A stretch of DNA of 64,000 bases from a bacterium (GTDB taxonomy: Bacteria; UBP14; UBA6098; JAFGQG01). The position numbers and the translations under genes are program-made. Below the pieces are notes generated by a model. The model was not told where the DNA came from, did no database searches, and saw only the letters and a program-made list of their open reading frames with translations. The stretch is taken from positions 1 to 64,000 of the forward strand of contig JAFGQG010000175.1 of the NCBI GenBank assembly GCA_016935765.1. The letters are read 5' to 3'. The first letter of the stretch is position 1. Every line of letters starts with the position of its first letter. Shown piece after piece: positions 1 to 64,000 of the stretch.

Positions 1-109
1 ATGGGACGGCAACGCCCCGAACGGCGAACCCCTCCCCAGCGGGGTGTACCTGCTCCGCCTGCGGGAGTACAATAGAAAGCACGTTCAGAAGTTGCTTTTA
101 ATTAGATAA
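1..109 (+). CDS. C-terminal fragment of a T9SS-like sorted surface protein (5' end outside window)
   Basis: The frame is open from base 2 to a TAA at 107-109 and reads WDG, then LPSGVYLLRL, then QKLLLIR at the end. This is the last part of a FlgD-Ig-like / type A C-terminal sorting module: the W-D-G turn, the P-S-G-V/I-Y strand and a hydrophobic K-x-L-L-I-R tail recur in the complete surface proteins further along the window. Only about 35 residues are visible, so the protein's main function cannot be told. The module is known to direct outer-membrane translocation and anchoring in type IX-like secretion. A dispersed repeat starts 25 bases after the stop. Confidence 0.75.
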   Translation, partial: WDGNAPNGEPLPSGVYLLRLREYNRKHVQKLLLIR

Positions 110-730
110 GCAGGGAATAATTAAAACAGGGGAGTACAGATTGATTGCAGAATATCGATTATTAGATTAACGATTTTAGAAGTAAAAAAACATTAGGTAG
201 CCGCAGCGCTTTAGCCTGCGATTTTATATCAATAAAAAATAAAAATTCCGGGTAGGTTTGAGCCTCCGCTAACCATGGAAAATACTCCGCCCACCTTGGG
301 GCTTGTGTTTTTGTGCTTAACATGTTACTGTAGTACCTCGCCCCCTTCGGGGCTGGATATAATAAATGTAGAAAACCCACAAACCCGTAACCTTCAAAAC
401 CCTCAACCCTCAAAAACCTCCTCACCGTCATTGCGAGGATTTAAAGGCTCTTATTTTTCGCCTTTAAATCCGTAAGTGAAACGTTTCAGTCTGATTGAAA
501 ATTGTATTCTGAAACTTTCACTAGTAATCTCATGCGCAATTAATCCAACAAAAACTCCCAGGAACTTCCTGTTTCATCACTTAATTCACTTGCTGAGATC
601 GCGCCAACCTGCGGTTACCGGACGACGAGAAATAATAGTCTCGAGATGACAGTGATTTTTTTGTTTGTTTTAAACCCCTAAAACAAAATCAGCTTGATTT
701 TTCAAAAATAACAACCCATACGAGAAGGGT
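110..730. other. Intergenic stretch with dispersed repeats
   Basis: No convincing gene is seen. It holds a dispersed repeat (134-190), a hairpin-forming GC-rich motif near 199-219 (CCGCAGCGCTTTAGCCTGCG) and low-complexity text around 360-420 with AACCCTCAAAACC-type units. Short open frames on both strands cross these repeats, lack ribosome binding sites and encode unlikely proteins. Confidence 0.6.
134..190 (+). repeat. Dispersed 3'-flanking repeat, copy A
   Basis: About 55 bases with the core TGCAGAATATCGATTATTAG followed by ATTAACGAT and GAAG. Related copies lie at 7991-8040 (same strand) and 24204-24259 (opposite strand). Each starts shortly after the stop codon of an envelope protein gene, in that gene's orientation. 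Confidence 0.55.
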
Positions 731-1153
731 CTATTTTATCACGCCCTTTCTTCTCAATTCCTCGTTATACTTGTAGAATTTCTGGATCTCCTTGCTGTTC
801 TTGAACTCTACCGAATGCTTGGTGCAGCCTCGCCGTGTGCAGAACTTGATGATCCCCCCTCCGATAATGTGCGCGTACACCTGCGGCGCGCCACATGAAC
901 AATAATCTATTACCGGGAATCTTTTCCCACAATGAGGACAGGATAGGTCGATAATCGCGCCTTCTTCGATCTTAAAATCATCACCGCATTCGATCTCGTA
1001 ATCGTCGTATATGGAACTGAGATAAATAACACCTTTCTTTGAACCGTATTCAGCGTTTATCTTGATCGACGGCTGACCCTTTATGGTCTTCTTTTTATCG
1101 ATCAACGATTTCTTGCAATCGTCATAAGGACATTGCGCAGGGACAATATACAT
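731..1153 (-). CDS. Small protein with several CxxC zinc-binding pairs
   Basis: A 140-residue protein with four cysteine clusters: CPYDDC near the N-terminus, CPHCGKRF around residue 72, CSCGAPQ around residue 86, and a CTRRGC pair near residue 105. The spacing fits two zinc-ribbon folds. There is no signal peptide or membrane segment, so it should be cytoplasmic. The start is supported by a GGAGG ribosome binding site 6-7 bases upstream of the ATG. It is transcribed alone, away from the envelope operon that begins at 1571. The family is not recognised; zinc ribbons of this kind bind nucleic acid or serve as structural sites, but no specific role can be assigned. Confidence 0.75.
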   Translation of the reverse strand: MYIVPAQCPYDDCKKSLIDKKKTIKGQPSIKINAEYGSKKGVIYLSSIYDDYEIECGDDFKIEEGAIIDLSCPHCGKRFPVIDYCSCGAPQVYAHIIGGGIIKFCTRRGCTKHSVEFKNSKEIQKFYKYNEELRRKGVIK

Positions 1154-1348
1154 AATTCCTCCTAAATTCGTATTTCGTTTCCTGATAAAATTATAAGAAA
1201 GTATATAGACTTTGTAAACATTTTTTTTTGAAGTAGTAAAAATACTGGAATCCTGTACGATTTAGTTGAATAAATCATTATTAAAATTTCCACAATCTCC
1301 ACCGGATGAGTGGATGTATGGACTGGTGGACGACTGTTAATATTATGA

Positions 1349-1510
1349 TCATTTTATATCTCATTTGTTATTATTTCCAAAAGTTTAATTGGTAAGCTTC
1401 TTTCCTTAATTCTAAATGAGCGCAAGTTTAAAGATGCTAATTTAGCATACGAACTTAGAAAATTGCTAAATAAATTAACTGCGGCGCATAAAAAGCTTGT
1501 ATTAAATTAA
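1349..1510 (+). other. Possible decayed gene 3' end within a 417-base gap
   Basis: Between 1154 and 1570 no complete gene is seen. One frame (1349-1510) stays open for 53 codons and ends NERKFKDAN, LAYELRKLLNKL, TAAHKKLVLN, stop. The composition, rich in helix formers, looks protein-like. There is no ATG and a stop lies immediately upstream, so if genuine it is a remnant of a truncated gene. The end of the gap supplies the upstream region of the gene at 1571, with a TATACT -10-like element at about 1544. Confidence 0.2.
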
Positions 1511-1570
1511 GTAAGTAATTATATTAAACCTTTTATTTTTAATTATACTGATTGGAAGCACATACAAATT

Positions 1571-3235
1571 ATGAAAAGAACGTTTTGTTGGTTGGTTATA
1601 ATAGTATTGATTTCGGGTTGGCTGAGCCTGTTATCGGCTGAACCGGTAGCGAAACCGAGTGGTTTTTCCAGTTCTGTTGACACGGTTCAGATAGGGGAGA
1701 TCCAACAGGATCCCGCAAGCTACTATTCTGTGGCATTTGAGGGGGTAGTTACTCTCGGTGCGGATATCATAGACACGGCTAGGTTCAAAGCGTATATACA
1801 GGATGGTTCAGGGTATGGCATCCTTTTGTTCAATTATGATTTCACTGCGGCGATGGTGTCGGTCGCTCAAAGAGGGAATTTGCTGGGGGTGACAGGAACT
1901 GTAACCGAGTATTATGGCGTTACGGAGATAACGGGTGTGAACCTGACCCTGATCGACAGCAGCCAGGCTATTCCGGCGCCGGAGACCCTGAGCACTGTCG
2001 AGTTGAACGATCCACGCTGGGACGGAACTTTGATCTATACCGAAGCTATGGTCACCGACGTTTACTCAACGGGAGCTGATTATAACGTGAACATCGATGA
2101 CGGCTCCGGTGAAACACTCATAAGGGTTTGGTCCACAGCTAACATCCCTATGGAGACCTTCGAAACAGGGCACTGGTATTCCATAATCGGAGTAGGCTCG
2201 GTATATATCGATTATGATGACGATACGACCTACCAGGTGCTGGTTGGATACCTGGATGATATCGCTGAGCTGGATACTACTCCCGTTGATACGATCCCTG
2301 AGGATATTACGCTGATTTCGCAAATCCAGGCAGACCCGTCAGCTTTTCATGAAGTGACGGTTGAAGGAGTGGTCACTCTCGGCGCGAATATCATTGATAC
2401 TTCATATTTCAAGGCTTACATACAGGACACTTCGGGGTACGGAATAATGCTGTTTGATTTTGATAATCTGCCTGATATGATTACCAAAGCCCGAAGGGGC
2501 AACCTGGTTCGCGTGAAAGGGACGGTGGAGGAATACAATGCTGTAACGGAAATCACTGATTTGACCATCACCCTTCTCGATTCGAACGTTGCCCTGCCCA
2601 ATCCAGATACGGTTAGCACGGAAGATCTTAACGACCCGCGGTGGGAAGGTACTTTTGTGTATACCCAGGGAGAAGTAGTGGACCTTTATTCGACAGGGAA
2701 CGCTTTCAATGCGCACCTCGATGACGGCTCGGGGGATGTACCTTTAAGAGCCTGGGGAACTACCGGTATTCCGCAGAGTGTATTCGATTTGGAGCACTGG
2801 TATTCCGTTCTGGGTGTCGGTTCGATCTATATCGATGGCAGCGAAACGACCTACCAGGTTCTCCTTGGATATGAGGAGGATATATCCGAGATAGATACGC
2901 TGTCCCCGGTTACTCCGACGTCCGAGGAAGTAAAATTGACCGTGGTCCCCAAGACCTTCGCGCCGAGCCTCGGGGAGAGTTACCCGGTGACTGTTAATAT
3001 CCCCCGGGAGGCGGAGGTAGTGATAAGGATATACGACATCCATGGCAGGCTTGTCAAGACACTTTTTGATGAAAGCACTTCCGGTTTGATCTCGATCGAA
3101 TGGGACGGCAAGAACGACTACGCGCGTACTTTGACCTCCGGGGTTTACCTCTGTCATCTCGAGGTGAAGGAGATCGCCTCGGGAGATGTGGAGAATAAAT
3201 TAGCGCCAATAACAGTAGGTTTGCCATTAAAATGA
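1571..3235 (+). CDS. Secreted protein with two tandem OB-fold-like domains and a C-terminal sorting module
   Basis: 554 residues. A signal peptide (residues 1-23, ending LLSAEP) is followed by two tandem copies of about 200 residues (roughly 38-240 and 245-445). Both copies share EGVVTLGA-IIDT, KAYIQD-SGYGI, GNL--V-GTV-EY-AVTEIT and a DDGSG strand. This pattern resembles the beta-rich OB-fold domains of YhcR-type extracellular nucleases and of nucleic-acid-binding secreted proteins (family resemblance, not proven). Residues about 465-554 form a FlgD-Ig-like sorting module (VVIRIYDIHGRLVKTL, EWDGKN, TSGVYL). It is the first gene of a tight four-gene envelope operon; the next gene starts 4 bases after its stop. 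No catalytic motif was seen, so a binding role is more likely than an enzymatic one. Confidence 0.7.
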   Translation: MKRTFCWLVIIVLISGWLSLLSAEPVAKPSGFSSSVDTVQIGEIQQDPASYYSVAFEGVVTLGADIIDTARFKAYIQDGSGYGILLFNYDFTAAMVSVAQRGNLLGVTGTVTEYYGVTEITGVNLTLIDSSQAIPAPETLSTVELNDPRWDGTLIYTEAMVTDVYSTGADYNVNIDDGSGETLIRVWSTANIPMETFETGHWYSIIGVGSVYIDYDDDTTYQVLVGYLDDIAELDTTPVDTIPEDITLISQIQADPSAFHEVTVEGVVTLGANIIDTSYFKAYIQDTSGYGIMLFDFDNLPDMITKARRGNLVRVKGTVEEYNAVTEITDLTITLLDSNVALPNPDTVSTEDLNDPRWEGTFVYTQGEVVDLYSTGNAFNAHLDDGSGDVPLRAWGTTGIPQSVFDLEHWYSVLGVGSIYIDGSETTYQVLLGYEEDISEIDTLSPVTPTSEEVKLTVVPKTFAPSLGESYPVTVNIPREAEVVIRIYDIHGRLVKTLFDESTSGLISIEWDGKNDYARTLTSGVYLCHLEVKEIASGDVENKLAPITVGLPLK

Positions 3236-3239
3236 GAAT

Positions 3240-4145
3240 ATGATAATGAAGTTCATGTTAAAAATAAAAATTTCAGTGCTTGTTTTTCTGCTTTTTAAAT
3301 GTTCCGCGCTCGTTGCTGAACCGTTCGAATTTCCACCGCCGTTACCGCAGGTCGGCGCGCTGGGCGGAATAACAACATGCCTGGAAGGGAACCTCTCAGG
3401 GAGTGTCGGGAACCCCGCAAGCCTCGCCGATTGGAAAAGTTACGGTATCGCGCTTGCCTACTCGAAGCTTTATAATCAATCGTTCCTGGGATATACGACT
3501 ATCGCCAGCGGGATAAAACTGCCCCGGTACGGAACCCTCGGAATGGCGTATAGAGATGTCGTGGTAAAGTACCAGGAGGTGGTTTTAACTAACGAGCAAA
3601 CGTTCACCTTCTCGCACGGGTTCATAATCATGCAGGATATCCATTCATCCCTCGACCTCGGTTATGCTCTGAATATCTACACGCTGCAATATGCGGAATC
3701 CGTTGAGGGAAGGAACCTGGGATCGAGTTACACGTTCGGATTCAACATCGGGGCTCAAGCAAGGATATATGACCGCACCTACGTCGGCTTGTTCATGGAA
3801 AACGTGAATTCCCCAAAGATCGGGGATGAATTCAAGGAAAGCCTGCCTCAGAGACTGAAATTGGGTCTGGGTTACGAACCTTACGATAAGATATTGACCC
3901 TGTTCGAGGTTGAAAAAGAGCATAACCACGATATCCAGATGAGGTTCGGGATCGAGGTCAAGCCTTACGAAGAGTTGAGTTTAAGGGTTGGAGGTCAGAA
4001 CAGACCGGAGAAATTCAGCGTTGGGTTCGGCGTCAACATCATGGGCACGGTATTTGACTATTCCCTGCAAACCCATCCGGTGCTGCCTTTAACACATCAT
4101 TTCATGCTGGCATTCAGCCTGAGTGGCGGTAATTCAGAAGAATAA
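3240..4145 (+). CDS. PorV/PorQ-like outer-membrane beta-barrel protein
   Basis: 301 residues with a signal peptide ending near ALVAEP, then the signature of PorV/FadL-like barrels: GALGG in the first strand, followed by GNPASLADW. The rest consists of alternating aromatic beta-strands, with a terminal strand (HHFMLAFSLSG) as expected of an outer-membrane barrel. In the FCB group PorV-type proteins carry T9SS cargo to the cell surface or act as channels. It begins 4 bases after the preceding stop and its own stop lies one base before the likely ATG of the next gene, so the three genes are translationally coupled. An in-frame ATG at 3246 is an alternative start. Confidence 0.7.
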   Translation: MIMKFMLKIKISVLVFLLFKCSALVAEPFEFPPPLPQVGALGGITTCLEGNLSGSVGNPASLADWKSYGIALAYSKLYNQSFLGYTTIASGIKLPRYGTLGMAYRDVVVKYQEVVLTNEQTFTFSHGFIIMQDIHSSLDLGYALNIYTLQYAESVEGRNLGSSYTFGFNIGAQARIYDRTYVGLFMENVNSPKIGDEFKESLPQRLKLGLGYEPYDKILTLFEVEKEHNHDIQMRFGIEVKPYEELSLRVGGQNRPEKFSVGFGVNIMGTVFDYSLQTHPVLPLTHHFMLAFSLSGGNSEE

Positions 4146-4146
4146 A

Positions 4147-6672
4147 ATGCTTTACAATAGTAAAAATACATGTTATACTATTATTGTATTTACTCTGTCG
4201 ATAATGCTGTTTATCCCGGCGGTAGCGGAGACCCAGCTTATCGATATTAATAATGCCTCGTTGGATGAGCTTAAGAAGCTCCCCATCAAGAAAAAGGACG
4301 CCGAAACGCTTTACTGGCACATCTATTATGGGGGACCTCTGGAGAGCGTTTACGAACTGAGGGAGATAATGCCTTTCAGCGACCCTGAAAAATTCAATTT
4401 GATAAAGCCACTGGTGAAGATCTCTCATGAGCAGACAATTTCCGAGAATCTTGCGAGGTTAAAGAGAATCGAGTACAAAATTGAGAATTGGGTCTTCGAG
4501 GAAGGTGTGAACGAGAACATCTCCGATCTCTGGGTGGATATCGCCTCCTACCTCATTAATATAAATGAAGCAAGCATGTTTGATTTGATGAACATTCCGG
4601 GTATTACTCCCCAGAGCGCTCTCAGGATAATTAAATATCGCAGGCAAAGGGGTGGGATAAACAGCCGGCAGGAATTCCGGTCCATTCCCGGGATAACAGG
4701 GTACAGCTATATAGGCGCAAGGGATTTGATAAGGTATGATGACCCGAAAGGTTCGAAGGATCTGAATTTTCACTACCAGTTCAGGATGTCGGATTCCCCA
4801 TACGAAGAGGAGACCCAGGCTATATTTACTGAGAATTTTGCGGAGTCTGAAACCGTTTATGATTCCTGGTATCACAGGTTGGATTTGCTTGACGCGCATT
4901 CAAAATTATTTCATAAGTTTAACATCGGTTTCGATAGGTACAAGGCTGGCTTTCTTGCTTCCAGGCCTCTCGGCGGAGAAGTTAAAGGAAACCGGCTTTA
5001 TAACCCGTTTGATTACCCGCTGAACAAGGGGTTCATCAGCGCTGAAAACCTTTGTTATGGTCCGTTCTGCATGGATAGACTCATTCTCGGTAACTACTAT
5101 GTGTCGCTTGGTCAGGGGGTCATCATGGAGAACACCGACGCGTTCAAGCCCCGTAAATATGGATTCTACAATAGCAAGAGATTCTCCGGGATAATGGGTG
5201 ACCTCTCCCAGACATCAGAATATCAACTGAACGGATTCGCGTTCCAAAGTAATCTCTACCGAAAGATATACCTGACCTCGTTCTACTCGATTGACAATAA
5301 GGACGCTGTCTTGAACCAGGATTCCACTTCGACAAACTGCGATAATTCCTTCGCGTCGTACATCGACCTGGGCGACATGTTCAGCAATGACGACCTCGAG
5401 AGCGCTGGATTACTCCCAATGAACGATGTGCTCGAGGAGAGGACATTCGGTACTGACCTGAGGTTTCACCCTATCGATGAAATAAGCTGCGGATTCAGCT
5501 TCCTGCAATTGAATTATGACCGCGAGTACGACCCGCAAATCTCAGCCTTCGTCGATGATGAAACCTTCGAGCAAAGGCGAGCCCTGGTCGATAACGAATA
5601 CCTGCTGCTGAGTTCACCGGGCGGAAAATCCCGCAGAATGATCGGTTTCCACTTCCAGGCGGTTCATGGTGATCTGTCGTTCCAGGGAGAATATGGCGAG
5701 CTCGCGGATATCGGAAAGGTCTTCAAGTTGGGGGATGAACCCAAGGGACTGGTCCTGAGTTTACTCCTGCACACTAATAAACTGGATTTCTTGACACTTT
5801 ACAGAAATTATGATATAATTTTTGATAACCCGTATTCCAGGTCCTTCTCCAACTACCAGAGGTACAAAAGCACGATATTCACCAAGCCATATTACATGGA
5901 TAACCCAGTCTATGGGCTAATATACAATAATTCCGCGTCGCCCCAGGCAGAGGAGGGCGTGTATTTCGACCTGTGGTACCAACTGACCTCCGCTTTAAGG
6001 ACAGGTCTAGAGTTCGATGTGTGGAACAGGAAGGCTGATGGCAGTAAGTACAACAGGATAGTCCTGAAGCTTTCATATCAGCCGATTAGAGGTTTGAATT
6101 TCAACCTCAGGCAGAAATGGCAGAGCAGGAACGAAGATAATGTGATAACCATGAACAAGTTCGAAAATCTGGAGACGAGGCTGACGTCAAGATTCAGGCT
6201 TTCGAAGTTCGATGAAATTGTATTTTTGTATTCGAAGAACGATACATATTTTCCAAGTTCGCCGAGGTTCAGTTTTGATGTCGAACCCAACGGTGAGAAG
6301 CCCCTGTCGGGGAGTGTAGTATCCCCCGGGGAAGCACTGGGATTCGAACTTACGCATAATTTCAACGACGATATATCGAGTACGATCGCGGGTATTTTCT
6401 ACAAGGGTTTTCTGTGGAATTTCGAGGAGGGCGAATTTGTAGTCCTTGAAACCGAGAATAACGACGCCTTCAGATACTGGATTTCTATCAAGGATAACAT
6501 TTCAAAGCACATGGTTGTCAGGGCGAAATACACCTGGGATTATGAGTTTGCCCTGAACAACCCGGACATAAGAACATATAACAACGAGCCGGAGGAACTG
6601 GATGGTGAATTGGACAGGGTCCAGAGAGCTTCCGAATCCTTCCGCTTGCAGATCGATTATTTTTGGTGGTAA
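4147..6672 (+). CDS. Helix-hairpin-helix (ComEA-like) protein with a large C-terminal outer-membrane barrel
   Basis: 841 residues from the ATG at 4147; an upstream GTG at 4123 would overlap the previous gene and put eight residues before a normal signal peptide, so ATG is preferred. After the signal peptide come two helix-hairpin-helix regions: IDINNASLDELKKLP (about 31-75) and ININEASMFDLMNIPGI with RSIPGI (about 135-185). These are the DNA-contacting motif of ComEA/UvrC-type proteins. Residues about 200-841 are beta-rich with many aromatic strands and end in a strand finishing YFWW, typical of an outer-membrane barrel. HhH-barrel proteins of this size occur in Bacteroidetes relatives but their function is unknown to me. 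Together with the OB-fold-like protein at 1571, this suggests DNA or nucleotide-polymer handling at the outer membrane (inference). Confidence 0.7.
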   Translation: MLYNSKNTCYTIIVFTLSIMLFIPAVAETQLIDINNASLDELKKLPIKKKDAETLYWHIYYGGPLESVYELREIMPFSDPEKFNLIKPLVKISHEQTISENLARLKRIEYKIENWVFEEGVNENISDLWVDIASYLININEASMFDLMNIPGITPQSALRIIKYRRQRGGINSRQEFRSIPGITGYSYIGARDLIRYDDPKGSKDLNFHYQFRMSDSPYEEETQAIFTENFAESETVYDSWYHRLDLLDAHSKLFHKFNIGFDRYKAGFLASRPLGGEVKGNRLYNPFDYPLNKGFISAENLCYGPFCMDRLILGNYYVSLGQGVIMENTDAFKPRKYGFYNSKRFSGIMGDLSQTSEYQLNGFAFQSNLYRKIYLTSFYSIDNKDAVLNQDSTSTNCDNSFASYIDLGDMFSNDDLESAGLLPMNDVLEERTFGTDLRFHPIDEISCGFSFLQLNYDREYDPQISAFVDDETFEQRRALVDNEYLLLSSPGGKSRRMIGFHFQAVHGDLSFQGEYGELADIGKVFKLGDEPKGLVLSLLLHTNKLDFLTLYRNYDIIFDNPYSRSFSNYQRYKSTIFTKPYYMDNPVYGLIYNNSASPQAEEGVYFDLWYQLTSALRTGLEFDVWNRKADGSKYNRIVLKLSYQPIRGLNFNLRQKWQSRNEDNVITMNKFENLETRLTSRFRLSKFDEIVFLYSKNDTYFPSSPRFSFDVEPNGEKPLSGSVVSPGEALGFELTHNFNDDISSTIAGIFYKGFLWNFEEGEFVVLETENNDAFRYWISIKDNISKHMVVRAKYTWDYEFALNNPDIRTYNNEPEELDGELDRVQRASESFRLQIDYFWW

Positions 6673-6674
6673 AT

Positions 6675-7985
6675 ATGAAATCAAAGATCAGCCTGTTGGC
6701 TTTAATATTTTTACTCTGTTTAAGCTTCAATATTCTTTACGGGTACACATTCCTGGACAAGTCGTTTTTCGGGGACAGGATCCATACTATCGATGTCAGG
6801 AGTCTGGGAATGGGCACGACCGGTTTCGCTTCCGGGAAAGGTACCTTTTGCGTCAGCAAGAACCCGGCTTTGTTATCTGAGCTTCCCTTGCTGGATATTG
6901 CCTTTGCCGGGCAAGCGCTGGTGTACCAGGAAGCGCATTCCTTCCCCGCTCACGGCTTCGAAATGGAATTCGTAGCGGATAACATATACTCGGAGAATAT
7001 GACCTATTACGACGATTATGCCCTCGGGCTTACTGTTAATCCGAAGTACGAATATGCACCCGCGATCGCAATGGCTTATATCCCTTTGTACGATTTCAGG
7101 TACCAATTCGAGGAGGAGGTCAGGGGTGTCGAATCCCCTTACCAGGATGAGCTGATAGGGTGGAACAATGTGAATTGCAGTGGAAACATTATGGGTTTTA
7201 CAGTGGGGATGTCCAAGGATTTCCTGAATATCATCAACCTGGGTTTAGCCTACCAGTACCTCCTGGGTGACAGAACGACGCAGGTCGATGTCATATACCT
7301 GGTTTCCGAAATAGACAAACTTAACGAAACGAGGCTGACCAATCTATACGGTAACCGACTGAAATTGGGATTACTGGCAAAGCCGCATGACAGGTTTTCG
7401 GTGGGTTTGGTCTATAACACCGCAACTAAAGCGAACGCGAAACTCGAGCATAATTTTACTGGCAACTATAACTTTTTCCCAGAGTTCGAGAATAAACTAT
7501 CGACAGATGTCGAGTTGAAGTATCCTGCTTCGTTCGGAGTGGGTATCGAGTACCGCCCTCAGACTAATCTCTTCTCCAGGCTGAATGTAGATTGCGAATA
7601 TACGTTCTGGGAGAACGCGAAGGTGCAGAAGGATGATGGGGAGGACCTGCTGGAACTGGAATTCGAAAATACTTTCGAACTCGCAGGCGGGGTTGAGCAT
7701 ATTCTATATAATGATATCCCGCTTAGATTTGGATTTCACATTGTCCCAGAGTACACGGATAATGATATTATGACCACGTATTTCGATCTTGGGACGGCGT
7801 TCAAGTTCTCGTACTTCCAGCTTGGAATATCGCTGGAGTACGGCTCAAAGGAATACGCTGAGATGGATTTCTTCCCCGATGGTGACTTGTACGGGGGATA
7901 TGGGGGTACAAACCGCGAAAGTAAGGATAAGATAAAGATAAGGGAGCTAAGGATACTGTTTAATTTAAACGCGGTAAAAAAGTGA
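6675..7985 (+). CDS. FadL/PorV-like outer-membrane barrel protein
   Basis: 436 residues from the ATG at 6675, two bases after the preceding stop. A GGTGGT ribosome binding site lies 5-10 bases upstream; an in-frame TTG at 6663 is less likely. A signal peptide (ending ILYGYT) precedes the barrel signature RSLGMGTTGFASG with SKNPALL, which matches the N-terminal hatch and first strand of FadL/PorV/UPF0164-type barrels. The remainder is antiparallel beta-strand pattern to the end (LRILFNLN). Members transport hydrophobic compounds or act as T9SS accessory shuttles; which applies here cannot be told. It is the last gene of the operon that starts at 1571, and a dispersed repeat starts 6 bases after its stop. 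Confidence 0.7.
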   Translation: MKSKISLLALIFLLCLSFNILYGYTFLDKSFFGDRIHTIDVRSLGMGTTGFASGKGTFCVSKNPALLSELPLLDIAFAGQALVYQEAHSFPAHGFEMEFVADNIYSENMTYYDDYALGLTVNPKYEYAPAIAMAYIPLYDFRYQFEEEVRGVESPYQDELIGWNNVNCSGNIMGFTVGMSKDFLNIINLGLAYQYLLGDRTTQVDVIYLVSEIDKLNETRLTNLYGNRLKLGLLAKPHDRFSVGLVYNTATKANAKLEHNFTGNYNFFPEFENKLSTDVELKYPASFGVGIEYRPQTNLFSRLNVDCEYTFWENAKVQKDDGEDLLELEFENTFELAGGVEHILYNDIPLRFGFHIVPEYTDNDIMTTYFDLGTAFKFSYFQLGISLEYGSKEYAEMDFFPDGDLYGGYGGTNRESKDKIKIRELRILFNLNAVKK

Positions 7986-7990
7986 GGGGG

Positions 7991-8040
7991 GACAGACTGA
8001 ATTCAGAATAACGATCAACGATTGTTGATTTGAAGAAGAA
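7991..8040 (+). repeat. Dispersed 3'-flanking repeat, copy B
   Basis: Contains GAATTCAGAATAACGAT, CAACGATTGTTGATTTGA and AGAAG, matching copies at 134-190 and (opposite strand) 24204-24259. It starts 6 bases after the stop codon of the barrel gene. Confidence 0.55.
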
Positions 8041-8050
8041 AAAATTCTTT

Positions 8051-8175
8051 AAAAAAACGGGGCCGATCCAGTTAGATAAGCTTTCGATATAATTATTGTT
8101 GAGATCCCATTAATCATGTTCGCTATCGAACGGGACAGGCGAGACTTCCCGACTTATCGGGACGACCTCCGGCTT
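8051..8175. repeat. Scrambled partial copy of the adjacent tRNA-Asp 3' half
   Basis: Bases 8051-8066 repeat exactly the 16 bases at 8197-8212 that include the tRNA 3' end. Bases 8163-8175 (CGACCTCCGGCTT) repeat the 13 bases at 8228-8240 inside the tRNA. Between them is about 95 bases of unrelated sequence with a perfect hairpin, TCCCGA-CTTA-TCGGGA, at 8147-8162. This is what a broken duplicate of the tRNA end, or an old integration scar, would look like. Confidence 0.5.
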
Positions 8176-8204
8176 AAAGCACTTTAGAATGTTATTAAAA
8201 AAAC

Positions 8205-8280
8205 GGGGCCGACGAGACTCGAACTCGCGACCTCCGGCTTGACAGGCCGGCGTTCTAACCAAATACTGAACTACGACCCC
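8205..8280 (-). tRNA. tRNA-Asp (GTC anticodon)
   Basis: 76 bases on the minus strand. The acceptor stem pairs GGGGTCG with CGGCCCC (one G-T pair). The D arm, the anticodon stem GCCGG/CCGGC-type with loop CTGTCAA giving anticodon GTC, and the T arm with GTTCGAGTC are all visible. CCA is not encoded. A run of seven T follows the 3' end on the minus strand and could help termination. Fragments of its 3' half are repeated just downstream at 8051-8175. Confidence 0.95.
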
Positions 8281-8417
8281 GTTAACATTTCAAAAATCAG
8301 CAAGAAATATATATTTACCCAGGAATATGTCAATACAAAAAAATAAAAATCAAATAATTGCTGGTTTCTGAATTATCCAGAATCATGGAGTTTCGATAAA
8401 GATAGGTTATACTTAAT

Positions 8418-8678
8418 TCAGACAGAGGAAGGATTCTTTTCTTCCTTTTTCTTTGATCCATTGAGCATAATTGCCAGGGGCATGAAAACACAGTACCCCA
8501 AGACCAGTAGTATAGGCGCAAGAGTGATGGAGCCCTGAACCAGGACTAAAAAACCTGCGACTATCGAGATTATTGCAAGTCCAAAAAATAAATAATTCTT
8601 ACTGCTGAACGGCAGCTTGGATCTTGACGCTTTTTGTTTAACTGGTAGTGTTTCTGTTTTTCTTAATTTTCTCGCCAT
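8418..8678 (-). CDS. Small two-helix membrane protein, DUF3098-like
   Basis: 86 residues from the ATG at 8678 (MARKLRK), which has an AGGAA ribosome binding site about 9 bases upstream; a TTG start 27 bases earlier is less likely. A basic cytoplasmic N-terminus is followed by KNYLFFGLAII, a first membrane helix, a short loop, then TLAPILLVLGYC and a second helix, ending in a lysine/glutamate-rich tail. The order and the TLAPILLVLGY motif resemble the DUF3098 family of FCB bacteria, whose function is not known. It lies 51 bases downstream of the surface-protein gene ending at 8730 on the same strand. Confidence 0.6.
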   Translation of the reverse strand: MARKLRKTETLPVKQKASRSKLPFSSKNYLFFGLAIISIVAGFLVLVQGSITLAPILLVLGYCVFMPLAIMLNGSKKKEEKNPSSV

Positions 8679-8729
8679 ATCAAATATTCCTTTTTTCTCG
8701 TTCAATTTTTTCTAACAATATAAAATCCC

Positions 8730-11279
8730 TTATCTTAAAAGCAACACTTTTTTTATGATATTCTGGTCCTGGACGGTGAGTTTAACGAAATATATCCCTG
8801 AAGGCTGCTCTTCCGGCATCTCCCATATAGTCCGGTACACACCTTTGATGACCTTTTCATTAAAAACGGTGCCGACCTTTTTACCCAAAAGGTCATACAC
8901 TTCCAGGCTGGCAGGTCCGTGTCTATCGATGGCGAAGTTCAAATTCAGGGTTGCGTTGAAGGGGTTGGGGTACGTAACGAGCGCTAATTTGTCAGGGATT
9001 TTTATGACCATATCATTTAAACCCGTCAGGTCGTAAAGTTCAAGATCGTCAACGTACCAACCGGCGGCATTTGAGTAATTATCAGTTCCAATTTCAAAAC
9101 GGATGATGGCAGCTTCTCCAGAAAAAAAAGTTAAATCGAAATTCACTTGATGCCAATAGTTACCGTTTTCCATGCCACCAAATGCAGGTTGCCCACCTAG
9201 ATAAATATTGTGACCGGATATTAGTTTATCGTATCCTTCTACCGGTACTACAACCGTCCAGGAAGATCCTGCATCCACAGATATTTTTAAATTTCCTCCT
9301 TCAAAGATTTCGAAGCTTGTTTCACCAATGAATTTATACCACTGCATAAAGCGCACAGCTGGATATTCAGTAATTCCTAGAAAAACATTCATATCAAGCA
9401 TCCAATTCACACTATCTCTATAGTATCCATCTATGTTAGTTCCCCAGCATTTTGATCCAGAATAAGCGGATGTAGGACCATGTACAAAATCTGGTATCCC
9501 CCATTCCCATCCGCTATCGGGAGGTTCTGCTTCCAGATAACCATCATCCAGTTCAAAGTCACTTTCATATAAATCGGGCATCATTTCAAAGTTATAAACT
9601 GCAGTATCCAACTCACTTATCACAACTCCAGAAGTTACAAATGTAACGTAATACGGCTTTGATATCTCAACATGATAAGTTCCTGTTTCTAAAGTATCAA
9701 TTAAATAGTAACCATCAATATCAGTAGTATCTGCTCTACCCAACTCAACGATTTCTACAATCACACCTTCATCAATATCATTGTAAAGAAGATCTACATT
9801 TCCCCTAAGATGACCAAAATCTGGATGAAGTATGAAATCGAGGAAAGTGGTATCATATTCAGTTATCGTAACTCCAGTTTTTTCAACAGTTAAAAAGTGG
9901 CCTTTTGATGCAAATACTGTATGATCTCCTAGTAACATGGAGTCTATCATGTAATTACCATACTCATCAGTAAGGGTATTGATTGCCAAGTCGGGGATTT
10001 CAATCAACACATTACCATGGGTTTCTTCTCCTAATAGTTCAACATTGCCACTAAGACTTCCATACCTATGTGCAAGTTTGAAATCATCTATATACCACCC
10101 GTGGAAATTATTAAACCGATCAGCACCAAAGTGGAACTTCAGCTTGATTACTTCTCTTTCATAAGGTTCAAGAGAAATATGTACCAATTCCCAGCCATCG
10201 CTGTGCCCGGAGAATGCAGGTTCTCCAGCGATTGTAGAACCTGAATCCATCTCAAAAACAGGATACCTTTCATCAGGAATTAAGATTTCCCAGGTAGCGC
10301 CAGAATCAATAGAAATACAAATATTTCCTCCATCCTTGTTTGCCTCTGTTTCGAACCAGTGCCAGAATTCAACATAGGGATATACTGTAGTAGTCAAATT
10401 GATTAAAGGGGAAAAAAGGGTGTAATCTGCTGGATTAGAATATAAGCCATCAACATTGGTTCCGAAGCAATATGGAATTGAATGGGCTTCCCCGGGACCA
10501 TCTCCTTCTGGTGTGCCCCATTCCCATTCTCCCAACAATTCATCCTCAAGTAGAAATGGGAAATGACCTTCATTGAAATCGTTAAAATAAAATGGGATTA
10601 AAATAATGCTTTTAAAAAAAAGGATTGTCAGGTTGTCATGAATATTACTTGTATCACGTCTATGCTCTCCATATTGGAGTCCGATTGTTCCAGTTTCATT
10701 TTCAACGCCAATATATGCAACTCTATAAGAGGATATTACTGGCTCAATATCAAGATATTGAAATATTATAGTATTTGTTCTAAAATTTAAAATGATTTCA
10801 TAAGTACAAGGTGGATAACTAGTTCCTCCTGGGTATTCTCTTATCCGGAAATATTCAATCACCAGTTTACTACCTATGAATTGATAATACACTCCTCCCC
10901 CAGGACTGTCACTTGGGTCGAGGTCCATATTTAAGATACCCAATACATTATTAGGAATGTATGAATTGGGGAAAGGACCTACGGTGATTGCAGAAATAGC
11001 ATCTGAAAAACTTATCCAGCCATTTGAGCAGATATGAACTTCGTTATAATTATTGCCATAATAAAAAAAGGGCTCAGCGAGTACAATAGTTTCATAATCG
11101 TCATCGTAAAGGCTTATATGGGTACCAGTACTACATAATTCAATCCAATTAAAAGCTATTCCTGAATATTCGTCTGAATCTACCCACAAATAACCAAATT
11201 CATCTGGTCCACCGATGCTTGCTAGGCTAATCCCAACACATGCTAAGCTAAACATTATTATTAAATGTTTCTTTATCAT
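8730..11279 (-). CDS. Secreted multidomain surface protein, paralog 1 (jelly-roll/MAM-like and carboxypeptidase-regulatory-like domains, sorting module)
   Basis: 849 residues from the ATG at 11279 (MIKKHLII), preceded by a purine-rich GGGGG element. Domains: signal peptide; an N-terminal domain (about 20-210) opening GGPDEFGY and containing SNGWISF and PGGTSYPPCTYEI; a MAM/immune-inhibitor-A-like beta-sandwich (about 220-400, EWGTP start, GWYIDDF end); two CarboxypepD-regulatory-like repeats (about 405-540, G-V-I/L-G-V/N-V-x-L, DTTDIDGYY); a second MAM-like sandwich; and a sorting module with YPNPFN and PSGIYFVKL. No catalytic site was seen, so adhesion or carbohydrate binding is likely. Codon use in the body is more AT-rich than in paralog 2 although the last 210 bases are about 90% identical to it. 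Confidence 0.7.
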   Translation of the reverse strand: MIKKHLIIMFSLACVGISLASIGGPDEFGYLWVDSDEYSGIAFNWIELCSTGTHISLYDDDYETIVLAEPFFYYGNNYNEVHICSNGWISFSDAISAITVGPFPNSYIPNNVLGILNMDLDPSDSPGGGVYYQFIGSKLVIEYFRIREYPGGTSYPPCTYEIILNFRTNTIIFQYLDIEPVISSYRVAYIGVENETGTIGLQYGEHRRDTSNIHDNLTILFFKSIILIPFYFNDFNEGHFPFLLEDELLGEWEWGTPEGDGPGEAHSIPYCFGTNVDGLYSNPADYTLFSPLINLTTTVYPYVEFWHWFETEANKDGGNICISIDSGATWEILIPDERYPVFEMDSGSTIAGEPAFSGHSDGWELVHISLEPYEREVIKLKFHFGADRFNNFHGWYIDDFKLAHRYGSLSGNVELLGEETHGNVLIEIPDLAINTLTDEYGNYMIDSMLLGDHTVFASKGHFLTVEKTGVTITEYDTTFLDFILHPDFGHLRGNVDLLYNDIDEGVIVEIVELGRADTTDIDGYYLIDTLETGTYHVEISKPYYVTFVTSGVVISELDTAVYNFEMMPDLYESDFELDDGYLEAEPPDSGWEWGIPDFVHGPTSAYSGSKCWGTNIDGYYRDSVNWMLDMNVFLGITEYPAVRFMQWYKFIGETSFEIFEGGNLKISVDAGSSWTVVVPVEGYDKLISGHNIYLGGQPAFGGMENGNYWHQVNFDLTFFSGEAAIIRFEIGTDNYSNAAGWYVDDLELYDLTGLNDMVIKIPDKLALVTYPNPFNATLNLNFAIDRHGPASLEVYDLLGKKVGTVFNEKVIKGVYRTIWEMPEEQPSGIYFVKLTVQDQNIIKKVLLLR

Positions 11280-11398
11280 TCCTTTATGCCCCCTTAAATT
11301 CAGCCATGTTTTTGATATTAGAATCAAATAAAATAGTGTTTTACGTCTGTATAATATAAATTTGATACAAACTTATTGAGCATAAAAAACGATTTTTT

Positions 11399-13951
11399 CT
11401 ATTTCAAAAGCAGTACTTTATTTATTATAGACCGATTTTGTACAGTGAGTTTAACGAAGTAAATTCCTGATGGCTGCCCTTCCGGCATCTCCCACGAAGT
11501 CCGGTACACCCCCTTGATGACCTTTGCATTAAAAACGGTACCGACTTTTTTACCCAAAAGATCATACACTTCCAGGCTGGCAGATCCGTGCCTATCGATG
11601 GCGAAGTTCAAATTCAGGGTTGCGTTGAAGGGGTTGGGGTAAGTCACGAGCGCTAATTTGTCAGGGGTCTTGATAGTGGCTTCTGGAACATCCACCCATT
11701 CGTAGACCTGAATATCGTCGAGGTACCAGCCGGCAGCGCCTGAATGGTAATCGGTTCCGATCGAGAACCTGATGAGGGCGCTTTCACCAGCGTAAGGTCT
11801 CAGGTCATAGTTCACCATGTGCCAGAAATTTCCGTTATCCATGCCGCCGAAAGCTGGTTCGCCAGCCATGTATATATTGTGGTATGAAACCGGGTTTATA
11901 TATCCTTCAAGGGGGACAAGCAGTTCGAAATTATCTCCACCATCGATGGATATCTTCACGTTACCACCTTCGAAAAGCTCTGAGCTGGTTTCCCCGTTGA
12001 ACCTGTACCAATGCATCATTCTCATTGCGGGGTATTCTGCAATGCCGAGGAAAACTGAGAGGTCGAGTTTCCAGTTGACGTTATCGCCATATTCCCCGTC
12101 GAGGTTCGTACCCCAGCAGTTTGAGCCGGAGTTAGCCCAGCGTGGTCCCTGCAGGTAATCTGGATCCGGGGTGCCCCATTCCCACGCGCTGTCAGGTGGG
12201 TCGGGAATTAAAGCCCCGTCCTCCAGTTCGAAATCGCAGTTGTAAAGTTCGGGGAAAAGATCGTAGTCGCGAATGACAGTATCAAGCTCGGTTACAACTA
12301 CTCCTGAATCCAACGAAGATACGTAGTGCGGTTTGGTTACTGAAATGGAATATGTCCCAATTTCAACAGTATCGATGAAATAGTTGCCTTCTGCATCGGT
12401 TGTATCAAATTTCCCAAGTTCGAGAATTTCCACTACTGCTCCTTCGTCCACATCTTCGTACAGTAAGTCCACATAGCCTTTTATGAAGCCGAAATTCGGG
12501 TGAAGCTCAAAGTCCACGACAGTAGTATCGAATTCAGTGATCGCTACATCCGGTTCTTCGATCGTGACATAATGGTTTTTCGAGACTCTTATAGTGTAAC
12601 TTCCTATCATGACGGAATCGATGGAATAATATCCTGCTTCGCCGGTAAGGGTCGCTTTTCCCAATTCTACTATTTCTACTCTGGCGTTCCTATCGTAATC
12701 ATCGGCAACGATGTCCACGTTACCTTCGAGTGTGCCGAATTTTTCCAACAAGCTGAAATCGTCGATATACCACCCTGGCATGGTGTTTTCCGCGTCAGAA
12801 GCGAAGTCGAATTTAAGCCTTACCTCTTCCAGAAGGAACGGTTCGAGGTTGAGTTTAACACGTTCCCACCCGCCACTGCTTCCGGAGAACGCTGGCTCGC
12901 CGGTGATAGCAGTACCGGCACCCATTTCGTCGACGGGGTACCCATCATCCGGAGTAATTAACTCCCAGGTTATACCATCGTCGGTAGTGATCTTGATGTT
13001 GCCGCCGTCATGGGATTCCTCTGTTTCGTACCAATGCCAGAAGAGAACGTAAGGATGTTGAGCGGAATAAAGGTCCATTCTTGGAGCTAATAAAGAATAA
13101 TTCGCGTAATCAGTGTGGTTCCCTGCTAAGAATGTGCCGAAACAATATGGTGTAGAGTGTGCGCCACCGGGACCGGCGCCGATAGGAGTTCCCCATTCCC
13201 ATTCGCCAATAAGCTCTATATCTTCCATGAAATCGTTGCCCGATAATGTGAAGTCATTGTAATAGAACGGGGCGATAACGATGTTGCTTCTGAAGAGAAT
13301 TGCCAAACTGTCATGTATGTCGGAATCGACTGAAGTGTGGGTTCCGTATTGCAGCCCAATAGTGCCTGTTTCGTTCTCGATCCCTACGTATCCGGTTCGG
13401 TAGCTTGTCAATTGCACAACCAGGTACTGGTATTTTATTGAATTAGCGACGAAATCGAGTATTATCTCATAAGTATATGGTGGGTATGAAGTTCCCCCCG
13501 GATACTCTCTAATCTGGTAGTACTCGATGACCATAAGGTTGTCGATGAACTGGTAGTAAACACTTCCACCCGGGCTATCTGCGGGATCAAAATCCATGTT
13601 TACAATACCCATGACTGCGTTTGGGTAGCTGGAGTTGGGGAAAGGTCCCACAGTGATATAGGTAGTTCCATCCAGAAGGCTGATCCAGCCGTTCGAGTTT
13701 ATGTGCACCTGGCTGTAATCGATACCATAATACTCAAAGGTTCTATCTGTAAAACGTACAGTGGAGTAAGCATCATCAGATAGTGTAACTCTCGTCCCGG
13801 TGGTGGATATTTCTATCCAGTCGAACGCGGGACCTGAGGGCTCCTCAGAGTCAATCCATCTATATCCAAACGCGTCGGGTCCTCCCGTGCTTGCCAGAGC
13901 CCCAAGCGTAAAAACTGACAGGAACAACAAAATTATATACAGATTTTTCAT
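11399..13951 (-). CDS. Secreted multidomain surface protein, paralog 2
   Basis: 850 residues with the same order as its neighbour: signal peptide, GGPDAFGYRW N-terminal domain with SNGWISL, MAM-like sandwich (EWGTP to GWYIDDF), two carboxypeptidase-regulatory-like repeats (each with V-E-I-V/L-E-L-G-K), a second MAM-like sandwich ending GWYLDDIQ, and a YPNPFN sorting module. A good ribosome binding site (AAGGAGAGG) lies 8 bases upstream of the ATG. The regulatory-like repeats are rigid surface spacers in other proteins. Export by Sec and a T9SS-like route is inferred from the signal peptide and C-terminus. Paralogs 1 and 3 lie on either side with short spacers, so the three arose by tandem duplication. 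Confidence 0.72.
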   Translation of the reverse strand: MKNLYIILLFLSVFTLGALASTGGPDAFGYRWIDSEEPSGPAFDWIEISTTGTRVTLSDDAYSTVRFTDRTFEYYGIDYSQVHINSNGWISLLDGTTYITVGPFPNSSYPNAVMGIVNMDFDPADSPGGSVYYQFIDNLMVIEYYQIREYPGGTSYPPYTYEIILDFVANSIKYQYLVVQLTSYRTGYVGIENETGTIGLQYGTHTSVDSDIHDSLAILFRSNIVIAPFYYNDFTLSGNDFMEDIELIGEWEWGTPIGAGPGGAHSTPYCFGTFLAGNHTDYANYSLLAPRMDLYSAQHPYVLFWHWYETEESHDGGNIKITTDDGITWELITPDDGYPVDEMGAGTAITGEPAFSGSSGGWERVKLNLEPFLLEEVRLKFDFASDAENTMPGWYIDDFSLLEKFGTLEGNVDIVADDYDRNARVEIVELGKATLTGEAGYYSIDSVMIGSYTIRVSKNHYVTIEEPDVAITEFDTTVVDFELHPNFGFIKGYVDLLYEDVDEGAVVEILELGKFDTTDAEGNYFIDTVEIGTYSISVTKPHYVSSLDSGVVVTELDTVIRDYDLFPELYNCDFELEDGALIPDPPDSAWEWGTPDPDYLQGPRWANSGSNCWGTNLDGEYGDNVNWKLDLSVFLGIAEYPAMRMMHWYRFNGETSSELFEGGNVKISIDGGDNFELLVPLEGYINPVSYHNIYMAGEPAFGGMDNGNFWHMVNYDLRPYAGESALIRFSIGTDYHSGAAGWYLDDIQVYEWVDVPEATIKTPDKLALVTYPNPFNATLNLNFAIDRHGSASLEVYDLLGKKVGTVFNAKVIKGVYRTSWEMPEGQPSGIYFVKLTVQNRSIINKVLLLK

Positions 13952-14095
13952 TTTATGTCCTCTCCTTGTTATAAAGACAAATCAATCATGGGAAATAAGA
14001 AAATTAATTATGAAGGGAGTCATTGAATGTGCTGCTCCATCTTGTATTGTTTTTTCATAATTACCCGAATACAAAGTTTCTATATTTTTCAGTTT

Positions 14096-16417
14096 TTATT
14101 TGATTAACAATATTTTCTTTGCTGTGCTGCTTTTCCCGTTAAAGTAGAGTTTTACGATATATACTCCGGAGGGCATGGGGTTTGATTGATCGTCCATACC
14201 GTTCCATTGGGTTTGGTGTCTTCCCGTCCCCTGGGGAGCGTCATATAAAGTCTTTATGTTTCTCCCTAGTAAGTCGAACATACATAGCTTAACGGTTCCT
14301 TTTCGGAATGTGGAATAGCGGATATTGACGTTCTGGTTGAATGGGTTGGGGTAACAGGTCATGTCGTAATCCTCAGGAAGCTCGCTTTCATCTTCAGGTA
14401 TGGCAAGTCCTTCCACTATTCTCAGGTCGTCGATATACCACCCCGAGGCAGTACCATAGTAATCGGTGCCGATTTCGAATCTGATTATGACTGATTGGCT
14501 TGCGTATTCAGTCAGGTCGAAAGAGGTCATGTGCCAGAAGTTGCCCTCGTCTTTTCCTCCGAATCCGGGTTGATTCCCAAGAAATGGATTATGGTTGGAT
14601 ATGACTCCCGGGTAGCCTTCAGTTGGGTAAGCCAGGACGAATGAAGGATCTTCGATATTGTTGCTTATCTTCACGTTTGCGCCATCGAAGAACAAATCGC
14701 CCATGTCGTACCATTGCCAGAACTCCAGTCTTGGGTGTTCGCCTCTGTTCAGGGTGATGTAGAGGTCAAGCAGCCAGTTGCATGTATCCTTGTAGGATGA
14801 GTCCAATTTTGTCCCCCAGCATTTTAGTCCGGAATGAGCGTACATAGGCCCCATCGTATCGGCGGTGTCAGGGATTCCGCATTCCCAACCGCCGAAGATC
14901 GGTGTATGAATCACGGGACCACAATTCTCCTCGAAGTCGTTAGTATAAATCTGTGGAGCCAACACGAAATTTTGAGTGGTTGTATCCTGCCGCGAAATGC
15001 TTATATATGCTTCGCCAGGGGCGTATTCGAATGAGGTTGCCCTCAGGTTCCAGTTTCCAACTAAAACTGTGTCGATAAAGAAAAAGCCGTCGTAACCCGT
15101 GGTATCGGCAATCCCTTGCCCCACCACTTCGATGATCGCTCCACTGTCATGGTCCATGTAGGTCAACTCAACGTGCCCGGTTACGTAACCGAAAGCTTCT
15201 ATCAGAGCAAAATCGTCAATGTACCAGCCCGGCGAGCGACCGCTTTCGTTCGATGCAAAGTGATATCTCACCCTGATCTCCTCGTCCCTGAATGATGAAA
15301 GATCAAATTCCTCTTTTTCCCATCCATCGCTTGCGCCTGAATAAGCAGGCATGCCTTCGATAGCGGAACCTTCTTCCATGTCCGAAACGGGGTACCCTCC
15401 GTTGGGGATAACAATGAACCAGTTTATGCCGTCATTAGTAGTGATCTCAAGGTTTCCACCGTCCTGACCCTCATCCATGTCATACCAGTGCCAGAAGTTC
15501 ATGTAGGGATAATTAGTGCCGCTGAGTGCCATTCGAGGGGAGTATAAATAGCTGTCAGTAGAATTGGGATAGGATCCATCTATCGTAGTTCCAAAGCAAT
15601 AGGGTCCCGTACGGGGATAACCGGGACCTGGTCCTGACGGCATACCCCATTCCCAGCAGCCAGTGTCTGCAATATCCTCCATGAAGTCTTCGGCAGTCTC
15701 GTCGAAGCCGTTGTAATAAACCGGATTAATCACTATGTTGGATCTGAACATTATTGCTAATTCATCGTGAAGCACACTTACATCATGACCGTGAGTTCCA
15801 TATTGAAGCCCGATAGTACCGGTCGAATTTTCAATACCGATATAAGCTGTGCGGTATGTTGAATACACAGGTTCAATGTCAAGGTACTGGAAAAATATGG
15901 CGTTCCTGCGAAAATCGAGCACTATCTCGTATGTACATGGAGGATAAGTGGTTCCCCCTGGATATTCGCGTATCTGGTAGTATTCGACAACCAGCTTCCT
16001 ATCGATGTATTCATAAACGACCCTTCCGCCCGGACTGTCTCCCGGGTCGAGGTCCATATTCAATATTCCAAGCACGTTATTGGGGAAATAGGAATTTGGA
16101 AAAGGACCTACCGTGATCGAGGAAGTCGCGTCAGTGAAACTAACCCAACCGTTCGAACAGATATGCAATTGACTGTAACCGACGCCGTAGTAGTCGAAGA
16201 TCTCTGGCATTGTAATGCTTTGATAGGAGTCATCATATAGACTTAAGGCAGTTCCAGTCGATGAGATCTCTATCCATTCGAATATCGGTCCCGATGGTTC
16301 GTCCGAGTCGACCCATCTGTATCCGAATTCATCCGGTCCACCTTCGCTTGAATAAATATTAATAGAAAAAAATATCAAAAAGAAAATTGTAAAAAAAACT
16401 AATTGTTTATATTTCAT
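14096..16417 (-). CDS. Secreted multidomain surface protein, paralog 3
   Basis: 773 residues from the ATG at 16417, chosen because GGAG lies 7 bases upstream; an upstream ATG at 16429 lies inside that ribosome-binding region. It shares the GGPDEFGYRW N-terminal domain, MAM-like sandwiches (ECGIP/EWGMP openings, GWYIDDF/GWYIDDL ends) and sorting module (CYPNPFN, WNGMDD, PSGVYIVKLYF) with paralogs 1 and 2. It has only one carboxypeptidase-regulatory-like repeat (about 405-470) instead of two. Its sorting module is clearly diverged from the near-identical pair in paralogs 1 and 2, so it is the oldest branch or has escaped gene conversion. Role: cell-surface binding protein, function otherwise unknown. 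Confidence 0.7.
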   Translation of the reverse strand: MKYKQLVFFTIFFLIFFSINIYSSEGGPDEFGYRWVDSDEPSGPIFEWIEISSTGTALSLYDDSYQSITMPEIFDYYGVGYSQLHICSNGWVSFTDATSSITVGPFPNSYFPNNVLGILNMDLDPGDSPGGRVVYEYIDRKLVVEYYQIREYPGGTTYPPCTYEIVLDFRRNAIFFQYLDIEPVYSTYRTAYIGIENSTGTIGLQYGTHGHDVSVLHDELAIMFRSNIVINPVYYNGFDETAEDFMEDIADTGCWEWGMPSGPGPGYPRTGPYCFGTTIDGSYPNSTDSYLYSPRMALSGTNYPYMNFWHWYDMDEGQDGGNLEITTNDGINWFIVIPNGGYPVSDMEEGSAIEGMPAYSGASDGWEKEEFDLSSFRDEEIRVRYHFASNESGRSPGWYIDDFALIEAFGYVTGHVELTYMDHDSGAIIEVVGQGIADTTGYDGFFFIDTVLVGNWNLRATSFEYAPGEAYISISRQDTTTQNFVLAPQIYTNDFEENCGPVIHTPIFGGWECGIPDTADTMGPMYAHSGLKCWGTKLDSSYKDTCNWLLDLYITLNRGEHPRLEFWQWYDMGDLFFDGANVKISNNIEDPSFVLAYPTEGYPGVISNHNPFLGNQPGFGGKDEGNFWHMTSFDLTEYASQSVIIRFEIGTDYYGTASGWYIDDLRIVEGLAIPEDESELPEDYDMTCYPNPFNQNVNIRYSTFRKGTVKLCMFDLLGRNIKTLYDAPQGTGRHQTQWNGMDDQSNPMPSGVYIVKLYFNGKSSTAKKILLIK

Positions 16418-16644
16418 AATACACTCCATTTATGATATTTTGAAAATTAATTAAATATTAAAATAAATCTAATAAATAAGCAAGTAAAATTCTATGAAAA
16501 TTTAATTTTGAGATAGGAAAAATTAGAAAAAGTGTTGTAAAAATACTGTTAATGTATGATTCAAACCCAAGAAATGATTGCAAGAAAGTTCGGAATTTGG
16601 GGGCAGTGAATTGTGGGGGGAAATGCCCAATATGGATGATATTT

Positions 16645-18039
16645 CTACTTCAGTAGAACCAGTCTCAGCATTTTATTAATATTCCCTGTTTTGAATTCAG
16701 CAAAATAAATTCCGGCAGGGCACCCGGTGCCATGATCATCATGCCCGTTCCAGGATACTTCGTAATTGCCGGCTTTCTGCCAGCCGTGGTTAAGCACCGC
16801 AACTTTCTCTCCGAGTATATTAGAGATTGCTACATCGACCGCGCTGTTTTCCTTCAATGTGTAGCTGACGGTAACTTTTTTATTAAAAGGATTGGGGTAG
16901 GCTTTGATTTCGGAGTAAACGGGCAGGATTTCTTCTTCTACTTTCAGAGGGCAAGTGCTTAAGCTGTCCATGACGGTTCCATCAAGCCTGATCGCTTTGA
17001 AGTTCAGACAGGTGCCATCTACAGTAATATAGCAGAAATGGTAGGTTCTTTCGGAATAGACGGTCCAATCTGAATATCCGACGCTATAAAGTCCAGCGCC
17101 GCCGCCACCGGTTACAATGTAGTGAACGCCATCAGCCAACCCGTGTTCATAGGCATGGTCGTGCCCGTTGAAAACCATAAAAACTCCATGTTCCTCAATA
17201 ATAGGACATATAGTATATCTTAGTGTAAGTTCGGAACCGTGATTCCCTGAGCTGTAAGGAGGGTGGTGAAACATAACGAATATGAAATCTGCCCAGCTTG
17301 ATCCTTCAATCAACTCATTTTCCAAGAACGTTGGCTGTTCTGAAAATGGAACCAGGTATGGAATACTGGAATCAAGGACGATGAACTTGCAATTTCCATA
17401 TCGGAACGAATACCACTTTTCGTTGTTTGGAAGTTCAAAATACTCGTGGAAAAAAGTAGCCGGTATCTCATGGTTGCCAATCGCGGGATAATAGGGGATA
17501 TTAGCCATTAGCTCTTTATTGATATTAAAAAAGGTTTGAAAATCCGAAGCAAGGAAACCATCCGCAACCAGGTCGCCACTGTTCAAGACGAAGCGTGGTT
17601 CGTACGAAATCATAGCATCAACAATCGATTGATGGGTCGCTGAGTCGGAGCGCGTGTCTCCGAATGCAATAAAACTGAATGGAGTAGAAGTATTAACAGC
17701 AGTGTAAAAATGATAAACATCACTGGAGGCATCGCCCGAGGTTACCTGATAATAATAAAGAACATTTTCAGATAAACTGGTCAACTGGATTGTGTGGTGT
17801 GTTACAGATTCATCGATATTTGAGTGTTCGTCAAATGTCTCAGCACTTCCATAATGCCTTTCGTCAGCATAATCCACATGGGTAGGTGAATTATCGGTGG
17901 TTTCCCAGGTGATACGAATGCTGCTTGTAGTAACGTTTGAAAGGTATGGGCCTTTAATTATTGTATTAGCGTGAATATTAACGATTAGTATCAAAACAAA
18001 TGCGAGTGTTATGGACTTTTTTATCCCCCTGATCGTCAT
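16645..18039 (-). CDS. Secreted purple-acid-phosphatase-like metallophosphoesterase with sorting module
   Basis: 464 residues from the ATG at 18039, which has GAGGAG 9 bases upstream; an earlier ATG at 18108 lacks one. Signal peptide, then a fibronectin-III-like N-terminal domain (IKGPYLSNVTTSSIRITWET) as in purple acid phosphatases. The metallophosphoesterase domain shows all ordered metal motifs: FGDTR (about 127), NSGDL (about 155), GNHE (about 188), HHPPY (about 258) and GHDHAYE (about 292). Purple acid phosphatases use a two-metal centre to hydrolyse phosphate esters. The C-terminus carries YPNPFN and PAGIYFAEF. It probably releases phosphate from extracellular organic compounds at the cell surface (inference from family and export signals). 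Confidence 0.82.
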   Translation of the reverse strand: MTIRGIKKSITLAFVLILIVNIHANTIIKGPYLSNVTTSSIRITWETTDNSPTHVDYADERHYGSAETFDEHSNIDESVTHHTIQLTSLSENVLYYYQVTSGDASSDVYHFYTAVNTSTPFSFIAFGDTRSDSATHQSIVDAMISYEPRFVLNSGDLVADGFLASDFQTFFNINKELMANIPYYPAIGNHEIPATFFHEYFELPNNEKWYSFRYGNCKFIVLDSSIPYLVPFSEQPTFLENELIEGSSWADFIFVMFHHPPYSSGNHGSELTLRYTICPIIEEHGVFMVFNGHDHAYEHGLADGVHYIVTGGGGAGLYSVGYSDWTVYSERTYHFCYITVDGTCLNFKAIRLDGTVMDSLSTCPLKVEEEILPVYSEIKAYPNPFNKKVTVSYTLKENSAVDVAISNILGEKVAVLNHGWQKAGNYEVSWNGHDDHGTGCPAGIYFAEFKTGNINKMLRLVLLK

Positions 18040-18185
18040 CTTTTTGTTTCTCCTCGTTTTTGAACAATAGTACAATAAAATTATAATAAAACAATTTCGT
18101 AAAAACAAGGAAAAATTTGATTAAAATTTTGTTAAGGGATAAAAACAAGGCAAATTCAGCTTACATGTTTCTAGGGATTTGTTAT

Positions 18186-18215
18186 AGGTTGAAGCAGGGA
18201 GTTCAACCTACCCGG
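18186..18215. repeat. Hairpin repeat GGTTGAA...TTCAACCTACCCGG
   Basis: Inverted repeat GGTTGAA / TTCAACC with an 8-base loop followed by TACCCGG. A near-copy occurs at 24082-24112. It lies in the 234-base gap between the phosphatase gene and the dehydrogenase gene, both on the minus strand, and could end or stabilise a transcript, though it has no T-run. Confidence 0.5.
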
Positions 18216-18273
18216 ATATTATGGTTCAGAAATATCCTGGAATAAAGCTCTCAGGGCAGCTGCCAGATAGGGT

Positions 18274-19392
18274 TTATATTTTCCCCGCGACTGCATGAGC
18301 GACTTCGAGAGTAGTGGAGGTTCCTCCCATATCGTACGTTCTGACTTTTTCCTCTTCGATAACTTTTGCTATTGCGTTTTCGAGTTGCCCAGCGTAGTGG
18401 TCTTCATCTAGATATTCGAGCATGAGCCTGATAGAGAGGAGCATAGCGATGGGATTGACCTTGTACATTCCGGCGTATTTGGGTGCGGAACCGTGGGTGG
18501 GTTCGAAGAGCGCGTAGTTGTCGCCGATGTTACCGCTGCACGCGAATCCGAGTCCGCCGACGAGCTGCGCCGCAAGGTCTGAGATGATGTCACCGAACAT
18601 GTTGGATGTGACGAGGACGCTGTAATCGAGAGGATTTTTAAGCAGCCACATTGCCATGGCGTCAACGTTGGTTTCCCAGAGTTCGATGCCCGGGTATTCC
18701 TCCGCGATCTTCCTTGCTTCACGCACCATGAGGCCGGAGGTCTCCCGGATTACGTTCGGTTTCTCCACTACGGTGACTGTTTTCCGCCCATCCTTTTTCG
18801 CGTACTCGAACGCGCTTCTGATTATCTTCTGACAGCCCTCCCGCGTGAATATTCGGCAGGATATCGCGATATCTGCAGGATTTGTATTCTTAAATAATGC
18901 CATGTTCCTACTATTATTCATAAGTGCGTCATACACTTCCTGTGGTACCGGGTGGAATTCGACACCGGAATAGAGACCTTCAGTATTCTCCCTGAAAACC
19001 GCTAGATCGATGCCTTCCCTATAGATAAGCGGATTCCCCTTGTACGCCTTACAGGGGCGGAAATTAGTGTAAAGGTTAAATAACTGGCGAAGTCTCACGA
19101 TGGGGCTGCGGTAAATTAAACCCTTACCCTGAAGCTCGGGGATAAGCTCCTTTTCAGCCTCCTCCTTAGGCTTGGAGGTGATGGCTCCAAAGAGGCAACA
19201 GTCGGTGCTTTTTAAAAGTTCAATGGTTCTGTCGGGGAGAGGGTCTCCCTCGGTTTTCCAGAATTCCCAGCCGATGTCGCCATAGGTAAATTCGGCATCG
19301 AGGTTCAGCTTTTCCAGTACTATCATGGCTGCTTCGGTTACGTCGTTTCCAACCCCGTCGCCGGGGAGAACTGCTATTTTGTGTTTTGACAT
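18274..19392 (-). CDS. NAD-type isocitrate / 3-isopropylmalate dehydrogenase family enzyme
   Basis: 372 residues from the ATG at 19392, preceded by AAAGGAG at the right distance. The frame continues upstream to 19536 only through a tandem repeat and that part is not real. Family motifs in order: LPGDGVGND at the N-terminus, the substrate-loop arginines in SPIVRLRQLF and NFRP, FRENTEGLYSGVE, EKPNV, ETNVDAMAMWLL with the metal-binding aspartates in TSNMFGDIISDLAAQ, and FEPTHGSAPKYAG. These beta-decarboxylating dehydrogenases oxidise isocitrate, 3-isopropylmalate or homoisocitrate. The ENTEGLYSG form favours NAD-dependent isocitrate dehydrogenase, but substrate cannot be settled by eye. No leu, lys or TCA gene lies nearby. 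Confidence 0.85.
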   Translation of the reverse strand: MSKHKIAVLPGDGVGNDVTEAAMIVLEKLNLDAEFTYGDIGWEFWKTEGDPLPDRTIELLKSTDCCLFGAITSKPKEEAEKELIPELQGKGLIYRSPIVRLRQLFNLYTNFRPCKAYKGNPLIYREGIDLAVFRENTEGLYSGVEFHPVPQEVYDALMNNSRNMALFKNTNPADIAISCRIFTREGCQKIIRSAFEYAKKDGRKTVTVVEKPNVIRETSGLMVREARKIAEEYPGIELWETNVDAMAMWLLKNPLDYSVLVTSNMFGDIISDLAAQLVGGLGFACSGNIGDNYALFEPTHGSAPKYAGMYKVNPIAMLLSIRLMLEYLDEDHYAGQLENAIAKVIEEEKVRTYDMGGTSTTLEVAHAVAGKI

Positions 19393-19431
19393 ATTCGCTC
19401 CTTTAAATTTCAATTTTTTAAAAAAAAGTTT

Positions 19432-19530
19432 AACCACAGAGTCACGGAGACACGGAGACACGGAGAAAGAGTAAGCAGTAGGCAGTAAGCAGTAGGCAGT
19501 AGGGAGTAGGCAGTAAGCAGTAAACAGTTG
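19432..19530. repeat. Short tandem repeats: ACACGGAG octamers and GTARGCA heptamers
   Basis: Bases 19432-19470 hold ACCACAGAG followed by repeated ACACGGAG units. Bases 19471-19530 hold about eight units of a 7-base repeat GTAAGCA/GTAGGCA. The array lies just upstream of the dehydrogenase gene. A decayed partial copy (GCAGGCAGTAGGAGGTAAAC) is at about 19612. The ACCACAGAG motif also recurs at about 24165-24207 on the opposite strand. Confidence 0.7.
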
Positions 19531-19888
19531 CAGCATAAAGAAAAATACTTAACGGGGAGGGTGTCGGAGTGCACTAACTGTGCTAGTGCGTATTGGGGCG
19601 GTGAATAGTGGAAAGCAGGCAGTAGGAGGTAAACAGTTGGCAACAGAAAGAAAACGGAAAAGGAAAATATCATTAACCAGATATACGAAAGTGATTAGTG
19701 ACCAGTGATCGGTTATCGGTAGCTGCAGGTTTTCAGTCTACGAGTCATAATATGGTTTATTTAATTATCAAAGAAAAGTAGTTTTAATTTAAATTCCAGA
19801 ATGCAAATTGCAAGATATTTCTTGATTGTTGAATAAAATCCATTAAGTTTGGTATTATTAAAAAGCAACCATGACGGAAGGGGGAATT
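19531..19888. other. Intergenic region upstream of the LRR lipoprotein gene
   Basis: Repeat remnants up to about 19740, then AT-rich sequence. From about 19800 it resembles the region upstream of the second LRR copy (AAATTGCAAGA with TTTCTTG, and the identical ribosome-binding GGGGGAATTATGAGTG at the end), so promoter and leader were duplicated together with the gene. A weak promoter TTGAAT-N18-TATTAT is possible. Confidence 0.4.
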
Positions 19889-20938
19889 ATGAGTGTTAAG
19901 ACATTGAAGTTCGGTGTATGTTTATTGTTTTCTGTATTAATCATATCGATTTTTGTGTTATCCTGTGACAACAAAGGAATTGGACCTAACGGCGGGAATG
20001 GAAGCGGTCCGTTCACTATCACAATCACGAATCCTGAAGAGGGGGATACAATAATTAGCAGTATAATTATTGAGGCAGAAGCTGATTCCCTTCCGCAATA
20101 TATGGAATTTGATTTCGACACTTTCGCTACAATAAAGGACAGCGGTGAAGCTGAAGTTTTCATGGCCTGGTACGATGTATGCTTATATCCTTCAGGGTAT
20201 TATACTTTTTCAGTATCAGCCTATTGGGAGGATACAACCACGACCGCTGAAATTACAGTATTTATCCAGTATGTTGAATGTGACCCAACTCAACCCGTTG
20301 AACTAAACGGAGATACTATTCCGGAGAGTAAAGTAACCCGGAATGCCGCAGGCTGTGTTAGAGCACTCACTTTGCAAAGCATGGGCTGGACAGATCCGAA
20401 TTGCATTAATGGCGTGGAAGAATACAGTGCTACTTTAGTAAGGCTCAGCCTTTCGGGCAATCATCTATCTTCCATAGACCTGAATCCACTTTCTTCGTGC
20501 AGAAATTTATGGATGCTCAGTTTATGTGTCAATCAAATTTCAGGAATAGACCTTACACCACTTTCTAATGTTCAAAATATGGGCTTTTTGGGTCTTTGTT
20601 TTAACCAACTCACCTCGATTGAACTAGCGCCCCTTAGTGAATGCCGAAATTTTCAGGAGTTATATTTGTCCTTTAATAGCCTTAGCCACATAGACCTTAC
20701 TCCGTTGTGGGATTTAAAAGCCTTTAGATACTTTTCTATCGATTTTAATGATCTTGGTTCAACTTCATGTAATCACGTCTGCAATTTTATTGACAGCCAT
20801 CCGGATTGTGATGTTTGGACCGATTGCGATTGTTACGGAAAGAGCATGATACAGGTTAATGAAAGAATGAGCAACAGAGAAAAAAGATTGATGCGGATTA
20901 TGGAACAATTTCATGATTTGTCAGATAGAGTTGATTAA
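19889..20938 (+). CDS. Leucine-rich-repeat lipoprotein
   Basis: 349 residues from the ATG at 19889, which has GGGGG 6 bases upstream; an in-frame ATG at 19871 is poorly placed. Residues 1-26 form a lipoprotein signal with lipobox VLSC, followed by a glycine/asparagine-rich linker and an Ig-like beta domain (about 40-135, with ITITNPEEGDTI). Four leucine-rich repeats of about 24 residues follow (about 195-295; pattern N-x-L-S-x-I-D-L-x-P-L-S-x-C-x-N-L). A cysteine-rich cap (CNHVCNFIDSHPDCD, DCDCY) closes the array. It should be anchored in the outer or inner membrane by lipid and bind a protein or sugar ligand. A shortened, frameshifted copy lies at 21859-22378. Confidence 0.75.
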   Translation: MSVKTLKFGVCLLFSVLIISIFVLSCDNKGIGPNGGNGSGPFTITITNPEEGDTIISSIIIEAEADSLPQYMEFDFDTFATIKDSGEAEVFMAWYDVCLYPSGYYTFSVSAYWEDTTTTAEITVFIQYVECDPTQPVELNGDTIPESKVTRNAAGCVRALTLQSMGWTDPNCINGVEEYSATLVRLSLSGNHLSSIDLNPLSSCRNLWMLSLCVNQISGIDLTPLSNVQNMGFLGLCFNQLTSIELAPLSECRNFQELYLSFNSLSHIDLTPLWDLKAFRYFSIDFNDLGSTSCNHVCNFIDSHPDCDVWTDCDCYGKSMIQVNERMSNREKRLMRIMEQFHDLSDRVD

Positions 20939-20966
20939 TCCCAAAATTAATTATAAAATGAAGTAG

Positions 20967-21046
20967 TTTTTAGTTCCGTTACAAACGGAATACTTATAGC
21001 ATTTTAAATCCAAAATATACCAGAAGCACCCTTTAGGGACGAAATA
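20967..21046 (+). repeat. Dispersed repeat downstream of LRR gene, copy 1
   Basis: About 80 bases with two hairpins: TTCCGTT-ACA-AACGGAA and CCCTTTAGGG, separated by a TTATAG...TTTAAA segment. A related copy lies at 22405-22480 after the broken LRR copy. The hairpins could slow RNA decay or help termination. Confidence 0.6.
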
Positions 21047-21093
21047 TTATTAAAAACTTAGCTAATCTAAAGAAATTCAACATGATTTCTCAT

Positions 21094-21411
21094 TTATTCA
21101 ACTGATACTGTTTCAACCAAAAGTTTTATTCTACGAATTATCTCGCCTATTGAGAGTTTTTGCTGGTGAACAAAAATGATTCCTTGGTATTCTTTACCTT
21201 GTAATCCCCATTCTGTTGCTATTCTTACAAGGTCATCATCATGAGTAAAGAAAACTGCATCATTTGCTGATGCAAATTCTAAAAGGCTCTCATCATCCTC
21301 ATTTGATTTATTCAACTCTTGTACTGTAGTAATTTCAACCCCCCGTCTTCTTAATCCCATCACTATCTTATAATTAACGTTTTCATCAGCGTGGATTTTT
21401 ATCTTTTTCAT
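21094..21411 (-). CDS. DUF5615 family PIN-like toxin
   Basis: 105 residues. The N-terminal HADENVNYKIVMGLRRRGVEITTV, split as ADENV and LRRRGVEITTV, matches the DUF5615 (PIN-like) family, with acidic residues continuing in DDESLLEFA and in FFTHDDDLVRIA. This is the toxin half of a predicted type II toxin-antitoxin pair; the PIN-like fold suggests a metal-dependent RNase. Its ATG overlaps the last 4 bases of the DUF433 gene, the usual antitoxin-first order with translational coupling. The pair lies between the intact and broken LRR lipoprotein copies, on the opposite strand, so it is probably an insertion. Confidence 0.8.
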   Translation of the reverse strand: MKKIKIHADENVNYKIVMGLRRRGVEITTVQELNKSNEDDESLLEFASANDAVFFTHDDDLVRIATEWGLQGKEYQGIIFVHQQKLSIGEIIRRIKLLVETVSVE

Positions 21412-21707
21412 TCTGGAATCACTGATCTGAATTTTTTTTGTGCTTCTCTAATATATTCCTGCCGGTTTTCTATTTCATTATCGATACCTTCTCGGTTTTC
21501 GTAATAGTAAGACAAAACATCATGGATCTGTTGAAGATTAAGTTGTGGATGGGCTTCTATGATTTCATAAGGTGTGTAACCCAGCAGTTCATACTCTATC
21601 ACGATATCAATAACTCTTATTCGAGTATTTTTGATAATTGGTGTGCCTCCACAGACACCCTTTTTTTGCTCTATGTATTTATGAAGTTCTTTTGTTATAT
21701 TATCCAT
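21408..21707 (-). CDS. DUF433 family antitoxin
   Basis: 99 residues from the ATG at 21707, supported by GGAG 7 bases upstream; the frame stays open to 22004 only because it overlaps the LRR copy on the other strand. The centre has the DUF433 signature CGGTPIIKNTRIRVIDI followed by LLGYTPYEIIEAHPQL and the helix ending LSYYYENRE, a MerR-like/HTH fold. DUF433 proteins are paired with DUF5615 PIN-like toxins and are thought to bind both toxin and promoter DNA. The two genes overlap by 4 bases. Autoregulation is likely but no palindrome was identified upstream. Confidence 0.8.
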   Translation of the reverse strand: MDNITKELHKYIEQKKGVCGGTPIIKNTRIRVIDIVIEYELLGYTPYEIIEAHPQLNLQQIHDVLSYYYENREGIDNEIENRQEYIREAQKKFRSVIPE

Positions 21708-21781
21708 ATTTTCTCCAATTATTATTAAGAAATAATACAAATGCAATCTAAGGCATGGAACGATAAATTGCAAGAATTTTC

Positions 21782-21809
21782 TTGCCGGGTACATCAATTT
21801 TGCTATATT
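21782..21809 (+). promoter_or_regulatory. Probable promoter of the second LRR copy
   Basis: TTGCCG (21782-21787), a 16-base spacer, and TATATT (21804-21809), about 50 bases upstream of the ATG at 21859. It fits a housekeeping sigma-70-like promoter. Confidence 0.45.
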
Positions 21810-21858
21810 TAAGTTTATTAAATTGAATTTTAATAGGCGATCTAAAGAAGGGGGAATT

Positions 21859-22378
21859 ATGAGTGTAAAAGTATTGAAGTTTGGTGGATGTTTATTGTGT
21901 TCTGTATTAATGATAACGATTATAGCGTTATCCTGTGATGATTCAATCACGGGATCTTCACTGGAACGAATTAAATTCTGTAAATTTAAGCCCACTTGCT
22001 GCACACTCTAATCTGTTAGTGCTATTCCTTAACGATAACAATTTAACTTCTGTAAACTTAAGTCCGCTTTCAGCTTGCCAAAACCTGGGAGAACTAGACC
22101 TTTCAATCAATGAATTGACTTCAATAAACCTTAATCCTATATGGGAAATTCAGATGCTTAGACGTTTACATCTATATTGCAATGATTTAAACTCAGTCAC
22201 TTGCAGCCATGTCTGCGATTTTATAGATGACCATCCTGATTGTGAGGTTGCTACTGATTGCGAATGCTGTAAGCAGCTTATTACCGGTATGAGTAATGAA
22301 GAGAAGTATAGAGCAGAGGTGCTTAATAGAAATGAAAGGATGGAGCTTATTCCTGGTAGGTCAAGGACGGTCGATTAA
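21859..22378 (+). pseudogene. Frameshifted, internally deleted copy of the LRR lipoprotein
   Basis: The N-terminal 36 residues (MSVKVLKFGG, lipobox ALSC, then DDSITGS) are in one frame from 21859. The leucine-rich repeats (LNSVNLSPLA, NLTSVNLSPLSAC, ELTSINLNPI) and the cysteine cap (CSHVCDFIDDHPDCE, DCECC) are in the +1 frame from about 21960 to 22378. Compared with the copy at 19889, about 130 residues between the lipobox and the first repeat (the Ig-like domain) are missing at the same point. The ribosome binding site and promoter remain. As read, translation would stop at 22011 after 50 residues. A sequencing error could explain the frameshift but not the deletion. Confidence 0.7.
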
Positions 22379-22404
22379 TCATTTACAAATAACAGCACTA
22401 TGCT

Positions 22405-22480
22405 CTTTAGTTCCGTTAGGAACGCCATATTTATAGGATTCTAAACCCCCAATAATACTAATCCCTTTAGGGATGGAATA
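22405..22480 (+). repeat. Dispersed repeat downstream of broken LRR copy, copy 2
   Basis: CTTTAGTTCCGTTAGGAACG, a TTTATAG segment, then CCCTTTAGGGATGGAATA. It matches the copy at 20967-21046 in order and orientation, so it was duplicated along with the LRR gene or inserted twice. Further palindromic bits (TTATCTCTCAGGGATAA) follow near 22575. Confidence 0.55.
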
Positions 22481-22632
22481 GAAGAGAATTCTTTTTCACA
22501 TTTAAATATCTATCTCAAGTAAATCAATTCTTTGCATTTGTTTATTTCTCAGGAATAAAAAAGTTCCAACTTATTTATCTCTCAGGGATAAAGATTTATG
22601 AAAAAAACTTGCCAAGTTATTTGATGAAACGA

Positions 22633-22661
22633 TTGACAAAATATAATAATGATGATATAAT
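22633..22661 (+). promoter_or_regulatory. Strong consensus promoter pointing antisense into the acetyltransferase gene
   Basis: TTGACA (22633-22638), a 17-base spacer and TATAAT (22656-22661): both hexamers match the sigma-70 consensus exactly. On the plus strand the next sequence is the 3' end of the acetyltransferase gene, which is on the minus strand, so a transcript would be antisense to it. Confidence 0.55.
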
Positions 22662-22671
22662 TAATGGTAAA

Positions 22672-23154
22672 TCATAATACCATTTCATATTCAATCTCAT
22701 CTTTAATGGGCACCCTGTTGACTCCGAACTTGGGGATCTCGGGCTTTAATTTACGGGATATTTCTATAGCATTTTTATGTACCGCTGTTTTTTTATAACC
22801 CCGGTGTTCGTAAAATTCCATAGCGGGGGTGTTGTCGTTAGTGGTTATCAGCCAGAGTCTTTTACAGCCGGCAGTAACAGCGATGTGGTACGCAGCCTTC
22901 ATAAGGGCGGTCCCGATGCCGTGCTTCTCCCAGAGAGAATTCAGGGAAGTTATCTCGCATTCCCGGTTTTCGATGCGGTATGTCAGCAATCCCACGGGTT
23001 TTCCATTTATCTCGGCTATTACAGCCTGAAGCTGGTCTGCCTGGTGGGCTTTACCCCGGGTGACTATCACTTCGGAGCCCCAGTACTCACGGAAAATTTT
23101 CCGGATCCATACCTGGTCCTTGTTATTGCCGTTGCGTATTTTTAAAGTAATCAT
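22672..23154 (-). CDS. GNAT family N-acetyltransferase
   Basis: 160 residues. The GNAT fold is shown by a central strand with GKPVGLLTYRI, motif A with SLWEKHGIGTALMKAAYHIA (the acetyl-CoA pyrophosphate loop, here with G-I-G-T-A), LWLITTNDNTPAMEFYE and the closing HRGYKKT. These enzymes transfer an acetyl group from CoA to an amine; the substrate is not predictable. The C-terminus extends about 30 residues past the fold (KPEIPKFGVNRVPIKDEIE). It stands alone between repeats, with a perfect promoter on the opposite strand just past its 3' end. The ribosome binding site is weak. Confidence 0.85.
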   Translation of the reverse strand: MITLKIRNGNNKDQVWIRKIFREYWGSEVIVTRGKAHQADQLQAVIAEINGKPVGLLTYRIENRECEITSLNSLWEKHGIGTALMKAAYHIAVTAGCKRLWLITTNDNTPAMEFYEHRGYKKTAVHKNAIEISRKLKPEIPKFGVNRVPIKDEIEYEMVL

Positions 23155-23386
23155 GAACCACTAAAAATATTTAGTCTAAAGTATTTTAGTTTATTAGTAA
23201 ATTTACATAACTGACGTTAGATTGTGAATAACATCTTTACACTTCCTGGCCTGCGGGTGAACCTTCTCAAGATGGAATTTGTTAAGATGTTTAATTAAAA
23301 TGCATCAAAGTTTTATAGGTTTTTCTTTTTTTAAAACAATGAAGATTTCTATCCTTTCTTCCTTAATAAAGATATTCGAAGTCTTC

Positions 23387-23770
23387 CTATCCATTAATAA
23401 TTTTAAAATTGATGTGTTTATTGATCAAGTTGAAATGTTTATCAAATGTGAATAGGATTAAATTATTTTGAATAACATTGTCCAATACGATCAAATCAGG
23501 TATCCCCACGTTATTGATTCCATTTTGAAGACAAATAGTCTGAAATTTGATGATGTTATGCCATTTGATTTCGAGTGGAATAATACCTAAAATGTGCAGT
23601 AACTTTATAACAGCGTATTGTTTTTTTACCTTCAAAAATGGAATCAATTCAGCTAAAATTAGATCATTTGTATATACGAGGTTTTGATCGATCAACTGGT
23701 CCAATTTAGCTGATTTTTCACCACTTCTAAAGTAATCGATCCATACAGAACTATCGATCAGAATTTTCAT
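23387..23770 (-). CDS. PIN domain toxin (VapC family)
   Basis: 127 residues. MKILIDSSVWIDYFR opens with the first conserved aspartate of PIN nucleases. NDLILAELIPFL gives the conserved glutamate, IPDLIVLDNVIQ the second aspartate, and ILFTFDKHF the final acidic site. VapC proteins are Mg-dependent RNases, many cutting tRNA. The start overlaps the upstream antitoxin gene by 20 bases. The antitoxin-first order, the palindromic operator and the length (about 130 residues) all match VapBC modules. Confidence 0.88.
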   Translation of the reverse strand: MKILIDSSVWIDYFRSGEKSAKLDQLIDQNLVYTNDLILAELIPFLKVKKQYAVIKLLHILGIIPLEIKWHNIIKFQTICLQNGINNVGIPDLIVLDNVIQNNLILFTFDKHFNLINKHINFKIING

Positions 23771-23960
23771 TCCTATCCCTCAATACATTCAAGTTAATCT
23801 GCAGGTCGATTTTACCTTTGTAATTCTTTAACAATTTGATCTTGTTTTTTTGAATGATATTTTTCAAAGCGTTTTTAATCAACTCTGTTTTTGTTTTTGA
23901 CCGGGTTATCTTCATCGCTTCTTCAATCAAATCTTCAGGGATATCTAAAGTTGTTCTCAT
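23751..23960 (-). CDS. VapB-type antitoxin, ribbon-helix-helix
   Basis: 69 residues: MRTTLDIPEDLIEEAMKI gives the ribbon strand and first helix, then KTKTELIKNALKNII the second helix of an RHH DNA-binding domain. The C-terminal 25 residues form the toxin-binding tail. GAGG lies 7 bases upstream of the ATG. The gene overlaps vapC by 20 bases. A 10-base inverted repeat 17 bases upstream of the start is a likely operator for autorepression. Confidence 0.85.
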   Translation of the reverse strand: MRTTLDIPEDLIEEAMKITRSKTKTELIKNALKNIIQKNKIKLLKNYKGKIDLQINLNVLRDRNENSDR

Positions 23961-23977
23961 TTTTACCTCGTTTAAAT

Positions 23978-24009
23978 CTATGCATAATATATAAAAAATT
24001 TATGCATAG
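23978..24009. promoter_or_regulatory. Operator palindrome upstream of vapBC
   Basis: Perfect 10-base arms CTATGCATAA (23978-23987) and TTATGCATAG (24000-24009) with a 12-base AT-rich centre. It lies 18-49 bases upstream of the antitoxin start. RHH antitoxins with bound VapC repress through such inverted repeats. Confidence 0.7.
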
Positions 24010-24081
24010 TCAAGAAAAAAAATACATATTAAAATGCTGTCATTTTATTTAACTATTCATATTAGTAAATTGAATGATTAT

Positions 24082-24112
24082 GGGTTGGAGCGGAGAACTC
24101 CAACCTACCCGG
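24082..24112. repeat. Hairpin repeat GGTTGGAG...CTCCAACCTACCCGG
   Basis: Perfect 8-base arms GGTTGGAG and CTCCAACC around a 7-base loop, followed by TACCCGG. It matches the element at 18186-18215, where the arms have compensating changes (GGTTGAA / TTCAACC), so the hairpin itself is kept. Confidence 0.6.
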
Positions 24113-24164
24113 TGTTTGAACTTAAGAAACCTTGGTTTTAACAATACCGCTATATTTTTTTTCA

Positions 24165-24259
24165 TTATTTTTCTCTGTGACTCCATGGTTCTGTGGTTTT
24201 TTCTTTCACTTCTCAAATCACTAATCGCTAATCGTTATTCTGCATTCAATTCAGCCCTG
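24165..24259 (-). repeat. Composite repeat at the 3' end of the 1869-aa gene (3'-flanking repeat copy C plus ACCACAGAG element)
   Basis: On the minus strand, starting 1 base after the stop codon at 24261: CTGAATTGAATGCAGAATAA, CGATTAGCGATTAGTGATTT and GAGAAG (24204-24259), then ACCACAGAACCATGGAGTCA (about 24179-24198). The first part matches repeats at 134-190 and 7991-8040, the second that at 19432. Confidence 0.6.
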
Positions 24260-24260
24260 T

Positions 24261-27200
24261 TTACTTCATCTTCACTGCCCGTTCCTGCACTTCATGCGTC
24301 TTCCCGCTGCTCTTCACGATTATCTTGTAAATATATGTTCCATTCGCGATATGGTCGCCATCATCATCCCGTCCATCCCAGGGTTCGTAGTTGAATCCAA
24401 TATTCCCGGATGCGTGTTTGATCTGCTTGATAAACCTCCCGCTCTCTGTATAGATCTTTATTGTAACATCAGTTACGGGAACTGTCAAGAAATATACGAA
24501 CTCCGTCCTGTCCTCGAACGGGTTGGGCCAGTTCACAACATCCTGGATGGGATCCCCACCCTTGCCGATTATGTCGTACTGCGCGGTGTTGTTGCTCTCA
24601 TTGGACTCTCCGAATATACCCTCGGGATCAACCAGTACGTTTATCCTGTGGTAATACGAAGTAATTGTGAATGGTACGGATACGGTCGAGACGCTATCCA
24701 CCTCGTTCAGTTCTTCGATGACCTGGTCATCCCCGATCTGGAGGTCGTTCTCGTAGAACCGGACCAGCACATCCTTTGCAGGCGCTTGCCCGAAGTGGTG
24801 GACCGTGGCATTGATGTCAATTTCCTCTCCCTGCGCCGGGTTTGAATTGGAGAGGCTAATATCGTCGCTATATATGCTCAGGTCCAGGGAGTAGCGCAAT
24901 GTATCCGAATGGAACGCCTCTCCTATTCTGAAGGTCGTGTCTCCCGCAACCACCCTGTAGTAAGCATATCTTGCGACATAAGCATACAGCAGATCGATGA
25001 CATCGATTCCTTCAACTTTTGCAACACTGAGATGCAATGGTATATTTCTCACTTCTCCAGGGGGTACCGGATTGATGGCAGTGATATTCAACAGGGTGTC
25101 GCCTATCAATGGGCTTATCGCGTACTCCGAGTTGACGCTGTCGAGAACTACCTCCTGCCCGATGACTACGGAGAGTTCCGGGTCGAAGCCGATATCGTTG
25201 CCCCTGTTCTTGAGCTGCAGAATTGCCGTTATCCTATTCTCGCCCTCATCGAGTATGTAGTGACCCCGTTCTTCAACTGCTTCTCCGTTCACCTCGCTTA
25301 TGAATTTATCCAGCCAGAATTTGGGACCGCGAGCTGCAATGTACATCGGGGAGGTCGTGGTCGTTTTAGGGGAGCCCTGGAAGTTCAGGTAATCGACAGC
25401 GGTCGCGGAATCGAGGGGGATGTCATCTCCACCCGCGTCGAGAGTAATCTGGCCTTTCGCGCCGATCCAGAAGGATGTATGGTCTTCGTTGAACGGGAAC
25501 GCGCCGGAGTACGGTAAACTGTTGATAGTTAGCCAGTTGGACGGATCGACCATTGCGGATACGCTGGGTAGTGTTTCGAAATTTGCGAATGTCGGTTCGG
25601 AATCCGACCATCTAACTTCGGTAGAAGGAGAGCCGATCTCGATATAGGAACGCAGCTTGGTTCGGAATTGGGTTAACTGCGCCTGCCCGATGACGAAGCG
25701 AGGGTCATCTTCAATGATACCGCTGCCGTCCCGGTCAACGATTGCGAATTTGCAGTCAGGGACCGCAAATGGTCCGAAGGGGGTAGCGCTGCTTTCGAAG
25801 TACTCACGCTCTTCGCCAGAGATGGTGAAGTTTATGTCGTATACCTTTTCTTCTTCGAGGGTTGGATCGACGAGGAAGTGGAACACGAAGTAGCCTCGGC
25901 GGGAAGCCTGTATCTCGGGGATCATAGCGCTGCCGTCAGCGTCTCCGATACGCAGCCATACCTCCTCAGCGGAGGGGTTGAATCTCCAGCCGGCGTGGAA
26001 AGTGCGCGGATCATCGCCTTCGTAGATGACTTCGCCGGTAGCCGGATCTACGTGGGCTGGTACAAGTGGACGCGGATAGCAGGAGTACCAGAGCACCGTG
26101 TGAGTTGAGCCTAAACCACTCAAATCTGGTCGAATCGTGGTATTGTACCAGTGCTTGTTCGAGGCGTTGTCCACTTCGATGACTACCTGGAGGAACGCGC
26201 CGTTCTCGGTTCTGGGATAGCCGGCGGCTTCGAGAACGCTGTCACCTGCCGCCCATGGGAGAATGGTCACGGTGGCTATGTCAAAAGCGGGGTCGATACG
26301 CGCGCCGGTGACGATGTCCGGCTCGAACAAGCTCAGGGGCTCCCGCCCCCCCACGTAGCTCGATATGACCACGTCATCATACCCGAATGACTGCACCCAG
26401 GGATCGAACATGACGTCGAATTCATGAGGCTCTGTCCAGCGCCCTCCATAGTATGAACCCCAATCGTAAACGAGGTACTTCATCATTACTGTGTCTGGAA
26501 AGAGCGAAACGATCGTTGGGTCGGGTTTGCGGTAAAGCCGAACGTTGTTAGCAATAGAGTATGCTGATTGAGCGTGGGAGAACTGCACCCATGGCGACCC
26601 TCCGAATATCTCTTCGTTCACAAGCCACGCGCCGTCGTTAATTTTTAAAAGCCCTTCTCTCCCGCGCCCGGTGAATTGCGTGTTTATCGTAAATTTAACC
26701 TCACCGAGTTTTTCAGGGAGGTCGTCGCCGTAGGTCCCATCCCCGCCTGGACACCAGCCTTCGTGCGCGACCGAGAGGTCGCCTTCTATTTCCACGAGTT
26801 CCCATGGGTCGATCGCATAGAGTGACTCCGCGTACTCGCCGTTTCGTGGAGGCCATAAATCATGGATGTAACCGGTGGTGTTCACGAAGCGGTCTCCGAT
26901 GTCGTCCAGCCAATCATCGACGCCATCGAAGTTGTCGTCGTCGAACGCTGGTGGAATGAGTATTTGCGGGATGTAAACCGAGTAGTAGAACGGGCGTTCC
27001 CATATTTCGATCCCGGTACCCACTGTGGTATCATCGAAAACGAACGGGCTGAAATCCGGGCAGATAGTAGCGATGTCATAAGCGCTGTCACCGAGCGTGG
27101 GGAGTGTTACTTCGTAGCCACCGAGCCCTTTGGGTATGTTCTCGATGATGTATCCGAACACACCGTCACCGATACCGTCACGGGTGGTGGAGAGCTGCCG

Positions 27201-29870
27201 CCATTCGCCATCCACGTAGCCGTAAGTGCCGAAATCCTTGCCAACGTTGGCGATCCAGTAGAATGAATATTCCGTGGACGCGGTTATCTGGAAGCTTAAT
27301 TTCGCCTCGCCGTTACCGGGGAGATAGAGCAGTTCCTCCCGGGTTGCCGGGTCGATAATTTTAAAAGTCTTGGATAAATATTCGAACTGAAGTGGGTTTG
27401 GTAAAGGTGTATAGTAAGTGTAGGTTGTTCGAATCGGGGTTACCTTTTCCTTCTCCCAGATGGTTTCATAAAAGATGTTGGAGTACAGCGAGGATTCGGG
27501 AGTCGGTCGGGTCATGGTCGGCTCTTCGCCGCCGAGGTTCATCACCGCGATATACTCTCTACGCGGATAAGGTACCCAGCCGAGGTCGGTATCGTAGGCT
27601 TCACTAAGCACGTAATCCGAGTCCACGAACGCGAAGCCTTCGTAGCTTTCGATGGATTGGAGGACAAGCCGCTTGAGAACCACTTCGCCGGTGATGGAGT
27701 CTTTTTCCATCCAGTTTTCCCAGCCATCGTAGAAGTAAATGGGATTTCCGAGGAGAGTGTCGCCGATGGTTTCGGTACCGATATAGCCGGTGCCTTCAGT
27801 GATCGCAGCGCCAACTGCCATCTGTACGAGTGGCGGGGGATCTATCCAGAGTTCCCAGGAGGTGTACGGATCGAAAAAGTTGTAACCGGGGACCGTCCCG
27901 ATGTTCCAAACGGTTCGGTACGCGCGTATCTTATCGCCGGGTTCTTCAACGTCCACAACGCCATCGGAGTCGGTATCCTCTGCGCGGAAGCCGTCCTTAT
28001 CGATGTCCTCATAAAGCCCTGACCAGGGATTCAGCCAGTAGATCTCCTCGAGAACAATGGAATCAGGGTATGGGTGAAATGTGCCGAGGTCCAGCCAGGC
28101 GTCGGGATCGCTATCATTGTCCATGTCGTAGAGGATACTGCCAAGGTCGAGAGAGCCACGTAGGAGATCAACGAATTCGCCGCCGGGTGTGCGAATTATG
28201 GGTATCGTTGCCGGAGCTACCCAGTATATTGGCACGTCAAGTGGAATGTACTGCACATACTTTGTGTACCGGGCTTCCGTGCGCTCCTTGTTCTCCATTA
28301 TCATGAAAACTTTAAAGGGCTGGAAGTATTCACCGAGAATGTTCTTCCAGTTGAGGTCGGCGTCCGCTTCGATTCGGGCGTTAAAGAGAAAAAGCGACCA
28401 GAGGCTGTTGCGGTAGGTCCACCTCTCCGTGGAGGTGGCTGGTTCAGTGAAGGTCAGTCTGCAGGAGGAAACGCGCATTTCGGTTTGATAATCGAGGTAC
28501 GAATCAATGTTGTCCACACGGGCATCTCCCACAGGCGGAGTAGCAAGCTGGTATTTAATTATCTGTTCCGAGTTGCCGCCCAGTGAAGTGATGTCGAAAG
28601 AAATGTCGTTCCCGGAAACGGTAGGGGACGGACCTTCAATCGTATTAACATAATCGAAGTAAGCTTTTTTTGTTTCTACATGGTTGAGGTCTGCAGTTGG
28701 GGTGTTCCAGAGGTTACGCAGCCTTATGGTGACTTCGAATGTATCGCAGTCATCGACTGGGAGCGCCATTGGTGCCACGTCTGTGGATTCGATCTCCACC
28801 CCTGTGTAAATGCTTCTGACCGCTATCACCTTTTCGCTGAATGCTGAAAGTACTACGTTTGCGAGGATCTGCCACTGGGGTTCATCGACGGGGATGAGTG
28901 TTGCAACTGCCGGCATCCCAGATGATACTATCATCCGACCTCCGTAAGCGTCGCTTCCTTCCAGCTTCCCGATAGCGGTCTTGCCGATGTCGGACGGGCT
29001 GGATGTGCCGATGAACGTGGCAATAGGGTCGAGACCAGTAAGGGTGGGTCCCATCACGGTGTACAGGTGTGAGCAGGAGTTGGATAAGGAGATCGGGTGA
29101 TCGGGGTGTGTGAATTCTATTCCGGCGAGCGCAAGGTCGGGACCGTCGATCACGTCGATGAGGTCCACGCTGCCGGAGGGCATCAGCCCGACCGCTTCGA
29201 GAAAATACGCGGCGTTACCCTCCGTGTAGATGGTGTTGCCTCTTCCCAGGAATCCCCTGAGCGCGTCACCAATGCCAGGGTACAATGCTACAATGCTGTC
29301 TATATAGGCAGAGAGTGGTGATGAATATTCGAATGCGGGGATGATGAGCAGGCGGACGTTTGAGGGGAGGGAGGAAAGCCCGGTTTCGTTCACGGTTCTA
29401 ACGTAATCGCCCATATCGAGCCCGGCGATGTTTACGAAGAACTGCTGGAAGTAGAAGTATTCCCAGCTCACCGTTTGCTCGAAGGGATCATTTAGCGAGC
29501 TTTTAAAGACAGCGATGCCGGGATTGCCGGTGTAGTTTATGCAGTATGCTTTATCGAGTGATGAGATATCGAAGCCGTCATCGTATGTGGATGTGAAGCT
29601 TCCGGTGATATCTTCCGGGTAGAGGAACGAACCGTAGGAAGCTGCGTATGTTGATGCAGACCAGAGGATGGGGATTTCGCCATACGGGTATGCGATGGCT
29701 GGGTCGAAATCCCCCTGTTTTTGCCATGAATTTATTGATTTGTCAATCACAAATTTATATGCTGCCTGAAGGTTGGTCTGTGAGGGATCGGTAGGGATGA
29801 TCGATACCCCTGCCAGGATGGAGGTGACGAAAAATGTGATTATAAACAAACAAAGCAGGAATTTTTTCAT
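24261..29870 (-). CDS. Very large secreted surface protein with CARDB and FlgD-type C-terminal sorting modules
   Basis: 1869 residues. AAGGA lies 8 bases upstream of the ATG and a clear signal peptide ends near SILAG. Residues about 170-330 have a Rossmann-like, glutamine-amidotransferase-like look (LLIIPAFEYSSPLSAYID, FLGRGNTIYTEGNAAYFLEA) but no catalytic triad is obvious. The middle is long beta-rich sequence with acidic, calcium-binding-type runs (DMDNDSDPD, DTDSDGVVDVEEPGD). Near the C-terminus is a CARDB-like domain (PAQGEEIDINATVHHFG to ESNESNNTAQYD), then a FlgD-Ig-like sorting module (WPNPFEDRTEF, EPWDGRDDDGD, NGTYIYKI). Function unknown; the architecture fits an anchored cell-surface or extracellular-matrix protein. 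Confidence 0.65.
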   Translation of the reverse strand: MKKFLLCLFIITFFVTSILAGVSIIPTDPSQTNLQAAYKFVIDKSINSWQKQGDFDPAIAYPYGEIPILWSASTYAASYGSFLYPEDITGSFTSTYDDGFDISSLDKAYCINYTGNPGIAVFKSSLNDPFEQTVSWEYFYFQQFFVNIAGLDMGDYVRTVNETGLSSLPSNVRLLIIPAFEYSSPLSAYIDSIVALYPGIGDALRGFLGRGNTIYTEGNAAYFLEAVGLMPSGSVDLIDVIDGPDLALAGIEFTHPDHPISLSNSCSHLYTVMGPTLTGLDPIATFIGTSSPSDIGKTAIGKLEGSDAYGGRMIVSSGMPAVATLIPVDEPQWQILANVVLSAFSEKVIAVRSIYTGVEIESTDVAPMALPVDDCDTFEVTIRLRNLWNTPTADLNHVETKKAYFDYVNTIEGPSPTVSGNDISFDITSLGGNSEQIIKYQLATPPVGDARVDNIDSYLDYQTEMRVSSCRLTFTEPATSTERWTYRNSLWSLFLFNARIEADADLNWKNILGEYFQPFKVFMIMENKERTEARYTKYVQYIPLDVPIYWVAPATIPIIRTPGGEFVDLLRGSLDLGSILYDMDNDSDPDAWLDLGTFHPYPDSIVLEEIYWLNPWSGLYEDIDKDGFRAEDTDSDGVVDVEEPGDKIRAYRTVWNIGTVPGYNFFDPYTSWELWIDPPPLVQMAVGAAITEGTGYIGTETIGDTLLGNPIYFYDGWENWMEKDSITGEVVLKRLVLQSIESYEGFAFVDSDYVLSEAYDTDLGWVPYPRREYIAVMNLGGEEPTMTRPTPESSLYSNIFYETIWEKEKVTPIRTTYTYYTPLPNPLQFEYLSKTFKIIDPATREELLYLPGNGEAKLSFQITASTEYSFYWIANVGKDFGTYGYVDGEWRQLSTTRDGIGDGVFGYIIENIPKGLGGYEVTLPTLGDSAYDIATICPDFSPFVFDDTTVGTGIEIWERPFYYSVYIPQILIPPAFDDDNFDGVDDWLDDIGDRFVNTTGYIHDLWPPRNGEYAESLYAIDPWELVEIEGDLSVAHEGWCPGGDGTYGDDLPEKLGEVKFTINTQFTGRGREGLLKINDGAWLVNEEIFGGSPWVQFSHAQSAYSIANNVRLYRKPDPTIVSLFPDTVMMKYLVYDWGSYYGGRWTEPHEFDVMFDPWVQSFGYDDVVISSYVGGREPLSLFEPDIVTGARIDPAFDIATVTILPWAAGDSVLEAAGYPRTENGAFLQVVIEVDNASNKHWYNTTIRPDLSGLGSTHTVLWYSCYPRPLVPAHVDPATGEVIYEGDDPRTFHAGWRFNPSAEEVWLRIGDADGSAMIPEIQASRRGYFVFHFLVDPTLEEEKVYDINFTISGEEREYFESSATPFGPFAVPDCKFAIVDRDGSGIIEDDPRFVIGQAQLTQFRTKLRSYIEIGSPSTEVRWSDSEPTFANFETLPSVSAMVDPSNWLTINSLPYSGAFPFNEDHTSFWIGAKGQITLDAGGDDIPLDSATAVDYLNFQGSPKTTTTSPMYIAARGPKFWLDKFISEVNGEAVEERGHYILDEGENRITAILQLKNRGNDIGFDPELSVVIGQEVVLDSVNSEYAISPLIGDTLLNITAINPVPPGEVRNIPLHLSVAKVEGIDVIDLLYAYVARYAYYRVVAGDTTFRIGEAFHSDTLRYSLDLSIYSDDISLSNSNPAQGEEIDINATVHHFGQAPAKDVLVRFYENDLQIGDDQVIEELNEVDSVSTVSVPFTITSYYHRINVLVDPEGIFGESNESNNTAQYDIIGKGGDPIQDVVNWPNPFEDRTEFVYFLTVPVTDVTIKIYTESGRFIKQIKHASGNIGFNYEPWDGRDDDGDHIANGTYIYKIIVKSSGKTHEVQERAVKMK

Positions 29871-30007
29871 AATATATCCTTCTGTTAATTTTGAATTTCT
29901 AACTATATAAACAAAATAGGAGGGCTATTCGGGAATTGCAATTAATTTCTTTATGAAAATTCAATTAATTCTATAGATTATATTTTTATTAACATAAGAC
30001 CTAATAA

Positions 30008-30036
30008 TTGACAGCAGGATGAGGAATAATTATATT
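30008..30036 (+). promoter_or_regulatory. Promoter of the glycosyltransferase gene
   Basis: TTGACA (30008-30013), 17-base spacer, TATATT (30031-30036), 82 bases upstream of the ATG at 30118 on the same strand. Confidence 0.6.
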
Positions 30037-30074
30037 TGCATTGAATTGCATTTAATTAAAGTCTTTTAATTTTA

Positions 30075-30093
30075 AAAGGATATCGATACCTTT
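30075..30093. promoter_or_regulatory. Palindrome in the glycosyltransferase leader
   Basis: AAAGG, A, TATCGATA, CCTTT: a 19-base near-perfect palindrome between the promoter and the start codon. It could be an operator or an RNA hairpin; nothing identifies the regulator. Confidence 0.35.
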
Positions 30094-30117
30094 AAAAAGT
30101 ATTTACAGTATTTTCAA

Positions 30118-31362
30118 ATGACAAAAATTAAGAAAATTGGCTTAATGTGTCCTCCTATGCAGGGGCATATTTTCCCCATGACTGCAATCGCAGATCACCT
30201 GCTGAAGGAGGATTACGAAGTTGTATTCATTGTCACGGAATACGCAACAAGGTATTTAAAGAAATATCCGCACATTGTGATTGGGGAAAGGGAATTCCCA
30301 TATAATAAGGTGGCGAAAATTGCGAACCTCCTTTCCAGGCGGCGTGGAATACGCATGGGCAGAACCTGGCAGAGAAGATTCACTCGAAAATGGAACGATG
30401 TTGTCTGCGGATACCTGCCAGATCTGCTTAAAAGAGAGAATGTAGATCTTGTTTTGTGCGACCAACTCGAACCGGCGGTTGGATTGGTGTGTGACTATCT
30501 GGGCATTACTTTCATAACCATTTGCAACTCGATGGTAGTGGTCATGGATGAAAAGCTCCCGCCTTTTTTCATGGATTGGGATTACGATGATTCAGAACGA
30601 CAGCTTAAAATCAACAGAGGATTCTATAAGATCACCAGATGGATTTTATTAAGGGATAGCCGAAAGCTGAGGAAATGGGAAAAGTTATGGGGTATCGAAC
30701 AACTCTCGGGAAACGGACTTTTTTTCGCGACCTCTAAATTAGCTACGTTCTGTCAGCAGGTGCCTTCACTTGAGTTTCCGCTGGTTGATACGAACAAGTC
30801 GTGGGGATACTGCGGACCGTTTCGATCGAAATCCCCGTACGAGGTTCCTGAACTTCCAGTCTCGAATAAGCCGTACGTTTATATTACATTAGGATCGTTG
30901 CAGGGAAGCCGGTTTGCCCTTTTGAAGAAGTGCGCGGAAATCTCGGTAGAACTCGGTTCAACACCGGTTATTGCCCATGGGAATAAATTGGGTGAAGAAC
31001 AGGTGAGGGCATTGGAGAATTATGGGTTCGTTAAGGATTACGTCGCGCAGCCCCGGATTTTTCAAACGTGTGAATATGCCATTTGTAATTGCGGGTTGAA
31101 CACGGTTCTGGATGCTCTCTCCTATGGCAGACCGATACTCGGGCTTCCGTTGGGGATAGAGCAATCAGCGATAGCAACAAAGGCAGCAAGAATAAACTGT
31201 GGAATAACGGTGAAGAAAAAAACCGCAAATAATATTCGTGGAGCCTTAAAAGAGTTGATGAAAAATCCATTGTATAAAGAGTCCGCCCAGAAAGTGAGAG
31301 ATGAAATTTCTAAGAGAAACGGTGCGAAAGAGGTCGTGGATTTTATTAAGGGATTAGGATGA
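30118..31362 (+). CDS. UGT/MGT-like glycosyltransferase (GT1 family)
   Basis: 414 residues. The N-terminal Rossmann half begins LMCPPMQGHIFPMTAIADHL, the acceptor-side GH(x)nP loop of GT-B glycosyltransferases. The C-terminal donor-binding half has YVYITLGSLQGS, VKDYVAQPRIF, and CNCGLNTVLDALSYGRPILGLPLGIEQ split as a G-x-x-T-x-x-x-A/G block and P-L-x-x-E-Q, the conserved nucleotide-sugar site. The typical H-x-G-x-x-T has CNCGLNT here, with Cys-Asn replacing the usual His-Gly spacing, a deviation worth noting. It most resembles GT1 enzymes glycosylating small hydrophobic acceptors such as sterols, carotenoids or macrolides. It is a single gene with its own promoter; no biosynthetic partner is nearby. 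Confidence 0.8.
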   Translation: MTKIKKIGLMCPPMQGHIFPMTAIADHLLKEDYEVVFIVTEYATRYLKKYPHIVIGEREFPYNKVAKIANLLSRRRGIRMGRTWQRRFTRKWNDVVCGYLPDLLKRENVDLVLCDQLEPAVGLVCDYLGITFITICNSMVVVMDEKLPPFFMDWDYDDSERQLKINRGFYKITRWILLRDSRKLRKWEKLWGIEQLSGNGLFFATSKLATFCQQVPSLEFPLVDTNKSWGYCGPFRSKSPYEVPELPVSNKPYVYITLGSLQGSRFALLKKCAEISVELGSTPVIAHGNKLGEEQVRALENYGFVKDYVAQPRIFQTCEYAICNCGLNTVLDALSYGRPILGLPLGIEQSAIATKAARINCGITVKKKTANNIRGALKELMKNPLYKESAQKVRDEISKRNGAKEVVDFIKGLG

Positions 31363-31696
31363 CATCAGGTGCTTGGTAAGTTCGAAGGGAATAAACAAAA
31401 GCACTCTCCACCCAAACTCAACCATTGTCATTCAGAACTTGACATTGGGATTTATCTGAAGAAGATTATAGAATCCTTTAACAGGAATTTACTTTATTCC
31501 CCTAACCTTGTGAAGAACCTTATTCAAACATCAGCAATTGATACGCAAGAATCAACTTTGGAATAAGATCCCACGCGAAAATAAACACAAAAGTCCGATA
31601 TACACTAAAGCACGATGATAGTGTTTTATCAATTGGTTTAATATTGTCGCTCTGGATGACATCGGAGTTCACTGGTGATTCGAAGGGAATGAACAA
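31357..31696. repeat. Gap with a pair of imperfect direct repeats around the glycosyltransferase 3' end
   Basis: GGATGACATC...TTCGAAGGGAATAAACAA at 31357-31398 and GGATGACATC...TTCGAAGGGAATGAACAA at 31654-31696 agree at about three quarters of positions. The first includes the stop codon of the glycosyltransferase gene. The 255 bases between them contain no convincing gene; a 65-codon open frame there has no family resemblance and no good ribosome binding site. Confidence 0.45.
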
Positions 31697-31739
31697 GCTA
31701 GTTTAATGTACTCCCAAGCAATTCCTACTATGGTTGGAA

Positions 31740-33701
31740 TCACTTCAGGTATATCACTTTTTTTGATATGGCTTCCTGGTTAACCTTTGCTCGGATGAGG
31801 TAGACACCGGAGGGGATTGAGGGTAAAGGTTGCCAGGTAAAAGAAAGTAGATGAGTTGAAGCGTTTACGGGTTGATGCGTCCAGTTCCCTTCACCCCTGT
31901 ATGGATAGGCATCCCTGCCTGTCATCGAAACATCTTCAATAGTAGAAACCAATCTTCCATTTATATTATAAATTTCTATTTGTGGAGACGTTGCTTTATA
32001 ATGTGGGAGCGTCACATGTAACGCTCTTACTTCAGCAATTCTAATGTGTACAATTGCGTTGAATGGATTAGGATAACATGTAATCTCTAATTTGTCAGGT
32101 ATTATAGAATTTTTATTTTCCACCTCCAACCCACTAGTCCTTACGAACATAACCGCGTCCGCAATTACAACTTTTGATTCCTCTGCGCCAACATCAGTAA
32201 TTACAACAAAGTTGTCTGCCCCTTCAGTGAGCAAATATGTTCCAAGCAGGTTCCATATGCTGCCATTTACGGTTTGATCGATTGTGAATATATCCTGCGT
32301 GTCCGGGGAAGATACGATGTATTTGGCGTTCACCGCCCGGTTCGATCCTTCCACGTACCAGGTGTAAATCTCCCAGTAATCGGTGACCGGGATGTTCGGT
32401 CTGAAAAACGCAGAGTCGCCCTGGAAAGTTGTGGAGGTGTAGTAGTAGTCGCCATCCCAGCCTCCGTACTCAGTGCTGTGGTTCCAGCTTCCCGTGATGG
32501 AGAAACCGGGCTCTTCGTCCTCGATGATCAATGTCTCCGCGGTATCTGTGCTGGCAGTCGCGAAGTAAGATTCTATCTGGTCCCAGATCTCGGTGTTTCC
32601 ATCGTCGTACCCCAGCGCCCAGAACCCAACGCCGAGTAAGTTCTCGTCAAGTATGAACTGGTACTTGGGTCCAAGGGACATGGTGTCATCGTACCATACC
32701 TGGTGGTAAGAACCGTAAAGGTACCATGGCGCGGGGGCGTTCCAGTCGAAGTAATGACCGTAGGTGAACGTGTCTGCGATGGCTTCATAGTAGAATATAG
32801 CGTCGCCGCTGCCGGTGGTGGAAGCTCCCCTGGATGTCCCGGAGCAGAGCCAATCGAAGCCATAGAGCGGCAGTCCCAGGATCAGCTTCTCCCTGACTCC
32901 TGAACCTAATGATGTATAATGGTCGAGGGTATATGAAATGTCGTATGTTTCACCGGGATCATCGAGAGGGGCTACCGGTCCCGTGGTTGGCGCGGCAGAC
33001 CAGTGGTAATCGTATCCCATGATGAAGAAGATATCGCAGCATGGAGCGAGGTCATCCAGGAGAAAAGTCCCGCGCCAGTCAACTGCCGGGACATCGATAG
33101 ATAGTTTAGCCCCTGGTATCCTGGCTTGCAGGCTCTCGGATAATTCACACATAAAATTCATAAGTGGGGTCGCGTCTCCCAAAGCCGGAAGCTCGAAATC
33201 AATATTAATTCCGTCAGCGTTTCCTGCTTCAACCTGGTTGATTAAATTGGTGATCAGGTTTCTCCTGGCAGTTGGAGTGTTCAGCAGGTAGTGCACCTGT
33301 GAGCCGTCCCAGTCGAAGAAGCAGCAGACGAGATCGACTTCAACACCGTTGGCGTGCGCATCATTTATCAAATCCCAAACAGGCCAACCGTGAAGTGTGG
33401 TCAAGCTGCCTGATGAGTCTGCATCAACTCCGAAATATGCAATCGTAGAGACCAAATCCCATCTTGGAGGTGTATAACCCCAGCTATGCACCCAATATGG
33501 AATGAAACCGTAAACCTGGCGTTCAAGGGCAGCTTCGGCGCGATAAGGGTGAAACTTATAATCCCTTTTTGTTATTTCTTTTCTCAGGTAATCGTAATAT
33601 TGTATATATTGAATGCTATATCGTTCGGTTTGAGAGTAGTTGGTCGAATAAGTGCCAAATGCAAACAGCGCGATAAGGGTTATCCCGATTTTGTTTATCA
33701 T
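31740..33701 (-). CDS. Secreted GH18 family glycoside hydrolase with golvesin-C-like and sorting domains
   Basis: 653 residues. After the signal peptide (about 1-24), a (beta/alpha)8 barrel from VYGFIPYW carries the GH18 catalytic strand DGINIDFE (about 163-170, E170 the acid; the second position is N, as in YaaH-type GH18 enzymes, rather than D). DIFFIMGYDYHW, LGLPLYGFDW and GVGFWALGYDDG are further barrel strands. Residues about 400-515 resemble the golvesin C-terminal-like domain (GSWNHSTEYGGWDGDYYY). The C-terminal sorting module (CYPNPFN, IPSGVYLIRAKV) is interrupted by two in-frame inserts of about 16 and 28 residues that come from palindromic sequence. GH18 enzymes cleave beta-1,4-GlcNAc polymers, so chitin or peptidoglycan is the likely substrate class. 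Confidence 0.85.
   Translation of the reverse strand: MINKIGITLIALFAFGTYSTNYSQTERYSIQYIQYYDYLRKEITKRDYKFHPYRAEAALERQVYGFIPYWVHSWGYTPPRWDLVSTIAYFGVDADSSGSLTTLHGWPVWDLINDAHANGVEVDLVCCFFDWDGSQVHYLLNTPTARRNLITNLINQVEAGNADGINIDFELPALGDATPLMNFMCELSESLQARIPGAKLSIDVPAVDWRGTFLLDDLAPCCDIFFIMGYDYHWSAAPTTGPVAPLDDPGETYDISYTLDHYTSLGSGVREKLILGLPLYGFDWLCSGTSRGASTTGSGDAIFYYEAIADTFTYGHYFDWNAPAPWYLYGSYHQVWYDDTMSLGPKYQFILDENLLGVGFWALGYDDGNTEIWDQIESYFATASTDTAETLIIEDEEPGFSITGSWNHSTEYGGWDGDYYYTSTTFQGDSAFFRPNIPVTDYWEIYTWYVEGSNRAVNAKYIVSSPDTQDIFTIDQTVNGSIWNLLGTYLLTEGADNFVVITDVGAEESKVVIADAVMFVRTSGLEVENKNSIIPDKLEITCYPNPFNAIVHIRIAEVRALHVTLPHYKATSPQIEIYNINGRLVSTIEDVSMTGRDAYPYRGEGNWTHQPVNASTHLLSFTWQPLPSIPSGVYLIRAKVNQEAISKKVIYLK
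31856..32035. repeat. Palindromic elements inside the GH18 sorting-domain coding sequence
   Basis: 32007-32026 is an inverted repeat (GAGCGT, an 8-base centre, ACGCTC) and 31905-31918 holds AGGCATCCCTGCCT. Both lie within the two stretches (about 31987-32035 and 31856-31925) that interrupt the normal sorting module and keep the frame open. Confidence 0.5.
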
Positions 33702-33735
33702 GAATTTATAGTTCTGTCAATTGTTTATAGGGGTA

Positions 33736-34572
33736 TCAGAAAGAGAACAATATTCCAAAAACCGGCGTATAGATGTTCCGGTATCCTATCACTTTATAAA
33801 TAGTTGCGGAAACAGCGGCTTCTATGACGAGATTCTTTGTGTTCACATACTGGATACCAAGGCAAGCCTGGTGAAAATTCTCCTTTTTAAAATCCACTCC
33901 ATCTATGAAGTAGCCATCCAGTTCCCCCATTATATTCGCGAACGGTTTTTTATTCCTCAGAATGGGAATTTGAAGCGCGAAGTTGTAGAAGTATTGTTCC
34001 CCTATGGAATTCCCTTCGTAATCGTCGGTGTTCAGCCAGAGACCGACAGTTGAGTAGTTTATAGCGCCGTAGAAATCGCTCATCGAATAAATACTGAATA
34101 CCACATCGTAGGAACCGTCGCCGAGAGGGGGGAAATGATCATAGTCACCGGTGGGTAACCTGGCGCCTGCCCAGAGAACTACACCAACGGATTCTTCGTC
34201 CTCGGTTCGAAGCGGCTGGTATAGAATAGAGAAAATCGCGTCTCCTATCCCTTTATTTTCCTCGTCGCCCAATTTCGCATAAATTAATGGTAAAGTCAAT
34301 TTCAGAGTGACTTCCCGAGCGGCTCCCCAATAGATTTCCGATAATATCTTCCCTGAAGTATATCCGGAATCCTGGGGGAAATCGACCCATTTCTCGTTCC
34401 ACCAGTATTGGTCATAAGGAAAATAATAAACATGGTTTTCAATCATGAATTCACCTTTAGCCAGCAAGCTTGTGGCTGAACCAAATATTGGTGAACAAAA
34501 AAGAATTGTAGGCGTGAAAACCAAACAGATAAGAATTATAAGATTAGCTATGGAAAGAAACTTCAAGGTCAT
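33736..34572 (-). CDS. Putative outer-membrane barrel protein
   Basis: 278 residues with a signal peptide ending near TILFCSP. The mature chain is a series of beta-strands with aromatic ends (VYYFPYDQYWWNEKW, LKLTLPLIYAKL, VGVVLWAGARLPTGDYDHF) and closes with a terminal strand PVFGILFSF. It resembles the phenol-MetA-degradation/transporter-like barrels that are widespread in Gram-negative bacteria (LTLPL followed by GIGDA is typical). It probably forms a small outer-membrane channel; substrate unknown. Its ATG overlaps the stop of the upstream small membrane protein gene in an ATGA arrangement, making a two-gene operon. Confidence 0.6.
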   Translation of the reverse strand: MTLKFLSIANLIILICLVFTPTILFCSPIFGSATSLLAKGEFMIENHVYYFPYDQYWWNEKWVDFPQDSGYTSGKILSEIYWGAAREVTLKLTLPLIYAKLGDEENKGIGDAIFSILYQPLRTEDEESVGVVLWAGARLPTGDYDHFPPLGDGSYDVVFSIYSMSDFYGAINYSTVGLWLNTDDYEGNSIGEQYFYNFALQIPILRNKKPFANIMGELDGYFIDGVDFKKENFHQACLGIQYVNTKNLVIEAAVSATIYKVIGYRNIYTPVFGILFSF

Positions 34573-34811
34573 TCTTCTTTTTTAAGTCTTGCTTTAAGAT
34601 CCTCCAGTTCTTTGGTAACCTGGTCCAATTTTATCTGGTATTTCTCTAACAAGCCTTCTTTGGTTTTGGTTCTAATTCTGTAAAACATACCAAGGGCTAT
34701 CAGCATAGAAACTAAGGTATTCCAATAATATAATTCGTTTGGGAATTGCCAGAGGATTCCGAGTAAAAGGATATAGTTAATAATCACCAGAACTAAAGCC
34801 CAAATTATCAT
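34569..34811 (-). CDS. Small inner-membrane protein with two helices and a coiled-coil tail
   Basis: 80 residues: two hydrophobic helices (IIWALVLVIINYILLLGI; TLVSMLIALGMFY) followed by a charged coiled coil (YQIKLDQVTKELEDLKARLKKEE region). GAGGAGG lies 9 bases upstream. It overlaps by 4 bases with the barrel gene downstream. The family is not recognised; the arrangement suggests a membrane-bound partner of the barrel, by context only. Confidence 0.65.
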   Translation of the reverse strand: MIIWALVLVIINYILLLGILWQFPNELYYWNTLVSMLIALGMFYRIRTKTKEGLLEKYQIKLDQVTKELEDLKARLKKEE

Positions 34812-34948
34812 ATTTTAATCCTCCTCAACTATCTTAAATTTAACTTATTCATAATAATAAATAAAATATGATAATAGTAATAACAGCGCAACAAGTTTTT
34901 GGGAATAATCCCGATAATTCAGAAAAAAACCATTAAAAAGGTTCAAAG

Positions 34949-37900
34949 TTATTTCAATATGAGCACTTTTCTGAACTTTTTAAACTTTTGAGTTTCAAAG
35001 CGATAGAAGTAAATACCGCTGGGTATTTCTTTGCCGTTCTGGTCGATACCATCCCACAAAGTTTTATGTTTTCCTGGTGTCACAACATCATCTAGTAATG
35101 TTACAATTTTCTTACCAAGAATATTATAGATTTCCATTTTAACAGGAGTTTTTTCAGGAATTGAATATTCTATATAAGTACTTATATTGGACGGATTCGG
35201 GTATGGGATTCCTAAAGAATAGGTGAGTGGTTTTTCGGCAGGCTCATCAATTCCCGCATCTATGACGGTAAGAGTAACTGGAACGTAGACCAGCGGTGCA
35301 TCCCAGTCGTTTGTAACAATTTTTAGCCATGTTTGATAATCTGCAGGAGGGAGGGAGCCGGAATTCAGGCTAAGGGTGATATCCTGTGGGGATGTAGTAT
35401 AAACAACACCTTGAACAGGGCTTTCGGTTATCCAGGCAGCTTCTATAGCGGAATAGAAAATAGAGCCGTCATCGGGGAGTATATCTTCAGGGTATGGCAT
35501 CGACATTAGGTCTCTGACCGTGAATACAGCTATCGTGAATGCTTCGGGGTTATCGATCACGGAGAATGTGATACCGCACCCGACAGAGTCGCCATCTTCA
35601 GGGAAGAAGTACCAGTGCGGTTCTCCAGTCGGCATCCATCCGTAGGGACTTTCGGGCGCGTATTCCAGCACCTGCCCTTCCCAGCCCATAGGTAACGCCC
35701 CTATCGCTACCATGAATTCAATACCCATCCCCGGTATAGAGCCGTCCCCGGTAGATGGATCGCAATCGGTATCAAGAGCGAAAGCGAGTACGAAGTCGGA
35801 GGTCGGATCCCCCATTGGATTATGCGCGGTGACCAGGAAGTACAGGAAGTTTGATGCGTGTTGAGCATAAAGAGCGGCAAGGTTCAATTCAACGCCCTCT
35901 TCGTCAGGGTCGGTTGCAAGAAGCCGCCATTCTCCGCCAGGCGGGATCATTGGCGAGGCGAGATCGGTCTCATGGCTGATCTTTCTGAAGGGAGATTCTT
36001 CGGGAGGAGTTACCTCCTCGAAGATGTTATATTCAAGGTAGCCGGAACCCAGGTTGCTGATTGTCAGGAAGGTATCGAGTTCGGTTCGCTGCGGCATAGT
36101 GATATGGAATGAATCGGGAGTTACCCCGATATCGGCATTGAAAGCCATAGCCATAGTCTCGTTTGAAGGTTTACTTTCCCCTTCAGTGTAAACAGATTTC
36201 ACAATATAGTAGTATTCTACCTCGTTCACAGCGGTTAAATCGATATATGAGGTATCGGTAATAGCTGTCAGGTTTATAGGTGCGTCTCCATACTCACCTG
36301 GAACAGTTGTGCGATACACGTTATAACCGGTGAAGGATTCGGGGGCAAGGCTTCTGTACCTGGCTGTGGCGAGGCTTGGAGCTTTCCAATTTATCATGAT
36401 TCGGGAGTCGTATCCACTGGTAGCTCTCACGCTGGTTGGCGGCAGCAGAATTTGTTTTTCAAGGACACCGACGTCATCGATATACCAACCTGGTCGTGTC
36501 GAATATTCATCGGACATGAAATGAAATTTGAATTTTACCGTTGAACCGACGTATGGAAGCAGGTCAACCTGTACCCTTTCCCAATTCGTGATGAATCCTG
36601 AGAAGCCTTCCTCATCGAGAGCGCGGATCCTGAACATTGGGTATCCTTGAATTGGATATATCAAGTTCCAGGTATATCCATCATCGGTTGATATTTTGAC
36701 GTTTCCGCCGTCGAACGTAGTTTCGGTTTGGTAGAAGTGGTAGAATTCCAGGGTAGCGCAGGAGAAGTCAGACAGGTCTAATGGAGGGGTAACCAATTCA
36801 GAATTGCTGTTATCTGAGTGGTTGCCGCCGATATTTGTTCCCCAGCATTTTTCACCAGAGAACGCGGTTTCAGGACCGGTTTCGGTAGGGGTTCCCCACT
36901 GCCAATCGTCAGTGGAAATGAAATCGCTTTCACCCTCCTCGAAGTCAAAGAAAATGCTTTTCACCACCTTGAACTTATGAAAACCTTCTTCGGGAAAGGT
37001 TGTTACATTGTGTGCCAGCGCGGCGTCGACAGCGAGCAACTTATACTTAAAACTGTCCCCGACAGCTACAGTTGGAGTTTCCATGTAGGCGTGGTATCCG
37101 TCCAGCGTGTCCCCCTCCATTTCCAGGGTATCTAGAGGATCGTCATTGTGCTGATAGATAAGGATTAAATTATCGATACCGAGGTTGTCCTTTGCTTTTG
37201 CCTTGACAAAGTAAGGATGTAATTCCAGTGCCTGGTCTTCCAAGGGGGAATGTTCCATGTAAGGGTGAATTGTGTCCTGACCGACATAGAAAGAGAATGC
37301 CATATCAGGGGCTTCCTCGGGTAATCGAGCGTAATTGCCGAATGTGTCCATCGCGAAAATGTAATAATATACTGTGGTACCCTCTGATTGCGGGGGTATT
37401 TCCCCTGTATAATCATAAAAATCCCCTGTAGAAGTGAGTGGAGTTGAAGAAAACAATCCCCCAATGGAGTAATATATGAGAGTCGAATCTTCTTCCAGGG
37501 GTATTGTAGATACGATCTTTGCGGAGATGGGGTACGGGCTTTCAGTGTCTTCGGTATCCGGTCTTCCTTCGTGTGATATCTCCACCCTGAATTCACCAAT
37601 TCCGTGCGCCTGGAATGCGTCGTATATTTCCCAGAAATGCGGAGAACCGTTAGCAAGGTTGCCATCATCGTCATCGACGACCAGCACTTCGATTAGAAAA
37701 TCCTCGAAGTTCTCTGCCCAGCCGTACCTTGCGAAGTGTACCAGTGAGTCAGTATAATTGCGTCCGAACAATTCTCTCATGTCCCAGAAAGCCCCGCTTA
37801 TGATAGCCCCGTCGGCATGGACTTCTCCAACCCAGTTATCCGGGTATCTTAAAACGTTATCGAGGTTCCTGAACGGATTTACTGAACACACATCCTCTCC

Positions 37901-39223
37901 GTGTTCGCAATCGTCAAGGATAGTGCAGGCGAAATAGTCTGAGAATGCTTCATCCATTGCGCCTGATTGCCCCGTGTACTCCAATCCTCCCATGGGATAT
38001 ATGAAATGAGTAACTCCGTGGGTGTATTCGTGGTAAACTACATCGGAGAAATGCCCGAAGTTGTTGCAGCTGTTTCCAGCTCCGAAGTGCATTCCGGTGC
38101 CATCCCAGAAGGCGTTGTCCGGGGTAGGTGATACTGTGTCGTTAACCACGACCGGCATGGGATAATCGAGAGCGTCGAAATCGGGATCGATCGCCTTGTA
38201 CCAGTCGTGTACCAGGTTTGTATGATAGTAAACGTTCACTTCAGCGGTCTCTGTCTCCGCCGCGGTGAAATTAATATAATATAATGAATCATTCCTGCAG
38301 AATTCACCCCACATGGCGCGGGATGTGCCTACCGGAACAACGTCCGCGTACAACCCCCTCAGGTTGATCCAGGTTCCCACTCCGTAACTTGGCGCATCAA
38401 AAGGAACGATAAAGACTCCAAATTCGTTAGCGGTATCATTGACTCCTTCCTCAGTTTCCACAAAAACGTAAGGAAAAGGAACGAGTTCCAAATCATCAGT
38501 TGGGTATTCGTAGAGTTTCTCTCCCATAACATAACCGCCGAATTCGTACCTGATGTCGTCGTATTTCAGGAGTAACTCACCGTCATGCGCATCTATATAG
38601 AAATTGAATTTTGTGAGTGGGTAGGGATTGACTGTCCTGAGCCACCACGCGAGATGGTAGCCGTCCTTAGGGAAGACCACTAATTCACTTTCATATTCCT
38701 TGAAATCTTCTGTCGCCTGCGCTATTTCCGCCGCTTCCCGGAATGAGAGTGTCGGGTTGGTGTCGATGTCGATATTCGGGTGGATGTCAGAACCGATCAG
38801 GATTATATGATCATGTTTTATCCTGAAGTGGATTCTCGCATCATGCACAGGAATCCCGTTGAATTTCTGATCGAATATAACGTACCATGTTCCTGCCCTT
38901 TCCTTTGAGCAAGCTAAATTCAAATCGCTTATATCGACAGGGAATAGAGTGGGATTGGTCAGGATAAAACCGCGGCACACGTTTTCCGCCTGAGAAGGAG
39001 TACTGATTTTCCCGACATATATGCCTTCCCCCATTATTCTGTGGGGCAAACCTGTATCGTCGTTCCAGGTGAACCGCCAGTCACTTCCGTATCTCGAGGT
39101 AAAATCTTTGGCTATATGGTTCCGGTCAGCTTGATAAGTGTATGCGGTTAAAATATTAGAAATAAAAACGATTGATAGAATCAATGTACAGACAATTAAA
39201 GTATTAAGATTTTTGCGGCTCAT
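34949..39223 (-). CDS. Secreted thermolysin/fungalysin-like metalloprotease with sorting module
   Basis: 1424 residues with AAAGGAG 10 bases upstream and a signal peptide ending near ILTAYT. Residues about 35-225 look like the FTP/PepSY propeptide of M4 and M36 peptidases. The catalytic domain has HEYTH at 398-402 (two zinc histidines and the general base Glu) and, 22 residues on, GAMDEAFSDYFA (third zinc ligand Glu425). This is the gluzincin pattern shared by M4 and M36; the AFWDGTGMHFGAG segment before it is nearer M36. Downstream are Ig-like domains, a MAM-like sandwich (EWQWGTP-type opening, GWYIDDVGV end), a fibronectin-III-like domain, further beta domains and a sorting module (PYPNPSN, PSGIYFYRF). 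It likely degrades extracellular protein while attached to the surface. Confidence 0.85.
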   Translation of the reverse strand: MSRKNLNTLIVCTLILSIVFISNILTAYTYQADRNHIAKDFTSRYGSDWRFTWNDDTGLPHRIMGEGIYVGKISTPSQAENVCRGFILTNPTLFPVDISDLNLACSKERAGTWYVIFDQKFNGIPVHDARIHFRIKHDHIILIGSDIHPNIDIDTNPTLSFREAAEIAQATEDFKEYESELVVFPKDGYHLAWWLRTVNPYPLTKFNFYIDAHDGELLLKYDDIRYEFGGYVMGEKLYEYPTDDLELVPFPYVFVETEEGVNDTANEFGVFIVPFDAPSYGVGTWINLRGLYADVVPVGTSRAMWGEFCRNDSLYYINFTAAETETAEVNVYYHTNLVHDWYKAIDPDFDALDYPMPVVVNDTVSPTPDNAFWDGTGMHFGAGNSCNNFGHFSDVVYHEYTHGVTHFIYPMGGLEYTGQSGAMDEAFSDYFACTILDDCEHGEDVCSVNPFRNLDNVLRYPDNWVGEVHADGAIISGAFWDMRELFGRNYTDSLVHFARYGWAENFEDFLIEVLVVDDDDGNLANGSPHFWEIYDAFQAHGIGEFRVEISHEGRPDTEDTESPYPISAKIVSTIPLEEDSTLIYYSIGGLFSSTPLTSTGDFYDYTGEIPPQSEGTTVYYYIFAMDTFGNYARLPEEAPDMAFSFYVGQDTIHPYMEHSPLEDQALELHPYFVKAKAKDNLGIDNLILIYQHNDDPLDTLEMEGDTLDGYHAYMETPTVAVGDSFKYKLLAVDAALAHNVTTFPEEGFHKFKVVKSIFFDFEEGESDFISTDDWQWGTPTETGPETAFSGEKCWGTNIGGNHSDNSNSELVTPPLDLSDFSCATLEFYHFYQTETTFDGGNVKISTDDGYTWNLIYPIQGYPMFRIRALDEEGFSGFITNWERVQVDLLPYVGSTVKFKFHFMSDEYSTRPGWYIDDVGVLEKQILLPPTSVRATSGYDSRIMINWKAPSLATARYRSLAPESFTGYNVYRTTVPGEYGDAPINLTAITDTSYIDLTAVNEVEYYYIVKSVYTEGESKPSNETMAMAFNADIGVTPDSFHITMPQRTELDTFLTISNLGSGYLEYNIFEEVTPPEESPFRKISHETDLASPMIPPGGEWRLLATDPDEEGVELNLAALYAQHASNFLYFLVTAHNPMGDPTSDFVLAFALDTDCDPSTGDGSIPGMGIEFMVAIGALPMGWEGQVLEYAPESPYGWMPTGEPHWYFFPEDGDSVGCGITFSVIDNPEAFTIAVFTVRDLMSMPYPEDILPDDGSIFYSAIEAAWITESPVQGVVYTTSPQDITLSLNSGSLPPADYQTWLKIVTNDWDAPLVYVPVTLTVIDAGIDEPAEKPLTYSLGIPYPNPSNISTYIEYSIPEKTPVKMEIYNILGKKIVTLLDDVVTPGKHKTLWDGIDQNGKEIPSGIYFYRFETQKFKKFRKVLILK

Positions 39224-39390
39224 TGGTCTTCTCCTTTATGTTTTTATTATTACAAAAAAATTAAATTTATAATTAAAAATAATCGAGTCAAGTTATTTAA
39301 TTTTTGGAAAAAACCATTTGCTTAAATATCAAAATGATTTAAATTCTTTTTTATGTATAAAACTTCATTGAGTTAGAAAGATAATTATAT

Positions 39391-42387
39391 ATGGAACATA
39401 AAAAAACCGTTTGTTTAATACCAGTAATTTTATTCGTTGTTATTTATGGCTTTTGCTCAGGTGTTTACTCAGCGCCGTTATCGTGTGAACTTGAGTTATT
39501 TGCCAACTCAACGGATTCTGTTTGTTTTGGAGAGACGCTTTGGGTAGATGTCAGTATTGATATCCATAGTCACGCTCCCCCGTTTCTATTTCTTATTCTC
39601 TGGGGTGATGGTGATACTACGAGGAATTTTCTCTTGAACCCGCCCTGGGAATTCACCAGGGGTCACGTTTATGAGTCTGGTGGGGATTTCGTCATCACTG
39701 TACGGGGGTGGTTGCCTGCGCCGGATACATGCGCCGATACCGTTTATTTGACAGTCGCCGCAGACCCCGAATTTATCGTGGATGCAGGTCCGGACAGGTG
39801 GATGTTTCGCGGAGATACCGTTACGATAGGCGGGAGTCCCGCGATTACCGGGGGTACGCCTCCATACCACATTTCATGGACACCCCCTGTCAACCTGACC
39901 AATCCAGCAGTGGCAAACCCCGGTGCCTTCCCGGTTACACATACCACATACACAATGTCAGTAACCGATGATTTCGGGTGTTCTGCGACCGATAGCGTCC
40001 GGCTCATGGTGGACGCGCCGCCAGAGATCAGCAATGTCGTTTTCTGGCAGACGACAGACGGTTCACAGCAGGTAACGATATGTTATGATTTTAATGACGA
40101 TGACGGCGATTCCGCGGCTATATCCGTTGCAATCTCATCGGACGGTGGCGGAACGTGGACGGTACCGGTCAGCACGGTGTACGACACGATCGGGACACCG
40201 CCGAACCTTGGGTCGGGGGTGATGCCCGGCACCCATTGCTTCGTCTGGGACCTCGGAGAAGACCTCCCCGGAGTCGAAAGCTGCAACTTCATAGTCGAAA
40301 TCACCGCCATGACGGGCTTGCGGGAAACCCTCGTCGTGCTGGATTCCTTTCTCCTCGCCGAAGCAAGAGGGATCACATTCGACGGCACCGCATTATGGGT
40401 CAACCAGAGTCCTGGACTCCCTCCGCCGTCTTCCGTCGATAAAATATTCAGGATCGACCCCCATTCCTATGCTAAGCTCGACTCGTTCTATTATCCGACC
40501 TTCCCATACGGGCACATGGAAGATATGGCATGGATCAATGACACCCTATATTTGTTCAGTTTCGGAATGTTCGTGCCGGATGTCAGGGCAAAGATCTTTA
40601 AAATTGACACAGCTACGGGTTTTATGGTCGATACCTCAGCAACGATATTCCCGGGAAGCTACACGGGACAGGGATTGACGTCGGACGGAGTGAACCTCTG
40701 GGCGGTCAGCTCTGTAGGCTCGTGTTACAAGGTCGATCCGCATACATTGAATGCAACTTTCTTGTATAACGCCGACACTACCGCCGGTGGGGATACTGTT
40801 TTCGTAAGTGGGCGTAACTCAGACGGCGCCGCTTTCGGAGAAGGTTACCTCTGGCTGGTCAGGAATCAGCTCGGGTACAGGATCTTTAAAGTAGATACCG
40901 CGCTGGGGATAGTCGTCGATTCGACATACGCGCCAATGAGCAGTACTTCCGGTCCCGAAGGGCTCGCCTATGATGGGCGCTACTTCTGGTATGTGGAAAA
41001 CAGCATACATGGCGGTACTGTTTATAGATTGGGCACTCACGAACTGGAAGTAAGTACCTACTCCAGCAGGGGATGCCTCGACTCCAGAGACCCGGTTATA
41101 GTCATCGATCCAGCTATATGCGGCGACTACTTGTGCGGAGGGATCGACTATAGTTTTCTATGGGAGGTTATCGACGAATTCGTGTTTCCATACACTCCAT
41201 GCTCCCTTTTCATTTCCTACGATGGCGGCTCAACCTTCGATTTACTTGCTGTTACTACCAATGATTCCACGTACCTCTGGTCACCGGTACCCGATACGTT
41301 CCTGACTGATGTCGTTTTTAGTGTTTCTGTAGTGGACAGTTTTGGGAATCCCGGGTACAATGAAAGCTGTTCATTTGTTATCGTTGATGCAGCCACGCCG
41401 GTGGAAGTTTCGATCATCTGCCCAGACCCGTGCGGGGTTTATACTTCCTGCTTACCACAATCCTTTATTCTAAGCTTATACGATTCCTCGGGAGCAGGCA
41501 TTGATACAATGAGAACATACTTTACGTTGATAATAAACCATTTAAGAGGGGGTGCTGATACGATATATATTTCCGAACCTTCACCCTATCTCACCTTCTT
41601 TTCGGACACACTGGTTGAGGTTTCATACAATCATTTTGATGGTGATTCTGTTGTTTTGACTTTGGATTCGGTTTATAATATCTACGGGTGTTCGATTCCC
41701 CTGGGAGTCCCTGTCGAATGCTCGTTCATCAGTGATAATTCTGCGCCATACGCAGCCCCGGAAGATATGTTCCCTGTACCTGGAAGCTGGAATTTTGATA
41801 CAGTAATTTCGGTTTTTGTCAACTTTTTTGATAATGGAGCAGGTGTCCTCGATGATAGTACAACTATGGAGTTGATAATCTGGAATGATGGCGTTCCGGA
41901 GACGTTGTTCTTCCTGGGGGATTCCGTGGAGGTTACTTTTAGCCCGGGTGAAAGCGTGTACGTTTACGCGCGGACGATCGACGCTATTCCCCAGCATCCG
42001 TTCTGTTCGTGTCCGCCAAACGTTGGTAATGCCTCCTGGTCTTTCTATGTCTGCCGCGACAACACTGCCCCGGAGATCACGGACGTGAGGTTCTACCAGA
42101 GAACGGACGGTTCGAGACTGGTGGATATTTACTACTTCGCCGACGACATCGATGGCGATTCGATGTATGTCGAACTTCAAGTTTCGAATGATGGCGGATT
42201 TACCTGGGATGTGTTACCAGTTACGTTCATTACCCCCTCTGATACCGGTTGGGTGTTACCTTCAGCCTCCGAGGAGAAGCGAATCACCTGGGACATGGGG
42301 GCTGACTACGGCGAATGCGATTTCGAGGAGAGCGACATTAGAGTCAGGATCAGGGGTGAAGACGGGGTGTATGGCTGCGGGTGGTGA
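39391..42387 (+). CDS. Secreted protein with PKD-like, propeller-like and Ig-like domains
   Basis: 998 residues with a signal peptide ending near GVYSAP. Domains: two PKD-like folds (LWGDGDTTRNF, then PPYHISWTPPVNLTNP and TYTMSVTDDFGCS); an about 100-residue module starting ISNVVFWQTTDGS; a stretch of about 250 residues with repeated GI-FDGTALWV, EDMAWINDTLYLF and GLAYDGRYFWYV motifs resembling a beta-propeller; Ig-like domains; and a final copy of the module (ITDVRFYQRTDGS to SDIRVRIRGEDG). It ends YGCGW without a YPNPFN sorting module. The same ending in the proteins at 51975 and 52807 shows this is its natural terminus. Function unknown; sugar or protein binding at the surface is plausible. 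Confidence 0.65.
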   Translation: MEHKKTVCLIPVILFVVIYGFCSGVYSAPLSCELELFANSTDSVCFGETLWVDVSIDIHSHAPPFLFLILWGDGDTTRNFLLNPPWEFTRGHVYESGGDFVITVRGWLPAPDTCADTVYLTVAADPEFIVDAGPDRWMFRGDTVTIGGSPAITGGTPPYHISWTPPVNLTNPAVANPGAFPVTHTTYTMSVTDDFGCSATDSVRLMVDAPPEISNVVFWQTTDGSQQVTICYDFNDDDGDSAAISVAISSDGGGTWTVPVSTVYDTIGTPPNLGSGVMPGTHCFVWDLGEDLPGVESCNFIVEITAMTGLRETLVVLDSFLLAEARGITFDGTALWVNQSPGLPPPSSVDKIFRIDPHSYAKLDSFYYPTFPYGHMEDMAWINDTLYLFSFGMFVPDVRAKIFKIDTATGFMVDTSATIFPGSYTGQGLTSDGVNLWAVSSVGSCYKVDPHTLNATFLYNADTTAGGDTVFVSGRNSDGAAFGEGYLWLVRNQLGYRIFKVDTALGIVVDSTYAPMSSTSGPEGLAYDGRYFWYVENSIHGGTVYRLGTHELEVSTYSSRGCLDSRDPVIVIDPAICGDYLCGGIDYSFLWEVIDEFVFPYTPCSLFISYDGGSTFDLLAVTTNDSTYLWSPVPDTFLTDVVFSVSVVDSFGNPGYNESCSFVIVDAATPVEVSIICPDPCGVYTSCLPQSFILSLYDSSGAGIDTMRTYFTLIINHLRGGADTIYISEPSPYLTFFSDTLVEVSYNHFDGDSVVLTLDSVYNIYGCSIPLGVPVECSFISDNSAPYAAPEDMFPVPGSWNFDTVISVFVNFFDNGAGVLDDSTTMELIIWNDGVPETLFFLGDSVEVTFSPGESVYVYARTIDAIPQHPFCSCPPNVGNASWSFYVCRDNTAPEITDVRFYQRTDGSRLVDIYYFADDIDGDSMYVELQVSNDGGFTWDVLPVTFITPSDTGWVLPSASEEKRITWDMGADYGECDFEESDIRVRIRGEDGVYGCGW

Positions 42388-42562
42388 TAAACAATGACGA
42401 ATGAATAATGACGAATGATTATTCCCCTATCACTTGAAACGGAGATTTTCCCCTAAAATTTATTCTTTGTTGCGCGGATTTGCGTTAATCAGCGGTTTCT
42501 TTTGGTCTATCAGCCACTTAACCCTGATTACGCTGGATATATGATGCGCGGAGCCGTCAATC

Positions 42563-43114
42563 CTAATCCCCAATATATTCCTCTTCAAGCTTTTCGTGTT
42601 CCTTGAAAATGGTCTCCATCTGGCTCTTGCACGTCTTCAACTGGGTCACCATCTCTGAAAACCTGTCATTGAACTGCTTGAGGTTCTCTTCGAACTCCTC
42701 ATGCTCCTCCTCGATCTGAACCAGGGGGACCTCGCCATGATGCTCCTCCATCTCCTCATGTTCAGCCTTCCGCTTATCAAATTCCGAAAGCAATTCCCTG
42801 CACTTCTGAATGACCTGGATATGCTCTTCATCCCACTTATCATGCTGTTTCTGTTTGGCTTTATCCTCTTCCGAGAGTCCCTTTCCGGCAAGCTTAATGT
42901 CCAGTTTCATGTGCATTTGGTCCAGTTCTTCGTGCTCAACGATGAGTTCATCAAGAAGGGTTTGAAGGCTTTTCGCGCGCTTGGTCAACTCCTCGGTTTG
43001 AGCCTCAAATTCCGCGTCGAGCTTTTCCCTTAGCTTTTCCCTCTTACGTTTATCACAGCTTGTCAATAACATTAATGGGATAATCCCAAGTATCACATAA
43101 GCTTTTATTCTCAT
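42563..43114 (-). CDS. Coiled-coil lipoprotein
   Basis: 183 residues with a lipoprotein signal (lipobox LLTSC, Cys20) and then an almost continuous charged coiled coil rich in Glu, Lys and Gln (for example LREKLDAEFEAQTEELTKRA). AAGGAAGG lies upstream of the ATG. It faces away from the SPFH operon that begins 180 bases beyond. Long periplasmic coiled-coil lipoproteins can act as spacers or tethers between membranes, but the family is not recognised. The 175 bases downstream (42388-42562) hold only short repeats such as AATGACGAATGA and TTTGCGTTAATCAGCGG. Confidence 0.75.
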   Translation of the reverse strand: MRIKAYVILGIIPLMLLTSCDKRKREKLREKLDAEFEAQTEELTKRAKSLQTLLDELIVEHEELDQMHMKLDIKLAGKGLSEEDKAKQKQHDKWDEEHIQVIQKCRELLSEFDKRKAEHEEMEEHHGEVPLVQIEEEHEEFEENLKQFNDRFSEMVTQLKTCKSQMETIFKEHEKLEEEYIGD

Positions 43115-43294
43115 TTTTCCTTCCTTTTGGTTAACGATTTCGTTATCAATATTAATTCATTGAAATGAAAAATAATAAGATATTCTGTATTGAAAAGTTA
43201 AAAATTGGTTAACTTCATTTTTTGTATTTGCGTATCACAATTTTTCATATAACTTGAATAATATAATATTAATCCTGAGAACTCATAGAAAAAT

Positions 43295-45202
43295 ATGCCG
43301 ATAAAACCTAATAAAGATTCGGAAAACCAGGGTAAAAAACCCATCAAATCCGCTCGAAAAGTGAGAGGGGAGAATCCTGATAATAATGACAGCAGACTTA
43401 AAGCGCTGGTTAAAGCTTCGGTATTTGCTATAATTGCGGATATCTTTTTAATAGCACTCAAATACATCCTGTCGCGGTTCACCGGAAGCGAAGTAATATT
43501 GGCAGATTCCATTCACTCGATGGGGGATTTGGGCATAAGTCTGATGGTTTTGCTCTCCATAGTTATTAACAGCCGTTTTTCCAAAAACGTGATTGCAAAG
43601 CAGGCTGAGAGAATTGCAGCTTTGATAATATCCTTCGCGCTTATTTGGGCAAGCTACAGGGTGATCTTCAAATTCATCTTTCAAAGCAGTGGCGAGAGAA
43701 TTATACAGACCGGGTTCCCCTTAATAGTAGCGTTGGTTGGAATAGTGATAACCATTATAGTGACTTTCCTGATGTCAAATTACAAGCGGAATATCGGGAA
43801 AAAACATGATTCAGTTGCTTTTGAAGCTGAGGGGATACATACTTTCGCGGATTTCCTGACCTCTTTAGGTGCCTGGGTGACTATTTTCCTGCTTTACTTC
43901 GGTCTCAACATCGAAAAGTTCACCTCGTTCATTATCGGGTTGGCTGTCCTGCGCATCGGTATAATGCTTTTCATACGGTCTTTCGGTCTATTCGTTTCAA
44001 TTCTGAAGTTAATCTACCAGGGTATAAGTTTTGTATGGATCAGGATCACTCCCCAAAAATTCAGGGCGTGGTTGAAAAAGCAGTTTGTATTGATTGGCGC
44101 AGAACTCAAGCCTTATTTAGCCCCACTGAAACTTAGCGTTTTTTTCGCAGCGATAGGGAAGTGGATCGCAAAACAATATACTTCCGCTGTGAACTTCCTG
44201 AGCAAGCTGGCGATTTTTAACGAGAACTGGCTGAAGCTGCATTTTCCCAGGCTTATCTGGGTGGTTTTATGTATAATACTCGTATTATACCTTGGCACCG
44301 GGTTATATACTCTTGAGCCTCACCAGAGCGGGATCGAATTGCTGTTAGGGCGCGTAATAGCGGTGAGGCAGCCGGGACTGCATATCCATTTCCCGGAACC
44401 GTTTGGCGGAGTACTGAAGATCAACACGGGAATGGAGCACCGCCTGGAAGTAGGTTTCCGTACAAGCCTGGACACGAATGTGGAAGAACCAGAAGCCTAT
44501 TTATGGGAATCCACACATATAAGTGGCAGGTATCAGAAGATTACTACAGAAGCGATAACTCTCACTGGCGATGAGAACCTGCTGGATGGCAATTTCCTAT
44601 GCTACTACATGATAAAAGACCCTATAAAATTTGCTCTCAATACTGCTCAACCGGAGGAGATAATTCGAAGCTTGTTGTGCCACCATAGTCACAAGTTACT
44701 CGGAATGTATCACCTGGACAGCATATTAACCAGCAGCCGTCTCGATATTCAGGAGCAGCTAACTCAAAAAATGAAGGCAGCGGTGAGCGCTCTACCATTG
44801 GGAGTTGAAATAACGAGGGTTTACATGCGCGAGACACACCCTCCGATTTATGTGGTTCCAAAGTACCGGGCGGTTTCATCAGCTCGGGAGGAGAAGGACG
44901 AGATAATCCACATCGCCAGTGGATATGCCAATGACCACATACCCAGGGCAAAGGGTGAAGCCAGTTCCCTGCTCCTTGAAGCGCGCGCTTACGCCCTTGA
45001 AGAAAGTTTGAAAGCCCATTCAAATACTCTGAGTTTTAAATTACGGCAACAAAATTTTAGTAAATATCAGAACGCTACACAGATCCGGCTGAGGTGGGAA
45101 AAATTGGAGACTCTCCTTGCTGACCGGGAATTGATTATTCTACCCTCAGAAGCCAGGAAACGTGTATTTCCATCAAACCAGGGAAGGTATATTTATGAAT
45201 AA
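43295..45202 (+). CDS. Fusion of a cation-diffusion-facilitator domain with an HflK-type SPFH domain
   Basis: 635 residues. Residues about 35-235 are a CDF transporter: six hydrophobic helices with the metal-site motif H-x-x-x-D in helix 2 (ADSIHSMGD, H74/D78) and again in helix 5 (GIHTFADFL, H182/D186). A linker of about 80 amphipathic residues leads to a seventh membrane helix (about 320-336, VVLCIILVLYLGTGLY) and an SPFH/band-7 domain with the HflK signatures EPHQSGIELLLGR, QPGLHIHFPEPF, TGDENLLDGNF and AREEKDEIIHIASGYAND. CDF proteins export Zn, Fe or Mn; HflK with HflC forms a cage around FtsH. The next gene, HflC, overlaps by 8 bases. I know of no common fusion of this kind; the frame is continuous with no sign of an artefact. 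Confidence 0.85.
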   Translation: MPIKPNKDSENQGKKPIKSARKVRGENPDNNDSRLKALVKASVFAIIADIFLIALKYILSRFTGSEVILADSIHSMGDLGISLMVLLSIVINSRFSKNVIAKQAERIAALIISFALIWASYRVIFKFIFQSSGERIIQTGFPLIVALVGIVITIIVTFLMSNYKRNIGKKHDSVAFEAEGIHTFADFLTSLGAWVTIFLLYFGLNIEKFTSFIIGLAVLRIGIMLFIRSFGLFVSILKLIYQGISFVWIRITPQKFRAWLKKQFVLIGAELKPYLAPLKLSVFFAAIGKWIAKQYTSAVNFLSKLAIFNENWLKLHFPRLIWVVLCIILVLYLGTGLYTLEPHQSGIELLLGRVIAVRQPGLHIHFPEPFGGVLKINTGMEHRLEVGFRTSLDTNVEEPEAYLWESTHISGRYQKITTEAITLTGDENLLDGNFLCYYMIKDPIKFALNTAQPEEIIRSLLCHHSHKLLGMYHLDSILTSSRLDIQEQLTQKMKAAVSALPLGVEITRVYMRETHPPIYVVPKYRAVSSAREEKDEIIHIASGYANDHIPRAKGEASSLLLEARAYALEESLKAHSNTLSFKLRQQNFSKYQNATQIRLRWEKLETLLADRELIILPSEARKRVFPSNQGRYIYE

Positions 45203-46085
45203 ACCTAAAATCAGAAGGATAATAATTTTATTCTGCGTCATCGCTGCTCTCAGCCTGTTCTATTTATTTTTCACAACGGTTGTTTACGAGGGTGAGATGG
45301 CAGTTGTGACCCGCTTTGGCAAACCTGTGCGCGTACTTGACAAGCCCGGATTCTACCTGCGCTTGCCGTTTCCGTTGAACCATATCGGGCGTATCGACAG
45401 CCGCTTGACCATGCTCGAGCCCAGACCTTCAGAGTATCTGACCGCCGATAAAAAGAACCTTATTCTTGAGAGTTCTATATGCTATAGAATTTCCGAACCA
45501 ATTGTCTTCCTGAAGACGGTAATCGACCAGGAGGGATTGAATATAAGGCTGACCGACCTGCTGTCATCTCATACCGGCTTGCTGCTATCCATACATGAAT
45601 TAAGCGAGATAATAAATGTCGAGGCTGCCAAACTCAAGTTCCAGGAGTTGAACGATAAGCTTACCGAATTGATCAGGAAGGACGCCAGTTCGTTCGGGAT
45701 ATCCGTCGAGCAGGTTTTTGTGAAGAGAGTGATGTTGCCGGACGACAACAAACGCGCGGTTTATAAAAGAATGAGCGCTGAGAGGGAACGGATTGCCAAG
45801 AAGTACCTGGCGGAAGGAGAGGAAAAAGCGCTCGAAATACGGGCTGAGGCAGATAAAGAGTACCGGCGAATACTCGCTGAAGCGCAAAGTGAAGCTACGA
45901 TAAAGCGCGGTAAAGCTGATGCCGAAGCGATGGAGATCTACGGCGAAGCATACAGCAAGAACACCCAATTCTATAACTATATACGTACACTTGAAGCTTA
46001 CGAGGATATTTTCGGAGAAAAGACCACAATAATCCTGGATGAGAACTCGAAGTTGCTGAAGATATTTTTCTCCGGCGGGAATTAA
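45195..46085 (+). CDS. hflC: HflC-like SPFH domain protein
   Basis: 296 residues from the ATG at 45195, with GGGAAGG 8 bases upstream; the frame is open 33 bases earlier but inside the preceding gene. One N-terminal membrane helix (IIILFCVIAALSLFYLFF) is followed by the band-7 domain: VYEGEMAVVTRFGKPVRV, KPGFYLRLPFPLNHI, TADKKNLILESSICYRI. A long coiled-coil tail follows with ERERIAKKYLAEGEEKALEI and AEADKEYRRILAEA, the AEGEE/RAEAD pattern of HflC. HflC pairs with HflK as a periplasmic cage modulating the FtsH membrane protease. It overlaps the CDF-HflK fusion by 8 bases and is 1 base from the next SPFH gene, so all three must be co-translated. Confidence 0.88.
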   Translation: MNKPKIRRIIILFCVIAALSLFYLFFTTVVYEGEMAVVTRFGKPVRVLDKPGFYLRLPFPLNHIGRIDSRLTMLEPRPSEYLTADKKNLILESSICYRISEPIVFLKTVIDQEGLNIRLTDLLSSHTGLLLSIHELSEIINVEAAKLKFQELNDKLTELIRKDASSFGISVEQVFVKRVMLPDDNKRAVYKRMSAERERIAKKYLAEGEEKALEIRAEADKEYRRILAEAQSEATIKRGKADAEAMEIYGEAYSKNTQFYNYIRTLEAYEDIFGEKTTIILDENSKLLKIFFSGGN

Positions 46086-46086
46086 T

Positions 46087-46986
46087 ATGAAACGAAAAGG
46101 GAAAATATTTACCTGGCTTATAGTCATTACCGTATTACTGGCTGGATATTTCGGGACCGGTTTTTACAGCCTGAAAAGCGGACAGCACGCGCTGGTGCTC
46201 CGGTTTGGAAAATATGTTAGAACCGACAAGACACCCGGAGTGCATTTACGGCTGCCTATTCCTTTCGAAAAACAGATCGAATATAACGTTAACAAGGTAC
46301 AAACAGTCGCTATTCCAGTTGATGAAAAGGAAGACATCGAAAGAATGACCGGGGACGCGAACCTCATAATGGTTTCAGCGGTTATAACATATGAAGTGAA
46401 AGACCTGAAATATTTTCTGTTCAATGCTCGGGATCAAGCGAGTATGATCCACGCAATAACTCAGCAGAGTCTGACCAGGCAGCTCGTGGAGATGAACGTT
46501 GACGACGTAATGACCACGGGCAAATCCAACATGAGGGTGCTATTGAAGGCGAATATACAGGAAAAATTGGATTCGTTAAGGTCCGGAGTGTGGATTAAAT
46601 CGGTGGAGTTAACTGATATCGCTCCGCCTCCGGAAGTGGAGACCGCGTTCAACAAGGTTTCTGATGCCCGGGTGGAGAAGCAGGAGATCATCAAGAGCGC
46701 TGAGGGTTATGCTAACGCCGTGGTACCCAACGCGAGGGGTCAGGGTTCTGCGCTAATCTCGGGTGCTGAGGGGTATGCAGAGGAACGTTTGAACGAGGCG
46801 CGGGGTAAGGTAAAAGCATTTCAGGATATCTACACTGAATATCTCAAAAACCCTTCAATAACCTTGAAGCAAAGATATCTGAATACCCTTGAAGTGATTA
46901 TGAACAAATGCGATATCACGGTTGATTCTGACCCTGGAAACAGTATCTATTATCTGGGCAAGGAACCAAAAGGCGAAAGCAAATAA
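46087..46986 (+). CDS. hflK: HflK-like SPFH domain protein (second HflK type)
   Basis: 299 residues starting 1 base after the HflC stop. One membrane helix (IFTWLIVITVLLAGYFGTG), then the band-7 domain: LKSGQHALVLRFGKYVRTD, TPGVHLRLPIPFEKQ, MTGDANLIMVSAVITYEV. The HflK-type tail follows: VSDARVEKQEIIKSAEGYAN with VVPNARGQGSALI. It resembles the C-terminal half of the CDF fusion protein more than HflC, so the operon encodes two HflK-type subunits and one HflC. Most bacteria have one of each. The final 20 residues are hydrophilic. A promoter for the next transcription unit begins 18 bases after its stop. Confidence 0.85.
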   Translation: MKRKGKIFTWLIVITVLLAGYFGTGFYSLKSGQHALVLRFGKYVRTDKTPGVHLRLPIPFEKQIEYNVNKVQTVAIPVDEKEDIERMTGDANLIMVSAVITYEVKDLKYFLFNARDQASMIHAITQQSLTRQLVEMNVDDVMTTGKSNMRVLLKANIQEKLDSLRSGVWIKSVELTDIAPPPEVETAFNKVSDARVEKQEIIKSAEGYANAVVPNARGQGSALISGAEGYAEERLNEARGKVKAFQDIYTEYLKNPSITLKQRYLNTLEVIMNKCDITVDSDPGNSIYYLGKEPKGESK

Positions 46987-47004
46987 CCCAGCACAATAAA
47001 ACTC

Positions 47005-47032
47005 TTGACAATTATTCTATTTTATGTATATT
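47005..47032 (+). promoter_or_regulatory. Promoter of the secretin-N-like / caspase-like gene pair
   Basis: TTGACA (47005-47010), 16-base spacer, TATATT (47027-47032), about 77 bases upstream of the ATG at 47109. It shows that the following genes have their own start separate from the SPFH operon. Confidence 0.65.
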
Positions 47033-47108
47033 GAATTTTGATTGATTTGTTCAGGTGTTTCTTGTAAAAATAACTATAAAAAACCAACATCACACAAGGA
47101 AGGAAAAT

Positions 47109-48062
47109 ATGAAAATTCGTACACTTAAAATCTGTATATCAGTAATAATGCTGCTTTTGTTTGCAGGTGGTGTACTATCATTCCAGGGAGAATATCGTGA
47201 CATCCCGCTGAATGAATTACTTGAACAAATAGCTGCAGAAGGTGGGTATATTGTAGATGTTCCCTCCGAAGCTGACTGGCTTGCATCATTTGATACGGGA
47301 ACAAAGGATGTTCCTGCCTGGAAAGCGCTGCATATTGTTGCTGCCGCTTATGGTTTAACCCTCGTTGAGACAGATAAAGACCATTTCCGGACCGAAATTA
47401 TCGGGAATATCACCGGCGATCCTGCGGTATATAGAACGACCGGGATGCAGCCCGTGTCTGGCGGTGATATTAAGAAAGGGATAGTCTGGGCTTACGGGAA
47501 GAAGGTGGAGCCTCCATACTCGATAGAAGTGACCAGTGATGAAGTTACGCTTTGCGGAGTTACGATCTACCCGACGCCGGTGAGGGAGTCTCCCGTTCCA
47601 CCAATGACCGCGGATATTCTCGAAGAGCACGATCTTTCGGGCCGGATAATAGACATCGGGAACGAACAGGGTTTGGAGAAAGCTGCGGAATTCGCGCTTC
47701 AAAGTTCACTGGTTGATGAAGCAGTAGTCATCGAAGACGCTATAGAAATAACATACACGGATGGCGAGGAGGAACTACTTTATTTTGGTGAGATGAAACA
47801 CGGAACGGGGGAACGAACAATTTCGGAAGAAAACCTGTCCATGTTCGCTGATGCGGTAAAGGAAATACTTGAGGATGAAGGGATGGTAGCGTTCGGTTAT
47901 AATTACTATCGTTCCTATCCTTCGAAGGATTATGGTCAGGATGTGGACAAGAGAATTCTGGACGCGCTTTCTTCCGGAGGCAGGTTGAGGGATAAGTATT
48001 CGCGAATATTCGGAGCAACCTGGGAAAAAGATTTCACTCTAGAAATTATTCACAATAATTAA
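47109..48062 (+). CDS. Exported protein with a secretin-N/STN-like domain
   Basis: 317 residues from the ATG at 47109, preceded by AGGAAGGA; the longer frame from 47055 has no ribosome binding site. After the signal peptide (ending GGVLSFQ) residues about 24-90 resemble the STN/secretin N0 domain: EYRDIPLNELLEQIAAEGGY, VPAWKALHIVAAAYGLTLVE. This is the small domain at the periplasmic face of secretins and TonB receptors. There is no secretin pore or barrel after it. The remainder is mixed alpha/beta without a recognised family. A large secreted protein gene follows 11 bases after its stop, so the two are probably co-expressed. It may bind a peptide or polymer in the periplasm (inference). Confidence 0.55.
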   Translation: MKIRTLKICISVIMLLLFAGGVLSFQGEYRDIPLNELLEQIAAEGGYIVDVPSEADWLASFDTGTKDVPAWKALHIVAAAYGLTLVETDKDHFRTEIIGNITGDPAVYRTTGMQPVSGGDIKKGIVWAYGKKVEPPYSIEVTSDEVTLCGVTIYPTPVRESPVPPMTADILEEHDLSGRIIDIGNEQGLEKAAEFALQSSLVDEAVVIEDAIEITYTDGEEELLYFGEMKHGTGERTISEENLSMFADAVKEILEDEGMVAFGYNYYRSYPSKDYGQDVDKRILDALSSGGRLRDKYSRIFGATWEKDFTLEIIHNN

Positions 48063-48073
48063 AAGAGGCAATA

Positions 48074-51000
48074 ATGAAAAAAGCACTAATATTTTTGTTT
48101 ATTTTTACCACTGCGTTTCGGGTTTTTGGAGTGAACGAAACCCCCGGTGAGAATTACCGTCCGAAAACCTTCGCGGAAGCCGATCTTGCTCGATGGGATT
48201 TCAGCGACGCGGATGAAAAAGTTTGGTTGAAATACGTTGTTGGCCATCAACATTACCGTATGGGAACGAAGATAATTGACGGCGCTAAGGATTGCAGCGA
48301 AGGTGGTGCAGGAATTTGGAAACTTTTCGAGTTCATTTCCGCCAATGCTTATGATGTGATTCTGATAGCCAGTCACGGTTTAAGTACTACTGAACTGGTA
48401 GCAGTTTATCTCGATACTACAGCAGCGTGCAGAACGGTGCGCGATAGCCTATATACCAGGTATAACACGACCTTTCCCGGATGTTTGAGAAAAGTACGGT
48501 TCACCAGCAAACGGTATGGGCTGCTTGTCAATCAGCAGTTTTTTAGAAATTACTTCATGACGCCAGATGCTTTTTTCTGGGGTCTATTTTGTTATTCATC
48601 AAAGTTTTCAATGACAGGCACTGCTGAAGCAAGGGAGTATATTGGATATAACAATGCGGTTTATGTCAATAATGGTACTCATGACCAGGAATATGTTTTA
48701 AACCGTATGGATGGTCAGCAGGGGCAGGATAAGCGACCGTTGAAGATTGCTCTTCAGGGGTACACTACCGGAAGTCCTACGACACCGCGCGATGCTTTCA
48801 TAGTGCATAAAGGACCCGGCAATACAGTTCTATCTCCGTCAGTTCTGGAAAATGAACCACAGGGGATTGTTTGCGTACGAACACCGGGGCACGTGAAATT
48901 CGATTGTATCATGGACACGAGAATGCCTCCCGATATTGTGATTCGCGCTGAAGGCGGCGGTCACCTTGAAAAGCGTAAATGGGTCGGTAACGATAAGATC
49001 GAGTATGAAGTTGTTCCTGATGTTCCTCCACCTTTCGTGATTAAATATATAGTAAATTCTATCTATGCTGTTTCACGGGATAATTGGTCGGACCTGGACG
49101 GCAATCTCAATCCGGCAGGATCCAACGCTCGCGGTCCCAATTGGGATGACTTCGTTTGGTACACATATTGCCCAATCATTCCTTGGGTGCCAGTAGTTAC
49201 ACCTCCGGATACTTTCTGGATCGATAATCCGGATTCCTTCACGGATATCCCCGTGGATATTCTTAATCCCACGGATTCTGTAATTACGATTAAAATCACC
49301 TGGACAGATTCGCTCGTATGGATGCCGATAGAAACATTGGATTTAGAAATCCCACCTGAAACGGACACCTTGATACCCATAAAAATTGACTGGCCAGGAT
49401 GGGTGTTGGATTGGAATCATATCTGGTTCAAGCTTTGGACCATAGACTGGATCCTTCTTGATGAAGGTGAGACATGGGCAACCCCGATTTCGCCCATCAG
49501 GATAAGGCCTTTTGACCCACCGCCATACCTCTGGGTCGATAGCTTCTTCGATGTGTTCGTTGAAGTTCATCCTGCTTATGATGGTCCTGATATTCCGGTC
49601 GAAGGAATGCCTTGGTTCGAAAATCCTACCTGGCCGGATGCCGTTGTAATACCTCCAGGTTTCAACCCGGTTCCCGATACCGGAAGGTCCTTCCGAATAT
49701 CCTTCCCGGCAATCGGGGGTATAGACTTTCCCGCTGAATCGTTCTTTGATGTGTTCTTTGAGATCCTCCCGGGATTTCCATACCACGGAACTCATCTCGG
49801 GAAATTCAATACTAAAGTTGGTCCCCCGATACAGATACTGGACGACATCCCCAGGGATTACTATCCAATCGAACCTGAAATGATCAATTTAGACCTCATT
49901 TCTTCAGAGCCAATTACTGTGGTCGCGCGCGTTAACGATACGCAAGCATGGACTACCCTGCTCGGAGATACTCTATTCGGCTTAACACCTTATGAACCAT
50001 ACACTATAAACATCGAAGTGGTCGCGGGACCTGTCGGTTTTGAGGCTTTCGATGATGATATTCTCGGTTCAAGTCGAGTTACTGTAAGTCTTGAAGATGT
50101 TGAGGGGCACGATTTCTATGTAGAAAGAGAATTTACGTTTAACTGCCTCAATCCGCTTGTACTTCAGCCCGTTTGTGATACTTACGACCATCGTGCGCCG
50201 GCAGGGAGTACCGTGGACCTGGAATGGATGCTGACTAACCGTTCGGGTATAGACCGAGTGTTCCAGGTAAATGTGTTCGATTTAATGGGTTGGCCGATTG
50301 TATTCCCTGAGGATCCTTTCACACTCGCTCCCGCGGAATCATCGTATATTGTGGTAGTCGTTAATGTGCCAGATGGACCCGTAGGTTTAATAAACGAGGT
50401 TACACTTTACGCAGATGACGTCGAAGAATGGAGAATAAGCCGCCAGCACACTTTCAGCTTAAGAAGGTCTTCGGTTGTCCTCGTTGACCTCGAGGGATTA
50501 AGATATTATTTCAGCAGACCCGGGCATCTATTGTCGTTTAGTGTTAGCCTGAGGAATGAACTTTCATCTCCGGCTATGGTAAATATGGAAGGTCACGGAG
50601 AACTTGGCACAGTTGTGGATTTCGATCCCGCTTCATTCATGGTATTCAGTGGAGATCCTGTTGATGTTACAGTTAACGCACTCTTCGATGCTGACTTGCC
50701 TGTGGGAATTATATCAAAGCTGACCCTTATAGCTAATGCAACCGATGCAACCTTATCATTGCCTGCAGCGGATACGATGTTTGTCGGAGTTTATATGGAA
50801 CCGGATGTCGGAATCGGTGAAAAACCTGGCATCCCGAAAAGCTTCGCATTGATGGACGCAGTGCCTAATCCATTTAATTCAAGCGTGATGATAGAATTCG
50901 ATGTACCGCGAGCAGAGAAAATTACTATCGATATTTTCGATCATCTCGGCGAAAAGGTTGCCACTCTTGTGGATGGTAAACATTCTGCCGGAAGCTACAA

Positions 51001-51115
51001 AGCTGTCTGGAATGCTGAGAATAGTCTTCATGAAACTGTGTCTTCGGGAATCTACATGTATCAAATGAGAGCTGGGAATTTTAAGGATACTAAGACGATG
51101 GTTTTTATTAAATAG
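48074..51115 (+). CDS. Secreted protein with a possible caspase/gingipain-like head and sorting module
   Basis: 1013 residues; GAGG 7 bases upstream, signal peptide ending near RVFGVN. Residues about 45-240 contain YDVILIASHGLST (H101) and, 72 residues later, FFWGLFCYSSKF (C173) followed by TAEAREYIGYNNAVYVNNG. A His-Gly after a hydrophobic strand and a Cys after the next is the dyad layout of clan CD cysteine peptidases (caspases, gingipains, CHAT). The rest of the fold could not be verified, so this is a lead only. The middle (about 350-900) is Ig-like beta repeats including WIDNPDSFTDIPVDILNP and IDRVFQVNVFDLMGWP; the end is a sorting module (AVPNPFNSSV, SSGIYMYQM). Gingipains are T9SS cargo in Bacteroidetes, which suits the context. 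Confidence 0.6.
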   Translation: MKKALIFLFIFTTAFRVFGVNETPGENYRPKTFAEADLARWDFSDADEKVWLKYVVGHQHYRMGTKIIDGAKDCSEGGAGIWKLFEFISANAYDVILIASHGLSTTELVAVYLDTTAACRTVRDSLYTRYNTTFPGCLRKVRFTSKRYGLLVNQQFFRNYFMTPDAFFWGLFCYSSKFSMTGTAEAREYIGYNNAVYVNNGTHDQEYVLNRMDGQQGQDKRPLKIALQGYTTGSPTTPRDAFIVHKGPGNTVLSPSVLENEPQGIVCVRTPGHVKFDCIMDTRMPPDIVIRAEGGGHLEKRKWVGNDKIEYEVVPDVPPPFVIKYIVNSIYAVSRDNWSDLDGNLNPAGSNARGPNWDDFVWYTYCPIIPWVPVVTPPDTFWIDNPDSFTDIPVDILNPTDSVITIKITWTDSLVWMPIETLDLEIPPETDTLIPIKIDWPGWVLDWNHIWFKLWTIDWILLDEGETWATPISPIRIRPFDPPPYLWVDSFFDVFVEVHPAYDGPDIPVEGMPWFENPTWPDAVVIPPGFNPVPDTGRSFRISFPAIGGIDFPAESFFDVFFEILPGFPYHGTHLGKFNTKVGPPIQILDDIPRDYYPIEPEMINLDLISSEPITVVARVNDTQAWTTLLGDTLFGLTPYEPYTINIEVVAGPVGFEAFDDDILGSSRVTVSLEDVEGHDFYVEREFTFNCLNPLVLQPVCDTYDHRAPAGSTVDLEWMLTNRSGIDRVFQVNVFDLMGWPIVFPEDPFTLAPAESSYIVVVVNVPDGPVGLINEVTLYADDVEEWRISRQHTFSLRRSSVVLVDLEGLRYYFSRPGHLLSFSVSLRNELSSPAMVNMEGHGELGTVVDFDPASFMVFSGDPVDVTVNALFDADLPVGIISKLTLIANATDATLSLPAADTMFVGVYMEPDVGIGEKPGIPKSFALMDAVPNPFNSSVMIEFDVPRAEKITIDIFDHLGEKVATLVDGKHSAGSYKAVWNAENSLHETVSSGIYMYQMRAGNFKDTKTMVFIK

Positions 51116-51296
51116 GGTGTGACTGGAAAGCCCAGGATACCGGCGTAAGTAAAATACTTAAATTACTGAGAAACTCACGCGCGGGATTTGTCATGTTAGG
51201 ATTGAAGGCAAGAGGTAGAGCTTGCTTCCCTTTGATAAATCATTTTACCACGGGTTCAAAGGATGAATTCTGTATCTTATTTGAAAAACATTTAAC

Positions 51297-51324
51297 TTGC
51301 GCTAATATGCTTTTTTTATATTAT
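51297..51324 (+). promoter_or_regulatory. Probable promoter of the small secreted protein at 51372
   Basis: TTGCGC (51297-51302), 16-base spacer, TATTAT (51319-51324), 48 bases upstream of the ATG. The bases around the -35 (TTTAACTTGC) recur at 52931 upstream of relBE. The rest of the gap 51116-51371 holds nothing recognisable. Confidence 0.4.
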
Positions 51325-51371
51325 TGATAAAAAATATTTTAATGTGAAAAATTTCAGAAAGGAGTTGATTT

Positions 51372-51851
51372 ATGAAGATCTTCAAAGCCTTAGTGATTAC
51401 GATATTTGTTTTGGTGGGTTTAGTTTCAGTTGCATATAGCCAGTTCGGCTCATATTATATCCATACGATGGGAACCGGCGAGATTACCGAGGGAAAAGGC
51501 GCAGTCAAGCCTGAAGGTTTGCCGGAAGAGTACAAGGTTATCCTGACACCGCTTGGTGAATGCGGTCAGCTTTATATTGCTGAGAAATCAAACGAGGGAT
51601 TCGTGGTTGGTGAAAATTATACAGGGGATAAAGGTTCGACGGTACAGTTCGATTATTTCATTGTTGTGGAACGGGCACACCGAAGCACTATGGATAACAC
51701 TAAGCTCGAAGAGATGAGACAAAAGTTCGAGGAAATGAACTCAGAGAAACAAGAATTGATGCAGCAGAAAATGGAGAAACTCAAGCAGGACAGCAACGAT
51801 AGCGAGCAGGAAAGTGAAACGGGAGAAACTGGTACACCAACAGGTAATTAA
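51372..51851 (+). CDS. Small secreted protein with a TPLGECGQLYIAEK domain
   Basis: 159 residues with AAAGGAG 8 bases upstream and a signal peptide ending VAYSQF. Residues about 45-100 contain VILTPLGECGQLYIAEKSNE with GFVVGE and VQFDYFIVVERA, a small beta domain that I associate with the ends of tail-fibre-like or T9SS-secreted proteins in FCB bacteria; here it stands alone. The last 50 residues are a charged helix (KLEEMRQKFEEMNSEKQELM) ending in a low-complexity Glu/Ser/Thr/Gly tail. Function unknown. The promoter at 51297 indicates a single-gene unit. Confidence 0.65.
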   Translation: MKIFKALVITIFVLVGLVSVAYSQFGSYYIHTMGTGEITEGKGAVKPEGLPEEYKVILTPLGECGQLYIAEKSNEGFVVGENYTGDKGSTVQFDYFIVVERAHRSTMDNTKLEEMRQKFEEMNSEKQELMQQKMEKLKQDSNDSEQESETGETGTPTGN

Positions 51852-51974
51852 CAGGTTGGTTTTGAATTTGCGGTCTTTTATCTTGCTATTGTTATTTTAC
51901 CTTCTAAATTAATGATAGTAACCGAAGGTAAGGATAGTGAATTAGTATCTTTTTAATTTGCTTATAATAGTCTT

Positions 51975-52754
51975 ATGGGAAAACGGTTGGTTTTTATCCT
52001 ATTTTTTGTCTTGTTGATACCTCTATACAATGTGGTTGAGAGTACGCTATCGGTTTCTTTCGTTCTGGATCCTGAACCTCCCCGCATTGGTGGTGGGGGA
52101 TTTTTTCCGCCTCCCGATACAATTATCCCTGAAACCACTCTGACTATTAGCGCTGACGTGATAGACTTAGGCGCTGGTGTCTGGAGGGATTACATCGCCT
52201 CGTCTTCCGAATGGGGCGATAGCGTTTTTTCTTTTATTACCTGGAGTGTTAATGGGGCAGGTTTTGCAGATACCATTCGAGACGCCTTCTCATTCACCCG
52301 TACATTTAGTAACAGGGATACGGTTGAGGTGTGCATAAACGCTATCGATGAAATCCACAATTACGATTGCTCATGCCCCCCGAATATCTTACATACTTGT
52401 TGGTCTTTCATTTGCTGTGTTCCAAATGCGAATCCACAAGTCTGGGATGTAAATTTTGCCCAGGCTACTGATGGCTCCCACCTGGTGGATATCTATTACT
52501 TTGCGGACGACGAGAACAGCGATCCCGTTAGAATTCACCTGGAGGTTTCAAATGATGGTGGTCTGACTTGGGATGTAGTTGATCTCGTAACGTTCATATC
52601 GCCTTCGGATACTGGCTGGGTAGAGGCGTCTGACACCGAGCGGAGACATATAATTTGGGATATGGGGACGGATTACCCGGAGTGCTTCTTCGAGGAAAGC
52701 GATATAATGGTCAGGGTGTGGGGTGATGATGGGATTTACTATAGATGTGAGTAG
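51975..52754 (+). CDS. Secreted protein sharing the C-terminal module of the 39391 protein
   Basis: 259 residues with a signal peptide ending near VVESTL. Residues about 40-140 hold an Ig-like domain (SADVIDLGAGVWRDYI, TVEVCINAIDEIHNYDCSCPPN). Residues about 150-259 are the same module that ends the protein at 39391: VWDVNFAQATDGSHLVDIYY, VSNDGGLTWDVV, SPSDTGWV, EESDIMVRVWGDDG, closing YYRCE. There is no YPNPFN sorting module, so either it is released to the periplasm or the shared module itself is a sorting signal. No ribosome binding site is seen; a TATAAT at 51963-51968 lies 6 bases before the ATG, suggesting leaderless translation. Confidence 0.65.
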   Translation: MGKRLVFILFFVLLIPLYNVVESTLSVSFVLDPEPPRIGGGGFFPPPDTIIPETTLTISADVIDLGAGVWRDYIASSSEWGDSVFSFITWSVNGAGFADTIRDAFSFTRTFSNRDTVEVCINAIDEIHNYDCSCPPNILHTCWSFICCVPNANPQVWDVNFAQATDGSHLVDIYYFADDENSDPVRIHLEVSNDGGLTWDVVDLVTFISPSDTGWVEASDTERRHIIWDMGTDYPECFFEESDIMVRVWGDDGIYYRCE

Positions 52755-52806
52755 TAGATTTTTCAACCATTACCGGTCGTTTCCCCGACCGGTCGGGATT
52801 ACCCTG

Positions 52807-52878
52807 ATGCACCCCGAAGCAAGCGACATAAAGGTTAGTATCATTGCCAATGATGGTATAAATTTTAGCTGCGAGTAA
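52807..52878 (+). pseudogene. Remnant of another copy of the shared C-terminal module
   Basis: The frame 52807-52878 reads HPEASDIKVSIIANDGINF, then SCE and stop. It aligns with EESDIMVRVWGDDGIYYRCE, the end of the protein at 51975. It is preceded by an inverted repeat (CCGGTCG...CGACCGG, 52773-52792) and no longer continuous module sequence, so only the end survives. It lies 52 bases after the intact gene. Confidence 0.5.
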
Positions 52879-52936
52879 GAAATTTTTTGTGAACAAATTT
52901 TTTAAAACTAATTTAAAGATGAACTGGATTTTTAAC

Positions 52937-52968
52937 TTGCTATAAATTAGGAATAATGTAAATTATTC
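52937..52968 (+). promoter_or_regulatory. Likely promoter/operator of relBE
   Basis: Inverted repeat GAATAAT-GTAA-ATTATTC (52951-52968, perfect 7-base arms) overlapping a possible promoter TTGCTA (52937-52942), 16-base spacer, TAAATT (52959-52964). Position in the promoter suits autorepression by a RelB-type antitoxin. It lies about 100 bases upstream of the antitoxin start, before the direct repeat. Confidence 0.4.
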
Positions 52969-52994
52969 TTTAATAATTTATATGGTTAAGGTTT

Positions 52995-53044
52995 AGTCCA
53001 ATGAATCCAACGGTGTCCAAAGTTTTTCCAATCGATCCAACGGA
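52995..53044 (+). repeat. Left 50-base direct repeat of the relBE cassette
   Basis: Made of micro-units such as GTCCAATGA, ATCCAACGG, TGTCCAAAG and TCCAATCG. It matches 53502-53551 at 41 of 50 positions in the same orientation. A frame beginning at the ATG 53001 reads MNPTVSKVFPIDPTESKRRK and stops at 53063, 2 bases before the antitoxin ATG. Confidence 0.75.
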
Positions 53045-53065
53045 ATCCAAAAGGAGAAAATAATT

Positions 53066-53260
53066 ATGCAGACTTTAGCTGAACTTACAGTCGAAGAACT
53101 CAAAACTCTTATTCATGAGACTGTCGAGGAGAGTATTGAAGACTATATAGAGGATTTAATTGCAGCTGCGAGTTCAGGTTACATCCAATCGATACAAGAA
53201 GCCAGGCAGGATTATAAAGCTGGGCGTGTCAAAATTTTTGAGAATGTTTTTAATGTATAA
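53066..53260 (+). CDS. RelB-like antitoxin
   Basis: 64 residues, acidic: ELTVEELKTLIHETVEESIE, then YIQSIQEARQDYKAGRVKIF and a short end. The EARxDYKxGRV motif is typical of small antitoxins that precede RelE/ParE toxins. AGGAG lies 9 bases upstream of the ATG. The gene overlaps the toxin gene by 8 bases. It lies inside a cassette flanked by 50-base direct repeats. Confidence 0.8.
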   Translation: MQTLAELTVEELKTLIHETVEESIEDYIEDLIAAASSGYIQSIQEARQDYKAGRVKIFENVFNV

Positions 53261-53501
53261 TATCATCATTACTGAAAGAGCGCTTCGGGATATTAATAAA
53301 CTTGATAGTGGATTAAAAAATCGCATTGGTAAGAAATTGAAGCAGTTTACAAAAAACCCTTTAAAATATGCAAGAAAGCTTAAACGACCGGAAATAGGCT
53401 CATTCAGATTCAGAATTGGTGATTATAGAGTCGTTTTTGATATTGATGAAAATACTATAGTGATTTTAAGAGTAGGGCACAGAAAGGATATTTATAAATG
53501 A
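53253..53501 (+). CDS. RelE/ParE family toxin
   Basis: 82 residues from the ATG at 53253; the frame is open further upstream but only within the antitoxin gene. The sequence YNIIITERALRDINKL, then NRIGKKLKQFTKNPLKYARKL, GSFRFRIGDYRVVFDID and VILRVGHRKDIYK matches the RelE fold, with conserved R-x-G-D-Y-R and the terminal GHR-x-x-I-Y. RelE toxins cut mRNA in the ribosome. Gene order, overlap and lengths fit a complete functional module. The right-hand direct repeat begins 1 base after its stop codon. Confidence 0.88.
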   Translation: MYNIIITERALRDINKLDSGLKNRIGKKLKQFTKNPLKYARKLKRPEIGSFRFRIGDYRVVFDIDENTIVILRVGHRKDIYK

Positions 53502-53551
53502 AATCTAATGAATCCAACGATGTCCAAAATTTGTACAATCAATCCAGTGGA
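53502..53551 (+). repeat. Right 50-base direct repeat of the relBE cassette
   Basis: AATCTAATGAATCCAACGAT and following TGTCCAAAAT...AATCCAGTGGA, 82% identical to 52995-53044. A frame from the ATG at 53508 (MNPTMSKICTINPVEF...) stays open to a TGA at 53592-53594, which overlaps the ATG of the next gene (53591). Confidence 0.75.
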
Positions 53552-53590
53552 GTTTTTTAGACATTTTATTAGAATTAAAGGGGATATTAT

Positions 53591-56500
53591 ATGAGATACA
53601 ATAATCTGATTTTACCAATTTTATTAATTTCACTCGTATTTTTTAGCCAGGTCCAGGCGGATTCAACATCGGCGGTTTCGGACCTGGGAGTCCTTGACAA
53701 CTGCTCTCCACGAGTAACGATCGATTTTCCCGGACTGAATGATACACTGATCTGCAATAGTGACAGCGTCTTACTGTGGACAGCTATCGATAGCTTCTTC
53801 AATCCCAATCCCATAATTTCGATAGAATACTCTTATGACGGCGGACCATTTACTTCCCTCGCTTCGGATGAGGAGAATGACGGTATCTGGGAGTGGTTAT
53901 CCATTCCACCAATCTCCTCGAATAACGTCCTTATTTTACTTACCGCGATCGACAGTCTGGGGAATATTGGAAGCGATACTTCGGAAGTGTTCACTATTTA
54001 CTGCAACGTTGTTGGTCCGGTCGCTAGAATTATTGAACCGCTGCCGAATACCGTAACAAGCTGCGATGATCAGGAAATAATCGTAGAAATCCTCGATGTG
54101 GATGGAGTGGACGCCAGCACTATCCGTCTGTCGATAATTTCAAGCTGGATCGCGGACACATTCGATATCTCGGACAGCCGCTTGACATTCGTGAACGACA
54201 CCCTGAGGTTTACTCCAGTGGGACCAACCTGGGAACATTGTGAAACCGTCCAGGTATGCCTGCTCGAAGCTATGGATAATTTCGGCAATTCCCTCGCCGC
54301 CGGCGAATTATGCTGGTCGTTCCTGGTTGACCTGCTGCCGCCCGAACTGGTATCATCATACCCGATTGATGGAGGCACCGTTTATGATACTCTCCAACCG
54401 ATTACGATAAGACTCGTTGATGATTGCAGCGGTATCGACCCGGATTCACTCCTGCTCATCGTTAACGATTCGAACCTCACTCTCGATGATCCATGCCTAA
54501 CCCTGGATGACACTATGTTATACTTCGATCCGGCGCTATGCGGAATGTCGTTTCCATTCGGGACAACTGCTGAGTACTGCCTCATGTACGCTAGGGATTT
54601 TGCGGAGTATTGCGGACCGAACGTCACACCGCCAAATTGCTTTCAATTTTTTATCTGGCTCATGGATACCCTCGGACCTACTGCCAGATTGATAACCCCG
54701 CACGATGGCTGGATCGTTGCCTGTACCGACCAGATAATTATGATAATGCTCACAGATACTAACCCGGTTGAACCATCTTCGATAATTCTTGAGGTAAACG
54801 GGATCCCATATACCACTGATAGTACACAGCTTGAATACACCGACCTGCTTTTGATATTTACACCTTCCGAATGGTTTGTGAACGGAGAGCTGATTGAGAT
54901 AAACCTTCTCGCTGCGGAGGATGTGTTCGGTAATCCTATGGCGCGTACGTATTACTGGTCTTTCACCATGGATCTGGCTCCCCCGATTTTTGTTGGTTAT
55001 TCCCCGACAGACGATACACTCCGTTCAGCAACACCAGAAATCAGGTTCGAGATCTTAGATTCCATCTCCGGAGTTGATCCGTTCACGCTGCAGATAACTA
55101 TAAATGGCTCTTTGTTTACCTTTCCGGGGGATTTTAACTGGGAATTTGATGAGATAATTTTTGATCCGGCAGACCACGGAATGGCTTTCTCTAATGGCGA
55201 AAATGTGGAGGCTTGCCTGGTAATTGCGGGGGACTCCCCGGACACCTGCATTCCGAACACGCTTAGGGACACCTGTTTTAACTTTATTGTTGACCTGGCA
55301 GGACCACATACATTTATCCATTCGCCCACCGGGTACACATCATGCGAGTACCAGACTATCGAGATCGATTTTTCGTCGCGGTTCGGTGTTGATTCAACCT
55401 CTATCAGCTTCCGGCTGAATGCTGACATAATGGATATTTACGACCCGGAATTAAGCCTGAGTGGTCTGACTCTAACTTATACACCAACAATCCCGTTCAG
55501 TGATGGCGACACTCTAAACGTGTCACTTATTTCCCTCGAGGATACTACGGGGATAGGCGCGTCGGAACTGCCCCATGCATGGAGTTTTATCGTTGATTTG
55601 ACGCCGCCGGAAGTCACTCCGGTAACACCCGGGGTTGGTACTACAGTGGTGACGCCTCCAGAACTCATAACAGTTACGGTTTCGGACCGGCTGGCAGGTT
55701 TGCGGCTCGATTCGCTCTGGATACAGATCGATGGCGGAACGAGGTATTTTATTTCGGATCCCGGTGTCTTCTGGGGTGAACCTGTACTAGGGTTTTACCC
55801 GGATAGCGCGGGTGTTGTCTTCGCTGACTACGACACCGTGGAAGTTTGTGTAGGCGCGATGGACCTCGCTGAATACTGCGGTCCTAACGGCACACTATTC
55901 TGCTGGACGTTCTACATCTCCCGCGGCGATAACCCGGTTGCCAGGATAGACAGCCCTGAGGATGTCTTCATCGACGGCGAGATCTGGGTAGCCTGTCCTA
56001 CAGAGTGTATCGTGATAGTGATAGACGACCCTGACAGCAATCTCGTGTTAGATAGTATCAGATTTAATATTGACATGTCAACCTTTTTCCTGTCATCACC
56101 TGGTGTGACGTGGGTGGGAGACGAAGCGCATATAAACATCACTTACTGCCCCCCTGACGGGTGGGATGATAACGACACAATAATAGTCACGAATGTTGTT
56201 GCTTACGACAGTTATGGCAACCCGCTTGCGGGTACGCCGCCGTATCTCGAATTCATGACCGACTTCTCACCGCCGGAGTTCTCCGGAGTGATCCCGTCGG
56301 ACACAATTTTAGCTACCACTTCCGCGGCTATTGGTTTCTCTGCTACCGACCTGCGCGACGTAATAAACGAGAGCCTGTACGTTTACGTGAATGGCGTTTT
56401 CAGAGGCTCCAGAGCTTCGGCTAACTGGAGTGTGGGTTCCCTCGAAGATGGAGACTCGGTCTGCGTGACAGCCGTTTGCTGGGACGATACTGCAGACTAT

Positions 56501-59431
56501 GGATGCCCGATATACACTCACCGCGCTGAGACTACCTGGTGTTTCCTTATCTCTTTCGGTGAGGTTCCCATCGCTACTCTCTCCGACCCGGTAACGGACC
56601 ATTCCGGGGATGGCGAAATATGGGTGGCTTGCCCCACGGAAACGCTATTTATCAACTTCACCGACTCTGACAGTAATTTGATACCGGACAGCATTCGAGT
56701 GCAGGTGAACGATGACACTTTAACCATTTACAGCGCTGGTGTTACCTGGACCGGGGACGGAACCGGCGGCACTTTCGCTTATCTCCCCGAACCTTCGGGA
56801 TGGATTGAAGGGGTAGTCTATACAGTAACTGTTCTGGCTGCTGTTGATTCTCTTGGTAATATACTTGCTGATCCACCTTCACCGCTTATCTTCTCTGTGG
56901 ATTATTCACCGCCAATTTTATCGGCGTTTTATCCCTTACCTGGCGCGGTTGTAACGGTGCCCTCGATCGATGCTTATTTTTCGTCCGAAGACCTGGGCAT
57001 CGATGTAAGGATAGACAGCCTGTACGTGGAGATCGATGGCATGCCTTTAACTGCCGTGGAGGATAGCGGTACTTCTCTCGATTCACTGGAAGACGGGGAG
57101 GAAGTCTGTCTCACCGCGGTCAGCTGGGACGATTACTGCGATTATGGCTGCCCGGAGATTACCCACCGCGCTGAGACTACCTGGTGCTTCACCCTCGATT
57201 TTGCCGGTATCTCTGTTTCAGGACCAAACCTCTACATCTGCCAGGGAAGCGCGGACTCATTCGATATCACCGCGGCCGGCGGCTCTGGTACTTTGAGTTT
57301 CCTGTGGTCGCCACCTGATTTCCTGAGCGATGTAAATGTGCTGAATCCACTCGTCGATCCGGATATTCCGACATCACCGGATACGCTGGGATACACCCTT
57401 ACCGTAACTGACTCGTTCGGAGTTGCTGTTGAGGAAACCTTTTATGTTTTTCTCAGTTCTCCGATGTATATATATCAGCTTTTTGATGGCGAAATGCCAG
57501 ATAGTCATGCGTATTTTTGTGAAGGAGAGGACTTGAATATATCGTTCGATATTTCCGGCGGAGTCCCTCCTTACACGGCTGAGTGGCACCTGTCAACAGG
57601 CGAAACCTTGTACTTCGAAGATTCGACTTTAACTATGGATACTACGACCGAGTTTACGGTTGTAATAACTGATGCCTTCGGATGCCGGGATTCTACAACT
57701 GCTGAAGCATGGGTGTGTGATTCTCCTGCTCCGTTCAGCTGGATATATCCTGCTCCCGATGAGGAGGTTCCAGTCGGACCGGTTACCCTAATATGGGAAG
57801 CATCCTACGTCAGTGAGGGGATACTGACTTACGATGTGTATCTTGATGATATTCTTATCGCAGACGATATTATCGATACAACTTTTACGACGGATTCGAT
57901 CCCCTGCGGTGAAACTCACACCTGGACGGTGGTAGCTGAGAATAATTGCTACGGAGAGTGTGCCCTGGTCGATTCGTTCCCGATGGATCCGCCATTTCAT
58001 ACTGAGCCCTGTGACTTATGCTCGTTGGAAGTTTACGGCGCTGATGCAGCTATTTGTTATGGCGAATCTTCTACGTTCGGCGTCTATGCCGAGGGTGCAA
58101 CCGCAGACCTGGAGATTACCTGGGATCCTGCCGATGGGCTATCGGATCCAACTATTCTCAATCCTGTCGCAGCGCCTGAGACCACTTCCACTTATATTAT
58201 CACGGCGAGGGATACTGCCTTCGGACCAGGCTGCATCGATGTGGATACATTTACCATCGTGGTCAGCCCTGAGATTAATATATCATATTGGCTCTTTGCG
58301 GAAGACACATTTTGGTTCTGTATGGGCTATGATCAAGAGTTTTACGCTGACTTTACCGGTGGCATCCCTCCGTATTCGTACGAGTGGACGATAAATGATA
58401 CGGGTGTCATAACAGATTCAAGTTTCACTCATCCCATGGGTGAGTCTTTTAATCTTGTATTAACAGTTTATGACAGTTTGGGATGCTGGGATTCGGATAC
58501 CTTATTGGTCCTTGTTTGCGATACGCTTCAGCAATTTTATTTAGTATCCCCGGAGGCTGATGAAACGGTTCCTCCTGATTCGGTGCAGTTGATATGGACA
58601 TCTGCTGATGTTATCCTTGGCAATGTTTACTATGATGTTTACTTGGACGATTCACTAATAGCGTCAGGGATCACTGACACTTTCACGTGGACGAATCCGA
58701 TTCCCTGCGGCGAAACGCATTCCTGGGGAGTATGGGCTTATTCGGATTGCGACGGGTGCGATTTCTGGCGTGAGATATTTGGAGATCCCGTTTTTCACAC
58801 CTCCCCTTGCCTGTATCCAGACCTCTATGTTGAAGATAGCGATATAGAATTCGAGGATTTTCAGCTGCAGCCGATTACCCGGACGGAGGAGGGTGATTCG
58901 CTGCTTATCTATGCCACGGTCCATAACGACTCATTCGAGACATTGCATAATTTTGTGGTTTGCTTCAGCATCAACGGCTCGAGGCTGGACAGCTTCATCA
59001 TCGATTCCCTGCTGGCTGATGATGAGATTACATTAACGCTGCGGGACGCTTTCCCTGAAGGCGCTTACGAGATCTGCGCTTATGCCGACTGCGGTGACAG
59101 GATTTTCGAGAGTGAAGAGAATAATAACGAAGGCTGCGCTGTACTATATGTTATCGGTGTGAAGTGCGACGCTCATCCGACTCCCTTCTCTCCCAACGGA
59201 GACAACTACAATGACGAAGTTAAATTCGAGTATCCCGGAATAGCGGAGCGAGAGGGGATAATCAGGATCTATGACATAAACAACACGCTGGTTCGTGAGT
59301 TGGATGGAGGAGTATCCGATTGGGATGGCTTCGATGAGGAAGGGCATCGCGCGCCGAAAGGGATTTACATTTATATAATTGAAAAGGACAGCAAGATTGT
59401 ATGTAACGGAACGATTTATCTTGTGAGGTAG
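53591..59431 (+). CDS. Giant Ig-repeat secreted protein with PKD-like, CARDB and gliding-type C-terminal domains
   Basis: 1946 residues; AAAGGGG 7 bases upstream, signal peptide ending SQVQADS. Residues about 30-1200 are a chain of Ig-like domains, each opening with a PPE/PPI phrase such as LPPELVSSYPIDGGTV or TPPEVTPVTPGVGTTV and carrying D-S-L/F-x-I-x-V-N/D-G strands. Two neighbouring units (about 775-1000 and 1000-1210) repeat the phrases DGEIWVACPTE and HRAETTWCF. Residues about 1215-1720 contain SprB/PKD-like domains (ICQGSADSFDITAAGGSG, GGIPPYSYEWTIND). A CARDB-like domain (DGDSLLIYATVHN-type to ESEENNNEGC) precedes a CHU_C/gliding-associated C-terminus (PTPFSPNGDNYNDEVKF, PKGIYIYIIE). 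Likely a long surface adhesin or filament exported by a T9SS-like system. Confidence 0.75.
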   Translation: MRYNNLILPILLISLVFFSQVQADSTSAVSDLGVLDNCSPRVTIDFPGLNDTLICNSDSVLLWTAIDSFFNPNPIISIEYSYDGGPFTSLASDEENDGIWEWLSIPPISSNNVLILLTAIDSLGNIGSDTSEVFTIYCNVVGPVARIIEPLPNTVTSCDDQEIIVEILDVDGVDASTIRLSIISSWIADTFDISDSRLTFVNDTLRFTPVGPTWEHCETVQVCLLEAMDNFGNSLAAGELCWSFLVDLLPPELVSSYPIDGGTVYDTLQPITIRLVDDCSGIDPDSLLLIVNDSNLTLDDPCLTLDDTMLYFDPALCGMSFPFGTTAEYCLMYARDFAEYCGPNVTPPNCFQFFIWLMDTLGPTARLITPHDGWIVACTDQIIMIMLTDTNPVEPSSIILEVNGIPYTTDSTQLEYTDLLLIFTPSEWFVNGELIEINLLAAEDVFGNPMARTYYWSFTMDLAPPIFVGYSPTDDTLRSATPEIRFEILDSISGVDPFTLQITINGSLFTFPGDFNWEFDEIIFDPADHGMAFSNGENVEACLVIAGDSPDTCIPNTLRDTCFNFIVDLAGPHTFIHSPTGYTSCEYQTIEIDFSSRFGVDSTSISFRLNADIMDIYDPELSLSGLTLTYTPTIPFSDGDTLNVSLISLEDTTGIGASELPHAWSFIVDLTPPEVTPVTPGVGTTVVTPPELITVTVSDRLAGLRLDSLWIQIDGGTRYFISDPGVFWGEPVLGFYPDSAGVVFADYDTVEVCVGAMDLAEYCGPNGTLFCWTFYISRGDNPVARIDSPEDVFIDGEIWVACPTECIVIVIDDPDSNLVLDSIRFNIDMSTFFLSSPGVTWVGDEAHINITYCPPDGWDDNDTIIVTNVVAYDSYGNPLAGTPPYLEFMTDFSPPEFSGVIPSDTILATTSAAIGFSATDLRDVINESLYVYVNGVFRGSRASANWSVGSLEDGDSVCVTAVCWDDTADYGCPIYTHRAETTWCFLISFGEVPIATLSDPVTDHSGDGEIWVACPTETLFINFTDSDSNLIPDSIRVQVNDDTLTIYSAGVTWTGDGTGGTFAYLPEPSGWIEGVVYTVTVLAAVDSLGNILADPPSPLIFSVDYSPPILSAFYPLPGAVVTVPSIDAYFSSEDLGIDVRIDSLYVEIDGMPLTAVEDSGTSLDSLEDGEEVCLTAVSWDDYCDYGCPEITHRAETTWCFTLDFAGISVSGPNLYICQGSADSFDITAAGGSGTLSFLWSPPDFLSDVNVLNPLVDPDIPTSPDTLGYTLTVTDSFGVAVEETFYVFLSSPMYIYQLFDGEMPDSHAYFCEGEDLNISFDISGGVPPYTAEWHLSTGETLYFEDSTLTMDTTTEFTVVITDAFGCRDSTTAEAWVCDSPAPFSWIYPAPDEEVPVGPVTLIWEASYVSEGILTYDVYLDDILIADDIIDTTFTTDSIPCGETHTWTVVAENNCYGECALVDSFPMDPPFHTEPCDLCSLEVYGADAAICYGESSTFGVYAEGATADLEITWDPADGLSDPTILNPVAAPETTSTYIITARDTAFGPGCIDVDTFTIVVSPEINISYWLFAEDTFWFCMGYDQEFYADFTGGIPPYSYEWTINDTGVITDSSFTHPMGESFNLVLTVYDSLGCWDSDTLLVLVCDTLQQFYLVSPEADETVPPDSVQLIWTSADVILGNVYYDVYLDDSLIASGITDTFTWTNPIPCGETHSWGVWAYSDCDGCDFWREIFGDPVFHTSPCLYPDLYVEDSDIEFEDFQLQPITRTEEGDSLLIYATVHNDSFETLHNFVVCFSINGSRLDSFIIDSLLADDEITLTLRDAFPEGAYEICAYADCGDRIFESEENNNEGCAVLYVIGVKCDAHPTPFSPNGDNYNDEVKFEYPGIAEREGIIRIYDINNTLVRELDGGVSDWDGFDEEGHRAPKGIYIYIIEKDSKIVCNGTIYLVR

Positions 59432-59489
59432 AAATTTAAGAAGAATTTTTTAATTTTATGTATTTCAGAATAACGGTAAAATAATTAAA

Positions 59490-59681
59490 ATGAAAATATT
59501 TGGATTAAAAGGCTTTAGTAAAACAATAATAATACTAAAATATTGTAATGTTGAAATTAGTTTGTTAAGCTTAAATACTATGAAAACACATAGTAAGAAA
59601 TTAGTAAAAATAAAATATATTGGGAATAAAATAGATGAGAACACTTGGATTACGATAAAAGGTAAGGTTATTGAAATATAG
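59490..59681 (+). CDS. Small hypothetical protein
   Basis: 63 residues, lysine/isoleucine-rich (MKIFGLKGFSKTIIILKY, KLVKIKYIGNKIDENTW, ITIKGKVIEI). No family is recognised and no ribosome binding site is visible. The AT-rich composition matches the following ATPase gene rather than the giant surface gene before it, so it may belong to the same acquired segment. It could equally be a chance open frame; its beta-strand-like C-terminal half is the only support for coding. Confidence 0.25.
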   Translation: MKIFGLKGFSKTIIILKYCNVEISLLSLNTMKTHSKKLVKIKYIGNKIDENTWITIKGKVIEI

Positions 59682-59745
59682 AATACAAAATCAGATAAAA
59701 TCAACCAAGCAGGATTAATAGGAGATGAAAATCTTAGGAGAATAA

Positions 59746-59853
59746 ATGACAATTCCAGTAATTCCCGTGGATTCCAGTTTCGTTCCAATATATTCCAGTG
59801 AATTCCAGTCGTTTCCAATGAATTATCTAAGGAAAAACGATGAATTTAAATGA
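59746..59853 (+). CDS. Possible leader peptide encoded by the left repeat of the ATPase cassette
   Basis: 35 codons from an ATG with a good AGGAG five bases upstream: MTIPVIPVDSSFVPIY, SSEFQSFPMNYLRKNDEFK, stop. It is translated straight through the micro-repeat and ends 11 bases past the ATG of the ATPase (59840), overlapping it. A matching peptide start (IPVIPADS) is encoded by the right-hand repeat. Whether it is made is unknown; the good ribosome binding site is the main reason to list it. Confidence 0.3.
   Translation: MTIPVIPVDSSFVPIYSSEFQSFPMNYLRKNDEFK
59750..59826 (+). repeat. Left TTCCA-type repeat of the ATPase cassette
   Basis: About seven degenerate units of 9-12 bases: ATTCCAGTA, ATTCCCGTGG, ATTCCAGTTTCG, TTCCAATAT, ATTCCAGTGA, ATTCCAGTCGT, TTCCAATGA. 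A related array in the same orientation follows the ATPase stop codon (61027-61080). Unit style resembles the repeats around relBE. Confidence 0.75.
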
Positions 59854-61024
59854 ATTCAGAAAGCTGTTAAATAACTTTAACGATTTTCCAGTCCAGGAAA
59901 AGAATAAATTTATTGACAGGGAATCCGACGTGGATTTGCTCGAGAAATTTAGTATTTTTTATAAAAACAAAATCGTAGGTATAGCTGGGGAAAGAGGCAT
60001 CGGTAAGACTTCACTCCTTAATGTGATTTCTACCCAGGAAGAAGTAACAAAGATCATTATCTCGATAGAGGAAAAGGAAAGTAAAATTGAGATATTAATA
60101 GACCTTCTTTTTAAATTAGCTGAAAACTTTATCCATTCCGAATATAAAGAAATAAAAAAAACTGCTGAAAAAGTGATTAAATTCATTATTGAAGAAAAAA
60201 CAGAAGAGAGAAGTCGAAAAGGGGGTTTGTCTTATTTTGTTGATTTCAATTTGGGAAAGGTGGAGAAGAAAAGTGAAAGGTTTATTCTTCTTAATGTAAA
60301 GGAAGCTTTAAAATCTTTAATGAAGGAAGTAAGCGAGAAATATAAGCTACTGCTTTGTATTGATGAGATAGATAAAGAATCTCTGCACAATTTTATGGTT
60401 ATAATCGATTCGATTAAGAATGCGGTAAGATTTGAAAATATTAATATAATAATATCAATGCCACCTGTGGTTTATTTTAATTATCTTGAAGGAATAATAA
60501 CGAAAAATTCGTCGTATAGTCTGGAGAATATTTTTCAGGAAATCATATATTTAAAACCACTCTCAAATGAACAAATATCCACCATAATGAGAAAGAAGCT
60601 GATGAAGTATCAGGATGTTTTACCTGCAGACACAGAGGAATTGATTCTTGATTATGCTATGGGTAATCCTAGGATTGCTGTTTTAACTGTTTTCAATACG
60701 TTAGGTAGAAAAAAACATACAAAACCTCGTCTTGAAAAAAAGGATGTTCTTGAGGTAATCATGCCAGTTCTTATACATTATATGGAAAATTTGGATTTGA
60801 CTGATAAAGAAAACCAAAGCTTAAAATTAATAGCTAAATTAGGTACTGCTTTTACAAAGAATAGTGCCACTAATTTATTAGAAAGAAATGAATTCCCGCA
60901 ATCTACGGCTTATATGGTTTTTGATAAATTGGTGGAGAAAAAGGTTTTGATCGAAAAAAATAACAATGGGAAATTGTATGAGTTTAATAAATACTTATAT
61001 GTTTTCTTCAAATATGGAGGATAA
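59840..61024 (+). CDS. AAA+ ATPase, Cdc6/ORC- or STAND-like, with C-terminal winged helix
   Basis: 394 residues. AAGGAAAA precedes the ATG. Residues about 1-45 hold KFIDRESDVDLLEKF, the region before the P-loop in Cdc6/archaeal-ATPase families. Walker A is GERGIGKTS (about 50-58), Walker B LLLCIDEIDKE (about 173-183), sensor-1-like INIIISMPP, and a lid with YLKPLSNEQISTIM and GNPRIAVL (sensor-2 arginine). The last 90 residues look like a winged helix (LDLTDKENQSLKLIAKL, STAYMVFDKLVEKKVLI). It probably uses ATP in a DNA- or protein-bound switch; defence, segregation or regulation are all possible. Much more AT-rich than its neighbours and bracketed by direct repeats: acquired. Confidence 0.75.
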   Translation: MNLNEFRKLLNNFNDFPVQEKNKFIDRESDVDLLEKFSIFYKNKIVGIAGERGIGKTSLLNVISTQEEVTKIIISIEEKESKIEILIDLLFKLAENFIHSEYKEIKKTAEKVIKFIIEEKTEERSRKGGLSYFVDFNLGKVEKKSERFILLNVKEALKSLMKEVSEKYKLLLCIDEIDKESLHNFMVIIDSIKNAVRFENINIIISMPPVVYFNYLEGIITKNSSYSLENIFQEIIYLKPLSNEQISTIMRKKLMKYQDVLPADTEELILDYAMGNPRIAVLTVFNTLGRKKHTKPRLEKKDVLEVIMPVLIHYMENLDLTDKENQSLKLIAKLGTAFTKNSATNLLERNEFPQSTAYMVFDKLVEKKVLIEKNNNGKLYEFNKYLYVFFKYGG

Positions 61025-61026
61025 AA

Positions 61027-61080
61027 AAATTCCGGTAATTCCAGCGGATTCCAAAGGATTCCAATGAATTCCAATGAGAT
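61027..61080 (+). repeat. Right TTCCA-type repeat of the ATPase cassette
   Basis: AATTCCGGTAATTCCAGCGG, ATTCCAAAGG, ATTCCAATGA, ATTCCAATGA: the first 26 bases match the start of the left array with four changes. It begins 2 bases after the ATPase stop. A frame from the ATG at 61014 (inside the ATPase end) reads MEDKKIPVIPADSKGFQ and stops at 61067, overlapping the ATG at 61064. Confidence 0.75.
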
Positions 61081-61126
61081 TTTAAATAACAAATATATGA
61101 AATGTAAATATAAAGAGGTGGTAAAT

Positions 61127-63952
61127 ATGAAATGGTCAAAAATCATCTTTGTAATAATCCTGGTTTTAGGTTTACTTGCCAGTTATTCTTTTTCCCAAAC
61201 ACTCACCGGGGTACGCCCGAACGGCATGGGTGGTGCATTTACAGCGATTTCCAACGATGGGAACGCCCTCGAATGGAATCCCGCCGGGGTGACCTCGTAT
61301 AAATACCACATGTTCCACGGGGATTACTCCAGGCTCTTCCTTGGGGTGGATAACGACAATCTGAACGAGGGGTTCGTGGGTTATGTCCATCATCTGAAAG
61401 GCATCCATTTAGGACTCAGCGTGAAGTCTCTCTTTACTAAGATTTACCGCAAGAACGTAGTTGGATTTACCGCGGGGCGCGAGATATTCACCAACTTTTC
61501 TGTTGGAACCCGTTTCAAACTCATCATGGACTCCTTCAATGAAAATGAATTCTACTTCATAAACGGCGAAGACGAAAACCCTTTAGATGATCCGGTGTTC
61601 GGTAATGGTTATGGTAAAACCGGTTTTGCATTGGATTTTGGCGCTTTGTATCAGCCCATCAGGGACCTGCAATTCGGGGTATCCGTTTTAGATATTCTTG
61701 AACCGGACATGGCATTGAGTCCCGACCTCGTTTCCGGGGAGGATAATTCCAGCAAGAAACCCATGAAGTTCAGGTTCGGTGCGGCTTACGACTACAGGGA
61801 TTACTTAACCGCATCCACAGACATTTACTATGATACCCAGAACCTCGGCGGCAAGGGTTTCGGCTTCGCGCTTGGAGTAGAAAGCTGGGCTCTTCTCGCG
61901 AACAGGGATCTCGGTTTACGAACCGGATACGACCATGAACGGTTCTATGCTGTCGGTTTGAGTTATAGATTTCATATCCCGTTCCCGCTAAGAGTGGATT
62001 ATTCATTCATGTATCCGCTATCATCAGCGGGGAAAGCCGGAATGACCACCCACAAAGCGGGATTGTCGATCGGAATAAAGCCGAAGGAGAGGCTGCCCGA
62101 TATGGTGCCCACAAATATCGCGTTTGCGAAGGAAACCACCTATGTTTCGACAGAAAATGCTCTGTCAGTGGAAATAAAAAATGCCGGGGATAAGGATAGC
62201 GAAGCGTTTGGTGTCTCTCTCTATAAGAAGGTTGGCGATGAGTATTCATATTTAGAAACGAAACAGGTTGATGGTCTTGGTTCCAGCGATAAGGCGCAGG
62301 TTGGTTTTACAGTAATGCCGGACAGCCCCGGGCAGCATGAATACCACGTTTCTGTGGACGATAATGGCGCGAAGACCCCTAAAAAGCCGGACGGCGCGGT
62401 TGAAGAACATAACGAGCAGAACAACCTGATCTCCGGTAAATACAACACGATAATTGAACCCACCGGGGATATAGAACTCGAACCCGGCGTCCTGGTTATG
62501 AGTAAAATGCTCTATATTAACGAAGAGGAGGCTATTGTTCCGGTTATCTACTTTGATGCGAATGACACTAAAGTAGCGGACAGGTATGATTGGCTGCTTG
62601 AACTCCTTGCGGAGAGGTTGGAAAGGAACAAGGATGCGGTACTGGTTCTTAGGGGCTACTATCATCCTGAGAGTGATGATAGATCCACGGAGGACCTTGC
62701 CTGGCAGAGAGCTGAAGCTGTGAAGGAGAAGATCCTGGGATTTAATGACAGGATACCTTATAAGGTGTTTGTCATGAAGGATCACGATCCCAGCGCGCCA
62801 AGGGTAGCGGTGAAGAAGTACGTGAGTCAGGAGAGCGATCTTCCCCTTGTGAATGCTGAGAACCGCAGGGTTGAGTTGGGAATCGATTTTCGGAAGAAGG
62901 AGGAGTTTATACAGCCGGAATTCAGCGACAGAGACCTGAACGACATAGCCCAGGTGGTTAAAACGAGCCTGGAGAATAATCCATTAGCTGAAGTTATTGC
63001 CACGGTAGGGGAGAACCTGGACACGCGCCTCGCTTATGAGACTCGTGAAAGACTGGCTGCTAAGCTTCCGGATGAGCTGCGTCCCAGGATTTACTTTAGT
63101 ATTGTAAAACATGATAAAGACCCTAATTCCATCATGATACAGCTCAGGGGAGAAGAGATCCTGTACCGGGCTAAGGCTGTCCATTCCGCGCTGGATTATC
63201 AATATGAAGGTAAGAAGGATACCGATATAAAGCTCGAAGCTGACGGTTTGATATCTAATTACAAAGTTGATATAGTCGATCTCGATGGGAACGTCTTCAC
63301 CACGCTCAAACAAGGGGAAGGTAAGCCCCCAGCGACTGTAACCTGGGACTGGAAGGATGAAGGTGGCAACCTGATTTCCGGGGATAAGAAATATCTGGCG
63401 AAGTTGACGCTGGATGATGTTAAAGGCACCGAAGTTGTAAAATATTCTAAAGATACAGTAAATATTGAGATACATGAAGAGATAGAGCGTATTGACAGGA
63501 TTTTGATAGTGCAGTTCCTGTTTGATGAGGCGGTTGCTACTTCAAGGTTCTTTGTTGACAGGTTGGAGTATGTGGCTGACCTTATCAACAGCTATGCTAC
63601 CGAGCAGAATAAAAAGGTAGAAGTGGTAGTTGAAGGGCATACGGACAGAACTGGTTTATTATCAAGGAACAAGCAGCTTTCGGAAGAGCGCTCTATGGAA
63701 GTTTACAATAAACTGCTTGATTATTTCGCCGAGATGAACAATTTACAAACTCACGCCCAAGTGGAGAATTGGCTGGCAGAGAATGATATAGAGATTACGC
63801 AGGAAGCTTATGCCTGGGATAAACCGTACAAGATAAACGTCTGGCGTGAAGGAGAACTGCAGGAGATGCTGCTGGGAGACAATGAATACCCGGAAGGCAG
63901 GATGATCAACCGGAGAGTGGTCATACAGATACGGCTCGAGAAAAAATTCTAA
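61127..63952 (+). CDS. Outer-membrane protein: PorV/FadL-like barrel, CARDB-like and two OmpA-like domains
   Basis: 941 residues from the ATG at 61127 with GAGGTGG 7 bases upstream; the frame is open from 61064 through repeat DNA. Signal peptide ending SFSQTL, then a barrel of about 300 residues with RPNGMGGAFTAISNDGNALE and NPAGVTSY. Residues about 335-455 are CARDB-like (NALSVEIKNAGDKDSEAFG, VEEHNEQNN). An OmpA-like domain follows (IYFDANDTKV, LVLRGYYHPES, AENRRVELGI), then a FlgD-Ig-like strand set (DIVDLDGNVFTTL, WDWKDEGGN). The C-terminal OmpA domain (FLFDEAVA, VVVEGHTDRTG, NKQLSEERSMEVYNKL, NRRVVIQIRL) carries the peptidoglycan-contacting HTDRTG. It probably anchors an outer-membrane complex to the cell wall. 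Confidence 0.82.
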   Translation: MKWSKIIFVIILVLGLLASYSFSQTLTGVRPNGMGGAFTAISNDGNALEWNPAGVTSYKYHMFHGDYSRLFLGVDNDNLNEGFVGYVHHLKGIHLGLSVKSLFTKIYRKNVVGFTAGREIFTNFSVGTRFKLIMDSFNENEFYFINGEDENPLDDPVFGNGYGKTGFALDFGALYQPIRDLQFGVSVLDILEPDMALSPDLVSGEDNSSKKPMKFRFGAAYDYRDYLTASTDIYYDTQNLGGKGFGFALGVESWALLANRDLGLRTGYDHERFYAVGLSYRFHIPFPLRVDYSFMYPLSSAGKAGMTTHKAGLSIGIKPKERLPDMVPTNIAFAKETTYVSTENALSVEIKNAGDKDSEAFGVSLYKKVGDEYSYLETKQVDGLGSSDKAQVGFTVMPDSPGQHEYHVSVDDNGAKTPKKPDGAVEEHNEQNNLISGKYNTIIEPTGDIELEPGVLVMSKMLYINEEEAIVPVIYFDANDTKVADRYDWLLELLAERLERNKDAVLVLRGYYHPESDDRSTEDLAWQRAEAVKEKILGFNDRIPYKVFVMKDHDPSAPRVAVKKYVSQESDLPLVNAENRRVELGIDFRKKEEFIQPEFSDRDLNDIAQVVKTSLENNPLAEVIATVGENLDTRLAYETRERLAAKLPDELRPRIYFSIVKHDKDPNSIMIQLRGEEILYRAKAVHSALDYQYEGKKDTDIKLEADGLISNYKVDIVDLDGNVFTTLKQGEGKPPATVTWDWKDEGGNLISGDKKYLAKLTLDDVKGTEVVKYSKDTVNIEIHEEIERIDRILIVQFLFDEAVATSRFFVDRLEYVADLINSYATEQNKKVEVVVEGHTDRTGLLSRNKQLSEERSMEVYNKLLDYFAEMNNLQTHAQVENWLAENDIEITQEAYAWDKPYKINVWREGELQEMLLGDNEYPEGRMINRRVVIQIRLEKKF

Positions 63953-64000
63953 ATGCAATTCTCCTGACTTAGTTTCTTTATTGATAGATGTGAAATATTT

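Follow-up and report, generated by a model that had tools for sequence, protein, structure and literature searches.

The CDF–HflK Fusion Gene

The fusion gene lies at positions 43295–45202 of the forward strand of the window, the whole 64,000-nt stretch of DNA that was analysed and to which all window coordinates refer. It is a single frame of 635 codons without interruption. The open frame and the Pfam, NCBIfam and structure matches identify its 635-aa product as a cation diffusion facilitator (CDF) membrane domain to which an HflK-type SPFH domain is attached by way of a linker and one extra transmembrane (TM) helix. The CDF part (aa 44–234, 43424–43996, +) has six predicted TM helices, as indicated by the PF01545 match, the helices of the model and hydropathy. 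No Pfam match to the cytoplasmic C-terminal dimerisation domain of CDF proteins was found in the fusion, and the linker and HflK stand in its place. The seventh TM helix (aa 320–338, 44252–44308, +), marked by a hydropathy peak of 2.44, is the counterpart of the N-terminal anchor of HflK; in this region the fusion aligns with E. coli HflK starting at residue 79. The Band_7/SPFH domain (aa 341–541, 44315–44917, +) comes next and is followed by a long C-terminal helix.

A CDF domain, a linker, a seventh helix and an HflK band-7 domain in one frame had been proposed in the sequence-only reading of this DNA, and the Pfam search agreed with it. The Cation_efflux domain PF01545 (aa 44–234) was matched at 5.8e-18, with 65.8 bits against a gathering cut-off of 26.6, and Band_7 PF01145 (aa 341–541) at 1.3e-9, with 38.8 bits against 23.6, so that the first half is indeed similar to PF01545. 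The two domains above cut-off, together with the conserved metal ligands, rule out a chance open frame. The NCBIfam scores were lower: TIGR01933 (hflK, aa 337–619) gave 9.6e-37 and 126.8 bits, under the equivalog cut-off of 159.4, and TIGR01297 (CDF) gave 8.7e-18 and 64.6 bits, under the cut-off of 82.35. Such scores are as expected of a divergent member. The TIGR01297 cut-off was passed by the relatives G050, L075 and Aquibium, and that of TIGR01933 by some relatives, including P0003 (177.1) and Aquibium (215.3).

In a sequence search against solved structures, the fusion matched E. coli HflK at 1e-20 and FieF at 6.5e-5. With a five-sequence profile the values reached 3e-55 and 2e-18, respectively, and ZnT1, ZnT4 and ZnT8 were also matched. 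The AlphaFold2 model, which is of moderate confidence (pLDDT 65.5, pTM 0.38), contains six helices, the linker, a long helix including the further TM helix and an SPFH fold. Its best matches among solved structures were HflK 7vhq for one half (7.8e-14) and YiiP 8f6k for the other (3.5e-5, rmsd ~3).

The Metal Site of the CDF Domain

The tetrahedral site A is complete in the fusion, with two ligands on TM2 (H74-x-x-x-D78, 43514–43528, +) and two on TM5 (H182-x-x-x-D186, 43838–43852, +). H74, D78, H182 and D186 align with the site-A residues D45, D49, H153 and D157 of YiiP/FieF. The HD-HD pattern of site A is typical of zinc CDFs.

The sequence-only reading had noted intact metal residues on both helices. 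All four are present, and each is found in at least 20 of the 21 fused CDFs compared: H74 in 20/21, D78 in 21/21, H182 in 21/21 and D186 in 20/21. The exceptions are L201, which has no H74, and L151, which has Asn at the position of D186. The fused relatives share merely 24–29% whole-protein identity with the window protein, yet the site-A ligands are kept. By domain and ligands, the first half of the fusion is a CDF protein minus the CDF C-terminal domain.

The Three-Gene Unit

The fusion gene opens a tight unit on one strand, in the order CDF–HflK, hflC and a second hflK (K2). Neither of the two downstream genes had been mentioned in the sequence-only reading. An hflC-like gene was found at 45195–46085 (+), scoring 170.5 bits against the TIGR01932 cut-off of 134.4. 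It overlaps the end of the fusion by 8 bases, its ATG at 45195 lying within the last codons of the fusion, and AGGGAAGG stands just upstream of it. The second hflK-like gene, K2 (46087–46986, +), begins 1 base past hflC and scored 195.8 bits with TIGR01933 (cut-off 159.4).

Just upstream of the unit, a divergently oriented gene (42563–43114, −) encodes a small lipoprotein-like coiled-coil protein with no Pfam family above cut-off.

The Same Unit in Other Genomes

A contig search with the window protein alone gave no carriers of the unit; a three-sequence alignment used as the query did. The order CDF–HflK, HflC, HflK was found in 20 other genomes. They are G050, G065, G039, G068, G293, G358, G231, G098, G365, G238, G267, G286, G308, GMC4 (G158), Zixiibacteriota L071, CSSED10-310 L072 (G240), the PVC group L074, Teredinibacter L075, Hydrogenedentota L089, whose third gene runs off the contig, and Aquibium oceanicum. 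The two carriers from culture are Teredinibacter (sp. ISS155) and Aquibium oceanicum (B7). In the latter, the unit lies within the region 12642–22066 (L221) of the complete conjugative plasmid NZ_CP018172.1, and the encoded fusion, WP_072608301.1, scores above both the CDF and the HflK NCBIfam cut-offs. Its name at NCBI is just HflK; on the present sequence predictions, proteins annotated merely as HflK can be metal exporters. Upstream of the unit, the plasmid encodes a two-component system and has an IS3-type transposase-like frame; a peptidylprolyl isomerase gene is found downstream.

An assembly join between two separate genes, named in the sequence-only reading as what would undo it, was ruled out, as were a bin chimera and a local accident: ~20 independent genomes share the fusion and the order of the genes, two of them from cultured organisms and one with the unit on a complete plasmid. 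The recurrence of the fusion with its metal residues conserved is also what the sequence-only reading had set as its own supporting evidence. Several carriers, for example G039, G068, G121 and G383, also have an ordinary hflKC pair. The neighbouring genes differ between cassettes, and no metal regulator common to them was seen. In 399 genomes from the phylum to which G304 belongs, the Aquibium protein as query gave only HflK-domain matches at E <= 1e-55. The long HflK frames L015/L038 (G040) and L040 (G043) were rejected as frame run-on without a fused exporter.

Other Exporters in the First Position

The joining of an exporter to HflK holds more widely than had been claimed for the CDF version, as unrelated metal exporters were found joined to the same HflK relative. 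An SO_0444-type Cu/Zn permease occupies the same position of the unit in 14 genomes (G066, G063, G061, G383, G121, G108, G089, G228, G384, G118, G254, G276, G141 and G258, in the last of which the unit is spread over two contigs), and the permease domains of these fusions exceed the curated cut-off of 300 bits (NF033936). SO_0444 of S. oneidensis is required under Zn or Cu stress (PMC3219624). Meanwhile, G286 has a P1B heavy-metal ATPase–HflK gene in a full unit and a separate CDF unit elsewhere in the genome, and the Elusimicrobia contig L073 has a P1B–HflK gene with no hflC within 1.6 kb downstream. The P1B domains of the fusions are over their curated cut-off (TIGR01525). In a 386-genome census with inspected frames, the exporter–HflK unit was counted in at least about 27 genomes from at least about 18 family groups. 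By its predicted domains, one type of cage gene has thus been combined, in many groups of bacteria, with metal exporters of three unrelated kinds. This recurrent joining suggests that metal export can be organised in a way not yet described.

The SO_0444 versions retain the CSC motif (13/13 examined) and the P1B versions retain CPC and DKTGT. The conservation of these motifs, and of the CDF ligands despite low overall identity, argues for all three versions being functional as exporters. It could instead be proposed that the exporter domain serves as a metal sensor or structural anchor rather than a transporter. The regulatory C-terminal domain of CDF proteins is absent from the fusion, as such a role would allow. 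In addition, L215 (G278:C130) and L216 (G172:C52), in which an HflK with an unrecognised multi-TM N-terminus is followed by hflC and hflK, suggest that the cassette persists despite a degenerate membrane part. This part is possibly a degenerate CDF, a reading held at that level because the profile support is weak (hhalign probability 56%, 91 columns). However, the transport ligands are conserved in the CDF, SO_0444 and P1B versions, unrelated active exporter types interchange, and in both L215 and L216 the unit has gained a fourth gene, which encodes a P1B ATPase of its own. A sensor or anchor seems very improbable to us.

Some further arrangements were noted. At L217:4924–6999 (G141:C137), an EamA/DMT-type domain (PF00892) precedes the HflK domain and is followed by hflC and hflK; the arrangement may thus extend to a fourth type of transporter. 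Two SO_0444–HflK units have a ZIP zinc transporter gene as their immediate neighbour on the same strand (L211:1004–1858 and L206:7236–8084), and in two genomes a gene of the FmdA/AmdA family (acetamidase/formamidase) lies between an upstream hflC and the SO_0444–HflK unit (L154:461–1492 and L199:6136–7266).

HflK Lineages and the Relation to FtsH

A quick IQ-TREE tree with SH-aLRT supports was built after removing two long-branch rows. The 40 fused-type, 37 third-gene and 30 ordinary HflKs each formed one side of a branch, with supports of 87, 89 and 98 (starred), respectively, the first two being under the starred level. K2 of the window grouped with the K2 genes of other cassettes; both it and the fused HflK of the window have long branches. 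In a fuller tree, the SO_0444 versions came together, and the CDF and P1B versions were scattered among the fused forms. The simplest reading of these sequences would be a single system with exporter replacement; the supports are moderate and several independent fusions are the alternative.

Most fused HflKs are also marked by an insertion before the LTGDEN motif that contains a conserved Trp (W404 in the window, 44465–44554, +). The Trp is present in 31 of the 40 fused HflKs, in one of the 37 third-gene proteins and in none of the 30 ordinary ones. The insertion is missing in nine rows that are of SO_0444 type or truncated by contig ends and, by eye, also in Aquibium. Because it scores under the TIGR01933 cut-off and falls outside ordinary HflK in the tree, the second half of the window fusion is, as judged from score and tree, a distinct HflK paralogue and not HflK itself. 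Together with a first half that is a CDF without its C-terminal domain, this would place the unit among the HflK/C-type SPFH systems, with an exporter as cargo.

FtsH is a zinc protease, and the window's genome, which is ~90% complete, has one clear ftsH gene, located on another contig. The other three Band_7 proteins of this genome look stomatin-like, so it has no HflK/C set apart from the cassette. In E. coli, FtsH is enclosed and modulated by HflK/C (PMC12048511). These facts suit the proposal, made in part in the sequence-only reading, that the cassette cage still holds FtsH, the fusion coupling metal export to membrane-protein proteolysis or the metal load controlling FtsH. Against it, ftsH is absent from every cassette inspected, and several carriers keep an ordinary hflKC pair as well. 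Moreover, the SPFH2 arginine (R193 of E. coli HflK, PDB chain 7vhp), which has a putative role in FtsH contact, is present in 28/30 ordinary HflKs, 19/40 fused HflKs and 0/37 third-gene HflKs. We consider the coupling to FtsH unlikely, and this part of the sequence-only reading found no support so far.

The Proposed Cage

We think it probable that the unit encodes a specialised HflK/C-type cage, one HflK-like subunit of which carries a metal exporter as built-in membrane cargo. The sequence basis of this reading is the single-chain CDF and HflK, the conserved site, the co-directional unit, its recurrence, the swapping of exporters and the separate HflK lineages. Homology and gene order suggest that the three proteins assemble jointly into one cage.

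Both termini of CDF and P1B exporters are cytoplasmic, and the chain of HflK starts in the cytoplasm, crosses the membrane by a single TM helix and continues into an SPFH domain in the periplasm. Since the exporter part would end in the cytoplasm, the extra helix would cross the membrane and bring the SPFH domain to its periplasmic side, over the exit of the exporter, with both natural orientations kept. The CDF part would act as a proton antiporter that exports Zn2+ or a comparable ion. The SPFH ring may assume the subunit-joining role of the absent CDF C-terminal domain and gather many exporters beneath one dome. More speculatively, the exported metal might be released inside the dome and not into the open periplasm. 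The extended proposal, that an SPFH dome houses interchangeable exporters (CDF, SO_0444 and P1B) which deliver metal into an enclosed periplasmic chamber, the whole being encoded by mobile three-gene cassettes, is tentative, and we hold it to be rather doubtful.

The E. coli HflK/C cage is periplasmic, consists of 24 alternating subunits, encloses FtsH and also assembles without FtsH (PMC12048511). An open, nautilus-like form exists as well (PMC12048511), and SPFH proteins are commonly tied to membrane microdomains (reviews). The SPFH part might thus just concentrate the exporter in a microdomain, with no closed cage over the exit. Two orphan fused genes agree with such plain tethering: that of L073 and L152, a second SO_0444–HflK gene of G383 that has no hflC or hflK partner beside it. 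These two show that a fused gene need not have the cage partners next to it. Nearly all fused genes, however, are accompanied by an hflC and a second hflK of their own, which is what a hetero-oligomeric ring would require, and we regard tethering alone as improbable compared with the cage that carries its exporter.

Comparison with Known Systems

The best sequence and fold match of the fusion is the E. coli HflK/HflC–FtsH system (PDB 7vhp, 7wi3, 9cz2), with which it shares the HflK-type SPFH domain, the TM anchor, the long C-terminal helix and the adjoining hflC. Unlike in that system, the HflK of the fusion bears an N-terminal metal exporter and usually the Trp-bearing insertion, and in place of one HflK with HflC the unit has two distinct HflK paralogues with HflC and no ftsH. 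The six-helix membrane domain and site-A ligands are those of YiiP/FieF and the ZnT exporters (PDB 2qfi, 8f6k; ZnT3 8xn1), in which the cytoplasmic C-terminal domain is retained, whereas the corresponding end of the fusion runs into an HflK-like SPFH subunit. Likewise, the fused SO_0444-family permeases (NF033936) and P1B ATPases (TIGR01525) are full exporter domains; unlike the free exporters, they form the N-terminal part of a chain with the HflK paralogue that is also found in the CDF version. The stomatin–aquaporin 1 complex (PDB 9zd2/9zd5) also combines an SPFH protein with a membrane transport protein, but, going by the titles of these entries, the two are separate human proteins, with no fusion and no metal exporter.

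No description of an exporter–HflK fusion was found in the open-access literature searched, and Hinderhofer et al. (2009), whose subject is the SPFH proteins of prokaryotes, use neither the word "cation" nor the word "transporter". The fusion bears on what SPFH cages do beyond modulating FtsH. As selection has joined a cage subunit to three unrelated exporter families, the cargo of the cage is written into the gene, and a role of SPFH domes in organising transport across membranes becomes directly testable in cultured bacteria.

Nearest Relatives and Other Genes of the Window

The nearest relatives of the window's genome (G001–G016, of the same family or class) gave no match to the fused-HflK profile at E <= 1e-50, which suggests a horizontal gain of the cassette in this lineage or losses in the relatives. 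Elsewhere in the window, three related large proteins of 865, 850 and 777 aa are encoded in tandem at 8730–16429 (−). They have a beta-rich tail and a KKVLLLK-like end, and several other large proteins of the window end likewise.
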